From assembly GCF_008728835.1 (NCBI RefSeq), contig NZ_CP042582.1:1178001-1242000 (forward strand): 64,000 nt of DNA, given 5' to 3'. This document shows positions 1 to 64,000 of this stretch, in pieces; position 1 is the stretch's first letter; every line of letters begins with the position of its first letter. The stretch comes from Hypericibacter adhaerens (GTDB lineage Bacteria; Pseudomonadota; Alphaproteobacteria; Dongiales; Dongiaceae). Position numbers and translations under genes: made by a program. The notes under the pieces are model-generated. The model was not told where the DNA came from and searched no databases. It saw nothing but the letters and a program-made list of their open reading frames with translations.

Positions 1-586
1 CGATCAGCAGGATGCCGTCGGGTCCGAGCCCCTGCCGCGCGGCCTCGACCTGGGCGATGTCGCCTTCGAGGCTGTCGCCGTAGGGGGCCCAGCCGAATTT
101 CGCGGCCCTGAATCCCTTGGCGCGAATCTCCTTCGCGCGGGCGAGCGTCTGATCGGGCGTGGTGCCGAACAGCACGGAGGCGTAGGGCGTCTTGGGATAG
201 GCCTTCTTGTAGCCGAGGAGCTTCCAGGCCGGTTCGCCCCGCACATGGCCGAGCAGGTCCCACAGCGCCATCTCGATGCCGGACCAGGTGTGCGCAGCCT
301 GCAGCAGATCCATGCTGTTGAAGGCGAGCACCGCCGCGATCCGCTGGATGTCCTCGGGCCCGTCGAGCGTCTCGCCCAGCACCGAGGCCGAGACCGGCCG
401 GCAGGCGCCGTGCGACATCGGGCAGACGAAGGCCGCGATCGAGGGCAGGGGCGCCGCCTCGCACTCGCCCCAGCCGACATGGCCGCCGGCCTGGACGCGC
501 ACGACGAGCGCATCCTGGCTGCCGTCGCCGGCCGTCGTCACGACGGGCATCGCGAGATAGAAGAAATCCACGCTGTCGATTTTCAT
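1..586 (-). CDS. Enolase-superfamily (mandelate racemase/muconate lactonizing type) protein, N-terminal part, truncated by the window edge
   Basis: The minus frame from an ATG at 586 stays open to base 1, so about 195 residues are seen and the C-terminal barrel half is missing. The start reads MKIDSVDFFYLAMPVV, typical of the superfamily's N-terminal capping domain. It is followed by DALVVRVQAGGHVGWGECEAAP (the usual 'G.GE' turn), WSGIEMALWDLLGH (the conserved 'ALWD' helix), and AKGFRAAKFGW, where the first catalytic Lys motif (KxK) is expected but reads AAKFGW. The family abstracts the proton alpha to a carboxylate, and most members act on sugar acids. The gene diverges from a sugar-transport operon, so a sugar-acid dehydratase is the likely role. 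The substrate cannot be told because the metal ligands lie outside the window. Confidence 0.85.
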   Translation of the reverse strand, partial: MKIDSVDFFYLAMPVVTTAGDGSQDALVVRVQAGGHVGWGECEAAPLPSIAAFVCPMSHGACRPVSASVLGETLDGPEDIQRIAAVLAFNSMDLLQAAHTWSGIEMALWDLLGHVRGEPAWKLLGYKKAYPKTPYASVLFGTTPDQTLARAKEIRAKGFRAAKFGWAPYGDSLEGDIAQVEAARQGLGPDGILLI

Positions 587-682
587 GGTCGCCCTGTCCG
601 GCTGGTGAAGCGATAAGCGGGATCGGTTCGGCATTTTATCCCCCGATCCCAATCCCTTGACCGCTATTCAATCTGACCGCAG

Positions 683-700
683 AGTATCTTCCAAGATACT
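683..700. promoter_or_regulatory. Palindromic operator candidate in the divergent promoter
   Basis: AGTATCTT-CC-AAGATACT is a perfect 8-bp inverted repeat with a 2-bp spacer. It lies about 100 bp upstream of the enolase gene and about 150 bp upstream of the dehydrogenase operon. The symmetry and size suit a dimeric GntR- or LacI-type repressor. No regulator gene is adjacent inside the window, so the partner is unknown. Confidence 0.5.
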
Positions 701-849
701 AGAGCAAAGTCCAGAATGCCGGAATTGAACCGGCGGGGAAAACGGGAGCCGGCCGGCGGATTCTCAGTTTTTCGGGCGGGCGCGCAGCGGTGGGAAACGG
801 CGCGCCCTCGAAAGCCCGGGCGAGGATGGCCGGTCCATCGGGTGACGGA

Positions 850-1626
850 ATGCCTCTGCTGAGCGATCGGGTCTGCATGATCACCGGCGCGGGCCAGGGC
901 CTCGGGCGCGCCGTGGCGCTCGAGATGGCCCGGGAGGGCGCGCGTGTCGTGCTGCTCGAGCGCAACCCCGACACGCTCCAGGCCGTCGCCGCCGAGATCG
1001 CTGCCGCCGGCGGCAGCGCTGCTCCCTACACGCTCGACGTCACCGACTACGAGACCTATGGCCGCATCGCCGCCGACGTGATCGCCAAGCAGGGGCGTAT
1101 CGACGTGCTGGTGAACAACGCGGCTATCAATCCCGACGCCAAGACGATCCTGGAGGACCGGCTCGAGGATTGGCGCCGCACCCTCGCGATCAATCTCGAG
1201 GCCGTCTATATGGGCTCGAAGCTGGTGGCGCCGCAGATGGTGAAGCAGAAGGACGGGCGCATCATCTCCATCGCCTCGATCCAGGGCTTCGCCTCGAGCG
1301 GCACGGTCGGCGCCTACAACGCCGCCAAGGGCGGCATCATCGCCTTCACCAAATCGATGGCGGTCGAGCTTGGCGCCTACAACATCCTGGTCAATGCCGT
1401 GGCGCCGGGCTTCATGTCCACGCCGATGTCGGTCATCAACGGCGTCAACGAGACCGAGACGCCGGAATTCATCGAATGGTACGTCGACAAGGCGAAGATC
1501 CCGCTGCGCCGCACCGGCTATCCGGAGGATGTATCCGGCACGGTGATCTTCCTGGCCTCGCCCTATTGCCGCTACATGACCGGCCAGCTGCTGGTCGTCG
1601 ATGGCGGCCTCATGAGCACATTCTGA
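850..1626 (+). CDS. SDR-family NAD(P)-dependent dehydrogenase
   Basis: A 258-residue classical short-chain dehydrogenase. It has TGAGQGLG for the dinucleotide-binding turn, NNAA near residue 90, the catalytic Ser in SIASIQGF, YNAAK for the Tyr-Lys pair, and the common C-terminus ending in VDGG. The start at 850 (MPLLSDRV) puts the first strand at the usual distance. The longer in-frame start at 790 adds 20 atypical residues. It is the first gene of a sugar-uptake operon, and the solute-binding protein follows after about 50 bases. A role in oxidising the imported sugar or polyol is likely; the substrate is unknown. Confidence 0.88.
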   Translation: MPLLSDRVCMITGAGQGLGRAVALEMAREGARVVLLERNPDTLQAVAAEIAAAGGSAAPYTLDVTDYETYGRIAADVIAKQGRIDVLVNNAAINPDAKTILEDRLEDWRRTLAINLEAVYMGSKLVAPQMVKQKDGRIISIASIQGFASSGTVGAYNAAKGGIIAFTKSMAVELGAYNILVNAVAPGFMSTPMSVINGVNETETPEFIEWYVDKAKIPLRRTGYPEDVSGTVIFLASPYCRYMTGQLLVVDGGLMSTF

Positions 1627-1678
1627 TCCGATCGAGATTCCTTATCCGGACAACCGCAGCCAACAGGAAGGCATGTCC

Positions 1679-3028
1679 ATGACAACAAAACAAAACGGCT
1701 CTGCTGGTTTCTCTCGCCGCAAGCTTCTCCAGGCGTCCGCCGGTCTCGGGGCCGGCGCTGCGCTTGGCGGCCTGCTGCCCTCGCTCTCCGCGCGCGCCGA
1801 CGCACCGACCCTGAACATGTGGTGGTGGGGCGAGCAGGAACTGCCCGGTCTGCAGGCCTTCCTCGACGATTCGGTCAAGGCCTACAGCGCGGCGAGTGTG
1901 AAGACGATGCTGCAGGACACGGCGGTCGTGATCTCGCAGTTCCAGACCGCCGCGGCCGCGGGCAACGCGCCGGACATCCAGTATCTCTGGAACGGCATCT
2001 ACCACATGGAAAGCGTGTGGCTGGGCTATCTCAAGCCGCTGAACGGCCTGCTCAAGGACGACGTGCTCAAGGCCTCGCAGCCGACGCTGCTCAGCCATTT
2101 CGGCAACAACATTTACCGCATGGGCTGGTATCCCCAGCCGATGATCTGGATCTATAACAAGGACCTGTTCGACAAGGCCGGCCTCGATGCCGACAGCCCG
2201 CCCAAGACCTGGGACGAGATGCTCGCGGCCTGCGACAAGCTCAAGGCCAAGGGCATCGAACCCTGCGGCGGCGGCATCCAGGACGGCTATTGGGGCGAAT
2301 GGTTCTTCGGCCATGCACTGGCGCAGCAGATCGACAGCACCGGCGAGGCGATCGATCTCTTTACCGGCGCCCGCGATTTCCGCGACCCGAAATATTACGA
2401 TCCCTGGACACGCATCGAGGAGCTGAGGAAGCACGATTTCCTCAATCCCGACATGTCCTCGCTCGGGCTCTATCCCGGCATCGACCTGATCGTGACCGGC
2501 AAGCTCGGCATGGGTGTCTCGGTCGGCGCGCGGGTGCCGGCCGACAGCAAGACCAGCAAGGGCCGGATCGGCTGCATGGTCATGCCGGTCTATGGCAAGG
2601 GCAAGATGGCGGGCAAGCCGATCCTCGATTCGCAAGGCCTCGGCATCTCCACCAACAGCAAGAATCCCGAGGCGGCCGCCGCCTTCCTCGAATATCTGCA
2701 GTCGCCCGAGCGGCTGAAGGTGTTCTGGGACAAGACCGGCTGGATCCCGGCCAACAGCAATTTCGACACCTCGGTCATCGAGGACGAGGTGGTGAAGTCG
2801 ATGTGGAAGAGCTGGGGGCAGTCCGAGAACATCCCCTATGTCTCCAACGTCGTGCCGGGCCAGTTCTACGAGCAGGCGCTGCTGCCGGCCGCCCAGCAGG
2901 TGGTGCAGGGCCAGATCACGGGCGAGCAGGCGGGCGAGCTCGCCGCCAAGATCGCCGGCGAATGGCGCGACTTCAATCCGGACATGGTGGAGAATTACAA
3001 GAAGTGGGCGAAGGACCTCTCCGCCTGA
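1679..3028 (+). CDS. ABC transporter sugar-binding protein (family 1), Tat-exported
   Basis: About 449 residues. The N-terminus carries a twin-arginine motif (SRRKLLQ) followed by an Ala/Gly/Leu-rich stretch ending in SARADA, so Tat export to the periplasm is expected. The mature part has the layout of UgpB/MalE-type proteins: LNMWWWGEQE near the start, FQTAAAAGNAPDIQYLWNG, and SKNPEAAAAFLEYLQSPE late. An ATG at 1673 is possible, but the one at 1679 sits 7 bases after AGGAAGG and is preferred. Two permease genes follow after a strong stem-loop. The protein would deliver a mono- or oligosaccharide to them. The Tat signal suggests folding before export. Confidence 0.9.
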   Translation: MTTKQNGSAGFSRRKLLQASAGLGAGAALGGLLPSLSARADAPTLNMWWWGEQELPGLQAFLDDSVKAYSAASVKTMLQDTAVVISQFQTAAAAGNAPDIQYLWNGIYHMESVWLGYLKPLNGLLKDDVLKASQPTLLSHFGNNIYRMGWYPQPMIWIYNKDLFDKAGLDADSPPKTWDEMLAACDKLKAKGIEPCGGGIQDGYWGEWFFGHALAQQIDSTGEAIDLFTGARDFRDPKYYDPWTRIEELRKHDFLNPDMSSLGLYPGIDLIVTGKLGMGVSVGARVPADSKTSKGRIGCMVMPVYGKGKMAGKPILDSQGLGISTNSKNPEAAAAFLEYLQSPERLKVFWDKTGWIPANSNFDTSVIEDEVVKSMWKSWGQSENIPYVSNVVPGQFYEQALLPAAQQVVQGQITGEQAGELAAKIAGEWRDFNPDMVENYKKWAKDLSA

Positions 3029-3036
3029 TCGGTGAT

Positions 3037-3070
3037 CGAGGCCCGGGCGTGGCAACGCGCCCGGGCCTCG
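3037..3070 (+). terminator. Stem-loop after the binding-protein gene (attenuator or mRNA-stabilising hairpin)
   Basis: CGAGGCCCGGGCG and CGCCCGGGCCTCG form a perfect 13-bp stem around an 8-base loop, starting 8 bases after the stop codon. No T-run follows, so complete termination is unlikely. In transport operons such a hairpin commonly protects the upstream binding-protein message and lowers expression of the permeases. Confidence 0.65.
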
Positions 3071-3131
3071 CCCGGCCCCTGCCGATGCCCCTCGTCGATG
3101 AAACCGCCGGCAGCCGGAAGGCGGCCGGGCC

Positions 3132-4010
3132 ATGAACCGTTCCCGGATCGCGCCCTATCTCTATATCCTGCCGCTGCTCCTGCTGCTCGCCTTCGTCTTC
3201 GGCTATCCGCTGGTCCGCATCTTCGAGTTCAGCTTCAAGCAGGTGCGCGGCATCAACGGCCCCTGGGTCGGCTGGGCCAACTACAAGCTGGTCCTGGGGC
3301 AGGACCTGTTCTGGGATTCCGCGCTCCACAACCTGTTCCTGCTGATCGCGGTGCCGGTCATGGTCGGCTGGTCGCTGCTGATCTCGATCCTGCTCTATGA
3401 GCGCATCCGGGGCTGGAAGCTCTATCGCGTCATCCTGTTCGTGCCCTACATCCTGGCGATCCCGATCATCGCCGCGGTGATGAAGAAGGTGTTCCAGTTC
3501 AGCGGCCCGGTGAACGAGGTGCTGCGCTGGATCGGGCTCGATTTTCTGGCGCTCGATTGGATCGGCTCCTCGGACGTGGCGCTCTGGACGGTGATGCTGC
3601 TGATCATCTGGCGGGAATCCGCGCTCGGCATCATCCTGTTCCTGGCGCGCCTGCTCAGCCTCGACGAATCGCTGATCGAGGCGGCGCGGCTCGAAGGCGC
3701 CAACTGGTGGCAGCGCGCCCGCTATGTGCTGATCCCGCAGATGAAGACGGTGATCGAGTTCTATGTGGTGATCAGCGTGATCACCATGCTCTCCTCGGTC
3801 TTCTCCTATGTCTACATCATGGGCGGCGGGCGCGGCGGCCCCGGCACCTCGACCATGGTGATCGAGCTCTACATCTTCAGCGCGCTCGTCAAGATCAGCC
3901 TGCCCGGCATCGCCTCGGCGGTCTCGGTCCTGCTGTTCCTGATCTCCCTGCTGCTGATCGTGCCGCTCTTCGCGGTGCGGCGGCAGGCCTACCGGGAGGA
4001 AGTGGAATAG
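3132..4010 (+). CDS. Sugar ABC transporter permease, MalF/UgpA type
   Basis: A 292-residue inner-membrane protein with about six hydrophobic segments, beginning YLYILPLLLLLAFVFGYPLVRIFEFSF. The cytoplasmic EAA loop reads EAARLEGANWWQRARYVLIP, which is the family motif that docks onto the ATPase. It follows the binding-protein gene and precedes the second permease, so it should form half of the membrane channel. The start ATG lies directly after GGCCGGGCC with a weak Shine-Dalgarno sequence. Confidence 0.92.
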   Translation: MNRSRIAPYLYILPLLLLLAFVFGYPLVRIFEFSFKQVRGINGPWVGWANYKLVLGQDLFWDSALHNLFLLIAVPVMVGWSLLISILLYERIRGWKLYRVILFVPYILAIPIIAAVMKKVFQFSGPVNEVLRWIGLDFLALDWIGSSDVALWTVMLLIIWRESALGIILFLARLLSLDESLIEAARLEGANWWQRARYVLIPQMKTVIEFYVVISVITMLSSVFSYVYIMGGGRGGPGTSTMVIELYIFSALVKISLPGIASAVSVLLFLISLLLIVPLFAVRRQAYREEVE

Positions 4011-4047
4011 GCATGCGTGAGCCTGTGGCGATGACCGAGCGGCTTGC

Positions 4048-4138
4048 CCCTCCCCCTACCCCCTCCCGCAAGGGGAGGGGGCTGGAAATTGGAAACATCT
4101 CGCTCCCTCCCCTTGCGGGAGGGGGTAGGGGGAGGGAG
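4048..4138. repeat. Long inverted repeat between the permease genes, of the CCCTCCCC/GGGAGGG intergenic family
   Basis: The left arm (4048-4082) and right arm (about 4104-4138) are near-perfect reverse complements over about 34 bases, apart from one or two innermost bases, and are separated by about 21 bases. Each arm also contains a shorter internal pairing (CTCCC...GGGAG around a GCAAG or TTGCG turn). The end of the right arm, GGAGGGAG, lies 5 bases before the GTG start of the next gene and is its only good ribosome-binding site, so pairing of the arms would hide it. A similar composition recurs at 54105-54317. Confidence 0.8.
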
Positions 4139-4143
4139 CTGCC

Positions 4144-5004
4144 GTGACCGTGCCTGCAAGCACCATCGCCCAGCGCCGCTGGCAGCCGGCGAGGGCGGAC
4201 CGGGCGCTCAAGCATGGCGTGCTGCTGCTCGCGACCTTCCTGGCGCTGGTGCCGACCTTGTTCATGATCCTGACCTCGTTCAAGAGCGACGAGGAATACA
4301 CCTATAACAAGGTGGGGCTCCCGCAGGCCTTCGTGCTCGACCATTACGACAATGTGCTGTTCCAGAGCCCCTTCTTCGCCTGGATGGGCAACAGCGTCAT
4401 CCTCGTGGCCGGTGCCGTCGCCCTCAGCACATTCGTCTCCTGCCTCGGCGCTTACGCCATCGCCCGCCTGCCCTTCAAAGGGAGCAACCTCCTGTTCTCG
4501 GTGAGCACCGCGCTGATGGCGGTGCCGCCGGTGGTGATGATCGTGCCGCTCTTCGTGCTCTATACGCAGCTCGGGCTCATCAGCACCTATCAGGGCACCA
4601 TCCTCATCTATGCCGGCCTGATCACGCCCTTCTCGGTCTATCTGCTGACCACCTTCTTCCGCACGATCCCGCGCGAGCTGTTCGAGGCGGCGCGCATGGA
4701 TGGCGCCGGCGACCTGCTCATCCTCTGGCGCGTCGTGCTGCCGCTCTCGCTGCCGGCGCTGCTGACGCTCGTGGTGGTGAACGCGCTCTATGTCTGGAAC
4801 GACCTGCTCATCGCCATCATCTTCCTGCAGGACGATGCCAAGCGGACCTTGATGGCGGGGATCAGCGTGTTCCAGGGCCGCTATGACAACCAGATCCCGC
4901 TGACGATGGCGGGCATGGTGATCGCCAGCGCCCCCATGATCATCCTCTATGTCGCCTTCCAGAAATACTTCATCCAGGGCCTGATGGCGGGCTCGGTGAA
5001 ATGA
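4144..5004 (+). CDS. Sugar ABC transporter permease, MalG/UgpE type
   Basis: 286 residues starting at GTG (MTVPASTIAQRRW). One N-terminal transmembrane helix is followed by the MalG-type periplasmic segment (MILTSFKSDEEYTYNKVGLPQAF). Five more helices follow, with the EAA loop EAARMDGAGDLLILWRVVLPLSLPAL. It pairs with the MalF-type permease upstream. Its Shine-Dalgarno sequence (GGAGGGAG) is part of an inverted-repeat arm, so translation may depend on RNA folding. The stop overlaps the next start (ATGA), implying coupled translation with the epimerase-like gene. Confidence 0.92.
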   Translation: MTVPASTIAQRRWQPARADRALKHGVLLLATFLALVPTLFMILTSFKSDEEYTYNKVGLPQAFVLDHYDNVLFQSPFFAWMGNSVILVAGAVALSTFVSCLGAYAIARLPFKGSNLLFSVSTALMAVPPVVMIVPLFVLYTQLGLISTYQGTILIYAGLITPFSVYLLTTFFRTIPRELFEAARMDGAGDLLILWRVVLPLSLPALLTLVVVNALYVWNDLLIAIIFLQDDAKRTLMAGISVFQGRYDNQIPLTMAGMVIASAPMIILYVAFQKYFIQGLMAGSVK

Positions 5005-6002
5005 CGGGCGCGCGCGGCCGCGTGGTGATCGAGAGCGGGGCGCTCAGCATCGCGATCGACACCGCCATCGGCGGCACGATTGCGACGATCGAGCATAAGG
5101 GCTGCGGCGCGTCGATCCTGGGCCGGGTGCCTTGGACGCCGGAGGCCCAGCCGCCGGCGAACGTCTCGGCGCCGGACGAATCTGCATGGCTCCGGCATTA
5201 CACGGGCGGCTGGCCGCTGCTCTTCCCGAACGCCGGCGATGCCTGCCGGATCGACGACGTCTTCCATGGCTTTCACGGCGAGGCCTCGCTGGCGCGCTGG
5301 CGGGCCGAGACACGTCCAACGGCGGTGCGGCTGACCCATCGCTTCGCCACCGTCCCGGTCGAGATGGAGCGCGAGATTGCGCTCGAGGGCGAAATGCTCA
5401 CGATCCGGGAACGGGTGCGGATGCTGAGGTCCGCACCGATCCGGGTCATGTGGGGCCATCACCCGAGCTTCGGCTCCGATCTGCTGGCCGGGCCTGTCGA
5501 GATCCGCTCAGGCGCACGCCATGTGCTGGTCGATGATCGATACGATCCGGCAAGCAATCCGCTGCGACCCGGCGCTTCGGGAGCTTGGCCGCGCGTCCCG
5601 GGCAAGACCGGCATTGTCGATCTGAGCCGGCCGGCAGGGCCGATGGCTTCGCTGGCCTATCTGCAGGATTTCGACAGTGCCTGGGTCTCGATCCAGCGCC
5701 GCGACGGCTTCGTCGGCGTCGCCTTGTCGTGGGACACCGCGGTCTTCCCTTGTGCGTGGCTCTGGTGCGAGCTCGAGGGCACGGCCGATCCGCCCTGGAA
5801 CGGGAAGACGCGTCTCATCGGGGTCGAGCCCAGCACCACCTGGCCCGGCAACGGTCTCGCCGAGGCCCTGCGCCGCCAGGCTCCGCTTTTGACTCTGCAG
5901 CCCGGCACTGAGGTCGAGACGACGGTCCGGCTGCATGTCTTCAAGCCGGGCGGCCCGGTCCGGGCTGTCGATGCGAAGGGCTGCGCGGTCTTCTCCGCTT
6001 GA
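5001..6002 (+). CDS. Aldose 1-epimerase-like (galactose mutarotase fold) protein
   Basis: A 333-residue soluble protein overlapping the permease by 4 bases. It has the mutarotase-like order: GGTIATIEHKG near the start, a WPLLFPNAGDACRID segment (compare 'G..pLlfPn.gr'), FHGFHGEA (the conserved HG of the active site), MWGHHPSFG (a second His pair), and WLWCELEGTADPPWNGKTRLIGVEPSTT near the end. The family interconverts sugar anomers or opens the DUF4432-type variant. As the last gene of the sugar-uptake operon it probably converts the imported sugar to the anomer needed for metabolism. Assignment to the superfamily is firm; the exact reaction is inferred. Confidence 0.8.
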   Translation: MTGARGRVVIESGALSIAIDTAIGGTIATIEHKGCGASILGRVPWTPEAQPPANVSAPDESAWLRHYTGGWPLLFPNAGDACRIDDVFHGFHGEASLARWRAETRPTAVRLTHRFATVPVEMEREIALEGEMLTIRERVRMLRSAPIRVMWGHHPSFGSDLLAGPVEIRSGARHVLVDDRYDPASNPLRPGASGAWPRVPGKTGIVDLSRPAGPMASLAYLQDFDSAWVSIQRRDGFVGVALSWDTAVFPCAWLWCELEGTADPPWNGKTRLIGVEPSTTWPGNGLAEALRRQAPLLTLQPGTEVETTVRLHVFKPGGPVRAVDAKGCAVFSA

Positions 6003-6070
6003 TAATATTCATGTTTTGTTCTAAACTCTGGTCGTCGTGGCGATCGTGCCGAGCCTGTCTCCGCTGCCTT

Positions 6071-6108
6071 CAGGTGCCTCAGGGGCACCTGTTCCAGGCC
6101 TGTTTTTT
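6071..6108 (+). terminator. Probable intrinsic terminator of the sugar operon
   Basis: CAGGTGCC-TCAGG-GGCACCTG is a perfect 8-bp stem. It is followed by the palindrome CAGGCCTG and then TTTTTT at 6103-6108, 69 to 106 bases after the epimerase-like stop codon. The converging ATPase gene ends at 6276. The 160 bases between the T-run and that gene show no coding signature. Confidence 0.55.
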
Positions 6109-6275
6109 CGCCGGCCCCTTGACCCGACCTTTTCTTGAAAAGGTCTTATTTTCAATATGTTGAACAATTCTGCGGCCGGCGCCCCCTGAATCGGCCCTGT
6201 TCTCAGGCGAATCCGTCAAAACCCTTGGCCGTCGGGGCGGGCGCAGAAAGGCGTGAGATCTCGATCGAAGAGCGA

Positions 6276-7364
<1,089 letters not shown>

Positions 7365-7492
7365 GGCCGGCGCGGGTATTCCGAAATGCTGGAGGAGAGT
7401 GCGGTATTCTGCATGGCAAAGCTAGAGAGCGAACCCGAGGCCGTCAACCGAGGGATGGGACCAGTACCCGCCGCCGGCCGGTCCGAAAAATA

Positions 7493-7523
7493 AGACGCCA
7501 TGCAAAACCAATAGACGCCCTGC
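7493..7523. promoter_or_regulatory. AraC-type direct-repeat operator candidate
   Basis: AGACGCCATGC (7493-7503) and AGACGCCCTGC (7513-7523) match at 10 of 11 positions and lie 20 bp apart in direct orientation. That is the arrangement bound by AraC-family dimers. They sit about 130-160 bp before the binding-protein start at 7656. The AraC regulator of the same cluster is encoded at 10384. Confidence 0.5.
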
Positions 7524-7596
7524 GCAGCCTGGGCTGCACCGGTCGCGCTTTGTTTGCTCCGGATTTCCAGCGGCCTCGGTGCGGGCCTCGGGTGAC

Positions 7597-7612
7597 GCCC
7601 CGCCGGCGGGGC
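7597..7612. repeat. 16-bp GC palindrome in the leader of the binding-protein gene
   Basis: GCCCCGCCGGCGGGGC is a perfect palindrome 44 bases before the ATG at 7656. It may be a second operator or a leader hairpin; nothing further supports either choice. Confidence 0.35.
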
Positions 7613-7655
7613 TGGTCCGTCGACGGGGCAGAAGAGCGAACAGGGAGGGACTCCT

Positions 7656-8924
7656 ATGAGAATTCGATCCAGATCGGTGATATCGGCGGCATTCGCCGCC
7701 GCCATGGCGGCGGCCTGCTACGCGCCGGCTCATGCGGCGGACACGCTCAAGATCGGTGTCGTCGCGACCCTCGAGGGGCCGCTGTCGACGCTGGGCGAGG
7801 ATGCGGTCCGCGGCGTCAAGACCGCGCTGAAGGCGGTCAACAACATGGCGGGCGGCCGCCAGATCGAGGTGATCTACGTTGCCTCCGACGCCACGCCGGA
7901 TTCGGCCGTGCGCGCCGTGCGCAAGCTGGTCGAAGAGGACAAGGTCGATCTCGTCATCGGGCCGGTCTCGGGCGACGAAGGCATTGCCATCAAGGACTAC
8001 GCGAAGACCCAGCCCAACATCACCTTCCTCAACGGCCAGTCGGGCGCCCAGGACACCACCTACCGGAATCCCGCGCCCAATTTCTTCCGCTTCACGGCCG
8101 ACGGCGCCCAGCAGATGGCGGGCCTCGGCAGCTACATCTATGACGTGAAGGGCTACAAGAAGATCGCCACGGTGGGCGACGACTACTCCTATCCCTACAC
8201 CCAGGAGTTCGGCCTGGTGGTCGAGTATTGCAGCGCCGGCGGCGAGGTGACCCAGCGCTTCTGGCCGCCGCTCGGCACCAAGGACTATTCCTCGATCATC
8301 ACGGCCCTGCCTGACGATGTGGACGCGATCTTCGTGGCGCTGGGCGGTGCCGATGCCGTGAACTTTGTCACGCAGTACGTGGAAGCAGGCGGCAAGGCCA
8401 AGATCGTCGGCGGCGCCATCATGGTCGACCAGACCGTGCTCTCGGCCAAGGGCGAGGCCAAGAATGCGCTGATCGGTACGGTCTCCGCGGGCGTCCAGGC
8501 CGACACCTGGGACGATCCGAAGTGGCAGGCCTATGTGAAGGCCTACCAGGACGCTTTCCCGCCGGACCAGCGCTTCCCGATCCCCTCGGCCAGCGCAACG
8601 ACTTACTATGACTCGATCATGGCCGCCTTCACCGTCCTGAACCAGATCAACGGCGATCTCTCCGACGGGCAGAAGAAGTTCCGCGATGGTCTCAAGGCAC
8701 TGACGCTGGACGCGCCCAACGGCAAGCTCCATCTCGACGACAACCGCCAGGGCATCGTCACCAACTTCGTCACCGAGGTGGTCGAAGGGCCAGACGGCAA
8801 CCTGGCCACCAAGGTCGTGAAGGTCGTCGAGAACGTGAACCAGCAACTCGGCATCGATCCGGCCGTGTTCGCCACCATCGGCGCGCCCTCGCGCGACGTA
8901 CCGGAGTGCAAGAAATACAAATGA
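7656..8924 (+). CDS. Liv-type ABC transporter substrate-binding protein
   Basis: 422 residues with a Sec signal peptide (MRIRSRSVISAAFAAAMAAACYAPAHA, cleaved before ADTLKIG). The mature part is a type I periplasmic-binding fold of the Leu/Ile/Val class: IGVVATLEGPLSTLGEDAVRGV, a conserved SDATPDSAVRAVRKLV segment, VIGPVSGDEGIAIKDYAKT, and FFRFTADGAQQMAGLG. It is close in layout to the second binding protein at 24519-25772, which shares GDEGIAxKDYAK, QDTT.R.PAPNFFRFT.DGAQ.MAGLG and the DLSDG...L..DNRQ.IV/VIDNFVTE ending. It is the first gene of the unusual operon reaching to 19935. The ligand is not predictable from sequence. Confidence 0.92.
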   Translation: MRIRSRSVISAAFAAAMAAACYAPAHAADTLKIGVVATLEGPLSTLGEDAVRGVKTALKAVNNMAGGRQIEVIYVASDATPDSAVRAVRKLVEEDKVDLVIGPVSGDEGIAIKDYAKTQPNITFLNGQSGAQDTTYRNPAPNFFRFTADGAQQMAGLGSYIYDVKGYKKIATVGDDYSYPYTQEFGLVVEYCSAGGEVTQRFWPPLGTKDYSSIITALPDDVDAIFVALGGADAVNFVTQYVEAGGKAKIVGGAIMVDQTVLSAKGEAKNALIGTVSAGVQADTWDDPKWQAYVKAYQDAFPPDQRFPIPSASATTYYDSIMAAFTVLNQINGDLSDGQKKFRDGLKALTLDAPNGKLHLDDNRQGIVTNFVTEVVEGPDGNLATKVVKVVENVNQQLGIDPAVFATIGAPSRDVPECKKYK

Positions 8925-8933
8925 CGATCGAGG

Positions 8934-8972
8934 CCGGTGCTCCGTGGGGACCCGCTCCCCGCGGAGCGCCGG
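8934..8972 (+). terminator. 17-bp stem-loop after the binding-protein gene
   Basis: Positions 8934-8950 and 8956-8972 pair over 17 bp with two G-U wobbles around a CCCGC loop, 10 bases after the stop codon. There is no T-run. As at 3037-3070, the position between a binding-protein gene and the rest of the operon suggests mRNA protection or partial termination. Confidence 0.65.
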
Positions 8973-9020
8973 CGCCTTCCTGATGGGTTCTCGCGCGGCG
9001 CCGGCCGTCGGGGTCACCGA

Positions 9021-10169
9021 ATGTCGCTGGTCTTCCAAGCCAACCGCATTCACTTCGGCCGCGGCGCCCTCGGCACTGCGCTCCATGCCGAAATCCGCCG
9101 GCACGATCTTCGCCGCTTCGTGATCCTCGCCGATCCGGCCGCCGCCGGCGGTCCGCTCGAGCGGCTGAAAGGCATCCTTCCCGCCGATATCGACGTGCTC
9201 CTGCTTTCCGACCAAGGCGGCGCAGCGGCGGAAGGCGCGCCCAGCGTTGCCGAGGTTCGAGAGCTGATCCGGCTCGAGGGTTGCGACACGCTGCTCGCCA
9301 TCGGGCATGAGGGCCTGATCAACCGAGCCAAGGTCGTGGCCCGCGGCACGCTGATCCCCGAGCTGCCCGCGCTGGCCGGCAAGGCCGCGCGGCCCGAATC
9401 CGCCGACCATGCGCCCTACCTGATCGCCGTTCCGGTCGATGCCGGTGCCATCGCGGCGCTGGGGCCGACCATCACGGTGCCGACCGACGATGGCGAGGTC
9501 TCGGCCATGTTCGATGCGGATTTCGTGCCGGATGCGTCGGTCTGCGATCCGGATTTCATCGCGGAGATGTCTTGCGCCCAGGGGATCGCCGTCGGCATGC
9601 ATATCGCGGCCGGGGGCGTCGAGGCCTATATGGCGCGCGGCGAGAATCCGCCGGCCGAAGCGCTGGCGCTCGCGGCGGTGCGGCGCAGCATCGTCTATCT
9701 GGAACAGGCGGCTGCGGGACATCCGCCGCCGGGCGGGACCCTGCTCATGGGGGCCGCGATCGAGGCGATGCTCGCGGCCTCGAAGGGCATGGGGGCCGCG
9801 CGCGCCATCGGCAACGCCATCGCCGGGCTCGTCAGCTGCGTGATCGAGCCCGGTGCCGTCAGCGCCGTGGTGCTGCCCGTCGTGCTCGATTTCAACGCCG
9901 GGGATCCGCACCCCGCCGGCATGCGCCTGACCGATCTGCTCTCGTTGCCCTTCGATATCAATCTATCGGTCTATTTCCGGCAGCTCGCACAACGCCTTGC
10001 CTTGCCGGATTCGCTGGCGGAACTCGGCGTCGACCGGCAGATGCTGCCCAGGCTGGCGCGCCGTGCCTTCCGGGATCCCAACACGGCGACCAACCCCGTC
10101 GCGGTCAGCGAGGGGGATTATGCGGCCATGCTGGTGCGGGCCGGCGGATTCGAGGAGCGAAGGGTCTAG
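9021..10169 (+). CDS. Iron-containing alcohol dehydrogenase-like protein with degenerate cofactor and metal sites
   Basis: 382 residues that align with group III (iron) alcohol dehydrogenases and maleylacetate reductases. The N-terminal IHFGRGALGTAL matches 'FG.G....L', and the C-terminal half keeps the family's helices. The functional motifs are altered. 'GGGS..D' reads GHEGLIN (95-101), 'GTGSE' reads AGAIA (141-145), the first metal-ligand helix 'GMDA..HAIEAY' reads GMHIAAGGVEAY (192-203), and the last-ligand segment 'HG' reads EPGAV (276-280). So most residues that bind NAD and metal appear lost. The start at 9021 fits the family N-terminus. It may be a non-catalytic, ligand-binding relative; an unusual active enzyme is possible. 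Confidence 0.75.
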   Translation: MSLVFQANRIHFGRGALGTALHAEIRRHDLRRFVILADPAAAGGPLERLKGILPADIDVLLLSDQGGAAAEGAPSVAEVRELIRLEGCDTLLAIGHEGLINRAKVVARGTLIPELPALAGKAARPESADHAPYLIAVPVDAGAIAALGPTITVPTDDGEVSAMFDADFVPDASVCDPDFIAEMSCAQGIAVGMHIAAGGVEAYMARGENPPAEALALAAVRRSIVYLEQAAAGHPPPGGTLLMGAAIEAMLAASKGMGAARAIGNAIAGLVSCVIEPGAVSAVVLPVVLDFNAGDPHPAGMRLTDLLSLPFDINLSVYFRQLAQRLALPDSLAELGVDRQMLPRLARRAFRDPNTATNPVAVSEGDYAAMLVRAGGFEERRV

Positions 10170-10383
10170 GGGGAGCGTGAGGAAGGCCTCGGGGGCCGTG
10201 GGCGCGGTTCTCCTCACCGGGGCTAGGGCGATACATGGAGTATTTTTCTTTTCCGAAGAGCCGGTCCATGGCTTGCCCGGCACCGGTTGTTCGGCATAGT
10301 TGTAGCCGCTGGTGGTCTCAAAATCCCCTCAACTTCAGAGGGTAAGCAATGCCCCGATCAAGAGGGCGCGGGAGGAACCAGGG

Positions 10384-11211
10384 ATGAGCAAGGCAGTCTC
10401 CATCATTCACGGCCCCTTCGGGCGGGTCGTGTTGTACCACATCGATCGGACCCTCATCGCCCATGCGCATCGGGAAGGGCATCTGCTCTTTCACGTGAGC
10501 GGGGCCAATTCGCGCGTCCGGATCAAGGACAAGGACCATATCGTCGGCCCGACGACCGGCGTGGCGGTCAATCCCTGGGAAGTCCATACCTACATCCCGG
10601 AAGTTCCGGCGGTCGGGCAGTATGCGCTGGTGCTCTATATCCGCGAGCCCTGGTTCACCGGCCACCGGCCCGGCGCCTATGACGCGTTGAATTTCGGCCG
10701 GCGCGAGTTCCGGATCACGCCCGAGATCGCGCTCCTGGTGAAGCATGTGGTGGGCAAGGTCTTGAGCGGCTCGGAGGACGAGACCATCGAGGCCATGCTC
10801 TACGAGCTCGCGGAAGCCTGCCGCTACAGCTCCCACCTGCATCTGCCGCAGCCCCAGCCGCTCGAGCTCAGGCTGGGGGTGAACGATTTCCGCGTCCGCA
10901 AATCGATCCGGCTCCTGTCCGACTGCCTCGATGCCGATATCGACATGAGCCAGGTGGCCTCGGAGGCGGGGCTTTCGCGGCCGCATTTCTTCAAGCTGTT
11001 CCATTCGCAGGTCGGGCTGCCGCCCAAGCTGTTCTGGAACACGATGCGGATCGAGCGGGCCTTCGTCGATCTGGTGCAGAGCGAGAAGAAGATCGCCGAT
11101 ATCGGCTTCGATCTGGGCTTCTCCTCGCAGAGCAGCTTCTCCCGCTTCTTCTGCCTCAATACCGGCATGGCGCCGACCGACTACCGCCGGGTCGGCCATC
11201 TGGTGCATTGA
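10384..11211 (+). CDS. AraC-family transcriptional regulator
   Basis: 275 residues. The N-terminal half (to about 150) looks like the cupin-type effector domain (HAHREGHLLFHVSGANSRVRIKDKDH, GVAVNPWEVHTYIP). The C-terminal 100 residues carry two helix-turn-helix units, with IDMSQVASEAGLSRPHFFKLFHSQVGLPPKLFWNTMRIERA and then KIADIGFDLGFSSQSSFSRFFCLNTGMAPTDYRR, the AraC signature. The ATG at 10384 follows GGAGG by 8 bases; the longer start at 10312 lacks such a site. It lies between the Fe-ADH-like gene and the Liv permeases and probably controls this cluster through the direct repeats at 7493-7523. Confidence 0.9.
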   Translation: MSKAVSIIHGPFGRVVLYHIDRTLIAHAHREGHLLFHVSGANSRVRIKDKDHIVGPTTGVAVNPWEVHTYIPEVPAVGQYALVLYIREPWFTGHRPGAYDALNFGRREFRITPEIALLVKHVVGKVLSGSEDETIEAMLYELAEACRYSSHLHLPQPQPLELRLGVNDFRVRKSIRLLSDCLDADIDMSQVASEAGLSRPHFFKLFHSQVGLPPKLFWNTMRIERAFVDLVQSEKKIADIGFDLGFSSQSSFSRFFCLNTGMAPTDYRRVGHLVH

Positions 11212-11338
11212 GCCGGGAACACGGCCCCGGGGCCGGAAGCCCCATGAAATCAGACGCCTTGCTATAGCCCGCTCTCCATACTCCCTTACTCTGGCTCCCG
11301 AATCTCGTGGCTGACGGCCTCGGGCCCCGGAGTTCGCG

Positions 11339-12367
11339 ATGAGCATGGCAGCGACATGGCAGCAATCGGCGCGGCGTCACCCCTACCGCCTCCTGCTGCT
11401 GCTCGTCCTGCTGCTGGCGCTCGCCTGGCTGTTCCTCGCCGTCTGGCCGCCGGGCTTCGAGGCCGTGTTCGGCAAGAAGAAGGTCTTCGTCAGCGCGGTG
11501 CTGAACGGCCTCACGCTGGGGAGTCTCTATTTCCTGGTCGCCTGCGGCTTCTCGTTGATCTTCGGGCTGATGAAGAACGTCAACCTGGCGCACGGTACGC
11601 TCTATCTATTCGGCGGCTATATCGGCTATGCGGTCCAGGACGCTACCGGTTCCTGGCTGCTCAGCATCTTCGCGGCCTTCGTCACGATGGCGGTGGCGGG
11701 TGCGCTGCTGCAGGTGACGGTGTTCCGCCGCCTCGAGGGCCAGGAGCTGCGGCAGGTGCTGATGACCATCGGCGTCGGGCTCTGCGTCGCCGATATCATG
11801 CTCTGGATCTGGGGCGGTGGCTTCTATCAGGTGTTGGCGCCCTCCTGGTCGAAGGGCGCCGTCGAGCTGCCCTTCGCCACCGCCGTGAACAGTTCGGGCG
11901 AGGTGATCTATCTCTCCTATTCCTTCATCCGACTGATCGTGCTGGCGGCCTCGGTGGCGCTCGGCATCGGGCTCTGGCTCCTGATCAATCGCACCAAGGT
12001 CGGGATGATGATCCGCGCCGGCGTCGATGACAGCACCATGCTGGCGGCGACCGGGGCTCGCGTGCAGATCCTCTTCATCGCCGTCTTCGCCTTCGGTGCC
12101 GGCCTCACCGGGATCGCCGGTGTCGTCGGCGGCACGTTGCAGTCGCTGGCGCCCGGTGAGGATGCGCGCTTCCTGCTGGCGTCGCTCGTGGTGGTGATCG
12201 TGGGCGGCATGGGCAGCATCACAGGCGCCGCCATCGGCGCGCTGCTGGTCGGTCTCGCCGAGCAACTTGGCTCGGTCTATGCCTCGACCTATGCGGTCCT
12301 CGTCACCTTCGTGATCATGGTCGCGGTGCTCGCCATCCGGCCGCAGGGAATCATGGGGCGGCGATGA
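11339..12367 (+). CDS. Branched-chain amino acid-type ABC permease, LivH class
   Basis: 342 residues with about eight membrane segments. It has an N-terminal hydrophobic helix (YRLLLLLVLLLALAWLFLAVW), LNGLTLGSLYFLVACGFSLIFGLMKNVNLAHGTLYLFGGYIGY, a LivH hallmark, and VVIVGGMGSITGAAIGALLVGLAEQL, the conserved ATPase-coupling region. An ATG at 11345 is an alternative start. The stop overlaps the LivM start by 4 bases. Confidence 0.92.
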   Translation: MSMAATWQQSARRHPYRLLLLLVLLLALAWLFLAVWPPGFEAVFGKKKVFVSAVLNGLTLGSLYFLVACGFSLIFGLMKNVNLAHGTLYLFGGYIGYAVQDATGSWLLSIFAAFVTMAVAGALLQVTVFRRLEGQELRQVLMTIGVGLCVADIMLWIWGGGFYQVLAPSWSKGAVELPFATAVNSSGEVIYLSYSFIRLIVLAASVALGIGLWLLINRTKVGMMIRAGVDDSTMLAATGARVQILFIAVFAFGAGLTGIAGVVGGTLQSLAPGEDARFLLASLVVVIVGGMGSITGAAIGALLVGLAEQLGSVYASTYAVLVTFVIMVAVLAIRPQGIMGRR

Positions 12368-13431
12368 GCGAGACCACGGCTCCCAACCCCATCGCGCTGC
12401 CTTCGCGCCGGACACGGCCCCAGCGGCTGGGACGGATCGAGCAGGGCATCGCCGGCATCCGCCCGGGTGCCTGGCTGACGGCCCTCGTCCTTCTGGTCAT
12501 GCCGGTCTTCGCCGACGACTTCTTCCAGTACCAGATCTTCGGCTGGACCTTCGTCTTCGGTACGATCGGCATGAGCTTCATGTTCCTCGCCGGCTATGGC
12601 GGGATGGTGTCGCTGGCACAGATGACCACGGCGGGCCTGTCGGGCTATCTGGTGGCGATCCTGGGCTCGAGCGCGTACGCCGATATCAGTCTCGGCTGGC
12701 CCTGGTGGGCCTTCGTGCCGGTCGCCATCCTGGCCGCCACCGTCTTCGGCACCCTCGTCGGCATCATTGCGATCCGCACGCAGGGCATCTACATGATCAT
12801 GATCACCCTCGCGATCGCGGCGGCGTTCTACTACTTCTGCAACCAGAATCTCGAGGTCTTCAACGGCCAGCGCGGGTTCAATTCGGTCCTGCCGCCGCAG
12901 GTGCTGGGGGTCGACTGGCACCGGCCCACGCCTTTCTACTACCTCTCGCTGGGCGTGGCGGCGGCGGCTTTCGGGCTCACCCGGTTCCTTTCGCGCTCGA
13001 CCTTCTGCCTCGCGGTCAAGGGCGTGCGCGACGATCCGCGGCGCATGGCGTCGCTGGGATTCAGCGTCCCGCTGCTGCGCATCCTGGCCTTCGCCTATGC
13101 CTCCTTCATCGCCGCCGTCGCCGGCATCCTGGTGGTCTGGTTCAACGGCCAGATCTCGCCGGGAACCGCATCGGTCAATGCCGCCATCGACATCCTGGTG
13201 ATCGCGGTCGTGGGCGGCCTCGGCCATCCGATCGGGCCCTATATCGGTGCCTTGGTCTTCATCCTGCTGCGCACCTTCGCGATCGACCTGTTCCATCTGC
13301 TGGGCTTCACCAGCCTGCGCTTCAACCTGCTGGTCGGGGTCGGCTTCCTCGCCATCGTCGCCTTCTCCCCGGACGGGGTCATCGGCCTGTGGCAGCGCTG
13401 GCGCGGCTCGATCCTGCGCCCGCGGCGTTGA
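12364..13431 (+). CDS. Branched-chain amino acid-type ABC permease, LivM class
   Basis: 355 residues overlapping LivH by ATGA. Typical LivM features are SFMFLAGYGGMVSLAQMTTAGLSGYLVAILG, GIIAIRTQGIYMIMITLAIAAAFYYF, VKGVRDDPRRMASLGFSVPLLRILAFAYASFIAAVAGIL, and ISPGTASVNAAIDILVIAVVGGLGHPIGPYIGA. It forms the heterodimeric channel with LivH. The ATPase gene follows after 20 bases. Confidence 0.92.
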   Translation: MSETTAPNPIALPSRRTRPQRLGRIEQGIAGIRPGAWLTALVLLVMPVFADDFFQYQIFGWTFVFGTIGMSFMFLAGYGGMVSLAQMTTAGLSGYLVAILGSSAYADISLGWPWWAFVPVAILAATVFGTLVGIIAIRTQGIYMIMITLAIAAAFYYFCNQNLEVFNGQRGFNSVLPPQVLGVDWHRPTPFYYLSLGVAAAAFGLTRFLSRSTFCLAVKGVRDDPRRMASLGFSVPLLRILAFAYASFIAAVAGILVVWFNGQISPGTASVNAAIDILVIAVVGGLGHPIGPYIGALVFILLRTFAIDLFHLLGFTSLRFNLLVGVGFLAIVAFSPDGVIGLWQRWRGSILRPRR

Positions 13432-13451
13432 GCGCCGGCGGATCGCGACCG

Positions 13452-14243
13452 ATGGACGCCGTCATGCAAGCCGAACCTGAAGCCTTCGCCCGGGGCCTCG
13501 AGAACGCGCTCGACCTGGAGATGGTGACGCGCATGTTCGGCGCGCTGGCGGCGCTCTCCAACGTCTCGCTCTCGGTCAGGCCCGGCGAGCGGCGCGCGGT
13601 GCTGGGGTCGAACGGCGCCGGCAAGACCACGCTCTTCAACTGCATCACCGGCGATTTCCTGCCGACGTCCGGCACCATCCGCTTTTTCGGCGAGGACGTG
13701 ACCGAGTTTCCGCCCCAGGAGCGCGTGCGGCGCGGCTTGCGGCGCACCTACCAGACCTCGCTCCTGTTCAAGAAGCTGACGGTGCGGGAGAACGTGCATC
13801 TGGCCTGCCGCGGCGTATCGCGCCAGCGCTTCTCGTTCTTCCCGTCGCGGCGCGACGACGTGCTGATCGCGGCGGCCGAGAAGCTGGTCGAGGCGGTACA
13901 TCTGACATCGGCCAAGGACAAGATCGTGGCCGATCTGAGCCATGGCCAGCAGCGCCAGCTCGAGATCGCGATGGCCCTGGCGGGGGCGCCGCGCCTCATC
14001 CTGTTCGACGAGCCCGCGGCCGGCCTTTCGCCGGCGGAACGCCAGGACCTGGTGGCGATCCTGACCTCGCTGCCGGCCCATATCGGCTTCATCATCATCG
14101 AGCACGACATGGATGTGGCGCTGCGCGTCGCCGAGAGCGTGACGGTGATGCATGACGGGCGGATCTTCAAGGAAGGCGCTCCGCGCGAGATCGAGGCGGA
14201 CGAGGAGGTCCAGGAGCTCTATCTGGGAGGCGAGGATGGCTGA
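13452..14243 (+). CDS. Branched-chain amino acid-type ABC ATPase, LivG class
   Basis: 263 residues. It has Walker A GSNGAGKTTLFNCITGDF, Q-loop TYQTSLLFKKLTVRENV, signature LSHGQQRQLEIAMAL, Walker B LILFDEPAAGLSPAERQDLV, and the H-loop in IIIEHDMDVAL. The C-terminus (EIEADEEVQELYLGG) is the standard LivG ending. The ATG at 13452 gives a normal LivG length. The last 8 bases overlap the start of the LivF fusion gene and contain its ribosome-binding site (GGGAGG). Confidence 0.92.
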   Translation: MDAVMQAEPEAFARGLENALDLEMVTRMFGALAALSNVSLSVRPGERRAVLGSNGAGKTTLFNCITGDFLPTSGTIRFFGEDVTEFPPQERVRRGLRRTYQTSLLFKKLTVRENVHLACRGVSRQRFSFFPSRRDDVLIAAAEKLVEAVHLTSAKDKIVADLSHGQQRQLEIAMALAGAPRLILFDEPAAGLSPAERQDLVAILTSLPAHIGFIIIEHDMDVALRVAESVTVMHDGRIFKEGAPREIEADEEVQELYLGGEDG

Positions 14244-16416
14244 CCGTCCGCTTCCCGCCGGCACCGCGGCGCCGATCCTTCAGGTCAGCGGCCTCAACGT
14301 CCATTACGGGCAGTCCCACGCGCTCCAGGGCGTCAATCTGAGCCTGCGCTCGGGCGTGCTGGCGGTGGTCGGCCGCAACGGCATGGGCAAGACCACGCTC
14401 TGCAAGGCGATCATGGGGATCGTCAAAACCACGAGCGGGTCGGTCCGGTTCGCCGGCGAGGAACTGATCGGCCAGTCCGCGGCGCAGATCGCGCGCAAGG
14501 GGATCGGCTATGTGCCGCAAGGCCGCCGGCTCTGGCCGAGCCTGACGGTCGACGAGCATCTGCGCCTGAGCAAGGTCGCGAAGCCGCAGGCCTGGTCGAT
14601 CGAGCGCATCTACGACACCTTCCCGCGGCTGGCCGAGCGCCGCCAACACGGCGGTGCGCAGCTTTCGGGCGGCGAGCAGCAGATGCTGGCGATCTCGCGC
14701 GCCCTGCTGCTGAACCCGCGCCTCCTGGTCATGGACGAGCCGACCGAGGGGCTGGCGCCCGTCATCGTCCAGCAGGTCCGCGACATGCTGATCGGGCTCG
14801 CCCGCCAGGGCGAGATCTCGGTGCTGCTGATCGAGCAGAATATCGGCATTGCCACCGCCGTGTCGGAACGCGTGGCCATCATGGTCAATGGCCGCATCAA
14901 CCGCATCGTCGATGCCAAGGCGCTGGCAGCCGACCGGCTGCTGCAGCAGCGCCTCCTGGGCGTGGGCCAGCATGCCCATGACGAGGATCTGGCGCCGGAG
15001 CCCGAGACCGAGCCGGCCGGGGCTCCGTTGGAGGCGGAGGCCGTTCCGCCGGCCACGGCTCTGCCGGAACGCCGGGATAAGAGACGCGCGGGCCCGGCGG
15101 CAAAGGCGGGACCGTCGATACCGGCGAGCGCCCCCGGCAGCGCCCGGCTGATGGAGCTGCGCCGTCCGGCGGCCGGATCGGAGAATGTCATTCTCGCCGG
15201 CGCGCTCGACCGGCACGAGGCGGCGTTGCGCCATCTGCGCGAGATCCTGCGCGACCAGGGAATCCAGGTCCGCCTCGCGGATCTCTCGGCGCGGGGGCGG
15301 GCCTTCGCCTGCGACGTGACGGCGAACCAGATTGCGATCCATCACCCACGAGGCTCGGCCGCCGTCTTCGTCGCCGACGAGGCCCAGGCCGCCGATGCCA
15401 TGGCCGAGGCCTTCCGCGTCTGGCTCCAAACCCAGCAGGGCATCGCCGGCGTGATCGTTGCCGGCGGCCATGCGGTGGCGGGGATCGCGACGGAGGGAAT
15501 GCGGGCGTTGCCCATCGGCCTGCCCAAGCTCCTGATCACCAGCGCGGCACCGGACAGCCTGGCCGACAGCGGTGCCACCGACGTCACGCTGCTGCATTCT
15601 GTGGCCCATCTCGACAGCGTCAATGCGGTGACCCGCGACGTTCTCGGCAACGGGGCCCGCGCCTTCGCCGGCATGGTCAAGGGACGCAAGGCCGGCGGTG
15701 CGGCGCGCCCCGAGGCCCGGCGCCCGCCGCCGGCGATCGGCCTGACCCTGACACCGACGACACGTGCCGGCGCCGATCGCGTCCGGCGGCAATTGGAGCC
15801 CGATCACGACAGCGTGCTGTTCGATGCGATGGGCGGTGGCGGGCGGGCGATGGCGCGGCTGGCCGAGGAGGGGCGGCTCGCCGGCCTGCTCGATATCGCC
15901 ACCGGCGATGTGGCACCGCTCGTTGCCGGCGGCGAGGAGCGCGAGATCGAGGATCGTTTCCGTTCCCTCGCGCGGTCGGGCCTGCCTTATGTCGGCAGTT
16001 GCGGCGGCCTCGATGCCGCCGCCTTCGGCGCGATCGATTCCGTACCGACGCGCTTCCGCCATCGCAATCTCCATCGCCTGGCGCCGGGCTTGAGCCTGAT
16101 GCGCCTCAATGCCGCCGACGGCGCCGTTCTCGGCTGCTGGATCGGCGAGCGCCTCAACCGGATGACGGGGCCGATGCTGTTCCTGCTGCCGGAAGGCGGG
16201 CTTTCCGCGCTCGATGCGCCGGGTCAGCCCTTCCACGATCCGGAGGCCGACCGCGCCCTGTTCGCGGCGATCGAGAGCACGGTCCACCCGGGATCGGATC
16301 GGCAGGTCCGGCGGCTGCCGTATCACATCAACGAGGCCGGCTTCGCCGCAGCAGCGGTCGAGGCGTTCACGGCGATCGAAGGAAGAAGGACCGCCACCAG
16401 GCGGGCGGTGGGCTAG
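14236..16416 (+). CDS. LivF-class ABC ATPase fused to a divergent Tm-1-like (UPF0261) domain
   Basis: 726 residues, about three times the length of LivF. Residues 1-245 are a complete LivF: Walker A GRNGMGKT (46-53), signature LSGGEQQM (143-150), Walker B LLVMDEP (163-169) and LLIEQN. A Pro/Ala/Glu-rich linker (about 246-312) leads to a Tm-1-like ATP-binding module. It is recognised by GVIVAGG...G.A...MRALPIGLPKLLITS (403-436), LDSVNAVTRDVLGNGARAFAGM (459-480), IGLTLTPTT...VR..LE..HDSVLFDAMGGGGRAM (501-539) and LLDIATGDVA (551-560). Family signatures as I remember them ('TLDTKG', 'GGSGGT', 'TMFGVTTP', 'HATGTGGRAME', 'LDITTTE') are recognisable but altered, so nucleotide binding may be changed. 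No TIM-barrel partner gene of this family is nearby. Confidence 0.85.
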   Translation: MADRPLPAGTAAPILQVSGLNVHYGQSHALQGVNLSLRSGVLAVVGRNGMGKTTLCKAIMGIVKTTSGSVRFAGEELIGQSAAQIARKGIGYVPQGRRLWPSLTVDEHLRLSKVAKPQAWSIERIYDTFPRLAERRQHGGAQLSGGEQQMLAISRALLLNPRLLVMDEPTEGLAPVIVQQVRDMLIGLARQGEISVLLIEQNIGIATAVSERVAIMVNGRINRIVDAKALAADRLLQQRLLGVGQHAHDEDLAPEPETEPAGAPLEAEAVPPATALPERRDKRRAGPAAKAGPSIPASAPGSARLMELRRPAAGSENVILAGALDRHEAALRHLREILRDQGIQVRLADLSARGRAFACDVTANQIAIHHPRGSAAVFVADEAQAADAMAEAFRVWLQTQQGIAGVIVAGGHAVAGIATEGMRALPIGLPKLLITSAAPDSLADSGATDVTLLHSVAHLDSVNAVTRDVLGNGARAFAGMVKGRKAGGAARPEARRPPPAIGLTLTPTTRAGADRVRRQLEPDHDSVLFDAMGGGGRAMARLAEEGRLAGLLDIATGDVAPLVAGGEEREIEDRFRSLARSGLPYVGSCGGLDAAAFGAIDSVPTRFRHRNLHRLAPGLSLMRLNAADGAVLGCWIGERLNRMTGPMLFLLPEGGLSALDAPGQPFHDPEADRALFAAIESTVHPGSDRQVRRLPYHINEAGFAAAAVEAFTAIEGRRTATRRAVG

Positions 16417-16522
16417 CGATGCTGGGGATCGCGGGCACCGCCGGGACATTCGCAGGCATCGTTCCCTTGCGGGCGCCGGGCTGCCGGTGCTGCGGGGGAG
16501 CGAAGCCGGTTCGGGAGGGAGC

Positions 16523-18283
16523 ATGAGTGGCGAGCTGATCGGTTCAATCGTCTCGTGGCTGATCGCCGCGATCGTGGTCGTCGCGATCGTGGTCTATCTG
16601 CTCAACTGGCTCTACCGGCGCTCCTCGAAGGAGGTCGCCTTCGTGCGCACCGGCTTCGGCGGCGAGCGGGTGGTGATCGACGGCGGCGCCTTCGTCATCC
16701 CGATCCTGCATCAGGTGACCGACGTCAACATGAACGTGCTGCAGCTCCGCGCGGCACGCGAGAACGAGGAGGCGCTCATCACCAAGGACCGGATGCGGGT
16801 CGATATCGAGGCCGATTTCTATGTCCGGGTCTCGTCCGACAAGCGCGCGGTGGCGGCCGCGGCCTCGACGCTGGGCCGGCGCACGCTCGAGCCCGAGCGG
16901 CTGAACGCGCTCCTCGACGGCAAGCTGGTCTCGGCGCTGCGCATCGCGGCCGCCGCCATGACCATGGAAGAGATGCACGAGAAGCGTGGCGACTATATCC
17001 AGCGCGTCCGCACCACCATGACCGACGCGCTGGCCCAGAACGGCCTCGAGCTCGAGACTGTGGCGATCATCGGGCTCGACCAGACCGAGCTCGGCTTCTT
17101 CAACCCGGCCAACCGGTTCGACGCCGAGGGCTTGACCAACCTGATCCAGGAGACCGAGGCGCGCCGCAAGCTGCGCAACGATATCGAGCAGGAGACCATG
17201 ATCCAGATCCGCCTGCGCAATCTCGAGGCCGAGAAGCGGGCGCTCGATATCGAGCAGGAGGCCGAGATGGCGCGGCTCGCGCAGCAGCGCGAAGTCGAGG
17301 TGCGCCGGGCCGAACAGCGCGCCGAGGTGGCGCGCGACCGCGCCGCCCAGGAGGCGCTCGCCCAGCAGGCCGAGATCGCGGCCCATGAAGAGACGGAGCG
17401 GGTCCGGATCGAACGCGACCTGTCCCTGACCCGCGCCCGGATCGCCAAGGAGCTGGAGTCCGAGCGCATCGATATCGAACGGTCCCGCAACCTCGACCAG
17501 TCGCGTATCGAGGCGCGGCTGACGACCGAGACGGCGCGATTGTCCTCGGAGCGCTCGCTCGACGAGGCCCGCATCGGCCGCGAGCTCGAGCTGCACCGGC
17601 TCGAGATCGGCCGCGAGCGCAGCGTCGAGGAGGCCGATATCGAGCGCCAGGCTGCGATCCATATGAAGTCGCTCGAGCGCTATGCCGCCCAGGTCAAGGC
17701 CGAGGCGGCGCATGCGCAAGCGGCGCAGGCGGAGGAAAACGTCTCGACCGTGCGCGAGATCGAATCCGTCAACCGCCGCCGGCAGGCGGAGGTCGTCATC
17801 GCCGAGAAGGAGGCCGAGCAGACGCGCATCCTGGCCGCGGCCGAGCAGTTCCGCTCGCAGATCGTGGCCGAGGCCCAGCGCCTGGTGAACGAGGCCGAGA
17901 ACGTGCTGAGCGACAACGCCCGCATTTCTCTCTACCGCAAGCAACTCCTCGAGCATGCCGAGGGCATCATCCGCGAGAGCGTGCGGCCGATGGAGAAGAT
18001 CGACGGCATCCGCATCGTGCAGTTCGACGGTCTCACGGGCAGCGGGCGCGGTGGCGGCGAGCCCAATGGCAGCCTGACCGACGAGGTGATCGATTCGGCC
18101 CTGCGCTACCGCGTCCAGGCGCCCATGCTCGACGGCATCCTCAAGGAGATCGGTTTCGAGGGCGGCAGCATCGCCAAGATGGGCGGGTTGATCCGCGAGG
18201 CGCGCGATCTCGAATCGATCCGCAAGGATGTCGAGCGGCGGGCTCCCTCCAAGGATGCCGGCGGCTCGTCGGAGGGCGCGTGA
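16523..18283 (+). CDS. Flotillin/SPFH-domain membrane scaffold protein (YqiK-like)
   Basis: 586 residues. One N-terminal membrane helix (LIGSIVSWLIAAIVVVAIVVYLLNWLY) is followed by an SPFH/PHB domain (about 35-230: EVAFVRTGFGGERVVIDGGAFVIPILHQV, LITKDRMRVDIEADFYVRV). A long, charged coiled coil (about 240-500) contains repeated 'R-IE-E--RS-D-SRI' units, and a flotillin-type C-terminus follows. Flotillins assemble into membrane microdomains that gather transporters and signalling proteins. The ATG at 16523 follows GGGAGGGA. It sits between the LivF fusion and the lactonase fusion on the same strand, which suggests it organises this transporter in the membrane. That role is inferred. Confidence 0.9.
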   Translation: MSGELIGSIVSWLIAAIVVVAIVVYLLNWLYRRSSKEVAFVRTGFGGERVVIDGGAFVIPILHQVTDVNMNVLQLRAARENEEALITKDRMRVDIEADFYVRVSSDKRAVAAAASTLGRRTLEPERLNALLDGKLVSALRIAAAAMTMEEMHEKRGDYIQRVRTTMTDALAQNGLELETVAIIGLDQTELGFFNPANRFDAEGLTNLIQETEARRKLRNDIEQETMIQIRLRNLEAEKRALDIEQEAEMARLAQQREVEVRRAEQRAEVARDRAAQEALAQQAEIAAHEETERVRIERDLSLTRARIAKELESERIDIERSRNLDQSRIEARLTTETARLSSERSLDEARIGRELELHRLEIGRERSVEEADIERQAAIHMKSLERYAAQVKAEAAHAQAAQAEENVSTVREIESVNRRRQAEVVIAEKEAEQTRILAAAEQFRSQIVAEAQRLVNEAENVLSDNARISLYRKQLLEHAEGIIRESVRPMEKIDGIRIVQFDGLTGSGRGGGEPNGSLTDEVIDSALRYRVQAPMLDGILKEIGFEGGSIAKMGGLIREARDLESIRKDVERRAPSKDAGGSSEGA

Positions 18284-18309
18284 GCGGCCGGTAGAGAGGA
18301 GGGAAGGCG

Positions 18310-19935
18310 ATGTCCTACCGCGTCATGGCGCCCGAGTTCGAGGCGCTGATCGACCGCAACGAGCCGGTCCGCAGCCTCGCCACCGGCTTCAAGTTCACCG
18401 AGGGGCCGATCTGGCACCCGACCGAGCATTACCTGCTGTTCTCGGACATGCCCGGCGATGTGCGCCGGCGCTGGGATGCCGATCGCGGTGTCCAGGAGGT
18501 GCGCCGGCCGGCCAACAAATGCAACGGCATGACCTACGATGCCGACCTCAACCTCATCGTCTGCGAGCACGCGACCTCCTCGCTGATCCGCGAGACGCCG
18601 GACGGCGGGCGCGAGGTGCTGGCCTCGCATTTCGAAGGGCAGGAGCTCAACAGCCCCAACGATGTCTGCGTGCGTTCCGACGGCTCGATCTATTTCAGCG
18701 ATCCCTGGTACGGCCGCATGCCGGTCTATGGCGTGGAGCGGCGGCGGGAGCTGGGCTGGCAAGGCGTGTTCCGGCTGCCGCCGGGTGGCGGGGGCCCCCA
18801 GCTCGTCGTGCCGCGCTACGACTTCGCCATGCCGAACGGGCTCTGCTTCTCGCCCGACGAACGGCTGCTCTATATCAACGATTCCGAGCGCGGGGTGATC
18901 CGGGTCTATGACGTGGCGCCGGACGGCACGCTGCGGCGCGGCCGGATCTTCGCCGACGGGCTCCTGTCGCGCCAGGAGCCGGGCATCCCCGACGGGATGA
19001 AATGCGACGAGCGCGGCAATATCTGGTGCACGGGCCCCGGCGGCATCTGGGTCTTCGCGCCCACCGGCACGTTGCTCGGCCGCATCGCGGTGCCAGAGGT
19101 GGTGGGCAACCTGCATTGGGGCGGCGCCGATTTCCGCACCCTGTTCCTCGCGGCCAGCACGTCCGTCTACACGGTGCGCACGCGCGTGGGCCCGCATCTC
19201 GAACCCTTCATGCGGGCACACCGGGCGCCGGCCGCGAAGCCTGTGGAGCCGCGGCCTGCCGCGCGTCCGACGGCGTCGATCGAAGGGCCGTTGCTCGATC
19301 CGTCGCGCGCGGTCCTCATCATCCAGGACCTGCAGAACGACGTGATCACCGAGGGCGGTGCCTTCGCCAGCTCCGGCGCGCCGGCCCATGCGGCCAGGCA
19401 GAACATCGTCGAGAATGTCCGGCGCCTGGCCCAGGCCTGCCGCTCGGCCGGCGTTCCGGTGATCCATGTCTGGTTCGTGGTCGAGCCCGGTGCGGCCGGT
19501 CTGACTCTCAATGCGCCCATCTTCCAGGGCATCCGGTCGAGCGCCGCTCTCGTGCGTGGGAGCTGGGGTGCCGCCCCGGCTGCCGGGCTCGAGCCCAAGC
19601 CCGGCGATTTCATCGTCGAGAAGATGCGCATGAGCGCCTGGGAGGGCACGCGGCTCGAGACCATCCTCAAATCCTTGAACCGCGACACCATCATCAACAC
19701 CGGCGCCTGGACCAACATGTCGGTCGAGCACACCGCCCGGGTCGGGGCCGACAAGGGTTATGTCGTGGTGATGCCGCAGGACGGCTGCTCGACGATCGAC
19801 GATTCCTGGCAGAAGGCCTCGATCGATTTCGCGATCCGCAACGTGGCCAAGGTCACGACCTGTGCCGCGGTGGAGGAGCTGCTGCGGACCGCCGAGCCGG
19901 AGCAGATGGCCGGCAGCCCCGCGATCCGGTCCTAG
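18310..19935 (+). CDS. SMP-30/gluconolactonase fused to an isochorismatase-like domain with catalytic Cys replaced by Ser
   Basis: 541 residues in two domains. Residues 1-300 form an SMP-30/gluconolactonase/LRE-like six-bladed propeller. The expected metal ligands are present: Glu31 (TEGPIW), Asn176 (MPNGL) and Asp228 (IPDGM), plus Asn117 (SPND). After a Pro/Ala linker (about 303-325), residues 326-530 resemble isochorismatase-family cysteine hydrolases. Asp340 (IIQDLQND) and Lys438 (VEKMRMSAW) are conserved. The nucleophile position, normally in 'G..TN.CVE.TAR', is Ser471 (TNMSVEHTAR), encoded by TCG at 19720-19722. The lactonase half should be active. The second half is either a binding domain or a serine variant. 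It ends the operon, and its TAG stop lies inside a repeat element. Confidence 0.85.
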   Translation: MSYRVMAPEFEALIDRNEPVRSLATGFKFTEGPIWHPTEHYLLFSDMPGDVRRRWDADRGVQEVRRPANKCNGMTYDADLNLIVCEHATSSLIRETPDGGREVLASHFEGQELNSPNDVCVRSDGSIYFSDPWYGRMPVYGVERRRELGWQGVFRLPPGGGGPQLVVPRYDFAMPNGLCFSPDERLLYINDSERGVIRVYDVAPDGTLRRGRIFADGLLSRQEPGIPDGMKCDERGNIWCTGPGGIWVFAPTGTLLGRIAVPEVVGNLHWGGADFRTLFLAASTSVYTVRTRVGPHLEPFMRAHRAPAAKPVEPRPAARPTASIEGPLLDPSRAVLIIQDLQNDVITEGGAFASSGAPAHAARQNIVENVRRLAQACRSAGVPVIHVWFVVEPGAAGLTLNAPIFQGIRSSAALVRGSWGAAPAAGLEPKPGDFIVEKMRMSAWEGTRLETILKSLNRDTIINTGAWTNMSVEHTARVGADKGYVVVMPQDGCSTIDDSWQKASIDFAIRNVAKVTTCAAVEELLRTAEPEQMAGSPAIRS

Positions 19936-20036
19936 AGCATTGTCCGATCAAGATGGATCGGACAATGCTCTAGATTCGTAGGGTGGGTCGCATTTTCTAC
20001 GGCGAACCGGCGTCCACTTCGCCGGAAAACGCTCTA
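19932..20036. repeat. Two-hairpin palindromic intergenic element ending in CTAGAGC / GCTCTAG
   Basis: The first hairpin is CTAGAGCATTGTCCGATC (19932-19949), loop AAGATG, and the perfect complement at 19956-19973. The second is GCATTTTC-TAC-GGCGAA (19990-20006), an 11-base loop, then TTCGCC-G-GAAAACGC, ending in GCTCTAG at 20036. This kind of AGAGCATTTTCC...GGAAAATGCTCT element is, from memory, dispersed between genes of rhizobia and relatives. The terminal CTAG at each end provides the TAG stop codon of both converging genes (19933-19935 on plus, 20034-20036 on minus). Confidence 0.8.
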
Positions 20037-20498
20037 GCTCAGCGGCAGCACGTCCGAGCGCTTGACCTGGCCCAGCGCGAAGCTCGTCTCGATCGAGGCG
20101 ACATTGTCGAGACGCGTGAGCTTGTCCTTGAGGAAACGCTCATAGGCCTCGAGATCGCGCACGACGATGCGCATCAGATAGTCCTGGCGACCGGTCATGA
20201 GATAGCAGTCGACGACCTCGGGCCAGCGCGCGACGGCCTTGCCGAAACGGTCCAGATCCTCCTCGCGCTGGCGCTCCAGCTTGATCGAGGCGAAGGCGCT
20301 GATGGGCAACCCGACCTTCTTCTGGTCGATCACCGCCGTGTAGCCCTTGATCACCCCGTCCTCCTCGAGCAGCCGGACGCGCCGCGCGCAGGGCGAGGGC
20401 GACAGCCCGACTTTCTGGGCGAGGTCCTGGGTCGTGATCCGGCCGTCATTCTGCACGGCGGCGATGATCTTCCGGTCGATCTCGTCGATGGCGCGCAT
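20034..20498 (-). CDS. Lrp/AsnC-family transcriptional regulator
   Basis: 154 residues. The N-terminal winged helix reads AIDEIDRKIIAAVQNDGRITTQDLAQKVGLSPSPCARRVRLLEEDGVIKGYTAVID, the classical Lrp DNA-binding domain. A RAM/AsnC ligand-binding domain follows (RWPEVVDCYLMTGRQDYLMRIVVRDLEAYERFL). The start at 20498 (MRAIDEID) follows AGAGGA by 9 bases; the longer frame from 20525 adds nine residues. It diverges from the AceE-like gene and probably controls it in response to an amino acid or 2-oxo acid. Confidence 0.92.
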   Translation of the reverse strand: MRAIDEIDRKIIAAVQNDGRITTQDLAQKVGLSPSPCARRVRLLEEDGVIKGYTAVIDQKKVGLPISAFASIKLERQREEDLDRFGKAVARWPEVVDCYLMTGRQDYLMRIVVRDLEAYERFLKDKLTRLDNVASIETSFALGQVKRSDVLPLS

Positions 20499-20525
20499 TG
20501 GCCGATTTCCTCTGTTCACCGCCAT

Positions 20526-20548
20526 ATATTGGTGAATATAGCCAATAT
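20526..20548. promoter_or_regulatory. Lrp-type operator candidate between lrp-like and AceE-like genes
   Basis: ATATTGG and CCAATAT form a perfect 7-bp inverted repeat around a 9-base, AT-rich spacer (TGAATATAG), 28 bases upstream of the regulator start. AT-rich imperfect palindromes of this type are usual Lrp/AsnC targets, so autoregulation and control of the divergent gene are likely. Confidence 0.55.
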
Positions 20549-20626
20549 TATCCCCAATGTCGCGGAGGTTTGGCTGCTATCGCCAGCGACCCGCGCCTAT
20601 GCTGGGCGCCTCGGAGGGACATGCTC

Positions 20627-23023
20627 ATGACGGGTGCCCGCCTGCCGGTTCTGGCCGCGCTCGAGCGCAAGGTGCTGTGGCTCGCGACCTGGACCATCCA
20701 CAACGCCAACCATCTGCGCGCGCATGACGACGGGCTCAAGGTCGGGGGCCACCAGGCCTCCTCGGCCTCGCTCGCCACCATCATGACGGCGCTCTATTTC
20801 GCGGCGCTGCGCCCGGAGGACCGGGTCGCGGTCAAGCCGCATGCGAGCCCCGTCTTCCATGCGATCCAGTATCTGCTGGGCAATCAGGTCCGCGAGAAGC
20901 TCGAGAATTTTCGCGGCTACAAGGGCGCCCAATCCTATCCGTCGCGCACCAAGGACAGCGACGACGTGGATTTCTCGACGGGCTCGGTCGGGCTCGGCGT
21001 GGCGCAGACCCTGTTCTCGTCGCTGGTGCAGGACTATGTGCGCGCCAAGGGCTGGGGCCGGGAACGGCCGGAGGGGCGCATGGTGGCCCTCATCGGCGAT
21101 GCCGAGATGGACGAGGGCAACATCTTCGAGGCGCTGCTCGAAGGCTGGAAGCAGGGCCTCCGCAACACCTGGTGGGTCGTCGATTACAACCGCCAGAGCC
21201 TCGACGCGGTGGTGCGCGAGGGGCTCTGGGCCAAGTTCGAGGCGATGTTCCGCAATTTCGGCTGGGACGTCGTCATCCTCAAGCATGGAACGCTGCAGCA
21301 GGCGGCCTTCGCCGAGCCCGGCGGCGAGAAGCTCAAGGACTGGATCGATGCCTGCCCGAACCAGCTCTATTCGGCGCTGGCCTTCCAGGGCGGGGCCGCC
21401 TGGCGCAAGCGGCTGCTCAACGACCTGGGCGACCAGGGAGCGGTGTTGCGGCTGATCGAGCGGCGTTCCGACGAGGAACTCGCGCGGCTGATGGGCAATC
21501 TGGGCGGCCACGATCTGCCCTCGCTGCTCGAGGCCTTCGAGGCGGCGCGGACGCATGACCGGCCGGTCTGCTTCATCGCCTACACCATCAAGGGCTTCGG
21601 CCTGCCGCTCGCCGGCCACAAGGACAATCACGCCGGCCTCATGACCCCGGCGCAGATGGAGCAGTTCCGCCAGGCGATGCGGATCCGCGAGGGGCAGGAA
21701 TGGGAGCTCTTCGAAGGGCTCGATCTGCCGGTGGAGAGCCTCGAGGCCTTCCTGGCTGCGGTGCCGTTCAACCAGGCGGGCCCGCGGCGCTACCGGGCGC
21801 CGATGGTGCCGACCCCCGACCGGCTCGAGATCACGGCGCAGCCCGCGATGTCCACCCAGCAGGGCTTCGGCCTGCTGCTGCACGAGGTCGCCAAGGGCGA
21901 GACGGAGCTGGCGCGGCGCATCGTCACCACCTCGCCGGACGTCACGGTCTCGACCAATCTGGGCGCCTGGGTCAATCGCCGCGGGCTCTTCGCGCGCGAG
22001 GCGATGGCCGACCTCTTCCGCGACGAGCGCATCCCCTCGACCTACAACTGGACCTTCTCGCCGCAGGGCCAGCATATCGAGCTGGGCATCGCGGAGATGA
22101 ACCTTTTCATCCTGCTTTCGGCGCTCGGGCTGTCGCACTCGATCTTCGGCGAGCGGTTGCTGCCGATCGGCACGGTCTACGATCCCTTCATCGAGCGCGG
22201 CCTCGATGCGCTCAACTATGCCTGCTACCAGGATGCCCGCTTCATCCTCGCGGCCACACCCTCCGGCGTGACCCTGGCGCCCGAGGGCGGCGCGCACCAA
22301 TCGATCGCCACACCGCTCATCGGTATGGCGCAGGACGGGCTCGCGAGCTTCGAGCCGGCCTTCGTCGACGAGCTCGCAACCATCCTGCGCTGGTCCTTCG
22401 ACTATATCCAGCGCGCGGGCGAGGCCGAGCCGGAAGAGGGGAGCTGGCTGCGCGACAAGGTCGGCGGCTCGGTCTATCTGCGGCTCTCGACCCGCACCCT
22501 CGAGCAGCCGCAGCGCCGGATCGAGCCCGCGCTCGCCGAGGATATCATCAACGGCGCCTATTGGATGCGGAAGCCCGGGCCCAACGCGCAAGTGGTCATC
22601 GCCTATACCGGCGCCGTGGCGCCCGAGGCGATCGAGGCCATCGGCCTCATGGCCGAGGACCGCCGCGATGTCGGGCTTCTCGCCGTGACCTCGGCCGACC
22701 GCCTCAATGCCGGCTGGACGGCGGCGAGCCGCGCCCGCGAGCATGGCCTCGTCCATGCCAGCAGCCATATCGAGCGGCTGCTGCGCGAGGTGCCGTCCCA
22801 TTGCGGCCTGGTCACGGTTCTCGACGGCCATCCCGCGACGCTGGCCTGGCTCGGCGCCGTCATGGGCCATCGCACGCGCTCGCTGGGCGTCGAGCATTTC
22901 GGCCAGACCGGCTCCATCCCCGATCTCTACCGCCACTATGGCATCGACGCGCAGGCGATCATCGCCGCCGCGCAGGCCGTCGTGCCGGGACGGCCGATCC
23001 GGAACCTGCGCGCGGCGGGGTGA
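20627..23023 (+). CDS. AceE-like ThDP-dependent 2-oxo acid dehydrogenase E1 / transketolase-family enzyme
   Basis: 798 residues, shorter than the roughly 890 of homodimeric pyruvate dehydrogenase E1 (AceE). The ThDP motif is IGDAEMDEGNIFEALLEGWKQGLRNTWWVVDYNRQSLD, AceE-like in its GD.EMDE core. KPHASPVFHAIQYLLG and the middle-domain segment FSPQGQHIELGIAEMNLF also follow the AceE/transketolase plan. The ATG at 20627 lies 8 bases after GGAGGG and is preferred over 20621. No E2 or E3 gene is near, so a partner elsewhere or a stand-alone reaction must be assumed. The divergent Lrp regulator suggests a substrate from amino acid breakdown. The substrate is not established. Confidence 0.8.
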   Translation: MTGARLPVLAALERKVLWLATWTIHNANHLRAHDDGLKVGGHQASSASLATIMTALYFAALRPEDRVAVKPHASPVFHAIQYLLGNQVREKLENFRGYKGAQSYPSRTKDSDDVDFSTGSVGLGVAQTLFSSLVQDYVRAKGWGRERPEGRMVALIGDAEMDEGNIFEALLEGWKQGLRNTWWVVDYNRQSLDAVVREGLWAKFEAMFRNFGWDVVILKHGTLQQAAFAEPGGEKLKDWIDACPNQLYSALAFQGGAAWRKRLLNDLGDQGAVLRLIERRSDEELARLMGNLGGHDLPSLLEAFEAARTHDRPVCFIAYTIKGFGLPLAGHKDNHAGLMTPAQMEQFRQAMRIREGQEWELFEGLDLPVESLEAFLAAVPFNQAGPRRYRAPMVPTPDRLEITAQPAMSTQQGFGLLLHEVAKGETELARRIVTTSPDVTVSTNLGAWVNRRGLFAREAMADLFRDERIPSTYNWTFSPQGQHIELGIAEMNLFILLSALGLSHSIFGERLLPIGTVYDPFIERGLDALNYACYQDARFILAATPSGVTLAPEGGAHQSIATPLIGMAQDGLASFEPAFVDELATILRWSFDYIQRAGEAEPEEGSWLRDKVGGSVYLRLSTRTLEQPQRRIEPALAEDIINGAYWMRKPGPNAQVVIAYTGAVAPEAIEAIGLMAEDRRDVGLLAVTSADRLNAGWTAASRAREHGLVHASSHIERLLREVPSHCGLVTVLDGHPATLAWLGAVMGHRTRSLGVEHFGQTGSIPDLYRHYGIDAQAIIAAAQAVVPGRPIRNLRAAG

Positions 23024-23030
23024 GGCCGGG

Positions 23031-23715
<685 letters not shown>

Positions 23716-23744
<29 letters not shown>

Positions 23745-24510
23745 GCTGCCGTCCCAGATACACCGCGCGAACGCTGGGATCCCTGGCCATCTCTTCCGAG
23801 GTTCCCTGCGTGACGATCCGACCGTTATGCAACAGGGTCACGCGACTCACGACGCTCATGGTGAATTCCATGTCGTGCTCGATCATGACCATGGTCAGCC
23901 CGGCATCGAGCTCGGCCAGCACCGTGCGCAGCCGCTTTCTTTCCGCGACGGACAGCCCTGCAGCCGGCTCGTCGAGAAGAAGCAGGCGGGGCGTTCCGGT
24001 GAGCGCGCAGGCGATCTCGAGCTGCCTCATCTCGCCATGCGAGAGCTCCCGCGCCAGATCCCCGGCGCGGGCCTCGAGCTGGACCCGTGCCAGCAGATCG
24101 TCGGCCTGCGATCTCGCCTTCTTCAGGGCTGCGGTCCCGAGCGAATGACGGGCCGGCGTGATGCCCACGGCCGACAAGGCGACGTTGTCCCTCACCGAGA
24201 GCTCATGGACGATGTTCGAGCTCTGGAACGTCCGCCGCATGCCCATGCGAACCCGCTCGAAAGGCCGTTTGCCGGCGAGATCCTGGCCTAAGAAGCGCAC
24301 CTCGCCGGCGCTCTGGCTGAGGGCACCGGCTGCGATCCCGAACAGGGTCGTCTTGCCGGCTCCGTTGGCGCCGATCAGGCCGTGCCGCTCGCCCTTTTGG
24401 ATCGCAAGGTCGATGGCCTCGAGTGCGGCCAGCGCACCGAAAGACTTGCCCACGCCCCGGAATTCCAGGGCGACAGGGTCGCCCTGGAAACCGGAAGCGG
24501 GGTTGGGCAT
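23716..24510 (-). CDS. Branched-chain amino acid-type ABC ATPase, LivG class (second system)
   Basis: 264 residues from ATG at 24510 (MPNPASGFQGD). Walker A is GANGAGKTTLFGIAAG, signature LSHGEMRQLEIACAL, Walker B LLLLDEPAAGLSVAERKRL, and the H-loop is in VMIEHDMEFTM. The ending (ARDPSVRAVYLG) is typical. The gap from the binding-protein gene is only 8 bases. The pair LivG/LivF powers the second Liv-type channel. Confidence 0.92.
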
Positions 24511-24518
24511 CGTTGCGC

Positions 24519-25772
24519 TCACGGGCAGGAGGGGTTGTCGCGGCTGACCTGGCCCAGCGCCAGGAACTTCTCGCGATCCATGCCCAGGGTCTGGTTCACG
24601 CCGACGACACGGCGGATGACCTTGTTGTAGAGCTTGCCGTCGCTGTCGGCCGCGATCTCCGTGACGAAATTGTCGATCACGGCCTGGCGGTTCTCGTCGA
24701 GATGGACCTCGCCGCCGGTCGGCGTCTTGAAGCTGAGCTTGCTCAGCACCGCGTGCAGCTGCTGATGGCCGTCGGAGAGATCGCCATTCACCGCCTGCAG
24801 GCCCCGCAGCAGCGCGGCCGTGTTGAGGTAGTAGGTATAGGCGGCGAGGGAAGGCGAGCCCAGCCCGTCGGGGAACTGCTTGCGATAAGCCGCGACATAG
24901 GCCTTCCAGTCGGGATCGTCGAGGCTGTCGGCAATGGCGCCCGCCGAGGGGGTGCCCAGGACATAGTCGCGGAAGCGGCCCTTGGACGAAAGGATCGTCT
25001 GGTCGGCGGTGAAGCTGCCGGCGATCATCGGCTTGTCGTTGCCGCCCTGGTGCATCTGCGTCAGGAAGTTGACGGCATCGGCACCCGCCAGGGCGACGTA
25101 GACGGCGTCTATATCCTGCGGGATCGCCGCGACGACCGAGCTGAAGTCCTTCTGGCCGATGGGAACCCACTGCTTGGTCACCACATGGCCGCCCAGCGCG
25201 CAGAACTCGTACATGAACCCGAAGACCTGCGTGTAGGGGAAGGAGTAGTCCTCGGCGACGATCGCCACCCGGCGATAGTTCTTTTCCTTGTAGGCATAGT
25301 CGCCGAGGCCCGCCATCCATTGCGCGCCGTCGCTGGTGAAGCGGAAGAAATTCGGCGCCGGATCCCGCAGCGTCGTGTCCTGCGCCGCCGATGTCCCGTT
25401 GACGAAAGTGATGGCCGGGTGGTTCTTGGCATAGTCCTTGACGGCGATGCCTTCGTCGCCCGACAAGGGCCCGACCAGCACGTCGACGCCGTCATTCTCG
25501 ACCAGCTTCCGCGCAGCCGCGATGGCCGAATCCGGCGATGCATCGGAGGAGGCCTTCAGGATGGTGATCTTGCGGCCCGCCACCTGGCCGCCGACCTCGG
25601 CGACCGCCAGCTCGACGCCGCGCACCGCGTCCTGACCCAGGACCGCGAAGGCACCGTCCAGCGTCGCCACGACGCCGATCTTGATGTCCGGCTCGTCCGC
25701 CCGGCCCGGGAGCGGCGCCGTGGCCAGCGCGACGGCCATCAGGCCGGCAATTCCTGCAATCTTCCAACGCAT
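24519..25772 (-). CDS. Liv-type ABC transporter substrate-binding protein (second system)
   Basis: About 417 residues from ATG 25772, which follows AGGAGG closely. Longer in-frame starts lack this. The signal peptide is MRWKIAGIAGLMAVALATAPLPGRA. The mature protein (DEPDIKIGVVATLDGAFAVLGQDAVRGVELA) belongs to the same Leu/Ile/Val class as 7656-8924 and shares many blocks with it. It lies between livM and livG, separated from livM by a 9-bp stem-loop. Its place inside an operon with an OYE-type oxidoreductase suggests the ligand is a precursor of that enzyme's substrate. Confidence 0.92.
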   Translation of the reverse strand: MRWKIAGIAGLMAVALATAPLPGRADEPDIKIGVVATLDGAFAVLGQDAVRGVELAVAEVGGQVAGRKITILKASSDASPDSAIAAARKLVENDGVDVLVGPLSGDEGIAVKDYAKNHPAITFVNGTSAAQDTTLRDPAPNFFRFTSDGAQWMAGLGDYAYKEKNYRRVAIVAEDYSFPYTQVFGFMYEFCALGGHVVTKQWVPIGQKDFSSVVAAIPQDIDAVYVALAGADAVNFLTQMHQGGNDKPMIAGSFTADQTILSSKGRFRDYVLGTPSAGAIADSLDDPDWKAYVAAYRKQFPDGLGSPSLAAYTYYLNTAALLRGLQAVNGDLSDGHQQLHAVLSKLSFKTPTGGEVHLDENRQAVIDNFVTEIAADSDGKLYNKVIRRVVGVNQTLGMDREKFLALGQVSRDNPSCP

Positions 25773-25839
25773 CGTTTCCTCCTGTTTGAACGCCATGGAC
25801 CGGGTTTGCTTTCTCCCGCGCATTCCCGCGCGCCCGATG

Positions 25840-25860
25840 GAGCTCCGGCGACCGGAGCTC
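25840..25860 (-). terminator. Stem-loop between livM and the binding-protein gene
   Basis: GAGCTCCGG-CGA-CCGGAGCTC is a perfect 9-bp stem with a 3-base loop touching the livM stop codon. No T-run follows on the minus strand. It could separate the abundance of permease and binding-protein messages by blocking exonucleases or causing partial termination. Confidence 0.5.
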
Positions 25861-26930
25861 TACCCCGCGATCTCCGATCCTTGATTCGCGGACGAGGCCG
25901 TCGCCGCGGCACCGGGCTGCGACGGAGAGCGATCACTGCTTGGGGATTTGCCTGCCGGGCCGAGCGGGAGGGCGTTTCGCAGCAGCGCAGAGCGTTTCGA
26001 GAGCCCGAGCAGGCCGTCCGGCGATGCGACCATGACGACGAGGAACACCCCGCCGATCAGCGAGTTGAATCGTTCCGCGCCGATGAGATCGATGGCGAAG
26101 TTCTCGAGCAGCAGATAGAGGACGGCGCCGAGCAGGGCGCCCGGCAGGCTTCCCATGCCGCCGAGCACGGCGATGACGAGGATCTGGATGATGCTCGACA
26201 CGTCGACGGCGCCGGGCGAGATGCGCCCGTGGAACCAGGCCAGCAGGATGCCGGCGCTGCCGGCCATGACGCCGGACAAAGCGAAGGCCAGGATCCGGAG
26301 ATAACGGATGTCGTAGCCGGCCGCCTCGACGCGGTCCGGGTTGGTCGCGAGGGCCGTGAGGGCGACGCCCAGGGGCGTGCGGCCCAACTGCCGGATGGCG
26401 CCGTAGGCCAGGACGGCCACCGTCGCGCAGAGCGCGTAGAACGGCACCGATCCGGCCAGGGACAGGCCCGCGATCTCCGGCCTGCGGATGCCGGCGATCC
26501 CGCGGAAGCCGCCGAAGATCGAGTAGTTCTGCCGGGCCAGGTAGAAGAACGTCACGCCGATGGCGAGCGTGATCATCAGGCAATAGATCCCGCGCGTGCG
26601 CGCCGCCAGCATGCCGATCAGGGTGGCGACGAGGACGGCCGCCAGAAGTGCCGCCGGAATGGCCGCCGCCAGGGACCAGTGCGGCCCGAGCCCGCTGCTG
26701 TTGGGGCCGAGATAGGCGAGCGCATAGGACGCGGCGCCGACGATCGCCACCTGGGCCAGGGAAACCTGGCCGCCGAACCGGATCAGGAAGGAGAGGCTGC
26801 CGGCGACGAGCGAGAGGCAGAGCGCCTGGGTCACGATCTGGTCGAGCCAGAAGCTGTTCGCGACCAGCGGAATGACGAGGAGGGCCGCGCCGCCGGCGAT
26901 CGCGCCGATCCAGGCCCGCGGCGGTTTCAT
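25860..26930 (-). CDS. Branched-chain amino acid-type ABC permease, LivM class (second system)
   Basis: 356 residues. It has LIPLVANSFWLDQIVTQALCLSLVAGSLSFLIRFGGQVSLAQVAIVGAASYALAYLG, LAARTRGIYCLMITLAIGVTFFYLA, and ISPGAVDVSSIIQILVIAVLGGMGSLPGALLGA, all LivM hallmarks. It starts 1 base after the LivH stop (TGACATG), so translation is probably coupled. Confidence 0.92.
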   Translation of the reverse strand: MKPPRAWIGAIAGGAALLVIPLVANSFWLDQIVTQALCLSLVAGSLSFLIRFGGQVSLAQVAIVGAASYALAYLGPNSSGLGPHWSLAAAIPAALLAAVLVATLIGMLAARTRGIYCLMITLAIGVTFFYLARQNYSIFGGFRGIAGIRRPEIAGLSLAGSVPFYALCATVAVLAYGAIRQLGRTPLGVALTALATNPDRVEAAGYDIRYLRILAFALSGVMAGSAGILLAWFHGRISPGAVDVSSIIQILVIAVLGGMGSLPGALLGAVLYLLLENFAIDLIGAERFNSLIGGVFLVVMVASPDGLLGLSKRSALLRNALPLGPAGKSPSSDRSPSQPGAAATASSANQGSEIAG

Positions 26931-26931
26931 G

Positions 26932-27831
26932 TCACGCCTTCACGCCGAACAGGCCTTCCGGCCGGAAGGCCAGGACGGCCGCCATCAGCCCGAAGGTGAG
27001 CATGACGCTGTAGGTCGGCAGGTAGAAGACGCCGAACTGCTCCGCCAGTCCGACCAGGATCGCGCCCAGCGCCGCGCCGGGAATGCTGCCCATGCCGCCG
27101 GCGATGACCACCACCAGCGACGTCAGCAGAAAATGCATGCCCTCGCCGGGCGAGATCGACAGGGCCGTGCCGAAGACCACGCCGGCCAGGCCGGCGAGCG
27201 CGCCCGCCAGGAACGCCGTCACCGGAAAGACCAGGCGGACCCGGACGCCCAGCGCGCGCAAGGTCTGCAGGTCGTCGACCCCGGCGCGGATCATCATGCC
27301 GAGGCGCGTCCGGTTCAGCAGCAGCCAGAGCAGGCCGCCGACGATGACCGCGAAGGCCAGCACGTAGAGCCGGAGCGTCGAGTAGCCGCCGGCGACGGGC
27401 AGCCGGACGACCCTGTCCAGCAGCGCCGGCGGCTCGATCTGATAGGTCTCGGCACCCCAGAAGGCCAGCATCAGGTCGGCCATGACGATGGCGCAGCCGA
27501 TCGACACCAGCGTCTGGCGCAGCATCTGGTTCTGGAAGCGCGCGAGCAGGAGTTGATAGAGCGCCAGCCCGACGGCGCCGGCGGCGATGGCACCGCCGAG
27601 GAGACCGAGGACCCAGGAGCCGGAGCTGTCCGAGATCGAGAAGCCGACATAGCCGCCCAGCAGGAACAGCGAGCCGTGCGCCATGTTGACGATCCGCATC
27701 AGCCCGAAGATCAGCGTCAGCCCGCTCGCGACGACGAAATAGAGCGCCGCCAGGGTGAGCGCGTTGAGCAAGACGATGGCGACCTGTTGCACGGCGAGAC
27801 CCACCCATCCCCGGGACGCCCAAGGCGTCAT
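26932..27831 (-). CDS. Branched-chain amino acid-type ABC permease, LivH class (second system)
   Basis: 299 residues with LLNALTLAALYFVVASGLTLIFGLMRIVNMAHGSLFLLGGYVGF and VVVIAGGMGSIPGAALGAILVGLAEQFG, the LivH signatures. It follows the OYE-type oxidoreductase gene by 45 bases on the same strand, making one operon with the four genes downstream. Confidence 0.92.
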   Translation of the reverse strand: MTPWASRGWVGLAVQQVAIVLLNALTLAALYFVVASGLTLIFGLMRIVNMAHGSLFLLGGYVGFSISDSSGSWVLGLLGGAIAAGAVGLALYQLLLARFQNQMLRQTLVSIGCAIVMADLMLAFWGAETYQIEPPALLDRVVRLPVAGGYSTLRLYVLAFAVIVGGLLWLLLNRTRLGMMIRAGVDDLQTLRALGVRVRLVFPVTAFLAGALAGLAGVVFGTALSISPGEGMHFLLTSLVVVIAGGMGSIPGAALGAILVGLAEQFGVFYLPTYSVMLTFGLMAAVLAFRPEGLFGVKA

Positions 27832-27876
27832 CGGCGAGGCCGCAATGGCCTCGCCGTCGTGACGATCCGTCGGTGA

Positions 27877-29919
27877 CTAGAGCTTTCGCGCCGCCCGATG
27901 GCCTTCGTAGACGGCCTCGTAGGTGTAGCGGGGCGCATTGGCATCGCCGATCATCTCGGCCGAGATCTTGCGCGCCTTGAGAAGCGGATAGAGCGCATTC
28001 TCCGAGCGCCGGCCCGTCGCCATCACGATCCAGTCGGCCGGCAGGGTGACCTCGGCCTTCTCGTTATGGACGTTGAAGAGGACGATGTTCTTGCCGTCGA
28101 TCTTGCGGACGAAATGGTCGGCCATGATGCGCACGCCCGCCTTGTAGACGCGCGGCATGATCCATTCGAAATAGACGTCCAGCATGGTTTCCATGCCGAC
28201 CATCGGCCAGCGGGTGGCCAGCGTCACCGACTTGCATCCCGATTCCGCCAGGGCCACGGCGGTCAGCGGACCCGCCACGTCGCCCAGATCGTCGAGGACG
28301 ATGGCGTGGCCGGGGAAGGAGCGCGGCGGGGTCATGGCGCGGCTCGTCACGACCTCTTCCCAGGTCAGGCAGTTGCCGCTTTCCCAGCCCGGCAGGCCGT
28401 CGGCCGTCCAGCCCTGGAAGCCGTCGACGGCGCCCTTCGAGCCGGTCGCCACGACCACATGGTCCGGCTTGTACTCGGCCAGGATCTGGTCGAGATTCTC
28501 TTCCTCCACCGCGATGCCGGTCTTGATGGCGGCGCCGTTCTTGCCGGCCTGGTCGCCGAGCCAGCGGGCGATCTCGCCGAACTCGGTGCGGGAAGGCAGG
28601 AGCGACTGCAGCCTGACATGGCCGCCAAGCTCGTCGGTCGCTTCCAGCACCGTGATCTGATGCCCGCGCGCGGCGGCGACCCGCGCATATTCCAGCCCGG
28701 CGGGCCCGCCGCCGATGACGAGCGCCTTCTTCGGGTTATTGACCTTGATGAGCGTGCCGGCGCCCCAGGCCCCTTCGCGGCCGATCGTGGGGTTATAGAC
28801 GCATTGCACGCGCCCGCCGCGGCTGACGCTCTTCCAGCAGAAGTTGGCGGCCACGCAGGCGCGGATATCGTCGGCCTTGCCGGCGGCCGCCTTGTTCACC
28901 CATTCCGGATCGGTGAAGAGCTGGCGCGCGAGGCAGATCGCGTCGGCGCTCTTCGTGGCGAGCAGGTCCTCGGCCACGTCGGGCATGGTGATGCGGCCGA
29001 CGAGGAAGACCGGCTTGTTCGTGACTTCCTTGATCTTCCGGACGTAGCCGCTCTCCCAGCCGCCCTTGAACTCCATGGGCGTGTGGATGAAGGTGTGGTG
29101 CACGCCCGCCGACACGCTCACATAGTCGATGTCCGACTTCGCTTCGATGTCGGGCACGATCTTGCGCACATCGTCGATCTCGAGATCGCCCGGCCAGAAC
29201 GAGGTCGAGTTGATGCGGTAGCCGAGGAAGGGCTTCTGGCCGATCCCGGCGCGGATCCGCTTCAGGGCCTCGAGCGGGAAGCGCAGCCGGTTCTCATAGG
29301 ACCCGCCCCAGCGGTCGGTGCGCTTGTTGTAGAGCGGCGAGAGGAACTGCCAGGGCAGGTAGCCATGGCTCAGATGGAGCTCGACACCGTCGAGCCCGGC
29401 CTTGATCGCGCGCTCGGCGGCCGAACGATAGGCCGACAGGATCTCCTCGATCTCCTCTTCGTCGAGCTCCTTGGGCGTCGAGGCGCCGGGAAACTCGCCG
29501 AGCGGAACCTGGCTCGGGCTCACCGTGTACCAGGTGGCGTCGGGGTCGAAGCCGGCCGCCTGCTTGTAGGTCGGGTAGCCGCGCATGCCCGAATGCCAGA
29601 GCTGGATGCCGAGCTTGCAGCCATGGGCATGGACCGCGTCGGCGATCTTCGAGAGCGGCCCGATCTGCGCATCGTTGTAGAGCTGCGGCATCATCAGCGG
29701 CGCCGAGAGCGACGAGGGATGCACATGCGTGCCGCCGATGATGATCAGGCCCACGCCACCCTTCGCGCGCTCGGCGTAATAGTCGACCGCCATGTCGGTG
29801 AAGATGCCGCTGAAGGGGTCGGAGACCCAGGTCGGGCAGGTGGGCGGGAACACCACCCGGTTCCTGATCTCAGTGGTGCGAAGCTTCCACGGCGCTAGCA
29901 GGTGCTGATAGGTCGCCAC
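27877..29919 (-). CDS. Old-yellow-enzyme/TMADH-family FMN-FAD oxidoreductase lacking one Fe-S cysteine
   Basis: 680 residues from a GTG 7 bases after GGAGGG (MATYQHLLAPWKLRTTEIRN). The N-terminal OYE barrel (to about 375) shows NRVVFPPTC, LWHSGMRG, ELHLSHGYLPWQFLSPLYNKRTDRWGGSYENRLRFPLEALKRIR and the FMN-phosphate loop VGRITMP. The Fe-S region reads CVAANFCW...QC: three Cys remain but the second ligand of the usual CxxCxxC is Ala. The C-terminal half has the FAD/NAD Rossmann motif VIGGGPAGLEYARVAAARGH. The family includes trimethylamine and 2,4-dienoyl-CoA enzymes. It heads the second Liv-type operon. The substrate is unknown. Confidence 0.87.
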   Translation of the reverse strand: MATYQHLLAPWKLRTTEIRNRVVFPPTCPTWVSDPFSGIFTDMAVDYYAERAKGGVGLIIIGGTHVHPSSLSAPLMMPQLYNDAQIGPLSKIADAVHAHGCKLGIQLWHSGMRGYPTYKQAAGFDPDATWYTVSPSQVPLGEFPGASTPKELDEEEIEEILSAYRSAAERAIKAGLDGVELHLSHGYLPWQFLSPLYNKRTDRWGGSYENRLRFPLEALKRIRAGIGQKPFLGYRINSTSFWPGDLEIDDVRKIVPDIEAKSDIDYVSVSAGVHHTFIHTPMEFKGGWESGYVRKIKEVTNKPVFLVGRITMPDVAEDLLATKSADAICLARQLFTDPEWVNKAAAGKADDIRACVAANFCWKSVSRGGRVQCVYNPTIGREGAWGAGTLIKVNNPKKALVIGGGPAGLEYARVAAARGHQITVLEATDELGGHVRLQSLLPSRTEFGEIARWLGDQAGKNGAAIKTGIAVEEENLDQILAEYKPDHVVVATGSKGAVDGFQGWTADGLPGWESGNCLTWEEVVTSRAMTPPRSFPGHAIVLDDLGDVAGPLTAVALAESGCKSVTLATRWPMVGMETMLDVYFEWIMPRVYKAGVRIMADHFVRKIDGKNIVLFNVHNEKAEVTLPADWIVMATGRRSENALYPLLKARKISAEMIGDANAPRYTYEAVYEGHRAARKL

Positions 29920-30306
29920 GACATTCCCTCCCCTCAATTCGGATCCGTTTTGGTCGACCCTGGGGCGACCATGCTGCGGAGCCGGACCTTATCCGCAGCA
30001 ATTTTGGACTCATTGATGGGTCAATAAGGAACCTATGTCAACACAATAGAGAACCAATTAAAGACGATTGAGGGCGCGAAAAAGGCCTGCTCCCGGACGA
30101 AAAGCTGCCTATTTCGAGAGCAGCCGGTTCAAGGAGGGCGCCCTGATCGCGGGCGGGAGGACGCCGGAAAGAGAGGGTTTTCGGCGGCAAGGGCGCCACT
30201 TGGCGGCAGCCGGCCGGCGCTGAGCGGGAGGGGAGGGCTTATGGAGGTTGGTGGGGAAATGGTTTATGATTGAGATTCGACAAAAGGCGGCGGCACAACA
30301 TCCGGC
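29920..30306. promoter_or_regulatory. Divergent promoter region (oxidoreductase/Liv operon and gntR-like gene)
   Basis: 387 bases without a gene. An AT-rich patch at about 29997-30066 contains ATTGA-TGGG-TCAAT (30012-30025), a small perfect palindrome, and ACCAATTAA (30053-30061). The reverse complement of the latter, TTAATTGGT, recurs at 31166-31174 before the FAH-family gene. These are candidate sites for the GntR regulator encoded next door. I see no clear -35/-10 pair. Confidence 0.4.
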
Positions 30307-31050
30307 ATGGTTCTGAAGCTCGACAATCTGCGCGATCGCTCGCGCGACGCGGCGCGTGAAATCCGGCGATTCATCGAGGACGGGATCGCCAAGGGGCATC
30401 TCAGCCCCGGCGACAAGCTGCCCAACGAGCGCGCCCTGGCGGGCCAGTTCCTGGCGGGCCGGAACACGGTGCGGAAGACCCTCATCGCCCTTGAGCAGGA
30501 AGGGAAGATCAGCCGCCATGTCGGCCGCGGCACCTTCGTGAGCCTCAAGGCCAACGGCGCCGCGGCAAAGCCGGCCGAACGGAAGCTGGCCGCGGAGGAT
30601 ATCGCGGGGCTGCAGCTCAGCGTCCTGCAGACGGCGAGCCCGCTCGACCTGATGGAGCTGCGGCTCCTGATCGAGCCCCAGATCGCCGAGCTGTCGGCCT
30701 TGCGGGCCGGTACCGTCGAGATCGACAAGATGCAGGCGGCGGTCGACAAGTCCCGGGTGGCGAGGACGCTGCGGGAGTTCGAGAATTGCGACGACGAGCT
30801 CCACCGGGCCATCGCCGGGGCCTGCCGGAACCCCCTTTTCATGGCCGTGGCCGACATCATCACGTCGGTCCGGACCTCGGGCGAATGGGGCATGCTGAAG
30901 GAGCGCACCCTCACCGAGGAGGCGAGGCTGCATCATCTCTCCGAGCATGTCCGCATCGTGCAGGCGATCCGCCAGCGCAATGCCACGGCTGCCCGGGACG
31001 AGATGGAAAAGCATCTGGTCGGCATTCGCGACTCGATGATCAAGCGCTGA
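30307..31050 (+). CDS. GntR-family transcriptional regulator, FadR/FCD subfamily
   Basis: 247 residues. The N-terminal winged helix reads EIRRFIEDGIAKGHLSPGDKLPNERALAGQFLAGRNTVRKTLIALEQEGKISRHVGRGTFV, a GntR signature. The C-terminal all-helical FCD domain has the usual metal-site pattern (DDELHRAIAGACRNPLF, HHLSEHVRIVQAIRQRNATAARDEMEKHLVGI). Such regulators sense small carboxylates. It lies between the divergent oxidoreductase/Liv operon and the FAH-family gene and probably represses both. Confidence 0.92.
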   Translation: MVLKLDNLRDRSRDAAREIRRFIEDGIAKGHLSPGDKLPNERALAGQFLAGRNTVRKTLIALEQEGKISRHVGRGTFVSLKANGAAAKPAERKLAAEDIAGLQLSVLQTASPLDLMELRLLIEPQIAELSALRAGTVEIDKMQAAVDKSRVARTLREFENCDDELHRAIAGACRNPLFMAVADIITSVRTSGEWGMLKERTLTEEARLHHLSEHVRIVQAIRQRNATAARDEMEKHLVGIRDSMIKR

Positions 31051-31165
31051 CCTCCCCTTAACCCGCGCCCGCGCCGATCCGGAAGAACGCCGCCCGCTCG
31101 GGGGAACCAGTCCCGCTGCCCGATTTCTGGCCGATGGCTGGACCAATATGCCTCTCTTTTCTCCA

Positions 31166-31174
31166 TTAATTGGT
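31166..31174. promoter_or_regulatory. Possible GntR half-site upstream of the FAH-family gene
   Basis: TTAATTGGT here is the exact reverse complement of ACCAATTAA at 30053-30061 in the other promoter that the GntR regulator would be expected to control. Context is CCATTAATTGG, a short palindrome-like sequence. ACCAAT also occurs at 31142. The motif is short and could be chance. Confidence 0.25.
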
Positions 31175-31278
31175 ATTGAAATGAGATGGAAATGACCCCA
31201 ATCTGGCGAACCGCCCGGCCTTTTGCGCTTGGCGCCGACCGCATGCCGCCGGGCTGCAGCCAGAGAGGGTGATTTCAA

Positions 31279-32235
31279 ATGAAGCTCGTGAATTTTTGGC
31301 GCGATGGGGATGTCCGCCTGGGATTCATGCTGGGCGAGGAGATCCTGGAACCGGGTCTGGCGGGGTCCCTGCTGGGACCCGGCGAGGCGCGGCTGATCGC
31401 CGACACGGTCTCCTTCATCGGATCGGGCGAAGCGGGATTGCGGCTGGCGTCACGCCTGATCCAGCAGGCGCCGGCGACGGCACGCCATGCGCTCGCTTCC
31501 GTCCGGCTCGCGCCGCCGCTCCGGCCCTCCACCATCCTCTGCACCGGCAGCAATTACAGCGACCATAACCAGGAGAAGGCCAACGCCCCCACCAGCGGGA
31601 AGGAGCCGGAGTTCTTCATCAAGACCTCCGACTGCGTCGCCGGTCCCGGGGAGTCGATCCAGTACGACCCGTCCCTGACCCGCAAGCTGGATTGCGAGAC
31701 CGAGTTGGCCATCGTCATGGGCAAGCCCGGCCGCCACATCCCGCGGGAACGGGCGCTGGAGCATGTGTTCGGCTACACCATCGTCAACGACGTGACCGCG
31801 CGCGACCGCCAGGTCCGCCGGTCGAACGGCGTCACCTGGTACGATCTCGGGCGCGGCAAGGCCTTCGATACGAGCGCGCCGATCGGGCCCTGGATCGTCA
31901 CCGCCGACGAGATCGGCGATCCGCAGGCGCTGCGCCTGCAGACCCGCATCAATGGCGAGCTGCGCCAGTCGAGCAACACCTCGAACATGATCTGGAGCTG
32001 CGCCGACCTGATCCACTTCTTCTCGGTGAACTTCACGCTCAAGCCGGGCATGGTGATCATCACCGGAACGCCCGCAGGGACCGCCTGGTCCGCCGACGAG
32101 GAACTGGGCGGCCGGGGACAGATCGTCGAAGGCCTGGTCGCGGCCACACGCTACTGCCTGCCCGGCGACGTGATCGAATGCGAGGTCGAATCGATCGGCG
32201 TCCTGCGCAGCAACATCGTCGAGCTGCGGATCTGA
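31279..32235 (+). CDS. Fumarylacetoacetate hydrolase (FAH)-family protein
   Basis: 318 residues. A short N-terminal region is followed by the FAH fold: ILCTGSNYSDHNQE, FFIKTSDCVAGPGESI, the metal-binding DCETELAIVMGK (Glu-x-Glu), GYTIVNDVTARDRQ (Asp ligand), KAFDTSAPIGPWIVTADEI, and MVIITGTPAGTAW. The family hydrolyses or decarboxylates acylpyruvates, or isomerises ring-cleavage products. It follows the GntR gene by 228 bases on the same strand, with AGAGGG before the ATG. It probably works on a product of the divergent oxidoreductase pathway. Which FAH reaction it performs is not visible. Confidence 0.88.
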   Translation: MKLVNFWRDGDVRLGFMLGEEILEPGLAGSLLGPGEARLIADTVSFIGSGEAGLRLASRLIQQAPATARHALASVRLAPPLRPSTILCTGSNYSDHNQEKANAPTSGKEPEFFIKTSDCVAGPGESIQYDPSLTRKLDCETELAIVMGKPGRHIPRERALEHVFGYTIVNDVTARDRQVRRSNGVTWYDLGRGKAFDTSAPIGPWIVTADEIGDPQALRLQTRINGELRQSSNTSNMIWSCADLIHFFSVNFTLKPGMVIITGTPAGTAWSADEELGGRGQIVEGLVAATRYCLPGDVIECEVESIGVLRSNIVELRI

Positions 32236-32245
32236 ACGACAGAAG

Positions 32246-32278
32246 CGATCGCGAGCGATCGAGGCGCCGTCAGGCGCC
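32246..32278. terminator. Tandem hairpins between converging genes
   Basis: CGATCG-CGAG-CGATCG (32246-32261) is followed directly by GGCGCC-GTCA-GGCGCC (32263-32278). They lie between the FAH-family stop and the end of the converging ATPase gene, partly inside the latter. There is no T-run. They may act as a weak bidirectional barrier. Confidence 0.35.
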
Positions 32279-33355
32279 CTGCAGCACGGTCGAATGCCGC
32301 GCGGCCCAGCTCAGCCAGACGAGATCGCCCGGCTTCAAGGCCGTCGCGTCGCGGTTCTGCTGGAATACGGCGAACTCGCCGTCGCCGACGGCGACCCGGT
32401 AGGTGATGGAGGCGCCGAGATAGATCGGCTGCAGCACGCGACCCTGCAGCAGGTTGAGCGGCTCGCCATTCACGGCGCGCGGCGGGGCCTCGGCATGGAT
32501 CGCGAATTTCTCCGGCCGCACGGCGAGCTCGACGCGGCTGCCTTCCGGCGGCAGCGTCCCCAGCGTCAGCACGGATTGCCCGTCATCGAGCCGGACCCGG
32601 CCGAACCCGCCTTGCATGCCGCCCGACGCACCGGAGAGGAAGTTGGCGGCGCCCATAAACTTCGCGGCGAAGGCCGTGCGGGGCCGCTCGTAGATCGCGT
32701 CGGGCGTGCCGACCTGGACCACCTTGCCGTCGCGGAAGATGGCGATGCGATCGGAGAGCGTCAGCGCCTCCTCCTGGTCGTGCGTGACCAGCACCGTGGT
32801 GATCCCGACCTCGCGCTGGATCTGCCGCAGCTCGACCTGCATCTGCTGGCGCAGGCTCTTGTCGAGGGCGCCCAGGGGCTCGTCCAGAAGCAGCACGCGC
32901 GGGCGCGAGACGAGGGCGCGCGCCAATGCCACGCGCTGCTGCTGGCCGCCGGAGAGCTCCTTGGGCCGGCGGGCCTCGTAGCCCGGGAGCTGCACCAGCT
33001 CGAGGATCTCGGCCACGCGCTTGCGCGCCTCGGAGCCGGTGATGCGCCGGCATTCGAGCCCGAAGGCGATGTTGTCGAAGACCGACATATGCGGGAAGAG
33101 GGCGTAGTTCTGAAACACCATCCCGATGTCGCGCTTGTGGGTCGAGACGCGGCCGATATCCTGGCCGTCGATCAGGATCTGGCCGCCCTCCGGCTGGATG
33201 AAGCCCGCGATCGAGCGCAGCAATGTGGTCTTGCCGCTGCCGCTGGGGCCGAGCAGGCCGAAGAACTCGCCGTCGGCGAGCTCGAGCGAGACATCGTCCA
33301 GCGCCACGATCGCGCCGTAGCGCTTGCTGACATGGCGGATATCGACCCGGCTCAT
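32270..33355 (-). CDS. Spermidine/putrescine-type ABC transporter ATPase (PotA class)
   Basis: 361 residues from ATG 33355 (MSRVDIRHVSKRYG). It has Walker A GPSGSGKTTLLRSIAG, Q-loop MVFQNYALFPHMSVFDNIAFGL, signature LSGGQQQRVALARAL, Walker B VLLLDEPLGALDKSLRQQM, H-loop VTHDQEEALTLSD, and a C-terminal TOBE domain. It is the last gene of a four-gene minus-strand transporter operon, 13 bases after the PotC-class permease. Confidence 0.93.
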   Translation of the reverse strand: MSRVDIRHVSKRYGAIVALDDVSLELADGEFFGLLGPSGSGKTTLLRSIAGFIQPEGGQILIDGQDIGRVSTHKRDIGMVFQNYALFPHMSVFDNIAFGLECRRITGSEARKRVAEILELVQLPGYEARRPKELSGGQQQRVALARALVSRPRVLLLDEPLGALDKSLRQQMQVELRQIQREVGITTVLVTHDQEEALTLSDRIAIFRDGKVVQVGTPDAIYERPRTAFAAKFMGAANFLSGASGGMQGGFGRVRLDDGQSVLTLGTLPPEGSRVELAVRPEKFAIHAEAPPRAVNGEPLNLLQGRVLQPIYLGASITYRVAVGDGEFAVFQQNRDATALKPGDLVWLSWAARHSTVLQGA

Positions 33356-33368
33356 GCGCGCCCGTCCG

Positions 33369-34154
33369 TCATTGGGTTCCTCCGAAGCGATAGAAGCGCG
33401 ACACCAGCAGCAGCAACAGCATCGAGACGATGATGATGATGGTGGAGATCGCGTTGATCTCGGGCGTGAAGCCCTTGCGGATCGAGGCATAGATCTCGAC
33501 CGGCAGGGTGGTGACGCCCGGCGGCGACAGGAAATAGGAGGTGACGAACTGGTCGAAGGAGATGCCGAAGGCGAAGAGGGCAGCCGCCGCCACGCCAGGG
33601 GCGATCACCGGCAGCGTGATCTTGAAGAAGACGCGCAAGGGCGAGGCGCCCAGGGTCGCGGCCGCCTCCTCGAGATCGACGCCGAAACTCTGGAGCCGCG
33701 CGCCCACCACCACGATGACATAGGGCAGCGAGAGCGCGACATGGGCCAGCAGCATCGCGTGCAGCCCGCGGCCGATGCCCGAATAGAAGAAGAACACCAG
33801 CATCGCGGTCGCCAGGATCAGCCAGGGCATGGCGATCGGCGGAAACAGCAGGATCTTCAGCACCGCATGGCCGCGGATGCGGAAACGCGAGAAGGCGAGG
33901 GACGTCATCGTGCCCAGCGCCGTCGCCACGACCGTGTTCGCGACCGCCAAGATCAGGCTGTTGCGGCCCGCCCGCCACAGCGTGTCATTGCCGAGCAGCC
34001 GCTCGAACCATTGCAGGCTGGGCTCGAAGGGGAGCGTGTAGTTGCTCGACTGGTTGAAGGCCATCAGCATCATCAGCAGGATCGGCAGATAGATGAATCC
34101 CAGGAGGATCGCCAGATAGCCGTTGGTGAAGAGGGAGGAGCGAAGAGCGCGCAT
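33369..34154 (-). CDS. ABC permease, PotC class
   Basis: 261 residues with about six membrane segments and the EAA-type loop EEAAATLGASPLRVFFKITLPVIAPGVAAA. N-terminal LAILLGFIYLPILLMMLMAFNQSSNYTLPFEPSLQWFERLL is typical of PotC. It begins 3 bases after the PotB-class stop. Confidence 0.92.
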   Translation of the reverse strand: MRALRSSLFTNGYLAILLGFIYLPILLMMLMAFNQSSNYTLPFEPSLQWFERLLGNDTLWRAGRNSLILAVANTVVATALGTMTSLAFSRFRIRGHAVLKILLFPPIAMPWLILATAMLVFFFYSGIGRGLHAMLLAHVALSLPYVIVVVGARLQSFGVDLEEAAATLGASPLRVFFKITLPVIAPGVAAAALFAFGISFDQFVTSYFLSPPGVTTLPVEIYASIRKGFTPEINAISTIIIIVSMLLLLLVSRFYRFGGTQ

Positions 34155-34157
34155 GGG

Positions 34158-35018
34158 TCAGGCGAGCCTCAGCCGCGATTTGAGGAGCGGGTAGGCGAGC
34201 GCGCAGATCAGCAGCACGATCGCGAGCAGGATGAAGGAGAGCGCCGCACCCAGGGGCCAGTTGAAGACCTCGGTGAACTGGTCCTCGATCACCGTGCCCA
34301 GCATGATCCCGTCGCGTCCGCCCAGGATGCGCGGCTCCATGAAGGAGCCGGTGACGGGGATGAAGATCAGCACCACGCCGATCAGGAGGCCCGGCAGGCT
34401 GAGCGGCAGGATGATGCGCCGGAAGATGCGGAAATGTGAGGCGCCGAGGCTGCGTCCGGCCTCGATCAGCGAGCCGTCGATCGCCTGCAGCGAGATGTAG
34501 CAGGTGAGGATCATGTAGGGCAGGAAGGAATGGACCAGCCCGATCACGATCGCGGGGTAGCTGTAGAGGATGCCGATCGAGGGCGCGCCGGGCCAGGCGA
34601 CATGGATCGCCTGGTCCACCACGCCGTTGCCGCGCAGCACGATGGTCCAGGCGAAGATGCGGATGAGGGCGTTGCTCCAGAAGGGCAGCACGATGAGCAG
34701 CAGCACCGCCTCGCGCCAGCGCCCCTTGACCGAGCGCGCCAGGATCAAGGCCGCGGGATAGCCGAACAGCACGCAGAAGAAGGTGACGTCGATCCCGAGC
34801 CGGATCGAGCGCCAGGTCAGGAAGCGGTAGAAGTCCTTCTGGAAGAAGAGCCCGTACTGCTTGAGGGTCAGGCTCGGCTCGGCCTTGCCGAGCGGCATCT
34901 GCGACAGGAAGCTGAAATAGAACATCACCAGCAGCGGCAGGAAGACCGTCACGGTGAGCCACAGATAGGAAGGCGCCGTCAGGCCATAGCCGGCCCATTG
35001 CCGCTTGAATCGGTTCAA
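34158..35018 (-). CDS. ABC permease, PotB class
   Basis: 286 residues from a TTG start (MNRFKRQWAGYGLTAPSYLWLTVTVFLPLLVMFYFSFL). The EAA loop is EAGRSLGASHFRIFRRIILPLSLPGLLIG. About six helices. It partners the PotC-class permease; the binding protein gene is 70 bases upstream. Confidence 0.9.
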   Translation of the reverse strand: MNRFKRQWAGYGLTAPSYLWLTVTVFLPLLVMFYFSFLSQMPLGKAEPSLTLKQYGLFFQKDFYRFLTWRSIRLGIDVTFFCVLFGYPAALILARSVKGRWREAVLLLIVLPFWSNALIRIFAWTIVLRGNGVVDQAIHVAWPGAPSIGILYSYPAIVIGLVHSFLPYMILTCYISLQAIDGSLIEAGRSLGASHFRIFRRIILPLSLPGLLIGVVLIFIPVTGSFMEPRILGGRDGIMLGTVIEDQFTEVFNWPLGAALSFILLAIVLLICALAYPLLKSRLRLA

Positions 35019-35088
35019 TGCCCTGATCCCGTCGAGGCCGGGCGGGATCGCCTTTCGGCAACCCTGCCCGGTCTGGTCACGCGCCGAA

Positions 35089-36171
35089 TCACTCGGCGAA
35101 GTAGGCCTTGGTCTCCTGCCACAGGTCCAGATAGCTCTGCCGCTGCTCGTCGGTCAGCGGACCCTTGAAGTTGAGCCGGCCGATGGCTTCCGGTGTCGCC
35201 AGGATCGTGCGCGTCATCGAGCTTTCCGGCAGCTCCTCGACCGCCTTCTGGTTCGCCGCGACGGGCGCGCCGCCGACCTTGACCCAGCCGGCATAGAAAT
35301 CCTTGCTGATCATATAGTCGATGAAGGCCAGCGCCCCCTTCGGATTGGGCGCATCCTTGCCCATGGTCATGCCGTCGCGGAAGGCGATGGCGCCTTCCTT
35401 GGCGACGATGAAGCTGATCGGCAGCTTGTCCTGCACCGCGGCCGCCTCGGTGTTGTTGGTCCAGACGGTCGAGAGGTCGCATTCCTTGGCGGCCACGAGC
35501 TTGAGCCACTCGTCGCCCGACTTCCAGAAGGCTTTGATCTGCGGCTTCAGCGCACGCAGCTTGTCGCGGATCTTGTTCATATCCGCGGGCGCGTCGGGAT
35601 TTTGCCCGCTCGCCATCGCCGCGAAGCGGACGGAATCTTCCGGATCGTCGCGCCAGCAGACGCGGCCCTTGTAGGCCGGATCCCACAGCACCGCGAGCGA
35701 GGTCGGCGGCGTCTTGAAGACCTCGGTGTTGTAGCTGACCGAGGTGCCGCCCCACATCCAGGCCGCGCCCCACACCTTGCCGTCGAAATTCATCTGCGGG
35801 GAATCGCGCATATCCGGGTAGAGGTCGTTGAAGTTCTTGAGCTGCGCCGTGTCGAGCGGCTGGATCAGCCCTTCGTCGGCCGCCTGCTTGATGAAGGCCG
35901 CGTTCAGCACCACCACGTCGTAATAGCCCGGGTTGGTGCGCAGCTTGGTGAAGGTCTCGGGGAAGGAGGTGATGTAGTCATGCACCACCTTGATGCCGGT
36001 GGCCTTCTCGAACGCCTCGACCGCCCAGGGCTCGTCGGTGCCCCAGCCCTTCCAGTTCAGCACATGCACTTCGTCCGCCGCGGCCGTGCCGTGAAGGCCG
36101 GCCGTTCCCATCATGGCGGCGCCGATCGCGAGCATCGCGGCGCGACGGCTCCATTGCTTCCAGTTTTTCAT
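35089..36171 (-). CDS. ABC transporter substrate-binding protein, PotD class
   Basis: 360 residues from ATG 36171, preceded by GGGAGG at a good distance. The signal peptide is MKNWKQWSRRAAMLAIGAAMMGTAGLHGTAAA; the SRR pair makes Tat export possible, Sec is equally likely. The mature part has DEVHVLNWKGWGTDEPWAVEAFEKATGIKV, YDVVVLNAAFIKQAADEGLIQPLD and ALAFIDYMISKDF, the family layout. The promoter shares a 300-base region and a LacI-type operator with the uronate operon. The ligand might therefore be a sugar acid rather than a polyamine, though the family gives no proof. Confidence 0.9.
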   Translation of the reverse strand: MKNWKQWSRRAAMLAIGAAMMGTAGLHGTAAADEVHVLNWKGWGTDEPWAVEAFEKATGIKVVHDYITSFPETFTKLRTNPGYYDVVVLNAAFIKQAADEGLIQPLDTAQLKNFNDLYPDMRDSPQMNFDGKVWGAAWMWGGTSVSYNTEVFKTPPTSLAVLWDPAYKGRVCWRDDPEDSVRFAAMASGQNPDAPADMNKIRDKLRALKPQIKAFWKSGDEWLKLVAAKECDLSTVWTNNTEAAAVQDKLPISFIVAKEGAIAFRDGMTMGKDAPNPKGALAFIDYMISKDFYAGWVKVGGAPVAANQKAVEELPESSMTRTILATPEAIGRLNFKGPLTDEQRQSYLDLWQETKAYFAE

Positions 36172-36240
36172 CCTTGTCGCCTCCCAGCTGATTGGCGGGG
36201 ATGGCATGAACGCGGAGCGTCCCCTCCCCAGCACTGTCCA

Positions 36241-36254
36241 TCTAAGCGCTTACA
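36241..36254. promoter_or_regulatory. LacI-family operator candidate
   Basis: TCTAAGCGCTTACA has a perfect TAAGCGCTTA core (36243-36252), matching the general LacI-family pattern with central CG. It lies 70 bases before the PotD-class gene and about 215 before the uronate operon, which itself encodes a LacI regulator at 38436. Both transcription units are likely targets. Confidence 0.65.
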
Positions 36255-36270
36255 CATAAAAAACACCAAT

Positions 36271-36286
36271 AAAATCGCGTGATTTT
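36271..36286. promoter_or_regulatory. Second palindrome in the divergent promoter
   Basis: AAAATC-GCGT-GATTTT is a perfect 6-bp inverted repeat, flanked by direct repeats AAACACC at about 36261 and 36290. It could be a second regulator site or part of a looped LacI arrangement. No partner is identified. Confidence 0.35.
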
Positions 36287-36469
36287 CGAAACACCGGTTC
36301 AGTGTGGTCTGTTTTTTCACGAAACTCGCCGGAAAACTGGCGCATGATTCAATAAAAGTTATTTTTAAACAGTATGATAGAGATATGTATGGATTTCATG
36401 ACCGAGCTTGACAGCCGCCGGGGCAGCGCCGATGCTCGGGCGCAAGCGGTCAACGAGGAGAGTGAAGAC

Positions 36470-37627
36470 GTGGCCAAGATCGAATCCGTCAGCGTGTGCA
36501 CGGCGCGGGTGCCGCTCGACGTGCCGACCTCCTTCGCGACCCGCCAGGTTCTGGCCCGCGACTACGCGCTGGTGCGGGTGCGGACGGAGGACGGCGTCGA
36601 AGGGATCGGCTTCTGCTATGGCGGCAGCAGCGCGGGCGCGCTGGTGGCCCATGCGGTGCGCGACCTGCTGGCGCCGCTGCTGATCGGCCAGGACTCCCTC
36701 GGCGTCGAGCGGCTCTGGGAGAAGATGTATCAGGAGGCGCTGCTGCAAGGCCGCGCCGGCGCCGTCATCCGCGCGCTCTCGATCCTCGACACCGCGATCT
36801 GGGACCGCAATGCGCGTGCCGTGAGGCTGCCGCTCTATCAATATCTGGGTGCCTATCGTTCGGGCACGGTGCCGGCCTATGCCAGCGGCGGCTATTACCT
36901 GCCGGGAAAGACTCCGCAGATGCTGGGGGCGGAGCTCGCGGGCTATGTCGCGATGGGCTTCAAGGCCGTGAAGATGAAGGTGGGCCTGCTCGGCGAGCGC
37001 GAGGAGGAGGAGCGCATCCGCGCGGCGCGCGAGGCGATCGGCCCCGACATCCTGCTGATGCTCGACGCCAACAATGCCTGGAAGGACCTGCCGACGGCGC
37101 AGCGCTTCGTCCGGCGCTACGAGCCCTACGATCCCTACTGGATCGAGGAGCCTTTCAGCCCCGACGATCTCGACAATCACCGCCGGCTCGCGCAGAGCAC
37201 GCCCGTGCCGGTCGCGACCGGCGAGATCGAGGCCGGCCGCTGGCGCTTCAAGCAGATGCTGGAGATGGAGGCCGCATCGATCCTGCAGACCGATGCCGCC
37301 GTCTGCGGCGGGATCAGCGAGTTCCGCCGCATCGCGGCGACGGCGGCGAGCTACGGCGTCAAGATGTGCCCGCACTGGTTCCACGATCTCCATATCCATC
37401 TGGTGGCGGCGACGCCCAATGCCGATTTCGTCGAGTTCTTCCCCGACAGCCAGGTGCTGAATTTCCGCCGGCTGGTCGATCGCCAGCTCGCGATCAAGGA
37501 GGGCGGCCTCATTCTGCATGAAGGGCCGGGGCTGGGATTCGGCTTCGACATGGAGGCCGTCAAATCCTTCGCCCTCGAACCCTGGCACCGGATCGGCGCG
37601 GAAGGCGCCGCCCGGGCCCGCGCATGA
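36470..37627 (+). CDS. Enolase-superfamily sugar-acid dehydratase/cycloisomerase (galactarolactone cycloisomerase-like)
   Basis: 385 residues from GTG 36470, which follows GAGGAG by 9 bases and gives MAKIESVSVCTARVPLDVPTSF, the normal N-terminus. An upstream ATG at 36374 adds 32 poor residues. Catalytic features are KAVKMKVG (KxK), LMLDANNAW (Asp), WIEEPF (Glu), VATGEIEAG (Glu), and CPHWFHDLHIH with the His end. It overlaps the uronate dehydrogenase gene by 4 bases. In the oxidative uronate pathway, uronate dehydrogenase makes an aldarolactone and a galactarolactone cycloisomerase of this superfamily opens and dehydrates it. The context supports that role; aldarate dehydratase is the alternative. 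Confidence 0.85.
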   Translation: MAKIESVSVCTARVPLDVPTSFATRQVLARDYALVRVRTEDGVEGIGFCYGGSSAGALVAHAVRDLLAPLLIGQDSLGVERLWEKMYQEALLQGRAGAVIRALSILDTAIWDRNARAVRLPLYQYLGAYRSGTVPAYASGGYYLPGKTPQMLGAELAGYVAMGFKAVKMKVGLLGEREEEERIRAAREAIGPDILLMLDANNAWKDLPTAQRFVRRYEPYDPYWIEEPFSPDDLDNHRRLAQSTPVPVATGEIEAGRWRFKQMLEMEAASILQTDAAVCGGISEFRRIAATAASYGVKMCPHWFHDLHIHLVAATPNADFVEFFPDSQVLNFRRLVDRQLAIKEGGLILHEGPGLGFGFDMEAVKSFALEPWHRIGAEGAARARA

Positions 37628-38433
37628 AGCTGCTGATCACCGGGGCCGCCGGCAAGATCGGGCGGGTGCTCCGCCAGGGCTTGCGTGGCCGCTACGACTG
37701 GCTGCGCCTGACCGATATCGCGCCGCTCGGGCCCGCCGGGCCCGGCGAGGAATGCGTCGCGGCCGATCTGGGCGACCTTGCGGCGATGGAGCGGCTCTGC
37801 GCCGGCATCGATGCCGTCGTCCATCTGGGCGGCGTGTCGGAGGAGCCGGCCGAGAATGCCTGGGCGCAGGTGCTGCCGGCCAACATCGTCGGCGTCTATA
37901 ACCTGTTCGAGGCGGCGCGCCGGGCCGGCGTGCGGCGGGTCGTCTTCGCGTCCTCCAATCATGCCGTCGGTTTCTACGAGCGCAGCCAGACGGTGGGCGT
38001 CGACATGCCGCTGCGGCCGGACGGCATCTATGGCTTGAGCAAATGTTTCGGCGAGGCGCTGGGCCGGCTCTATGCCGACAAGCATGGGATGAGCGTCGCC
38101 TGCCTCCGGATCGGTTCCTTCCGCGAATTGCCGGAGGATCGCCGCCAGTTCGCGACCTGGATCAGTCCGCGCGACATGGTGCAGCTCGTCCAGCGCTGCC
38201 TCGAAGCGCCGTCCTTCGATTTCCTCGTCGCCTACGGCATTTCCAACAACCCGACGAGCTTCTGGAGCAACGACGCCGTCCAGTGGCTCGGTTACCGGCC
38301 GCAGGATTCGGCGGAGGATCATCGCGCGCGGCTGGAGCCGGGCTTTCCGCCCGAGGATCCCGTCCAGGCCCGCTTCCATGGCGGCTCCTATTGCGTGATG
38401 GGCCTCGGCAAGCCGCAGGGCAGGGCGGGCTGA
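37624..38433 (+). CDS. udh: Uronate dehydrogenase (NAD-dependent epimerase/dehydratase family)
   Basis: 269 residues. It has TGAAGKIGRVLRQ for the NAD turn, GPAGPGEECVAADLGD, VVHLGGVS, FASSNHAVGFYER, and the catalytic YGLSK (Tyr-x3-Lys), then the C-terminal WLGYRPQDSAEDHR. Length and these blocks match the Agrobacterium uronate dehydrogenase as I remember it. The enzyme oxidises D-galacturonate or D-glucuronate to the aldarolactone in the cytoplasm. It sits directly between the enolase-superfamily gene (4-base overlap) and the LacI regulator (2-base gap). Confidence 0.88.
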   Translation: MKLLITGAAGKIGRVLRQGLRGRYDWLRLTDIAPLGPAGPGEECVAADLGDLAAMERLCAGIDAVVHLGGVSEEPAENAWAQVLPANIVGVYNLFEAARRAGVRRVVFASSNHAVGFYERSQTVGVDMPLRPDGIYGLSKCFGEALGRLYADKHGMSVACLRIGSFRELPEDRRQFATWISPRDMVQLVQRCLEAPSFDFLVAYGISNNPTSFWSNDAVQWLGYRPQDSAEDHRARLEPGFPPEDPVQARFHGGSYCVMGLGKPQGRAG

Positions 38434-38435
38434 CC

Positions 38436-39587
38436 TTGCGCGACCGCCGTCGCGACAGGACGCAAGCCGCCAAGCCGCTGCGCAAGCGTGCGCCGCGCCG
38501 CCAGTCGAACCGGGTCAAGGTCGAGGATGTGGCCCAGGCCGCCGGCGTCTCCGGCGCCACCGTCTCGCGCGCCCTCAACAATGCGGGCTTCGTCAGCGCG
38601 GAGATCCTGCGCCGCGTGCGCGAGGCGGCCGACCGGCTGGGCTATGTGCCGCACGGCGCCGCCCGCGCGCTCGCCTCGCAGCGCTCGCGCGCCATCGGCG
38701 CCATCGTGCCCACGCTCGAGAACACCAATTTCGCCATCGGCGCCGAGGCGGTGCAGCGCCGCATCCTTCAAGCCGGCTACAATCTTCTCGTCGCCTCGAC
38801 CGGCTACGAGCCGTCGCGCGAGCTGCTCCACGTGCAGGAGTTCGCGGCCCACGGCGTCGACGGCATCATGCTGGTCGGGACCCACCGCGATCCCGCGGTC
38901 GTCCAGTTCCTCAAGTCGCGGAAGATCCCTTATGTCGCGACCTGGGTGCTGGCCGACGACGACACGCCCAGCGTCGGGTTCGACAATGCGGCCGCGGCCC
39001 GGCGCCTCGCCAGCCATCTGCTCGATCTGGGCCACCGCCAGATCGGCGTCATCGCCGGGCTGTCGCGCAACAACGACCGCGCCGCGGCGCGTCTCGAGGG
39101 CATCCGCCAGGCGCTGGCCGAGCGCGATCTGGCGCTGCCGCAGGAGCTCTTGATCGAGCGGCCCTACCGCATCGTCGAGGGCCAGTTCGCCATGCGGGCC
39201 CTGATGGCGACTTCGCCGCGGCCGACCGCCGTCATCTGCGGCAACGACCAGCTCGCCTTCGGGGCCTTGCTCGAATGCGGCCGGCAGGGAATCCTGGTGC
39301 CGCGCGGCGTCTCGGTCGCGGGCTTCGACGATCTCGAGTTCGCGAGCCAGATCCGGCCGTCGCTCACCACGCTCCATGTGCCGGCGGAAGAGATCGGCCT
39401 GCGCGCGGCCGAGTATCTGCTGGCCCGGATCGAGAACCGGCCGGTCGCGAGCCAGACGGAGGTGCCGGTCAATCTCATCATCCGCGAAAGCACCGCACCG
39501 CCGCCCACACCGCAGCCCATGTCCGAACCCAGATCCGCGAACGAATCCCGGCCCGCAAGCCGGGAGACCGCGCTTTCAACCGAATAG
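38436..39587 (+). CDS. LacI-family transcriptional regulator
   Basis: 383 residues from a TTG start, unusual but the only suitable codon upstream of the DNA-binding domain. A basic N-terminal tail of about 27 residues precedes VKVEDVAQAAGVSGATVSRALNNAGFVSAEILRRVREAADRLGYVPHGAARALASQRS, a complete LacI headpiece and hinge. A periplasmic-binding-type sensor domain follows (IGAIVPTLENTNFAIGAEAVQ, GVSVAGFDDLEFASQIRPSLTTLHVP). It lies inside the uronate operon and probably acts on the palindrome at 36241-36254, responding to a uronate or aldarate. Confidence 0.92.
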   Translation: MRDRRRDRTQAAKPLRKRAPRRQSNRVKVEDVAQAAGVSGATVSRALNNAGFVSAEILRRVREAADRLGYVPHGAARALASQRSRAIGAIVPTLENTNFAIGAEAVQRRILQAGYNLLVASTGYEPSRELLHVQEFAAHGVDGIMLVGTHRDPAVVQFLKSRKIPYVATWVLADDDTPSVGFDNAAAARRLASHLLDLGHRQIGVIAGLSRNNDRAAARLEGIRQALAERDLALPQELLIERPYRIVEGQFAMRALMATSPRPTAVICGNDQLAFGALLECGRQGILVPRGVSVAGFDDLEFASQIRPSLTTLHVPAEEIGLRAAEYLLARIENRPVASQTEVPVNLIIRESTAPPPTPQPMSEPRSANESRPASRETALSTE

Positions 39588-39596
39588 CGAGCATCC

Positions 39597-40511
39597 ATGA
39601 CCACCACCCGTCTCAAGGGCGTGCTGGCGCCCGTCATCACCCCGTTCCATGCCGATCTCTCCGTCGACAAGGCCCGCCTGGTCGCCCATAGCCGCTGGCT
39701 GATCTCGCAGAATTCGGGCCTGGCGCTGTTCGGCACCAACAGCGAGGCCAACTCGCTTTCGGTCGAGGAGCGCATGGAGCTGCTCCAGGCCGTGGTGGAG
39801 GCAGGACTGCCGCCGGCGCGCATGATGCCCGGCACCGGTTGCTGCGCGCTGCCGGACAGCGTCAAGCTGACGAAGCATGCGGTGAGTCTCGGCTGCGCCG
39901 GCGTGCTGATGCTGCCGCCCTTCTACTACAAGGGCGTCAGCGACGAGGGGTTGTTCCGGAACTTCGCCGAGGTGGTAGAGCGCGTCGGCGATGCGCGCCT
40001 CAAGATCTATCTCTATCACATCCCGCCGGTGGCCCAGGTGCCGATCACGCTGCCGCTGCTGGAGCGCCTGTCGAAGGCCTATCCGCAGACGATCGTCGGC
40101 ATGAAGGACAGCTCGGGCGACTGGAGCTACACCCAGTCGGTGCTGACCGGCTTTCCGCATCTCGACATGTTCGTCGGCAGCGAGGCCTTCCTGCTCGCCG
40201 GCATGCGGGGCGGCGGCGTGGGCTGCATCAGCGCCACCGCCAATGTGAACCCGGCGGCGATCCATGCGCTCTATGCCAGCTGGCAGGCGCCGGACGCCGA
40301 TGCGCAGCAGGCGGCCCTGACGGCAACCCGGACCACGATCCAGGCTTTCCCCATGATCCCGGCGCTCAAGGCGACCCGCGCCCATTATGCGAAAGACCCC
40401 GCCTGGGTCGCGGTGCGCCCGCCGCTGGTGGCGCTCACGGAAAAACAGCGGGCGGAGCTGGGCACCAGTCTCGAGGCCAGGGGCTTCGCCATGCCGGGCC
40501 TCGCCGGCTAG
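39597..40511 (+). CDS. DHDPS/NAL-family lyase or dehydratase
   Basis: 304 residues of the dihydrodipicolinate synthase family. It has GVLAPVITPFHADLSVD, the carboxylate-binding GTNSEANSLS (normally 'GTTGE'), the catalytic Tyr in LYHIPPV, and the Schiff-base Lys in VGMKDSSGDW. These features indicate an active enzyme acting on a 2-oxo acid through a Lys imine. In the uronate oxidation pathway a family member (KdgD) decarboxylates and dehydrates 5-dehydro-4-deoxyglucarate. This one has the right context, but its sequence is not obviously KdgD, so an aldolase is the alternative. Confidence 0.85.
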   Translation: MTTTRLKGVLAPVITPFHADLSVDKARLVAHSRWLISQNSGLALFGTNSEANSLSVEERMELLQAVVEAGLPPARMMPGTGCCALPDSVKLTKHAVSLGCAGVLMLPPFYYKGVSDEGLFRNFAEVVERVGDARLKIYLYHIPPVAQVPITLPLLERLSKAYPQTIVGMKDSSGDWSYTQSVLTGFPHLDMFVGSEAFLLAGMRGGGVGCISATANVNPAAIHALYASWQAPDADAQQAALTATRTTIQAFPMIPALKATRAHYAKDPAWVAVRPPLVALTEKQRAELGTSLEARGFAMPGLAG

Positions 40512-40533
40512 CGCGCCCGAGGCCTCGCGTCCG

Positions 40534-41418
40534 ATGCCGCAGCCCCTGATCATCGATACCGATCCCGGCAAGGACGACGCGGTCGCGATCCTGCTGGCTT
40601 TGTCGGCGCCCGAGATCTTCGACATCCGCATGATGTCGGCCGCGGCCGGCAATGTCGGGCTGCATCACACCTCGGCCAATATCCGGCGGCTCTGCGACGT
40701 GGCGGGCCGCCCCGACATCGCGGTCCATGCCGGCTGCCCGCGCCCGATCCTGCGGGCACTCCAGACCGTGCCCGACATCCATGGCGAGGACGGGCTCGCC
40801 GGGGCCGACCTGCCGCCGCCGGTCATGCCGATGGCGGAACGCCATGCGGTGCCGGCGCTGATCGATGCGATCAGCGCCTCCGACCGGCCGGTCTCGGTCG
40901 CCTGCATCGCGCCCGTGACCAACATGGCGCTCGCCTGCGTGATGGCGCCCGAGATCGCGGAGAATACGGCCGAGATCGTCATCATGGGCGGCACCTTCGG
41001 GCGCGGCAACATCACGCCCTATGCCAGTTTCAACATCTATAACGACCCGCACGCGGCGAGCATCCTCTTCGGCGGCGAGGCGCCGGTGACGATGATGGGG
41101 CTCGAGGTCACGCGGCGCACCATGCCGACGCCCGAATGGTGCGCGAGGCTGGCGGCCACGGGGCGTCCGGCGGCGCGCGTGGTGGCCGGCCTCTGGCGCG
41201 ACCCGACGGCCTTCATGAACGACGCCTGCGTCGTCGCCTACCTGATGCGCCCCGATCTCTTCAAGACCGAGTGGCGCCATGTCGAGATCGAGATCAATGA
41301 CGAGACCGAGATGGGCCGCACCCGCCTGATCGGGACCGGCGAGGCGAACGTCAAGGTCGCGACCGACATCGACGTGCCGGGCTTCTTCGAACTGCTGTTC
41401 CGGCAGTTGGGCCGATAA
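40534..41418 (+). CDS. Nucleoside hydrolase-like protein with altered active site
   Basis: 294 residues of the inosine-uridine nucleoside hydrolase fold. The Ca-binding DTDPGKDDA is intact, and VIMGGTFGRGN and APVTNMA are present. Two normally invariant positions differ. The 'EFN' that binds ribose reads SFN (Ser165, codon 41026-41028), and the 'HD' next to the C-terminal Ca ligand reads ND (Asn229, codon 41218-41220), removing the putative acid. It follows the lyase gene by 22 bases and ends the uronate operon. Reduced activity, or a non-nucleoside N-glycoside or other sugar-derivative ligand, is possible. Confidence 0.82.
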   Translation: MPQPLIIDTDPGKDDAVAILLALSAPEIFDIRMMSAAAGNVGLHHTSANIRRLCDVAGRPDIAVHAGCPRPILRALQTVPDIHGEDGLAGADLPPPVMPMAERHAVPALIDAISASDRPVSVACIAPVTNMALACVMAPEIAENTAEIVIMGGTFGRGNITPYASFNIYNDPHAASILFGGEAPVTMMGLEVTRRTMPTPEWCARLAATGRPAARVVAGLWRDPTAFMNDACVVAYLMRPDLFKTEWRHVEIEINDETEMGRTRLIGTGEANVKVATDIDVPGFFELLFRQLGR

Positions 41419-41437
41419 CGAAAACCCAGCCAGAGCC

Positions 41438-41476
41438 CCCGCCCGGGGTCGCCGGGGCGGGTTCGGTCAAGTTTTA
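41438..41476 (+). terminator. Probable terminator of the uronate operon
   Basis: CCCGCCC (41438-41444) pairs with GGGCGGG (41455-41461) around a GC-rich loop that can pair further. A short T-tract (GTTTT, 41471-41475) lies ten bases after the stem. The AT-rich stretch that follows (about 41472-41510) may hold the promoter of the glycan operon. Confidence 0.5.
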
Positions 41477-41642
41477 AAAACAATAAATATTTCAGTGTAT
41501 TACAGGATACGCCCGCCTCGGGCGTCGACAGAGATTTGAGCCCGAAGCAAAGAAACGCGACGGTAATTCGACCTTAACCGCGACCGGGCAAGTTGCCTCA
41601 TGCCCAGGATGCCTCTATTGCGCCCGCCCGGAGCCGCCCGTC

Positions 41643-42617
41643 ATGCGGGACGAACCCTCTAGCAGCTGCCCGCTTTGTCACCAGGACGGAAGCCTCCGAC
41701 ACGAGGCTGTCCGCGATTGTCTGTTCGGTGTCCCGGGCCAATGGGGCATCCGGACCTGCTCGAATCCCGACTGCGGTCTGGTCTGGCTCGACCCGAAGCC
41801 GGTCGCGAGCGATCTGCATGAAGCCTATGCGACCTACTACACCCACGATGAGGGCGATGCGGGTGGCGACGTGGGCGGGTCGCGCGGATGGCGTCGCCTC
41901 ATCGTGCGAAAGCTCGAGCGCCTCTGGCTCGGGGTCTTGTTTCTCGCCTCCGCCCGCACGCAGGTCGAGCATATGTTCCTCGACGACGCGGCGCCGGGCC
42001 GACTGCTCGAGGTAGGCTGCGGCGACGGCCGGCTGCTGGCGCGGATGCGCCGCCTCGGATGGGAAGTCGCCGGGCAGGATCTGGATGCGAAGGCCGCCGA
42101 GCAGGCCCGACGCATCCATGGCGTGACGGTGCATGTCGGCGACCTGGCTTCCTTGGCGCTGCCCGCCGAATCCTACGATGCCATCGTGATGAATCACGTG
42201 ATCGAGCATGCCCACGATCCCGCGGCGCTGTTGCGCGAATGCAAACGGCTTCTGAAGCCGGGCGGCTTGTTCGTGGCGACGACGCCCAACCCCGACAGTT
42301 TCGGGCATAAGAGATTCGGGGCCGCCTGGATTGGTCTCGATCCACCGCGACATCTCCACCTGTTTCCGTTGCGCACGCTGGCGGCCATCGCCGGATCGGC
42401 GGGATTCGGCCGATCGGAAGTCTGGACGACGCCCGCGCGGGCGGGCGGCCTCCTGGCCGCGAGTGCCGACATCGAGCGGTGGGGACATCATCGCATGCGG
42501 GCGGGAGTCACGGTCATTCAGGCCGTCGCCGCGGCCTGGTATCAGCTGACGGCCGGAATCGCGCATCGTCTGAACCGGAAATCCGGGGAAGAAGCGGTGC
42601 TACGGGCCTGGAAATGA
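41643..42617 (+). CDS. SAM-dependent methyltransferase with N-terminal zinc ribbon
   Basis: 324 residues. CPLC...CSNPDCG near the N-terminus forms a four-Cys zinc ribbon, followed by LVWLDPKPVASDLHEAYATYYTHDE, a segment often seen in sugar or lipid-linked methyltransferases. The class I core has LLEVGCGDGRLLARMRRLGWEVAGQDLD (motif I), SYDAIVMNHVIEHAHDP and LKPGGLFVATTPNPDS. It is the first gene of a glycan-assembly operon and overlaps the GT2 gene (ATGA). It probably methylates a sugar of the surface polymer. Confidence 0.88.
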   Translation: MRDEPSSSCPLCHQDGSLRHEAVRDCLFGVPGQWGIRTCSNPDCGLVWLDPKPVASDLHEAYATYYTHDEGDAGGDVGGSRGWRRLIVRKLERLWLGVLFLASARTQVEHMFLDDAAPGRLLEVGCGDGRLLARMRRLGWEVAGQDLDAKAAEQARRIHGVTVHVGDLASLALPAESYDAIVMNHVIEHAHDPAALLRECKRLLKPGGLFVATTPNPDSFGHKRFGAAWIGLDPPRHLHLFPLRTLAAIAGSAGFGRSEVWTTPARAGGLLAASADIERWGHHRMRAGVTVIQAVAAAWYQLTAGIAHRLNRKSGEEAVLRAWK

Positions 42618-43567
42618 TGAACGGCGATTCTTCACTCCGATCGGGCCAGCCGGCGGTCGCCGCGCTGGTCGTCACCTATTTTCCCGATCTGGGATTTCCC
42701 GAGCGGTTGGAGACGCTGCTGGCGCAGATCGGCCGCGTCGTCGTCATCGACAACGGCTCGGATGCGGTATGCCTGGCATGGAAGGGCGGGTTCGCCGGCC
42801 GCCCTGGCGTGACCATTCTCGAGAATGGTCGAAACCTCGGCATTGCGGCGGCGCTCAACCAGGGCATGGGCCTGCTGGCTGCGGAGGGGTATGGCTGGGT
42901 CCTGACCCTGGATCAGGACAGCCTCCTCGAGACGGGTTGCGTCGCGGCACTTCTGGACAGGCTCGCCGAGGACAGCGATCCGGAGCGGGTCGCGATGATT
43001 GGCGCAAACCGGACGGATGCCGGCGCCACGCTGGCAGCTCATCGCTGGCTGCGACCGAAAAAGGGATTTCCCTTCTTCGAGCGGGTTTCCTGCGAACGGA
43101 TTCGCGCCGACGGCGTCACGCTCGTCATCACGTCCGGCACGCTGACGAGCGTGGCGGCGTTCGAGCGGCTGGGGCTCTTCAAGAGCGATCTCTTCATCGA
43201 TCTGGTCGATTTCGAATATTGCCTGCGTGCCCGGGCGGCGGAATACCGGATCCTGGTAAGCCCCCGGGCGAAGCTGTCGCATCGCGTAGGCGCGAAGCGC
43301 CAGGCCAGGCTCGCCATTATGACGCTGTCGCCGATGCATCATGGCGCCTTGCGGAAATACTACATGTTCAGGAACGCGATCCCTGTCATGCGGGCCTATG
43401 GCGCCGTCTTTCCGCACTGGCTGGTCTACCAGCTGCTGGCCATGGCCGAGATCGTGATCGGCATCTTGTTCTTCGAGGACCGGAAGCTCTTCAAGCTGCG
43501 GGCCTGCCTGGCCGGGCTCTGGGACGGTCTTCTGGGGCGCATGGGCCCCGCCCGGCGGGTTTTCTGA
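42614..43567 (+). CDS. Family 2 glycosyltransferase (rhamnosyltransferase-like)
   Basis: 317 residues overlapping the methyltransferase by 4 bases. It has AALVVTYFPDLGFPERLETLLAQIGRVVVIDNGSD, NLGIAAALNQGMGLL, the nucleotide-sugar/metal motif LTLDQDSLLE (DQD for DxD), SGTLTSVAAFERLGLFKSDLFIDLVDFEYCLRA (the acceptor-side ED-like pattern), and a C-terminal amphipathic region. This matches RfbN/WbbL-type rhamnosyltransferases. It would extend a lipid-linked glycan on the cytoplasmic face. Confidence 0.88.
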   Translation: MMNGDSSLRSGQPAVAALVVTYFPDLGFPERLETLLAQIGRVVVIDNGSDAVCLAWKGGFAGRPGVTILENGRNLGIAAALNQGMGLLAAEGYGWVLTLDQDSLLETGCVAALLDRLAEDSDPERVAMIGANRTDAGATLAAHRWLRPKKGFPFFERVSCERIRADGVTLVITSGTLTSVAAFERLGLFKSDLFIDLVDFEYCLRARAAEYRILVSPRAKLSHRVGAKRQARLAIMTLSPMHHGALRKYYMFRNAIPVMRAYGAVFPHWLVYQLLAMAEIVIGILFFEDRKLFKLRACLAGLWDGLLGRMGPARRVF

Positions 43568-43573
43568 AGCGCC

Positions 43574-44878
43574 ATGACGCTGTCACCCGGCCTCCGCTCG
43601 ATCCTGCAGAATTTCGGTTTCCTCCTGGGCAGCCAGATTCTGACGACCGCGATCGGCGGCGCCTATGCCGTTCTGCTGGCGCGCCTGCTGGGGCCCGAGC
43701 TCTATGGGACGCTGACCTACGGCTATTCCTGGTATCTCACCTTCATCACCCTGACCTATCTGGGGCTCGATATGGTGCTGGCCCGCGAGGTCGGCCGCCA
43801 GCCCGCCGCGGGGCCGAGCCTCGCCGGTTCCACGCTGGCCCTTCGCGCGGCGGCCGCGACCCTGGTCGCTATCCTGTCGGCTGTCGCGGCATGTCTGTTC
43901 GAGCCGGATCCCACCGCGAGATTTCTGCTCCTCATCCTCTCGGTGGCGCTTCTCGGCCGCGCCCTCTGGCTCTGGTGCGGCTCGGCCTTCGTCGCGTTCG
44001 AAGTCACCCGCCGGCAGCTCCCGATCGATCTCGTCTTCCGGCCGCTCGAGCTTCTGGTCGTCATGCTGGCCCTCTGGTTCCTGACGCCGCGGAACATCCT
44101 GGCGATTGCCGTCATTCACACGGTTCTGTGGTGGGCGCAGGCGGCGGTGGGCTTCGTCATCGTCGCCGGGAAGGTCACGCGCATCGACTTCTCCGGCATC
44201 TCCGCGAAGACGCTGCGCCTGATCGGCGCCGGCATTCCCGGTGCCCTCTACACCATGACCGTCATCTGGTTCCTGCAGGCGCCGATCGTGCTGTTCCGGC
44301 AGATCGCGGGCACCGGCGACATGTTGGGCCATTTCGCGCTCGCAATGCAGATGATGGGCTATCTGCTGACGGTGCCCTATCTGGTCGGCAGCGTCGCCAT
44401 GCCGGTCCTGTCGCGCTCGGTCGCGCGGGACGACGGCAAGACCCGCCATGCCGCGAAGGCGATGCTGGTTGCCATTCCCGCCACCGGCCTGGGTCTCGGG
44501 CTGCTGGGAACCTGGCTTGCGCCGCCGCTCATCGCCGTCGCGTTCGGGGCCGATTACCTGCCGGCCGGGCAGATGCTGGGCGAGGCGATCTGGCTGCTGA
44601 CGCCGATCAGCCTCGCCGTCGGCCTGCAGCAGATCCTGTTCTCGCGGCGCGCCGGCCTCGGCATCGCGTCGGCCTCTGCTGTCCTCGGCGTTGTCGCCAT
44701 GGCGCTGCTCTATGAGCCGCTGACTCAGACGCTTTCCTATCATGGCGCCTTGCTGGCGATCGCGATCGGGATGGTGGTCTGGGTCGGCGGCCTCGTTGTC
44801 GCGCTGTTCCTGAGCGGCATTCTGGCGAAACCCGCGGCTGATCCGCTTCTGCGCGCGGCGGAAGGTAGGGTCCCGTGA
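43574..44878 (+). CDS. Wzx-like polysaccharide flippase (MOP superfamily)
   Basis: 434 residues with about 12 predicted membrane segments. The N-terminus GFLLGSQILTTAIGGAYAVLLARLLGPELYGTLTYGYSWYLTFITLTYLGLDMVLAREVGR is typical of the polysaccharide-transport family. It should flip the undecaprenyl-linked glycan across the inner membrane. The gap to the GT2 gene is 6 bases, and the end overlaps the GT4 start (GTGA). Confidence 0.88.
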   Translation: MTLSPGLRSILQNFGFLLGSQILTTAIGGAYAVLLARLLGPELYGTLTYGYSWYLTFITLTYLGLDMVLAREVGRQPAAGPSLAGSTLALRAAAATLVAILSAVAACLFEPDPTARFLLLILSVALLGRALWLWCGSAFVAFEVTRRQLPIDLVFRPLELLVVMLALWFLTPRNILAIAVIHTVLWWAQAAVGFVIVAGKVTRIDFSGISAKTLRLIGAGIPGALYTMTVIWFLQAPIVLFRQIAGTGDMLGHFALAMQMMGYLLTVPYLVGSVAMPVLSRSVARDDGKTRHAAKAMLVAIPATGLGLGLLGTWLAPPLIAVAFGADYLPAGQMLGEAIWLLTPISLAVGLQQILFSRRAGLGIASASAVLGVVAMALLYEPLTQTLSYHGALLAIAIGMVVWVGGLVVALFLSGILAKPAADPLLRAAEGRVP

Positions 44879-46065
44879 CCTCATCGCATCCCGGCCATCC
44901 GCGCGCCGTCGTCTGGGGCACCTACGATCTGGGCAAGCCGCGCACCCGGATCCTCATCCGCGGCCTGCGCGAGGCGGGCGTGCCTCTGACCGAATGCCAT
45001 GCCGAGATCTGGGCCGGCGTCGAGGACAAGGCGAGCCTGAAGAGCGCCAGCCAGATTCTCCGCCGCCTGGCGAAGATGCTGGTGGCCTACCCGTGGTTGA
45101 TCTGGCGTTATCTTCGTCTGCCGCGCCACGATGTCGTCATCGTCGGCTATATGGGACATCTCGACGTTCTGCTGCTCTGGCCCTGGGCCAGGCTGCGCGG
45201 CAATCCCGTCATCTGGGATGCCTTCCTCTCGCTCTACGAGACGGTGGTCGAGGATCGCGCGATGCTGTCGCCGCGCCATCCGCTGGCTCGCCTGCTCTGG
45301 TTCTGGGACTGGCTCGCCTGCCGGGCGGCCGATCGAGTACTACTCGATACCGCGGCGCACGCCCGATGGTTCGAAAGCTGCTTCGGGCTGCGTTCGGGCC
45401 GGACGGCGTCGGTCTTTGTCGGGGTCGAGCCCGAGGCTTTTCCGCCCCTGGCCCTGCCGTCGCCGAAACGCCCGGAGACGCCGCGTCGCATCCTGTTCTA
45501 CGGCCAGTTCATCGCCCTGCACGGGATCGACAGCATCATCGATGCCGCCGCGCGCTCCGATCCGAGGGAGTTCGCCTGGACGCTCATCGGCACCGGCCAG
45601 GAGGCGGCGCGCATCCGCGCGCGGCTCGCGGCCCGGCCTATCCCGCATCTCGAATGGATCGAGTGGGTTCCCTATGGAGAGCTGCGGGAGAGGATCGCGC
45701 AGGCCGACATCTGTCTCGGCATCTTCGGCCAATCCGGCAAGGCCGCCCGCGTCATCCCCAACAAGGCGTTCCAGATCGTCGCCGCCGGCCGGCCGCTGGT
45801 CAGCCGCGATTCGCCGGCGATGCGCGAATGGATCGGCAAGGGCCAGGCGGGGATCAGGCTTGTCGCGTCCGGTGATCCAGAAGCGCTCCTGGCCGGGATC
45901 CGCGATCTTGTCGCCTCCGGCGAGACGGCGCTCGATCCGTCCGCCTTCCAGAGACTCCGGACCCCGATCGCCCCGGCCGCGATCGGAAGCCGGCTGCTGG
46001 CGCTGATGCGGGGGCTGACCGATGCCGCCTCGCGCGGTGCGGGCATGGAGATTTCGCGGTCATGA
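44875..46065 (+). CDS. Family 4-type (GT-B) glycosyltransferase
   Basis: 396 residues from GTG. The N-terminal Rossmann half has VVWGTYDLGKPRTRILIRGLREAGV and HDVVIVGYMGHLDVLLLWPWARLRG. The C-terminal half has RRILFYGQFIALHGIDSIIDAAARS, WVPYGELRERIAQADICLGIFGQSGKAARVIPNKAFQIVAAGRPLVS, the GT4 donor-binding region with the Glu replaced by a KAFQ.VAAG form. It overlaps both neighbours by 4 bases, so the glycan genes are translated as a unit. Confidence 0.85.
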   Translation: MTSSHPGHPRAVVWGTYDLGKPRTRILIRGLREAGVPLTECHAEIWAGVEDKASLKSASQILRRLAKMLVAYPWLIWRYLRLPRHDVVIVGYMGHLDVLLLWPWARLRGNPVIWDAFLSLYETVVEDRAMLSPRHPLARLLWFWDWLACRAADRVLLDTAAHARWFESCFGLRSGRTASVFVGVEPEAFPPLALPSPKRPETPRRILFYGQFIALHGIDSIIDAAARSDPREFAWTLIGTGQEAARIRARLAARPIPHLEWIEWVPYGELRERIAQADICLGIFGQSGKAARVIPNKAFQIVAAGRPLVSRDSPAMREWIGKGQAGIRLVASGDPEALLAGIRDLVASGETALDPSAFQRLRTPIAPAAIGSRLLALMRGLTDAASRGAGMEISRS

Positions 46066-47804
46066 GCGAGGCCACATCGCGTTTGACCGCTCCGCAACCT
46101 GCCGGAGCGGTTTCCGGTTGGATCGCGGCGCGAGCCGATATCCTGCTGACGCTCGCCATTGCTGCGGCTCTGGTCCTCAAGTTTGCCCTGGTCTTCCGCC
46201 TCAACGTCAACTGGGACGAGTTCTTCTACCTCTCCTTCGTCCAGGATTATCTGCGCGGGACGGTCAGCGACCGGTTCCAGACCTTCCATGTCCATCTCTT
46301 CGCCTGGCTGCCGGCGGCGGTCCCGGGCGAGATCGGGCAGATCATCGCGGCGCGCCTCGTCATGGCGGGTTGCGCGACCGTCAGCGCGCTGCTGCTCTAT
46401 GGCGTCGCGCGGCGCTTCCTGACGCGCGAAGCGGCCTTGTTCGGGCTGCTCGCCTATCTCTCGAACAGCGCCGTCATCGAGCATGGCGCCAGCTTCCGCA
46501 CGGATACGCTCGCGACCCTGCTGGTGCTGCTGGCGCTGTTCCTGACCCTGCGCCGCCCCGGCGGGCTGCGGGGGATCGCGCTGGCCGGGCTCGTCTTCGC
46601 CCTGGCCGTGCTGATCACGATCAAGACGGCTTTCTATGGCGTGCTGATGGCGCCGCTGGTCTGGTGCCTGGGTCGGAGCTTCCGCGACCGCGCGGCCCTG
46701 GCCCTGACCTTTGCCGTCTGTTTTGGCCTGGCCTTCGCCGCCCTCTACGGGCTGCATGTCGCCGGCCTGGCACCGCCCGATACCGATACCGGGAGCTACC
46801 TGCAGGGCACCGCCGCCAAGGTCTTCCTGGAGGACGGGTTGATGCCGCGCTGGGCGGAACTCGTCACCAACCTGGCGAAGAATTTGCCGTTCTGGCTGTT
46901 GATGGTCTACGGGACCGCACAGGCCTGGCGGCAGGCCCGTCAGAAGGGGCGCGGCTGGGAGGCCTGGCTGCCCTTGCTGCTCGCCTTGCCGATCTTGACG
47001 CCGATCTTCTATCGCAATGCCTTCGCCTACTATTACGCCTTCATCCTGCCGCCCGCCGCGATCCTGATCGGATTGGTCTATGATCGTCTCGCGCGACAGG
47101 ATGCCGAGGCAAAAGAGCCGCGCGCCGCCTTGCGGCTGGCGGTCCTGATCGGCCTGCCGGTCGGCTTCCTGCTGTTTCATGCCGCCGCGAATTGGCGCGA
47201 GGACATCGACGCCCAGCGCCGCACGCTCGACGCCGTCCATGCCGTCTTCCCGCAGCCGGTTCCCTATATCGACGGCTATGCCGTGGTCTCGAGCTTCCCG
47301 CGTTCCGGCTTCTTCATGAGCAGCTGGGGCGTCGACAAGTATCGGGCCGCCGGCACGCCGGTCTATCCAGCCTTGGTCGCGCAGATGCAGCCGCCCTTGC
47401 TCCTGGCGGATTCGCCTTCGCTCTATGCGGCCCTGTTCCCCGGCGTCGAGGTCAAGCCGCAGCGCCAGTTGCTGCCGGCGGATGTGGCCTTCCTCAGGGA
47501 GAACTACCTGCCGCATTGGGGCATGATCTTCGTCGCGGGCAAGACCCTCGAACTGCCGCCGGCCGGCGAGGAACGACGCTTCGAGATCGCCGTGGCCGGC
47601 GAGTACCGGCTGGAAACCCGTGCCGCCGTCACGATCGACGGCGAGACGCGCGAGAACGGCGACATCGTCACCCTCGCGGCCGGAAGCCACGATGTCATGG
47701 GCGATCCGGCGGCTGGCCCCGTGACCTTGCGCTGGGCCCAGGCCCGGCCGGGCCCGGATGCCAAGCCCACCGATATCTGGACCTTCTTCGACGTGGGCGA
47801 CTGA
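46062..47804 (+). CDS. Family 39 (GT-C) membrane glycosyltransferase, PMT/ArnT-like
   Basis: 580 residues. It has a large hydrophobic N-terminal part with about ten membrane segments and a soluble periplasmic C-terminal part (about 350-580). The first periplasmic loop holds NVNWDEFFYLSFVQDYLRG, the acidic DE motif of GT-C enzymes that use polyprenyl-phosphate sugars. SFRTDTLATLLVLLALFLTLRRPGG is the usual second helix region. It is last in the glycan operon and probably modifies the polymer or a lipid in the periplasm. Confidence 0.85.
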   Translation: MSEATSRLTAPQPAGAVSGWIAARADILLTLAIAAALVLKFALVFRLNVNWDEFFYLSFVQDYLRGTVSDRFQTFHVHLFAWLPAAVPGEIGQIIAARLVMAGCATVSALLLYGVARRFLTREAALFGLLAYLSNSAVIEHGASFRTDTLATLLVLLALFLTLRRPGGLRGIALAGLVFALAVLITIKTAFYGVLMAPLVWCLGRSFRDRAALALTFAVCFGLAFAALYGLHVAGLAPPDTDTGSYLQGTAAKVFLEDGLMPRWAELVTNLAKNLPFWLLMVYGTAQAWRQARQKGRGWEAWLPLLLALPILTPIFYRNAFAYYYAFILPPAAILIGLVYDRLARQDAEAKEPRAALRLAVLIGLPVGFLLFHAAANWREDIDAQRRTLDAVHAVFPQPVPYIDGYAVVSSFPRSGFFMSSWGVDKYRAAGTPVYPALVAQMQPPLLLADSPSLYAALFPGVEVKPQRQLLPADVAFLRENYLPHWGMIFVAGKTLELPPAGEERRFEIAVAGEYRLETRAAVTIDGETRENGDIVTLAAGSHDVMGDPAAGPVTLRWAQARPGPDAKPTDIWTFFDVGD

Positions 47805-47980
47805 GATCGCCCGCGACGATCCGAGTCGCGGGCGGCCCTTCTCCGCGGCACGCTTCCGGCAGGGCTGCGGGCGCGGCTTTATGCGAAACTGTCGCCCGCC
47901 GACTCGCGCGAACCGGATGGGGAGAGAACCGGTCCCTCGCTGTCGATCAACGACGCTGTCGTCAGGCTCGTTCCGAACGG

Positions 47981-48043
47981 ATCGTGATCGAGAGTACCCT
48001 CGGCAAGGGCACGCGCTTCGATGTCTATCCGACAGGCGTTCCG
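47981..48043 (+). pseudogene. Remnant of a histidine-kinase ATPase domain C-terminus
   Basis: In frame with, and 36 codons before, the receiver start at 48089 the translation reads IVIESTLGKGTRFDVYPTG, the G2-box end of a HATPase domain ('I.IESt.GkGT.F..y.P'). Upstream of this no kinase sequence can be read in any frame, and no start codon fits. A hybrid kinase-receiver gene appears to have lost most of its kinase part, leaving the receiver. The 47805-47980 stretch shows nothing else. Confidence 0.6.
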
Positions 48044-48088
48044 GCGGGCCCAAAGGGGAATGCCGATCGAGGGCAGGGGATCGGGATC

Positions 48089-48454
48089 ATGGCGAGAATT
48101 CTCGTTATCGACGACGAAGAGACCGTCAGAGGGCTTATCCGTCAGATTCTGGCGCAGGCGGGCCACGAGGTGGAGGAGGCCGAAAACGGTGCGGCAGGGC
48201 TCGCCGCGATGCGCCTGCAGGCGGCGGAGCTGGTCATCACCGACATCATCATGCCGGAGATGGAGGGGGTGGAGACGGTCCTGGCCCTGCGCAAGGAGTT
48301 TCCCGACACGCCGGTGATCGCCATGTCCGGCGGCGGCCGGACGGCGAACTTCGATTTCCTGGCCACGGCCAAGAAGCTGGGCGCCGCGAGGGTGCTGCAG
48401 AAGCCGTTCCGGCCCGCGACGCTGCTCGAGGCGGTCGCGGCCTGCCTGCGCTAG
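48089..48454 (+). CDS. Stand-alone response-regulator receiver domain
   Basis: 121 residues. The acidic pocket is IDDEE, the phospho-acceptor is Asp in LVITDIIMPEMEGVE, followed by Thr/Ser in AMSGGG and Lys in VLQKPF. There is no output domain. Remains of a kinase tail lie just upstream in the same frame, so this was probably the receiver of a hybrid kinase. It converges with the degenerate GGDEF/EAL gene, whose stop overlaps its end. Confidence 0.88.
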   Translation: MARILVIDDEETVRGLIRQILAQAGHEVEEAENGAAGLAAMRLQAAELVITDIIMPEMEGVETVLALRKEFPDTPVIAMSGGGRTANFDFLATAKKLGAARVLQKPFRPATLLEAVAACLR

Positions 48455-50100
48455 GAGGCGGCTTTTACCCGCTCGACCTGGTGCTGCGTATAGAGGCTGA
48501 GGGCTGAGAACGGGAAGACGCCCACCGGCATCGGGACCTGCTCGGCGATGGCGCGGCCCGAGAGGTAGTCGAAGCCGGCGCAGGCCGCGGCGACGGCCAG
48601 GCTCGTGGTATGCAGGCAGTAGATATAGGTCTCGAGGTTCGCGGTCGCCGCGGCGCCGGCGAAGGCGTTCATCTTCTGCATGGCCGCGCTTTCGGTCCAG
48701 GGATGCTCGCGCAGATCGCCCCCGACAAGCTTCACGCCCGCGGCCTGGACCCGTGTCATGTCGATCTGATCGAGGCTGAGACGCAGGGCGACGTCGCGAC
48801 AGCTGCGCCGGCATGCCGTCAGGATGCCGGGAACCTGCGCCCAGTCGCCGGCATAGCTGTCGCAGATCTCGAGAATCAGGAGGCGCCGGATGTCCAGGGG
48901 CGCCGCTTCGATCATCGACAGGAGCGAGCGCCGTTTCGCCGGCTTGTCGAGGCTGGCGAAGTGCAGGGGGAGGACCACCAGCGCCTTGGTTCCCTGCCGA
49001 AGCATGGCCGCCAGATCGGCAATGCCCTTTCGCACCACCAGCCTGTCGATCGCGGCCAGAATCTCGGGCCGGTCGGTCCATTGGCTGATCTCGACCAGAT
49101 CGCCGGTGCCGCCGTCGATATCGCAGTGGATATCGAGCCGATAGGAGGTGACGGCGTTCTTCGTGCTGCGCCAGACCGGGAAATACTGGAACCGGCCATC
49201 GGCAGGCGCCGTCGTGGCGGTCTTCGGTCCCGAGCGCATCGCCGCGTCGATCGGGCTGTCGATCCTCATGGCGTCGGTCGGCGCGATGGCGGCCTTCTCC
49301 GCCGCCTCGCGCGCCATCGCGTTATGCTCGCGCGAATGGGCTTGCGGATCGTACTGGATATGCTGCGTCAGCGGCACGGCCAGGTTGGCCTGACCGATCT
49401 GGCTCTCGAGCTTCTTCAGCAACTGTTCCACGGAGTCCGCGGCGTCCGGCGCGCCGCCGGGTGCCGGTCCGGCCGGAGGCTCCTGGCCGGCGACCTTGAA
49501 GGCCCTCCAGGCGAACTCGGGATCGTCGGCGTCGGTATCGCCCTGCAGCGTTGCCGGGCCATCCTTGGCGGCGCTCAGGGCCGCCAGGATCGCGGTCATC
49601 GGGTTTTCGTCGGGAAGCGCCACCGAGCCGTCGATTCTGGCCACGGCCGAGGCGACGGTCACCTGGCCGAGGCCTTCCGCGTTGCCGAACAGCTTGCGCT
49701 GGATCTCAAGCCCGATCAGCCCGCATCGGGCCCGGGCCTGGACCTCGTCGGCGGAATCGAACATCACGACATAGATGTCGTCGCTGAGCTGGGTATGGAA
49801 ATCCGGCGCCTTCACGAACTGCCGCAGGATGGATTCGGTGGCGGTCGCGACGCGCTCGCGCACCGCGGGCCAGCCGTCGCCGTAAGCCTCCTTGATCGAG
49901 GAGAGATTGAGGAAGTGGATCTTGCCGGCGACCAAAGCCTCGCGGTCGCGGATGAGGGCGCTCGCGCGCGCCTCGAAGCTCGCCAGGGACGAGCCGGGCG
50001 AGGGCGGGGTCTCGGCGGCTTGATCTTCCGATCGGCCGGATTCGCCCTCGGCCTTGAATCCCAGCGTGGCACTCAGCTTTTTCCAGAACCGGTTGGCCAT
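48451..50100 (-). CDS. Degenerate GGDEF/EAL-like protein
   Basis: 549 residues from ATG 50100 (MANRFWKKLSATLGF). Residues about 40-165 look like a worn-out GGDEF domain: KIHFLNLSSIKEAYGDGW, then LSDDIYVVMFDSADEVQARARCGLIGLEIQRKLFG, where GGDEF would be but reads LSDDI. After a variable Ala/Pro-rich segment, FQYFPVWRSTKNAVTSYRLDIHC resembles the EAL entry ('YQPI...i.g.EaL.R') with YRL for EAL. LLILEICDSYAGDWAQVPGILTACRRSCRDVALRLSLDQID aligns with the EAL core lacking the metal-binding residues. It probably does not make or break cyclic di-GMP. It may bind it or be a scaffold. Confidence 0.65.
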   Translation of the reverse strand: MANRFWKKLSATLGFKAEGESGRSEDQAAETPPSPGSSLASFEARASALIRDREALVAGKIHFLNLSSIKEAYGDGWPAVRERVATATESILRQFVKAPDFHTQLSDDIYVVMFDSADEVQARARCGLIGLEIQRKLFGNAEGLGQVTVASAVARIDGSVALPDENPMTAILAALSAAKDGPATLQGDTDADDPEFAWRAFKVAGQEPPAGPAPGGAPDAADSVEQLLKKLESQIGQANLAVPLTQHIQYDPQAHSREHNAMAREAAEKAAIAPTDAMRIDSPIDAAMRSGPKTATTAPADGRFQYFPVWRSTKNAVTSYRLDIHCDIDGGTGDLVEISQWTDRPEILAAIDRLVVRKGIADLAAMLRQGTKALVVLPLHFASLDKPAKRRSLLSMIEAAPLDIRRLLILEICDSYAGDWAQVPGILTACRRSCRDVALRLSLDQIDMTRVQAAGVKLVGGDLREHPWTESAAMQKMNAFAGAAATANLETYIYCLHTTSLAVAAACAGFDYLSGRAIAEQVPMPVGVFPFSALSLYTQHQVERVKAAS

Positions 50101-50161
50101 GCGATTCTCGTCTCGGGCCGGTCCCTCGCGGCCGGCGACATCCGGGATACTCCACGGGAGA

Positions 50162-50234
50162 TGAGCCGCGGTTCCCAAGGAGGTTGAGCCGCGGCCCTGT
50201 CGTCCGCCGGCAGCCCCCCTTGCGGGGCAGCCGG
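50162..50234. repeat. Direct repeats and hairpin upstream of the degenerate GGDEF/EAL gene
   Basis: TGAGCCGCGG occurs at 50162-50171 and again at 50185-50194, 23 bases apart. A 14-bp stem with one mismatch follows (CCGCCGGCAGCCCC 50203-50216, GGGGCAGCCGGCGG from about 50223). The hairpin lies between two minus-strand genes and could stop transcripts of the upstream SDR gene, though no T-run is seen. Confidence 0.35.
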
Positions 50235-50392
50235 CGGCTTGCCGGGAATTTTGCCGAAATAGGGTGAAGGCGCCGTTAAGCCGCGGCGCCACGGATCGCC
50301 CGATGGAATCCCCAGCCACCATCGGGGGTTGTGGTCTCCCGGCCGTCGCCGGAGGGCGCCTCTCGCCGGATCGGGGCAGCCTGGCGGGCGGC

Positions 50393-51157
50393 TCAGAACA
50401 CCGCGCTGAAGCCGCCATCCACCATGAGCTGGTGGCCGTTCACGTAGGAGCCGGCCTCGGATGCCAGGAACACGGCAGCGCCGGCGATCTCTCGCGGCCT
50501 GCCCCAGCGCCGCATCGGCGTGCGGCCTTTGACCCAGGCGCTGAACTCCGCGTTGGCGATCAGCGCCTCGTTCATCTCGGTCTCGAAATAGCCGGGCCCG
50601 ATCGCGTTGACGTTGATGCCCTGCGGCCCGAGCTCCGCCGCCAGCGCCTTGGTCAGGCCCCAGAGCCCGCTCTTGGCCGCGACATAGGCCGGGATGGTGG
50701 CGCGGGCGAGGCTGGCCGCGATCGAGGTGGTGAAGATGATCCGCCCGGCACCCTGCCTGATCATCGGCGCCGAGGCCTCGCGGGCGAGCGCGAAGCAGGC
50801 CGTGAGGTTGGTGTCGATCACGCGCTGCCAGTCGGCGAGCTTCCAGTCGGGCAGGGGCGAGCGATGCTGGATGCCGGCATTGCCGATCGCGATGTCGAGG
50901 CGGCCTTGTCGCGCGACAATCGCCGGGATCGCGTCCCCGAGGGCCGTCTCGTCGGTCACGTCGAAGGCCGCGGCGCTGGCGGCGAATCCACGGTCGCGAA
51001 GCTCCGCGACCCGCGCGTCGAGACGCGCCGCGTCGCGGCCATTGATCACCACATGGGCGCCGGCCTCGGCCAGGCCCTGCGCCATGGCCCAGCCGAGCCC
51101 GCGCGAGGCGCCCGAAACCAGCGCCACCTTGCCCGCCAGCGAGAACAAGCCCGTCAT
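50393..51157 (-). CDS. SDR-family oxidoreductase (gluconate 5-dehydrogenase-like)
   Basis: 254 residues. FSLAGKVALVSGASRGLGWAMAQGLAEAGAHVVINGRD is close to the start of gluconate 5-dehydrogenases. GNAGIQHRSPL, the Ser in FTTSIAAS, YVAAKSGLWGLTKALAAELGPQGINVNAIGPGYFETEMN (Tyr-x3-Lys) and the C-terminal VDGGFSAVF complete the classical pattern. It diverges from the TMADH-like gene with a 21-bp palindrome between them. A sugar-acid or 3-oxo substrate is possible. Confidence 0.88.
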   Translation of the reverse strand: MTGLFSLAGKVALVSGASRGLGWAMAQGLAEAGAHVVINGRDAARLDARVAELRDRGFAASAAAFDVTDETALGDAIPAIVARQGRLDIAIGNAGIQHRSPLPDWKLADWQRVIDTNLTACFALAREASAPMIRQGAGRIIFTTSIAASLARATIPAYVAAKSGLWGLTKALAAELGPQGINVNAIGPGYFETEMNEALIANAEFSAWVKGRTPMRRWGRPREIAGAAVFLASEAGSYVNGHQLMVDGGFSAVF

Positions 51158-51227
51158 GCCCGCCAGTCCTTTCCATTTTTGCGTCGCGGCCGCGCCCCGA
51201 GTGTGGCGGCGGGGCAGGTCCGGAGCA

Positions 51228-51248
51228 AGACCAAGGGCCCATTGGTCT
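51228..51248. promoter_or_regulatory. Palindromic operator candidate between SDR and TMADH-like genes
   Basis: AGACCAA and TTGGTCT form perfect 7-bp arms around GGGCCCA, 71 bases before the SDR start and 128 before the flavoprotein start. The size suits a dimeric repressor controlling both genes. No regulator gene is adjacent. Confidence 0.55.
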
Positions 51249-51375
51249 CAAGGAAAGAACGCCTCTGGCCGGCCCCCCGCCGAATCGTGTGTTATGGCGG
51301 CGCTTCCGCTCCTCCCTCCCGCGAGGGGGCGGTCTTCCGCATTCCGAATGGCATCGATCTTCGAGAGAGCACTCC

Positions 51376-53442
51376 ATGGCGCGCGATCCCCGTTACGACA
51401 TCCTGTTCGAGCCCGTCCGCATCGGCCCGGTGACGGCGAAGAACCGCTTCTTCCAGGTGCCGCACTGCAACGGCATGGGGATCATCTATCCGAGCTCGAT
51501 GATCGGCATGCGCGGGATGAAGGCCGAGGGCGGCTGGGCGGTGGTCTGCACCGAGGAGACCGACATCCATCCGAGCGGCGATCTTTCGCCCTTGGCCGAG
51601 GGAAGGCTCTGGGACGATCTCGACGTGCCGGTCTTCGCCCGCATGAACGAGGCGATCCACAAGCATGGCGCGCTCGCCGGCGTCGAGATCACCCACACCG
51701 CCAACCGCGACGCCTGCCTCTTCAGCCGCGAGGTGCCGGTCAACGTCACCCATGCGCCGGCGGGCGAAGGCTACTACCCGGCCCAGGCCCGGCGCATGGA
51801 CCGCGCCGACATCCGCAACTACCGGCGCTGGCATCGCGAGGCGGCCTTGAGGGCCGAGCGCGCCGGATTCGACATCATCTATGTCTATGTCCGCGCCTAT
51901 ACCTCGATCAACGGCAACTTCCTCTCGCGCCATCTCAACGACCGCAGCGACGAATATGGCGGCAGCCTCGAGAACCGCCTGCGGCTGACGCGCGAGGTGA
52001 CGGAGGACCTGATCGAGGCGGTGGGCGGGCGCTGCGCCATCGCGATCCGCTGGACCGTGGACGATCCGATCGGGCCGGACGGCCAGCCCGATCTCGCCGA
52101 AGGCCGCGAGGTGGTGGAGCGTCTGGCCGAGCTGCCCGATCTCTGGGACATCAACCTGCGCGACTGGAGCCGCGATTCCATGCCCTCGCGCTTCGGGCCG
52201 GAAGGATCGCAGGAGGAGTTCGTCCGCTTCGTCAAATCCGTGACCAGCAAGCCCGTGGTCGGAGTCGGGCGCTTCACCTCGCCCGACACGATGGTGTCCC
52301 AGGTGCGGCGCGGCATCCTGGACTTCATCGGCGCGGCGCGGCCTTCGATCGCCGATCCGTTCCTGCCGAAGAAGATCGAGGAGGGGCGGATCGACGATAT
52401 CCGCGAATGCATCGGCTGCAACATGTGCGTCTCCTCCGACTTCACCATGGTGCCGATGCGCTGCACCCAGAACCCGACCGCGGGCGAGGAATGGCGCAAG
52501 GGCTGGCATCCGGAGAAGATCGCGCCCCGGAAATCGGACGAGGCGGTGCTGATCGTGGGGGCGGGGCCGGCCGGTCTGGAAGCCGCCCGGGCGCTGGGTC
52601 AGCGCGGCTATGAGGTGACGCTGGCCGAGGCGCGCCAGGAGGTCGGCGGGCGCGTCGCGCTCGAAAGCAAGCTGCCCGGGCTCGCAACCTGGGGCCGGGT
52701 GCGCGATTACCGGCTGCAGCAGATCCAGCGCATGCCGAACCTTCAGCTCTATCTCGACAGCAAGCTCGGCGCCGAGGATATCCGCGGCTATGGCTTCGCC
52801 AAGGTGGTGCTGGCGACGGGCGGCCATTGGCGGCGCGACGGCGTCGGCCGCGCCCGCCATGAGGCGATCGCCGGCCTCGACAAGATCGACGTTCTGACGC
52901 CCGACGACATCTTCGCCGGCCGGAAGGCCGCGGGGCCGGTCGTGATCTATGACGACGATCACTACTATATGGGCGGCGTGCTGGCCGAGAAGCTGCGGCT
53001 GGAGGGGTTCGATGTCACGCTGGTGACCCCGGCCTCCGACATCTCGAGCTGGACCAAGTTCACCCTGGAGCAGCCGCTGATCGAGCAGCGCCTGCACGAG
53101 ATCGGAGTGACGGTGCTGGAAAAGCAGATCGTCGCCGTGGCCCGGCCGGGCGAGCTGGAGCTCGAGCACAGTCATCATGGCGGTCGGCGCCGCATTGCCT
53201 GCGGCGCGCTGGTGCTGGTGACCATGCGCCTGCCGAATGACGGGGTTTTCCTGGAGCTGTCGGCCGACCTGCAGGCGCTCGAGGAGGCCGGCATCAAGTC
53301 CGTCACCCGCATCGGCGACTGCCACGCGCCCTCGACGATCGCGGCCGCCGTCTATGCCGGCCATCGCTGCGCGCGCGAGATGGACGAGCCGGAGCAGGAG
53401 ATCGCCTTCCGGCGCGAGCTGATCGCGCTGGCCCCGGCTTGA
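51376..53442 (+). CDS. Trimethylamine/histamine dehydrogenase-like FMN iron-sulfur flavoprotein
   Basis: 688 residues that follow trimethylamine dehydrogenase closely throughout. It has DPRYDILFEPVRIGPVTAKNRFFQVPHC with Cys31, the residue that forms the 6-S-cysteinyl FMN bond in that enzyme. It also has GVGRFTSPDTM, the intact cluster motif CIGCNMC...C, and the C-terminal Rossmann region LIVGAGPAGLEAARALGQRGY. The substrate pocket differs: of the three aromatic-bowl residues only the Trp in RDWSRDS is kept, while Tyr60 is Glu61 and Trp355 becomes Asp. From memory, histamine dehydrogenase has Gln, Trp and Asp there, so oxidation of a larger or charged amine is more likely than trimethylamine. 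Confidence 0.85.
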   Translation: MARDPRYDILFEPVRIGPVTAKNRFFQVPHCNGMGIIYPSSMIGMRGMKAEGGWAVVCTEETDIHPSGDLSPLAEGRLWDDLDVPVFARMNEAIHKHGALAGVEITHTANRDACLFSREVPVNVTHAPAGEGYYPAQARRMDRADIRNYRRWHREAALRAERAGFDIIYVYVRAYTSINGNFLSRHLNDRSDEYGGSLENRLRLTREVTEDLIEAVGGRCAIAIRWTVDDPIGPDGQPDLAEGREVVERLAELPDLWDINLRDWSRDSMPSRFGPEGSQEEFVRFVKSVTSKPVVGVGRFTSPDTMVSQVRRGILDFIGAARPSIADPFLPKKIEEGRIDDIRECIGCNMCVSSDFTMVPMRCTQNPTAGEEWRKGWHPEKIAPRKSDEAVLIVGAGPAGLEAARALGQRGYEVTLAEARQEVGGRVALESKLPGLATWGRVRDYRLQQIQRMPNLQLYLDSKLGAEDIRGYGFAKVVLATGGHWRRDGVGRARHEAIAGLDKIDVLTPDDIFAGRKAAGPVVIYDDDHYYMGGVLAEKLRLEGFDVTLVTPASDISSWTKFTLEQPLIEQRLHEIGVTVLEKQIVAVARPGELELEHSHHGGRRRIACGALVLVTMRLPNDGVFLELSADLQALEEAGIKSVTRIGDCHAPSTIAAAVYAGHRCAREMDEPEQEIAFRRELIALAPA

Positions 53443-53592
53443 GCGGCAACCGGTCGCGGGGCGACTCCTCGGCACGCTTAATCATGAACGGTCGCGCTTC
53501 GGGATTATCACAGTGGCAAGTGCTTGGATTCCGGCCCTTTGAGACCGCCGATCAAGGCGGAATTGTGGTGGGATTCCCGGAGCTTATACGTT

Positions 53593-53629
53593 CGTATGAT
53601 TCATACGGTCACGGTGACTCTCCGGTGAC
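53593..53629. promoter_or_regulatory. Overlapping palindromes upstream of the DUF2218 gene
   Basis: CGTATG-ATT-CATACG (53593-53607) is followed by GTCAC-G-GTGAC (53609-53619) and a direct repeat of CGGTGAC (53613-53619 and 53623-53629). The cluster lies about 75-110 bases before the start at 53704. It looks like a regulator-binding region. The rest of 53443-53700 shows no gene. Confidence 0.45.
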
Positions 53630-53703
53630 GAAAGCCCATCTATGGTGCCGGCGGCGCTTGGCACGTGTTCTTGTGCGAACCTGGCCGCTTCGAGGAATGG
53701 ATG

Positions 53704-54006
53704 ATGCCGGCCTTGTTGATGTCGGAAGCGCAGGTCGCGACGGAGAACGGCGCGCGCTATTTGCAGCAGCTTTGCAAGCATTGGGCTCATAAGTTCGTCG
53801 TGCAATACACGGCGAAGAGCGGTCGCATCGATTTCGGCGAAGGCCGCGCGGTGGCCTTCGCGGTCGGCACGGACCATCTGAGCCTGCTCGCCAAGGCGCC
53901 CGACGCCGACACGCTTGCCAAGCTCGAGAGCGTCGTCGCCGACCATCTCAAGCGCTTCGGCTTCCGCGAGCAGCTCGAGGTGAGCTGGGCGCCGGTGCTG
54001 CTGTAG
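53704..54006 (+). CDS. DUF2218 domain protein
   Basis: About 100 residues, nearly all one domain: SEAQVATENGARYLQQLCKHWAHKFVVQYTAKSGRIDFGEGRAVAFAVGTDHLSLLAKAPDADTLAKLESVVADHLKRFGFREQLEVSWAP. This matches my memory of DUF2218, a small family of unknown function often found near siderophore or metal genes. ATGs at 53665, 53701, 53704 and 53719 are in frame; 53704 follows GAGGA at a normal distance. It is not clearly linked to its neighbours. Confidence 0.75.
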   Translation: MPALLMSEAQVATENGARYLQQLCKHWAHKFVVQYTAKSGRIDFGEGRAVAFAVGTDHLSLLAKAPDADTLAKLESVVADHLKRFGFREQLEVSWAPVLL

Positions 54007-54038
54007 GGCCGGTCGGACTCTTCCTATCGTAACTCCCC

Positions 54039-54366
54039 CGTCATGCCGGCCTTTGAGCGCGTGAAGAAATCGAGAGCGCCACGCAAGGGCATAGCAAACA
54101 CTCAAGCCCCCTCCCCTTGCGGGAGGGCGTTGGGGGGAGGGGTGCCACGGACGCAGCCCGGGGCATCCCTGCGATCAATCACCGCTCTGGAGGCAGAAGG
54201 CCTGGACAGGGCGCCAAGCGAGCGAGCCCGAGCAGATCAGGCTCCGCTTATTTGCCAGGATCTCGCACGGCATCGCCCCTCCCCCTACCCCTTCCCGCAA
54301 GGGGCGGGGGCGAGAGAGTTCTTTGGCATCGCCGATTTCTTCACACGCTCCTTTGCCGGGATGACG
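54039..54366. repeat. Compound nested inverted repeat between DUF2218 and amn
   Basis: Outer arms 54039-54072 and 54333-54366 are inverted copies of about 34 bases (CGTCATGCCGGC...AAGAAATCG against its near reverse complement, with about five differences). Inner arms at about 54105-54138 (CCCTCCCCTTGCGGGAGGG type) and 54276-54312 (CCCTCCCCCTACCCCTTCCCGCAAGGGGCGGGG type) are also inverted to each other. The inner type matches the element at 4048-4138. The 130 bases in the middle contain no gene. It resembles a nested set of intergenic repeats and fills the stretch 54007-54408. Confidence 0.75.
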
Positions 54367-54408
54367 AAGGAGTCGAACGCGTCCTTCGCTTCCCTTTTTC
54401 CGATCATC

Positions 54409-55863
54409 TCACCGGAACGGCGGCTCGTCGAAGCTCCTGAGCTTGCGCGAATGGAGCGAGCCGAGCTGGCTGCGCAGCAGGTCGATCGCGGTGAGGCCGA
54501 TCCTGAGATGCTCGCCGACCGCGCGCTTGTAGAAGGCGGTGGCGGCGCCCGGCAGCTTGATCTCGCCATGGAGCGGCTTGTCGGAGACGCAAAGCAGCGT
54601 CCCGTAAGGCACGCGCAACCGATAGCCCTGGGTCGCGAGCGTGCCGCTCTCCATGTCGACCGCGATGGCGCGGCCGAGATTGATGCGCCGGCGCTCCTGC
54701 GCCCAGCGCAGCTCCCAGTTCCGGTCGGCATAGCTCACCACCGTGCCGGTGCGCAGGCGCCGCTTCAGCCCGTCGCCGCGCTCCCCCGTGACGAGGGCGG
54801 CCGCCTCCTGGAGTGCCAGCTGCACCTCGGCCAGCGCCGGCACCGGCATCTCAGTCGGCACCAGCTCGTCGAGGATGCGGTCGCGGCGCAGATAGCCGTG
54901 GGCCAGCACGTAATCGCCGATGGTCTGCGACTGGCGCAACCCCCCGCAATGGCCGATCATGAGCCAGCAATGCGGCCGCAGCACCGCCAGATGGTCGGTC
55001 GCGTTCTTCGTGTTGGAGGGGCCGACGCCGATATTGACGATGGTGACGCCGCCCTGGCCGTCGCCGCGCAAGAGGCTGTAGGCCGGCATCTGGAACCGCT
55101 CCCAGGGGGCGGCCGTCACGGTCGCCACCGCCATCTCGCTGTCGTCGCCGCGCCTCACCGCGCCGCCGCCCGGCAGCACCAGCTCGGTATAAGGGCCATT
55201 CGGCCGCGCCAGCTCCTCCAGCCCCCATTGCAGGAACTGGTCGACATAGCGCTGATAGTTGGTGCAGAGGATCCAGGGCTGGATCGTGTGCCAGGGCGTG
55301 CCGGTGTAATGCACCAGGCGGCGCAGCGAGAAATCGACGCGCACCGCGTCGAACAAAGAGAGCGGGCGCGGCTGGCCTTCCTTGATCTCCCAGAGCCCGT
55401 CGGCGATCTCGTCGCCCACGCTGGCCAGCGCCGGCGTCGGGAAATGGCGGGCGAGCTCGGCGACCGAGATGTCGCCATGGACGAACTCGTCGCCGGATTC
55501 GATCACGAAGGGGTAGGGGATCTCCTGCTCGCTGATGCGGACCTCGATCCGCGCGCCGAACTCCTCGACCAGCGGCCGGAGCTGCTCCAGCAGATAGGAG
55601 CGGAAGAAGGCCGGCTGGGTGATCGTGGTCGCATAGACCCCGGGCGCCTGGAACTTGGCCCAGGCGCGCCGGGTGAACTGCACGGCGCCCTCCGGCTGCC
55701 AGGCGACCCGCAGCTCCGGATAGCGCAGGGCGGTGCGCTCGGCGCGGGTCGGCACCGTGCCGTCCGCCACATAGCGCGCGACCGCCTCGCGCAGCGCCAC
55801 TGTGGCGGTGCGGTGTAATTCCTCGAGGCGGTCGACTGCTTGCTCGGGCGTCAGATGGCTCAT
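54409..55863 (-). CDS. amn: AMP nucleosidase
   Basis: 484 residues, the length of E. coli Amn. The N-terminal regulatory region (LRYPELRVAWQPEGAVQFTRRAWAKFQAPGVYATTITQPAFFRSYLLEQL) is typical. The nucleoside-phosphorylase-like core has VTIVNIGVGPSNTKNATDHLAVLRPHCWLMIGHCGGLRQSQTIGDYVLAHGYLR, INLGRAIAVDMESGTLATQGYR and LLCVSDKPLHGEIK. The enzyme splits AMP into adenine and ribose 5-phosphate in the cytoplasm. It lies 77 bases downstream of the ynbB-like gene on the same strand, and may be read through from that cluster or have its own promoter. Confidence 0.95.
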   Translation of the reverse strand: MSHLTPEQAVDRLEELHRTATVALREAVARYVADGTVPTRAERTALRYPELRVAWQPEGAVQFTRRAWAKFQAPGVYATTITQPAFFRSYLLEQLRPLVEEFGARIEVRISEQEIPYPFVIESGDEFVHGDISVAELARHFPTPALASVGDEIADGLWEIKEGQPRPLSLFDAVRVDFSLRRLVHYTGTPWHTIQPWILCTNYQRYVDQFLQWGLEELARPNGPYTELVLPGGGAVRRGDDSEMAVATVTAAPWERFQMPAYSLLRGDGQGGVTIVNIGVGPSNTKNATDHLAVLRPHCWLMIGHCGGLRQSQTIGDYVLAHGYLRRDRILDELVPTEMPVPALAEVQLALQEAAALVTGERGDGLKRRLRTGTVVSYADRNWELRWAQERRRINLGRAIAVDMESGTLATQGYRLRVPYGTLLCVSDKPLHGEIKLPGAATAFYKRAVGEHLRIGLTAIDLLRSQLGSLHSRKLRSFDEPPFR

Positions 55864-55940
55864 CGGCTTTCACCGGCTTTCGTGCGCCGAAAACCCTTGT
55901 GAAGGTGGGGTTTCGGCAGCCACGATCCTTTCGCCGGAGT

Positions 55941-56882
55941 CTACACCGCCCACCAGAACCGGGTCAGGTGGAAGAAGATGGGGGCCGCGAAGATCACCGA
56001 ATCGAGCCGGTCGAGCATGCCGCCATGGCCCTCGATCATCTGGCCCCAATCCTTGACGCCGCGGTCGCGCTTGATGGCCGACATGACGAGGCCGCCGCAG
56101 AAGCCCATCAGGTTGACGACGAGGGCCATCAGCCCCGCCTGCCACCAGGCGAAGGGCGTGATCCACCAGAGGGCGGCCCCCAGCGCCGTGGCGCTGGCGA
56201 CGCCGCCGACGAAGCCCTCGATGGTCTTGGAGGGCGACAGGCTCGGCGCGATCTTGTGCCGGCCGGCGAGCTTGCCCCAGACATATTGCAGCACGTCGCT
56301 CGCCTGGACGACGATGATGAGGAACACGATCAGCATCGCGTTGCGGCCCTCGAAGCCCGGGATCTGGAGCGTCAAGAGGGCCGGCGCATGCGAGACGCAG
56401 AAGACCGAGACCATGAGGCCCCATTGCACCTCGGCGATGCGCGAGATGAACTCGGTGGTGTCGCCGCGCAGGGCCGCGATGATCGGCATGCCGAGGAACA
56501 CATAGACCGGGATGAAGATCGAGTAGAGCCCGTACCAGTTCCCGCCGATCAGCAGATATTGCAGCGGCAGCACGATAAAGAAGGCGGTGGCGAGCGCGAT
56601 ATGGTCGCCGCGGCGCGTCGGGGTGAGGGTGATGAACTCGCGCAAGGCGGCGAAGGAGCAGAAGGCGAAGAGCACCAGCACGCCCACCTTGCCGAGCGCG
56701 AAGGCGATGGCGATCAAGATCACCATCACCCACCAGGCCTTGATCCGGCTGTTGAGGTTGGCGATCGTGGCGCTGGGCCGGCCCCGCTGCCGGCGGGCCA
56801 GCGCATAGCCGATGAGCGAGGCCGTGGCCAGCACGGCGAGGATGCCGCCGATGAGCCAGAGCCAGGTCGCGCTGACCATCAT
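55941..56882 (-). CDS. ynbB: CdsA/YnbB-like phosphatidate cytidylyltransferase
   Basis: 313 residues with about eight membrane segments. The CDP-diglyceride synthetase signature is complete near the C-terminus: SPSKTIEGFVGG, then GLVMSAIKRDRGVKDWGQMIEGHGGMLDRLDSVIFAAP. The enzyme makes CDP-diacylglycerol from phosphatidate and CTP. Its neighbours (YnbA-like and YnbC-like proteins) match the E. coli ynbABC set, so it is probably the specialised paralogue YnbB rather than the housekeeping CdsA. It overlaps the acyltransferase gene by ATGA. Confidence 0.85.
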   Translation of the reverse strand: MMVSATWLWLIGGILAVLATASLIGYALARRQRGRPSATIANLNSRIKAWWVMVILIAIAFALGKVGVLVLFAFCSFAALREFITLTPTRRGDHIALATAFFIVLPLQYLLIGGNWYGLYSIFIPVYVFLGMPIIAALRGDTTEFISRIAEVQWGLMVSVFCVSHAPALLTLQIPGFEGRNAMLIVFLIIVVQASDVLQYVWGKLAGRHKIAPSLSPSKTIEGFVGGVASATALGAALWWITPFAWWQAGLMALVVNLMGFCGGLVMSAIKRDRGVKDWGQMIEGHGGMLDRLDSVIFAAPIFFHLTRFWWAV

Positions 56883-57535
56883 GGCACCGCTTCCTTCGCG
56901 GGTTGCGTTTCCTCCTCATGCTCCGGCGCCAGCGCCAGCAGCGCCGCACGGGCGCGCTCGCAGAACCGGGCCTTGTGCTCGCCTTCCTCGAGATGGAGCG
57001 GCGCGCCGAAGGTGACGGTGCAGAGGAGAGGGACCGGCACGAACTCGCCCTTGGGCATGACCCGGTTGAGGTTGTCGATCCAGACCGGCACCAGCTCCAC
57101 ATCGGGGCGGCGCTGGGCGAGGTAATAGATGCCGCGCTTGAAGGGCAGCAGCCGCTGGCCTCCGGTGTTGCGCGTGCCCTCGGGGAAGAGGATCAGCGAG
57201 GCGCCCTCGTCGAGCGCCCGGGTCATGGGCTCGACCGGGTCGACCGTGCGGGTGATGGCGTTGCGGTCGATCAGCACGGCATTGAAGGCATTCACCGCGA
57301 TATAGCGCCGCGCCGCACTCGTGAGCCAGTAGTCGGCCGCCGCCACGGGCCGCGTGCCCTGGCGCAGCGCAGGCGGGAGCGCGGTGCGGATCAGGATGAA
57401 GTCGCCATGGCTCGCATGGTTGGCGAAATAGATGCGGGGCCGCGGCTCGGGCGCGCAGCCCTGCCACCGGCCCCTGACGCCCGTGATCAGATGGGCCGCG
57501 GCGGTGGCCGCCACCGCGACGATATTGTCGATCAA
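56879..57535 (-). CDS. PlsC-like 1-acylglycerol-3-phosphate acyltransferase
   Basis: 218 residues from a TTG 7 bases after GGGGAGA. It has the acyltransferase motifs NHASHGD (NHx4D, catalytic), LILFPEGTRNTGGQRLLPFKRGIYYLA (FPEGTR and the Lys region) and VPVWIDNLNRVMPKG. It should transfer a fatty acyl group to lysophosphatidate at the inner membrane, supplying phosphatidate to the CdsA-like enzyme whose gene overlaps it. This gene is not part of E. coli ynbABCD as I remember it, so it is an extension of the cluster. Confidence 0.9.
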   Translation of the reverse strand: MIDNIVAVAATAAAHLITGVRGRWQGCAPEPRPRIYFANHASHGDFILIRTALPPALRQGTRPVAAADYWLTSAARRYIAVNAFNAVLIDRNAITRTVDPVEPMTRALDEGASLILFPEGTRNTGGQRLLPFKRGIYYLAQRRPDVELVPVWIDNLNRVMPKGEFVPVPLLCTVTFGAPLHLEEGEHKARFCERARAALLALAPEHEEETQPAKEAVP

Positions 57536-57560
57536 GGCCCGGTCTCCCCCTGCGGACGGA

Positions 57561-58034
57561 TCATTCTAGTGCCAGAAAGCCCGCCGCGGCGATCATCGCC
57601 GCCAGCTGCAGCACGAGGCACCAGACCTGCCGGCGCAGCAGCTTCCGGGCGCCGTCGATGCGATCCTCGAGCGGGCGCGGGGTCGCCGCCGCCGGCCGCA
57701 GTCCGAGCCTGAGCAAGCTGGCATCGAGCGCCGGGAGGTTGGGGAGCGCCGTTCCCGCGGCGAGCGCGCGGAAGAGGGCCGCATCGAATCCGACCCGGAA
57801 GGCGAAATAGAGCTCGATCAGGCCCAGGAGCACCGACAGGGCGAGCAGCAGCACCGCCGTGGTCATGCCATCGTGGCCGGTGAGAGGCCCGAGGAACAGC
57901 AGCAGAAGCACGGCGCCCACCGTCAGAAGCTGCGACAGCCGGTCGGGGATCCGGCCCTGATCGAGAAGGGCCGCGGTCGTGGCGGCGAGAGCGGCCTCGG
58001 TGGACGGGGGCGGACGGGTGGGCGAGCCTGTCAT
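57561..58034 (-). CDS. Small membrane protein of unknown function
   Basis: 157 residues from ATG 58034 with GGAGGATC in front. There are three likely membrane segments: LLTVGAVLLLLFLGPLTG and AVLLLALSVLLGLIELYFAF in the middle, and VWCLVLQLAAMIAAAGFLAL at the C-terminus. A basic loop (PRPLEDRIDGARKLLRRQ) precedes the last one. I do not recognise a family. Its position between the YnbC-like and PlsC-like genes suggests a lipid-related role in the same complex or pathway. Confidence 0.75.
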   Translation of the reverse strand: MTGSPTRPPPSTEAALAATTAALLDQGRIPDRLSQLLTVGAVLLLLFLGPLTGHDGMTTAVLLLALSVLLGLIELYFAFRVGFDAALFRALAAGTALPNLPALDASLLRLGLRPAAATPRPLEDRIDGARKLLRRQVWCLVLQLAAMIAAAGFLALE

Positions 58035-58062
58035 GGAATGATCCTCCGGCCGGCTCGGGGCT

Positions 58063-59811
58063 TCATCCGGCGATCCGCCGCGCGAGTGAGACGGTGAAGA
58101 TACCCTCCTCGTCGATGCGCTGCTCCAGCTTGGTGAAGCCGGCCTCGGCCACGAGCTGGTCCATCTCCGCCTGGGTCCGGCGGCGCATGATCCAGGCCTG
58201 ACCCTGGCGATGACTGGTGAGGGCGCGCGCGATCAATTCGAGCTGAGGATGCCAGGGCTGGCCGGTATAGACCAGATAGCCGCCCGCCTCGACCGCATCG
58301 GCCACGCCCGCAAGCGAGCGGCGGATTATCCCGTTGTCGGGAAAGAGCTCGTAAAGACCGGAGACGACGGCGAGCGTCGGGCGCGGGCTCACGGCGGCGA
58401 GGCTGGCACGGTCGAAGGCGTCGGCCTGCTCGAAGCGCGCGAGGGCGCCGAGCCCCTTCTCCTCGATCAGCCGGCGGCCGGCCGCGACATTGATCTCGCT
58501 ATAGTCGCGCAGCAGGATCGAAGCCGGCTTGACCGGGCTGCCTTCGAGCGCCTCCAGCATGTAGCGGCCATGGCCGGCGGCGATATCCATCATGCGGATC
58601 GGCGATCCCGCCGCTTCCAACCGCGCCATGGCGATGCGGATCAACGCCTCGACATGGATCTTGCGCTGGCGGATGCCGCGCCAGCCGGGCGAGTCCAGGT
58701 AGGATCTGTCGATGGCGCGCCCGAGGGCGCCGAGGCCGCTCGGCTTGTCGCGATAGACATAATCGAGGGTCGAGCCGGAATCGAAGCCGGTCTCGTGCCC
58801 GAGCGCGATGCCCTCGGAGAGCATCCCGCCCAGCTTCAGGTTCCGGCGCACCGCCGCCCAATAGAGGCCGCGCGGCGACAGGGCGGGGAGCGGCGAAGCC
58901 AGCGCGTCCGCTTCGTCGCGGGTATAGCCCAGCTTGTCGGCCTCGAGCAGCGAGGGGCGGTTCAAAGGCTCGGCGAAGCGGGCGAGAAGGAAGGGACGGA
59001 CCTTGTTCAGCGCGATCTGCCGGTCCTTCTCCCCCAGCGTGTCGTGATAGAAGCCTTCCAGGATATGGCGCTCCTTGATCGGCGTGCCGAGCCGCTCGTA
59101 GAAGCGATGCTGCGGCCCGCGATGCACCACCCAGTCGGCGCCCGAGATCAGGAGCTGCGTCGGGATCGTAATGGCATGCGCGTCGGCGACGATGCGTTCG
59201 GCCGTGCGATAAAGCTGCAGCAGGATATCCACCGAGATGGCGCGCGTGATCAACGGATCGGCGTCGAAGGAGGCGATGCGCGCCGGATCGTGGGTCAGGA
59301 ACTTCGCCTTGACGTAGGACTGCACATAGAAATGGCCGCGGAACCGGCGCATGAGCGCCAGGCCGGGCCTGGCGAAGGGAACATAGAGCTTCACCTTGAA
59401 GGCAGGCGAGGCCAGCACCAGAGCGCGGATGCGGGGGGCGTAGTCGTGGGCCCAGGTCGCGGCCAGCACGGCCCCGACGCTCTGCGCGATCACCGCCATG
59501 TCCTCGATGGCGATGCCGTGGGTCCGGGTGATGTGATCGGCGAAGGTCTGGATGTCGCGCACCGAGCTGCCGAGGCTGGGGCTGAAACCCCGCTCGCCGG
59601 GCGAGCGGCCATGGCCGCGGGCGTCCCAGGCGAAGACGGCGAAGTCCGGCAGATCGAGCTCGTCCGCGAGGTGGGCGACGCGGCCCGAATGCTCATGGCC
59701 GCGATGGAACAGCAGAATGGCGCCGCGCGGGCTGCCGGCGGCGGGCCAGTGGCGATAGAACAGCTCGACCCCGTCATGGGTCTGGAAGGTCAGCTCTTCG
59801 ACGGGGCGCAT
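58063..59811 (-). CDS. ynbC: YnbC-like bifunctional alpha/beta hydrolase / methyltransferase
   Basis: 582 residues in two domains. Residues 1-285 are a serine-type alpha/beta hydrolase (monoglyceride-lipase-like): RGAILLFHRGHEHSGR, DFAVFAWDARGHGRSPGERG, the nucleophile elbow VIAQSVGAVLAA, LISGADWVVHRGPQHRFYE (Asp) and FYHDTLGEKDR (His). Residues about 300-582 are a SAM-methyltransferase-like domain (MMDIAAGHGRYMLEALEG for motif I, LLRDYSEINVAAGRRLIEEKGL). The fusion matches E. coli YnbC. It probably acts on a phospholipid-derived molecule. It is preceded by the YnbA-like gene with a 56-base gap. Confidence 0.88.
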   Translation of the reverse strand: MRPVEELTFQTHDGVELFYRHWPAAGSPRGAILLFHRGHEHSGRVAHLADELDLPDFAVFAWDARGHGRSPGERGFSPSLGSSVRDIQTFADHITRTHGIAIEDMAVIAQSVGAVLAATWAHDYAPRIRALVLASPAFKVKLYVPFARPGLALMRRFRGHFYVQSYVKAKFLTHDPARIASFDADPLITRAISVDILLQLYRTAERIVADAHAITIPTQLLISGADWVVHRGPQHRFYERLGTPIKERHILEGFYHDTLGEKDRQIALNKVRPFLLARFAEPLNRPSLLEADKLGYTRDEADALASPLPALSPRGLYWAAVRRNLKLGGMLSEGIALGHETGFDSGSTLDYVYRDKPSGLGALGRAIDRSYLDSPGWRGIRQRKIHVEALIRIAMARLEAAGSPIRMMDIAAGHGRYMLEALEGSPVKPASILLRDYSEINVAAGRRLIEEKGLGALARFEQADAFDRASLAAVSPRPTLAVVSGLYELFPDNGIIRRSLAGVADAVEAGGYLVYTGQPWHPQLELIARALTSHRQGQAWIMRRRTQAEMDQLVAEAGFTKLEQRIDEEGIFTVSLARRIAG

Positions 59812-59867
59812 GGCGGCTCCAGGGTTGACGATGCGAAGGGTGGGGGAGGGATGACGCGTTCGCGGGG

Positions 59868-60491
59868 TCAGCGCGCCGTCTTGCCGCGCGCCTCGGCGAG
59901 GCCGGCACGGATGCGGTTGACGATGGTGAAGGCCAGCGCCAGCGCCATCAGGGGCATGAGCCAATGCAGCCAGTCGGGCCTCGGGCCCCCGATGCCGATC
60001 CAGAGCCCCAGCGCGCCGAAGGCGAGCGCACGGTCGCTCTTACCGAACGGCCCGTCATAGCGCCGCGAGGCCCCGAGCGTCAGGCCCTGCAATCCCGCCA
60101 TCTCGGTGAGCGCCGCCAGGAGGATCACGAGCCCGACCTCGAGCGGCCCGAACGGGGCCACCAGCGCGAAAGGCGCATAGAGCAGGGCGTCGGAGACGAC
60201 GTCGGTGATCTCGTTGAGATAGGCGCCGAGCTGGCTCTTCTGGCCGAACTCGCGCGCCAGCATCCCGTCCACCGCGTTGAGCGCCATGCGCAGGAAGAGC
60301 CAGATCGGGATCAGCAGGAAGAGGATGGGACAGGCGGCGCCCCAACCGATCAGCAGCAGCCCGACCAGGATCGAGCCCAGGCAGGCGCCGAGCGTCACCT
60401 GGTTGGCGGTGATGCCGGCGGCGGCCATCCGCCCGACCATCGGTCGCAGCAGCGCCTGGAAGCGCGGCTTCAGGTCATAGAGCGTCGCCAA
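59868..60491 (-). CDS. ynbA: YnbA-like CDP-alcohol phosphatidyltransferase
   Basis: 207 residues from a TTG behind GGGGG (MATLYDLKPRFQALLRPMVGRM). About six membrane helices. The CDP-alcohol phosphotransferase motif reads DGMLAREFGQKSQLGAYLNEITD, with Asn in place of the third Asp of the usual DG..AR...G...D...D. E. coli YnbA, as I recall, has the same Asn (LNETGD), so this is a family feature. The enzyme would join an alcohol or sugar phosphate to CDP-diacylglycerol made by the CdsA-like partner. It is the first gene of the cluster. Confidence 0.88.
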   Translation of the reverse strand: MATLYDLKPRFQALLRPMVGRMAAAGITANQVTLGACLGSILVGLLLIGWGAACPILFLLIPIWLFLRMALNAVDGMLAREFGQKSQLGAYLNEITDVVSDALLYAPFALVAPFGPLEVGLVILLAALTEMAGLQGLTLGASRRYDGPFGKSDRALAFGALGLWIGIGGPRPDWLHWLMPLMALALAFTIVNRIRAGLAEARGKTAR

Positions 60492-60807
60492 TCGATCCCC
60501 CTGGGCGCGGAAGCGGTGGCTTCCGCAGTGCCCGTCAAAGCGGCCGTCGCGCCAATCCTCGACGGGCCGGGGCGGAACCGCAACAACCTCATTGAAGAGA
60601 ATCCTGTCCGGGCGCTGCGGCTGAATTGAGGCGTTCGGCCCCAGCGAAAGGCGGATCCATGGCGGAATTGCGTCCATCCCGACGCGCCCGCTGGGTTTTC
60701 TCTCCCGCCCGGCAGCTTGTGGGATTTTGGTCTTGCCTGGAACCGGGCGCCTGGGAAACATCGCGCCCATCGCCGCGCCGATTCGGCGCCACCCGAGGGA
60801 GGACAAG
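60492..60807. promoter_or_regulatory. Divergent promoter region of the ynb-like cluster and a small conserved gene
   Basis: 316 bases without a recognisable gene. GCGGAAGC-GGTG-GCTTCCGC (60507-60526) is a perfect 8-bp stem in the leader of the ynbA-like message, ending 16 bases before its TTG start, where it could affect translation. GGGAGGA precedes the rightward ATG at 60808. No convincing -35/-10 pair is seen. Confidence 0.4.
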
Positions 60808-61200
60808 ATGGGTCTGAACGAGAAGCGAAAGGTCAAGGAGCTCCAGGACGTCACCCTGCCGGGGCGCAGCAAGGAGATCGAGGAGATCTGCGGCAAGGCC
60901 ATCGCCTACGAGGTCGACTGGCCCAGCGTCGCCGACAATGCGGAAGCGCTGAACTTCATTGACAATGTCTCCTGCCACCGCCTGAACATGGCGCTGCGCG
61001 TGATCTGCCAGGACGATATGGGCAAGGAAGCCGTCCGCGAGGGGCTGAAGCTCGTCAAGCTCAAGAATGTCGCCGACAAATCGGCCAAGAAGCTCAGCTT
61101 CGAGAACGGCGTGCTGGAGATGCAATGCGCCTGGGCGCAGGGCCTCGACGGCGCCTTCAGCGACAACGAGATCAGGGCGCTGCTGACCGACAAGCTGTGA
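60808..61200 (+). CDS. Hypothetical protein, possibly a small conserved soluble protein
   Basis: 130 residues from ATG 60808, with a strong GGGAGGA at a good distance. The sequence (MGLNEKRKVKELQDVTLPGRSKEIEEICGKAI..., later KEAVREGLKLVKLKNVADKSAKKLSFENGVLEMQC) is charged, has two Cys in VSC and VIC, has no signal peptide or membrane segment, and has normal codon use for this window. I do not recognise a family. It is a single-gene unit ending at a strong hairpin. Confidence 0.75.
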   Translation: MGLNEKRKVKELQDVTLPGRSKEIEEICGKAIAYEVDWPSVADNAEALNFIDNVSCHRLNMALRVICQDDMGKEAVREGLKLVKLKNVADKSAKKLSFENGVLEMQCAWAQGLDGAFSDNEIRALLTDKL

Positions 61201-61215
61201 GCGGAGCAATCTCCT

Positions 61216-61242
61216 CCTCTCCCCCGCGAAGCGGGGGAGAGG
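61216..61242. terminator. 12-bp GAA-loop hairpin between converging genes
   Basis: CCTCTCCCCCGC-GAA-GCGGGGGAGAGG is a perfect 12-bp stem, 15 bases after one stop codon and 43 before the end of the converging gene. It has no T-run in the plus direction. On the minus strand TTTTCCTTCC precedes it. It probably works as a bidirectional terminator or barrier. Confidence 0.6.
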
Positions 61243-61285
61243 AAGGAAAAGCGCCCGTCGCCACGCGCTCAGCCAGCATCTTCTC

Positions 61286-61855
61286 CTACTCACATTCCGT
61301 CTTCGCGCTGCGATAGGTCTTCACCGGCAGCAGTTCCTTCCCGTCCCAGCGGTAATAGGCGATGCCGTCCTTGCTCTCGTCCTCGTGGAGCGCCCCCAGC
61401 AGGATGAGCAGGTCGCTGTCGGGGCGGAAACGCAGCGCGTCATAGGCGGGCGCGGGCTCGTTCGCGGCCGTGCCGGCATTCATCACGCGGACGGCGCGGA
61501 TCTCGGGCGGGAAATAGACATGCCCGTTCTTGGCGTCGAGGATGCCGAAATCGAGGCAGGCGGAGCCGCAGCCCCAGCCGACGATGGTGTAATGGCCGGC
61601 GAAGTTCGGACCATCCTTGGCGCCGTCGCGCAGCTGGGTCCGGAAGGTCTTGGCCTCGGGATGGCTCGCCAGATCGGGCGCCGCCGGCTTGGCGATCGGC
61701 AGGATCTCGGCCGGGTAGGCGGCGAAGGCCGGCGGATCGAACGCGGCGACATCGTCGAGCGTGAAGGGAAGGCAGCCCTCGATCGACTGGGCCAGGCTCG
61801 GGCCGGCCAGAAACGCGGCCGCTGCGAGCGCGCAAAGGCCTGGGAAGATCTTCAT
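61286..61855 (-). CDS. Secreted hypothetical protein
   Basis: 189 residues from ATG 61855, giving the signal peptide MKIFPGLCALAAAAFLAGPSLAQ. A longer in-frame start at 61903 would hide it. The mature part is about 165 residues with several Cys (EGCLPF, GWGCGSACLDFGILD, KTECE), suggesting disulfides in the periplasm, and the phrase GPNFAGHYTIVGWGCGSAC. I have seen this phrase only in uncharacterised proteins. No catalytic motif is visible. Confidence 0.8.
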   Translation of the reverse strand: MKIFPGLCALAAAAFLAGPSLAQSIEGCLPFTLDDVAAFDPPAFAAYPAEILPIAKPAAPDLASHPEAKTFRTQLRDGAKDGPNFAGHYTIVGWGCGSACLDFGILDAKNGHVYFPPEIRAVRVMNAGTAANEPAPAYDALRFRPDSDLLILLGALHEDESKDGIAYYRWDGKELLPVKTYRSAKTECE

Positions 61856-62037
61856 GACGGGAAGGGAATCCGATGTTGATGCGATCGCGTCGCAACCGCT
61901 CATGACGGCGGCGCGGTCCGGCGGATGCCGGCGGCCGGATACTCGACGGAAAGCGTTGAAATCGCAAGGCGGGTCCGCGCACCATCCGTCAGCGAATCGA
62001 GCGATCGATTCTTGATCCTTCCGGCCCGAGGCCCCTC

Positions 62038-63159
62038 TTGCGCTATCTTCTCAATCTCCCGCTCCTGGCGGCGGTCTTCGGCATCGCCCTGTTCCTCTAT
62101 CTGGCCGTGCTGTCGGAGCGGCCGAGCGGCGGCGATGCGCAGATGGGCCAGGCCCTCGCCCTCGTCTTCGCGGCCGTGATCTATACGCTCGGGCTGGCGA
62201 TCGCTCTGCTGGGCAGCGTGTTCGCCGGCGGCTTCGACTGGATCCCTGTCGCGGACCGCGGCGGCCGGTTGGTCGTCGTGCTGCTGGGATTCGTTCTTCT
62301 CGGCCTGCTCTGCTTTGCCTCCATCAGCATCGCCATGGAGACGACCGGCTCGGACCAGCGCTGGAGCCATGGCGTGGTGGTGGCGTCGCGCTGGGTCGCC
62401 ATCGGCATGCCGACCATACTGGCCCTCTACGTGGCCTGGGCGATCAACGCGCCTGTGGAGCTGCGGTCGATCGTGGTGCTGCGTTACGGGCTCCTGGCCG
62501 GTATCGCGATTTTCGGCGCGCTGGCGGGTTTCGTCACCCTCAAGGAGATCGCGCGCTCCAACCAGCAGGCGGCCGAGGCGGCGCTCGCGGCACAGCAGGA
62601 GGAGGACGAGAAGATCCAGGAGACGCGCCGCGCCTTCGCGGCCCTGACCGACGCCGATCCGCTCGTCACCTGGGACATCTATGTCGGCTATTACAACATC
62701 CCCGACGATATCCGCGAGACGGCGCTGCAACGCATCGCGGCCCGGCCGCATCTCGAGGCGGAGCTGACGGAGGCGCTGGCAAGCGACAATCATCTCTGGG
62801 TCCAGGAGGCCCTGTCGCTCCTCGCGCGCCTGAATTTCGCGCCCTCGGCCGGTCTCGCCGATCCGGTCCGCGGCGCGATCGACCGCCTGACGGTGCAGCT
62901 CGCCGAGGAGGCCAAGGCCGAGAACTATGACGGCGACCGCTATATCGACTATTACCGCGCGAGCCTGCTCAAGACCGTGCGCGAGGCCGCGGTCAAGATG
63001 GCGCAAGGGGCCGGCCTGGATCTCTCCGACCGGCTCGACCGGCTGCAGCAGGTGGTGATCGAGGGCTATCCGAAATCGGCGGCGGCCTCGAGCTTTCCGC
63101 GCGAGGTGGCCGCGTCGAAACAGGAGATCGCGGTGGCGCTGGCCGCGCGCGCCAACTGA
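62038..63159 (+). CDS. Hypothetical membrane protein with cytoplasmic helical domain
   Basis: 373 residues from TTG 62038 (MRYLLNLPLLAAVFGIALFLYLAVL), with GAGG just upstream. Five or so membrane segments occupy residues 1-175. A charged coiled-coil stretch (ARSNQQAAEAALAAQQEEDEKIQETRRAFAALT) leads to a soluble helical domain (180-373) with YYNIPDDIRETALQRIAARPHLEAELTEAL, resembling HEAT-like helical repeats. I do not recognise a family. It is separated from the receiver gene at 63193, which converges with it. Confidence 0.7.
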   Translation: MRYLLNLPLLAAVFGIALFLYLAVLSERPSGGDAQMGQALALVFAAVIYTLGLAIALLGSVFAGGFDWIPVADRGGRLVVVLLGFVLLGLLCFASISIAMETTGSDQRWSHGVVVASRWVAIGMPTILALYVAWAINAPVELRSIVVLRYGLLAGIAIFGALAGFVTLKEIARSNQQAAEAALAAQQEEDEKIQETRRAFAALTDADPLVTWDIYVGYYNIPDDIRETALQRIAARPHLEAELTEALASDNHLWVQEALSLLARLNFAPSAGLADPVRGAIDRLTVQLAEEAKAENYDGDRYIDYYRASLLKTVREAAVKMAQGAGLDLSDRLDRLQQVVIEGYPKSAAASSFPREVAASKQEIAVALAARAN

Positions 63160-63192
63160 GCGTCGGGATCCGAGGAACCGGAGACCGCGGTC

Positions 63193-63576
63193 TCAGCGCG
63201 CGTCGCCGAGCGCCGCCAGCATCTCCGCCAGCCGCACCGGCTTGCGCAGCGTCATCACCGTGCCGAGGCCTTTCGCCTCCGCCAGCGTGCGCGCGATCTT
63301 CGAATAGAGCGGGTTGAAGCCGCTGACGATGATGACCTTGACCGCGGCCTTGCGCTCGGCGAGCCAGTCCACGATCTCGGTGCCCTCGATGCCCGGCATC
63401 ACCATGTCGAGCACGAGGATGTCGGGCGAGAGCTCCTCGAACACGTTCTGGAACCGGTTCGAGTCCGTCAGCATGACGGCATTCAGGTTGAGCATCTCCG
63501 CGGCGCTCTTCACGAACTCCGCGAAGTCGGCATTGTCATCGACGACGAGAACCGTCTTCTGTGCCGCGGTCGACAT
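63193..63576 (-). CDS. Stand-alone response-regulator receiver domain
   Basis: 127 residues. VLVVDDNADFAEFV supplies the acidic pair, ILVLDMVMPGIEGTEIVDWL the phosphorylated Asp, VKVIIVSGFNP the Ser, and MTLRKPVRLAEML the Lys. There is no output domain or kinase nearby. It could serve as a phosphate relay or adaptor. Confidence 0.9.
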   Translation of the reverse strand: MSTAAQKTVLVVDDNADFAEFVKSAAEMLNLNAVMLTDSNRFQNVFEELSPDILVLDMVMPGIEGTEIVDWLAERKAAVKVIIVSGFNPLYSKIARTLAEAKGLGTVMTLRKPVRLAEMLAALGDAR

Positions 63577-63983
63577 CTCGGGCCTGCCCTATCCTCCCCC
63601 CCAGCCAACCAATTCTATGATCAGGGCGGTTAACAACCATTGATGTCAAGCGTGAGCTCACCGAATGGCGATAGCGGTCAACCCTTTGGCGTTGCCGGGT
63701 TTTCCCTGAATGACTGACCAACGTCGTTCTCCGGCCCGGGCGATGCGCCGGAGCCGGTTCTCTTCGCGGCCTGACCGAGCCCGCTCCAGCCCATGAAAGC
63801 GCGCTTTGCGACAGGGGCGGCTTTGCGTTAAGAAGACCGCCTTTCCCGGACCGGGCGGGTTCCTGGTCGGCTCCGACGCGCCGGCGGCCGGAGCCTCGGC
63901 CTCGCCGTTTGGATCGGTCCCCTGATCCGGGACCGGCCGCGAACCCTGTCCCCCGCGCATAACGCCCAAGGAGCCTCAGGCCG
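63577..63983. other. Intergenic stretch without a supported gene
   Basis: Both strands were read. A 103-codon minus frame at 63658-63969 has Pro/Arg-rich, low-complexity content and no ribosome site, so I do not call it. An AT-richer part at 63600-63650 could hold the promoter of the receiver gene. GGACCGGCC-type short palindromes occur at about 63915-63945. Confidence 0.4.
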
Positions 63984-64000
63984 ATGGCCGCCTACCAATA
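63984..64000 (+). CDS. Possible gene start cut by the window end
   Basis: ATGGCCGCCTACCAATA begins 10 bases after AAGGAG and would encode MAAYQ. Only five full codons are visible, so neither the frame nor the product can be judged. Confidence 0.35.

Follow-up and report, generated by a model that had tools for sequence, protein, structure and literature searches.

We asked what a Tm-1-like (UPF0261) module, carried in the same polypeptide as a LivF-type importer ATPase, could be doing there, and whether the copy found in the stretch of DNA analysed here (64 kb, hereafter the window) is still equipped to do it. UPF0261 proteins are widespread in bacteria and plants, and their function was obscure until very recently.

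A LivF-type ATPase joined to a Tm-1-like module

The fusion is encoded by a single, unbroken frame on the plus strand (14236-16416; product, 726 aa), which begins 8 bases inside the 3′ end of the LivG gene. Its parts and its operon neighbours are listed below; neighbouring genes were identified by Pfam and neighbour comparison, and the evidence for each part of the fusion is given with it.

7656..8924, plus strand: periplasmic substrate-binding protein (Peripla_BP_6) of the same operon
8937..10169, plus strand: divergent iron-ADH-like protein, a conserved operon neighbour
10312..11211, plus strand: AraC-family regulator, a conserved operon neighbour
11339..12367, plus strand: LivH-type permease
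12364..13431, plus strand: LivM-type permease
13431..14243, plus strand: LivG-type ATPase
14236..14970, plus strand: LivF-type ABC ATPase half of the fusion, residues 1-245 (Pfam ABC_tran, motifs)
14971..15168, plus strand: linker of the fusion, residues 246-311, about 66 residues, rich in Pro, Ala and Glu (predicted disorder, motif absence)
15169..16413, plus strand: UPF0261/Tm-1-like module of the fusion, residues 312-726 (Pfam, predicted fold, alignments)
16417..16522, no strand: 106-bp gap at the site of the TIM-barrel (PF09370) gene of most canonical operons, in which no remnant was found
16523..18283, plus strand: flotillin/SPFH protein, 586 aa

In the N-terminal half, Pfam ABC_tran matched residues 30-170 with 103 bits, and the Walker A (GRNGMGKTT, 46), signature (LSGGEQQ, 143), Walker B (LLVMDEP, 163) and switch (EQN, from 200) motifs were all present. 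Walker A, signature and Walker B, taken with the Liv gene order, identify a LivF-type ATPase. Unlike LivF and UrtE ATPases, with which it shares all motifs, the window protein is joined to a second module and scored below the NCBIfam equivalog cut-offs (UrtE, 223 of 285.8 bits; LivF, 162 of 441 bits), either of which would imply a known substrate. In the C-terminal half, the N domain (residues 317-485, 113.8 bits) and C domain (499-713, 197.5 bits) of UPF0261 both exceeded their Pfam cut-off of 27. With PF06792 and PF23189 above gathering cut-off and in the correct order, the module belongs to the UPF0261/Tm-1-like family; the NCBIfam PRK02399 models matched it below cut-off only. The window protein is thus a single polypeptide with the domain order of the LivF::UPF0261 fusion group, as we define this group here.

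Structure prediction agreed with the Pfam assignment. AlphaFold2 gave residues 312-726 a Tm-1 fold with a mean pLDDT of 90.6, and Foldseek matched this model to tomato Tm-1 (3WRY/3WRX/3WRW, E down to 4.7e-34, TM up to 0.85) and also placed it on 9MPY, a bacterial UPF0261 structure. In the full-length model (pTM 0.52, in which the relative placement of the domains is not fixed), linker residues 244-309 had a pLDDT of 30-48 and were predicted to be disordered. The UPF0261 half would lie at the cytoplasmic face of the importer, as follows from LivF being a cytoplasmic ATPase. The fusion itself, a Tm-1-like module, a Pro/Ala linker and a cytoplasmic placement had all been proposed in the preliminary description of this locus, and each of them held.

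Several features of the surrounding genes were seen along the way. In the iron-ADH-like protein (8937-10169), the usual Asp/His metal ligands are missing (GMHIAAGGVEAY, IEPGAV). We rejected the idea that this loss is peculiar to the window copy, as the corresponding site varies in other operon members as well; because of this variation, some iron-ADH-like proteins of the operon may be non-metal or inactive. Further downstream, one 541-aa frame (18310-19935) encodes an SMP-30/gluconolactonase domain together with a hydrolase domain of the isochorismatase type, and a second LIV-type ABC operon, with ATPases, a binding protein and two permeases, lies nearby on the minus strand (about 23031-27900).

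An old and widespread fusion with a conserved operon

A scan of GTDB returned 448 stretches encoding relatives, and the full-length fusion was present in 80 of the 80 loci kept, most of them alphaproteobacterial and a few carrying a gammaproteobacterial label. Among the 385 sampled genomes of the class, 53 had a UPF0261 match, and by our reading 19 of these 53 had the fusion. Altogether, about 100 fused homologues from diverse genomes were found, with frames open throughout; in Yoonia and Variovorax plasmid records, the fusion is annotated 'ABC transporter permease'. A second fusion lies in the same genome as the window (G000:C1, about 4598529; loci L001 and L136), where it adjoins a PF09370 TIM barrel. 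Two ordinary genes merged by a sequencing or assembly error, the frameshift alternative raised earlier, are ruled out by the roughly 100 fused homologues, including this second copy, and we give such an artefact practically no credence. In a tree built from 115 UPF0261 modules, with the window copy left out, a single change split the 101 fused from the 14 standalone ones (SH-aLRT 95). The LivF::UPF0261 fusion is old and has a single origin. The survey therefore upheld the fusion and overturned the picture of a one-off, as the fusion is widespread and its canonical operon has a TIM barrel. No paper on the fusion was found in the open-access literature searched, which does not prove that none exists.

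The canonical operon has the order SBP, iron-ADH, (aldehyde dehydrogenase), AraC, LivH, LivM, LivG, LivF::UPF0261, TIM barrel and flotillin, followed 3′ of flotillin by one or two SRPBCC genes, CoxM/CoxS/CoxL-type subunits, MoxR and CoxE. A second operon type, found in Mesorhizobium, Variovorax and the second copy of this genome, has FAA hydrolase, alpha/beta hydrolase and amidohydrolase genes instead. Within the CoxMSL-type molybdenum hydroxylase part, the CoxL-like subunit is split over two genes, and maturation-type MoxR and CoxE genes accompany it (L121, 15072-25650, and many of the loci L040-L117). Where a fused locus extended 3.5 kb or more past the fusion (74 loci), flotillin was always present 3′ of it, and in 58 of these loci a TIM barrel stood between the two. 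Flotillin is the sole downstream neighbour of the fusion that is never lost; the window flotillin has 586 aa, whereas the median in other operons is about 970 aa.

The window locus is without the SRPBCC genes and the molybdenum hydroxylase of the canonical operon. As previously described, it also has no adjoining TIM-barrel gene: none was found anywhere in the 64-kb window, and one PF09370 TIM barrel lies elsewhere in the same genome. One PF09370 gene was likewise found elsewhere in each of the seven TIM-less genomes searched via their loci, and in one further genome (G143). We considered treating TIM-less loci as a separate functional class but rejected this, as the conserved residues are retained in the 16 other TIM-less fused loci.

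Freestanding UPF0261 genes usually adjoin ABC importers (of the sugar, BMP or LIV type) and a TIM barrel, and often SRPBCC; at one such locus, a binding-protein gene was the sole importer gene nearby. An unfused Thermomicrobium UPF0261 gene adjoins ABC transporter, TIM-barrel and PEP-synthase-like genes. In Terrarubrum (L126) and Bosea (L127), sugar-type ABC operons with a binding protein and permeases have no ATPase gene in our tables, which are incomplete, and the UPF0261 gene occupies the slot where an ATPase might be expected.

Fold retained and conserved site largely lost in the window copy

The window module was compared with 108 near-invariant UPF0261 positions, defined as those that 95% or more of 89 TIM-positive members have in common. 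The module was changed at 41 of them, as against 0-2 in other TIM-less fused copies and a median of 1 (maximum 9) in the TIM-positive members themselves. Of the 62 positions common to bacterial members, 9MPY and tomato Tm-1, 20 were changed; the residues lost include, in window numbering, T323, T326, K327, E330, S412, D458, H530, E558, D561, H615, N616 and T624. The module does not retain the family-wide set of site residues by which UPF0261/Tm-1-like proteins are recognised. Alignment confirmed every altered stretch named in the preliminary description (321-329, 408-416, 503-511, 527-540 and 551-558) and widened the loss to 382-386, 435-445, 458-461, 594-596 and 615-628. The fraction of near-invariant positions changed was 38% in the UPF half, 5% in the LivF half and 4-25% in other operon genes.

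The fused proteins also share a motif in their linkers, SNPxxP[TN]RW, whose P-x-R-W core could be recognised in 90 or more of 102 proteins (several linkers scored as negative are parse failures). In the fused proteins of loci L003-L119, it forms a short conserved stretch, SNPxxP[TN]RWS, inside an otherwise variable disordered linker, and it is probably a docking site. The window linker is without this motif and has PERR at 277-280.

Losses in the window module were not spread evenly over residue types. Polar conserved positions were lost in 25 of 45 cases vs 16 of 63 for non-polar ones (p = 0.0024), a preference that suggests that the scaffold has been retained longer than the site. The end branch of the window copy measured 3.64 changes per column vs a median of 0.21. 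GC at the three codon positions was 0.76, 0.54 and 0.85 in the window module and 0.65, 0.48 and 0.90 in the canonical copy, a shift that suggests relaxed constraint on the UPF half. In a neutral simulation, however, only 1-20% of runs, according to the mutational GC assumed, gave 415 stop-free codons at this divergence, and thus the frame may still be under some selection. No close orthologue of the window copy that could serve for dN/dS was found in the family, order, class or GTDB scans, and a genome of the same genus (G014) has the canonical copy and not the window copy. The two copies of our genome share domain order and their LivHM, SBP, LivG and flotillin neighbours, but only the canonical one adjoins a TIM barrel and keeps the conserved residues, and their UPF halves are 41% identical. 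Taken together, the fold of the window module is kept and its conserved site largely lost, and the window copy is a derived paralogue and outlier of the fusion group, degenerate or repurposed.

Possible roles of the canonical and window modules

The best structural match of the window module, the inhibitory domain of tomato Tm-1 (3WRV-3WRY; TM up to 0.85, about 32% identity), retains the family residues but belongs to a plant protein in which it is joined to a TIM barrel and not to an ABC ATPase (PMC5028733). The most informative relative is Saro_1862, a Novosphingobium UPF0261 protein solved with bound acetovanillone (PDB 9MPY). It aligns with the window module over the full length of both domains (24% identity by structure) and comes from a bacterial catabolic context with an aromatic ketone as ligand; unlike the window module, it is freestanding and retains the family-wide residues. 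A passage of PMC13101465 that cites J Biol Chem 301:110606 describes MarK, from the same species, as a single-component kinase that starts acetovanillone catabolism. Judging by species, ligand and date, MarK is probably Saro_1862. Two-component PEP-synthase-like kinases phosphorylate the same aromatic ketones, including acetovanillone (PMC12167813), and UPF0261 is reported to co-evolve with the TIM barrel (correlation 0.886; PMC5028733), which fits a shared pathway.

From 9MPY and MarK, the PEP-synthase-like neighbours in Thermomicrobium, the kinases of PMC12167813 and the TIM-barrel co-evolution, we infer that the canonical fusions are importer-kinases. We put at roughly 0.5 the probability of the overall reading, namely that canonical fusions couple import to substrate phosphorylation and that the window copy is a pseudokinase, decaying or repurposed. 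The ABC importer ATPase of a canonical fusion would bear a MarK-like substrate kinase on a flexible linker at the cytoplasmic face; the compound taken up, probably aromatic or hydroxylated in some other way, would be phosphorylated on entry and then handed to the TIM-barrel and molybdenum-hydroxylase enzymes that the operon encodes. The window copy has kept its importer half but lost the conserved kinase-type site, together with the linker motif and the partner enzymes next door. The residue loss argues against MarK-type kinase activity here, so that the module would most likely be a pseudokinase, either left over as a structural element or serving passively for binding or docking. Against the kinase reading as a whole, MarK is only distantly related (24% identity), and plant Tm-1 is the closer relative of the fused group.

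We also consider, at somewhat less than even odds, that the window locus reflects plain decay, in which a laterally acquired or duplicated operon is shedding its catabolic parts and the module is an inert tail of the ATPase. This would account for the missing TIM-barrel, SRPBCC and molybdenum-hydroxylase genes, for the signals of relaxed constraint (end branch and codon-position GC) and for the same-genus genome that has only the canonical copy; in our genome, the canonical copy elsewhere could cover the function. Decay fits less well with 415 codons free of stops and frameshifts, or with the preferential retention of hydrophobic, Gly and Pro scaffold positions.

For the canonical module, a role without kinase activity is conceivable, if rather unlikely: the module could be a regulator or scaffold that depends on ATP and connects the importer with the TIM barrel and with flotillin. 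The role of plant Tm-1 is virus inhibition, and there it acts as an ATP-bridged inhibitor of the viral helicase, a precedent for such regulation. The conserved linear motif of the linker suggests docking, and the UPF0261-TIM-barrel co-evolution (PMC5028733) would be expected as well. A regulator is harder to reconcile with the catabolic substrate bound in 9MPY, with the report in PMC13101465 that MarK is a kinase, and with the family-wide polar residues that canonical fused members retain.

Less probable still is a repurposed window module, a ligand-sensing or docking domain regulating the importer, whose fold is selected and whose catalytic residues have been released; this reading comes close to what the preliminary description had proposed. 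The unbroken frame, the high-confidence fold, the preferential loss of polar residues from a retained scaffold and the kept importer and flotillin genes favour it, but the genomes searched held no close orthologue and hence no sign of conserved new residues, the codon-position composition suggests relaxed constraint, and the linker motif is gone too. The proposal of the preliminary description that the module binds a nucleotide and gates transport did not fare well: 20 of the 62 family-wide positions are lost, and the best-studied bacterial relative suggests a substrate kinase. Nucleotide gating is weak for the window copy because residues, linker motif and partner genes have been lost while LivF is conserved.

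Returning to the importer-kinase reading, a more speculative extension, which we regard as doubtful, is that canonical fusions are group-translocating ABC importers with a kinase at the channel exit, spending ATP twice, once on transport and once on trapping; the window protein would then be a naturally kinase-dead variant in which transport still requires the domain. A concrete pathway is predicted by the conserved covalent link of an importer ATPase to UPF0261 in an operon that also holds a TIM barrel, a flotillin and a molybdenum hydroxylase, and with it a new way in which transport could be coupled to the initial step of catabolism. Because one copy has lost the site in nature, it offers a ready comparison for telling catalysis apart from any structural role of the module.
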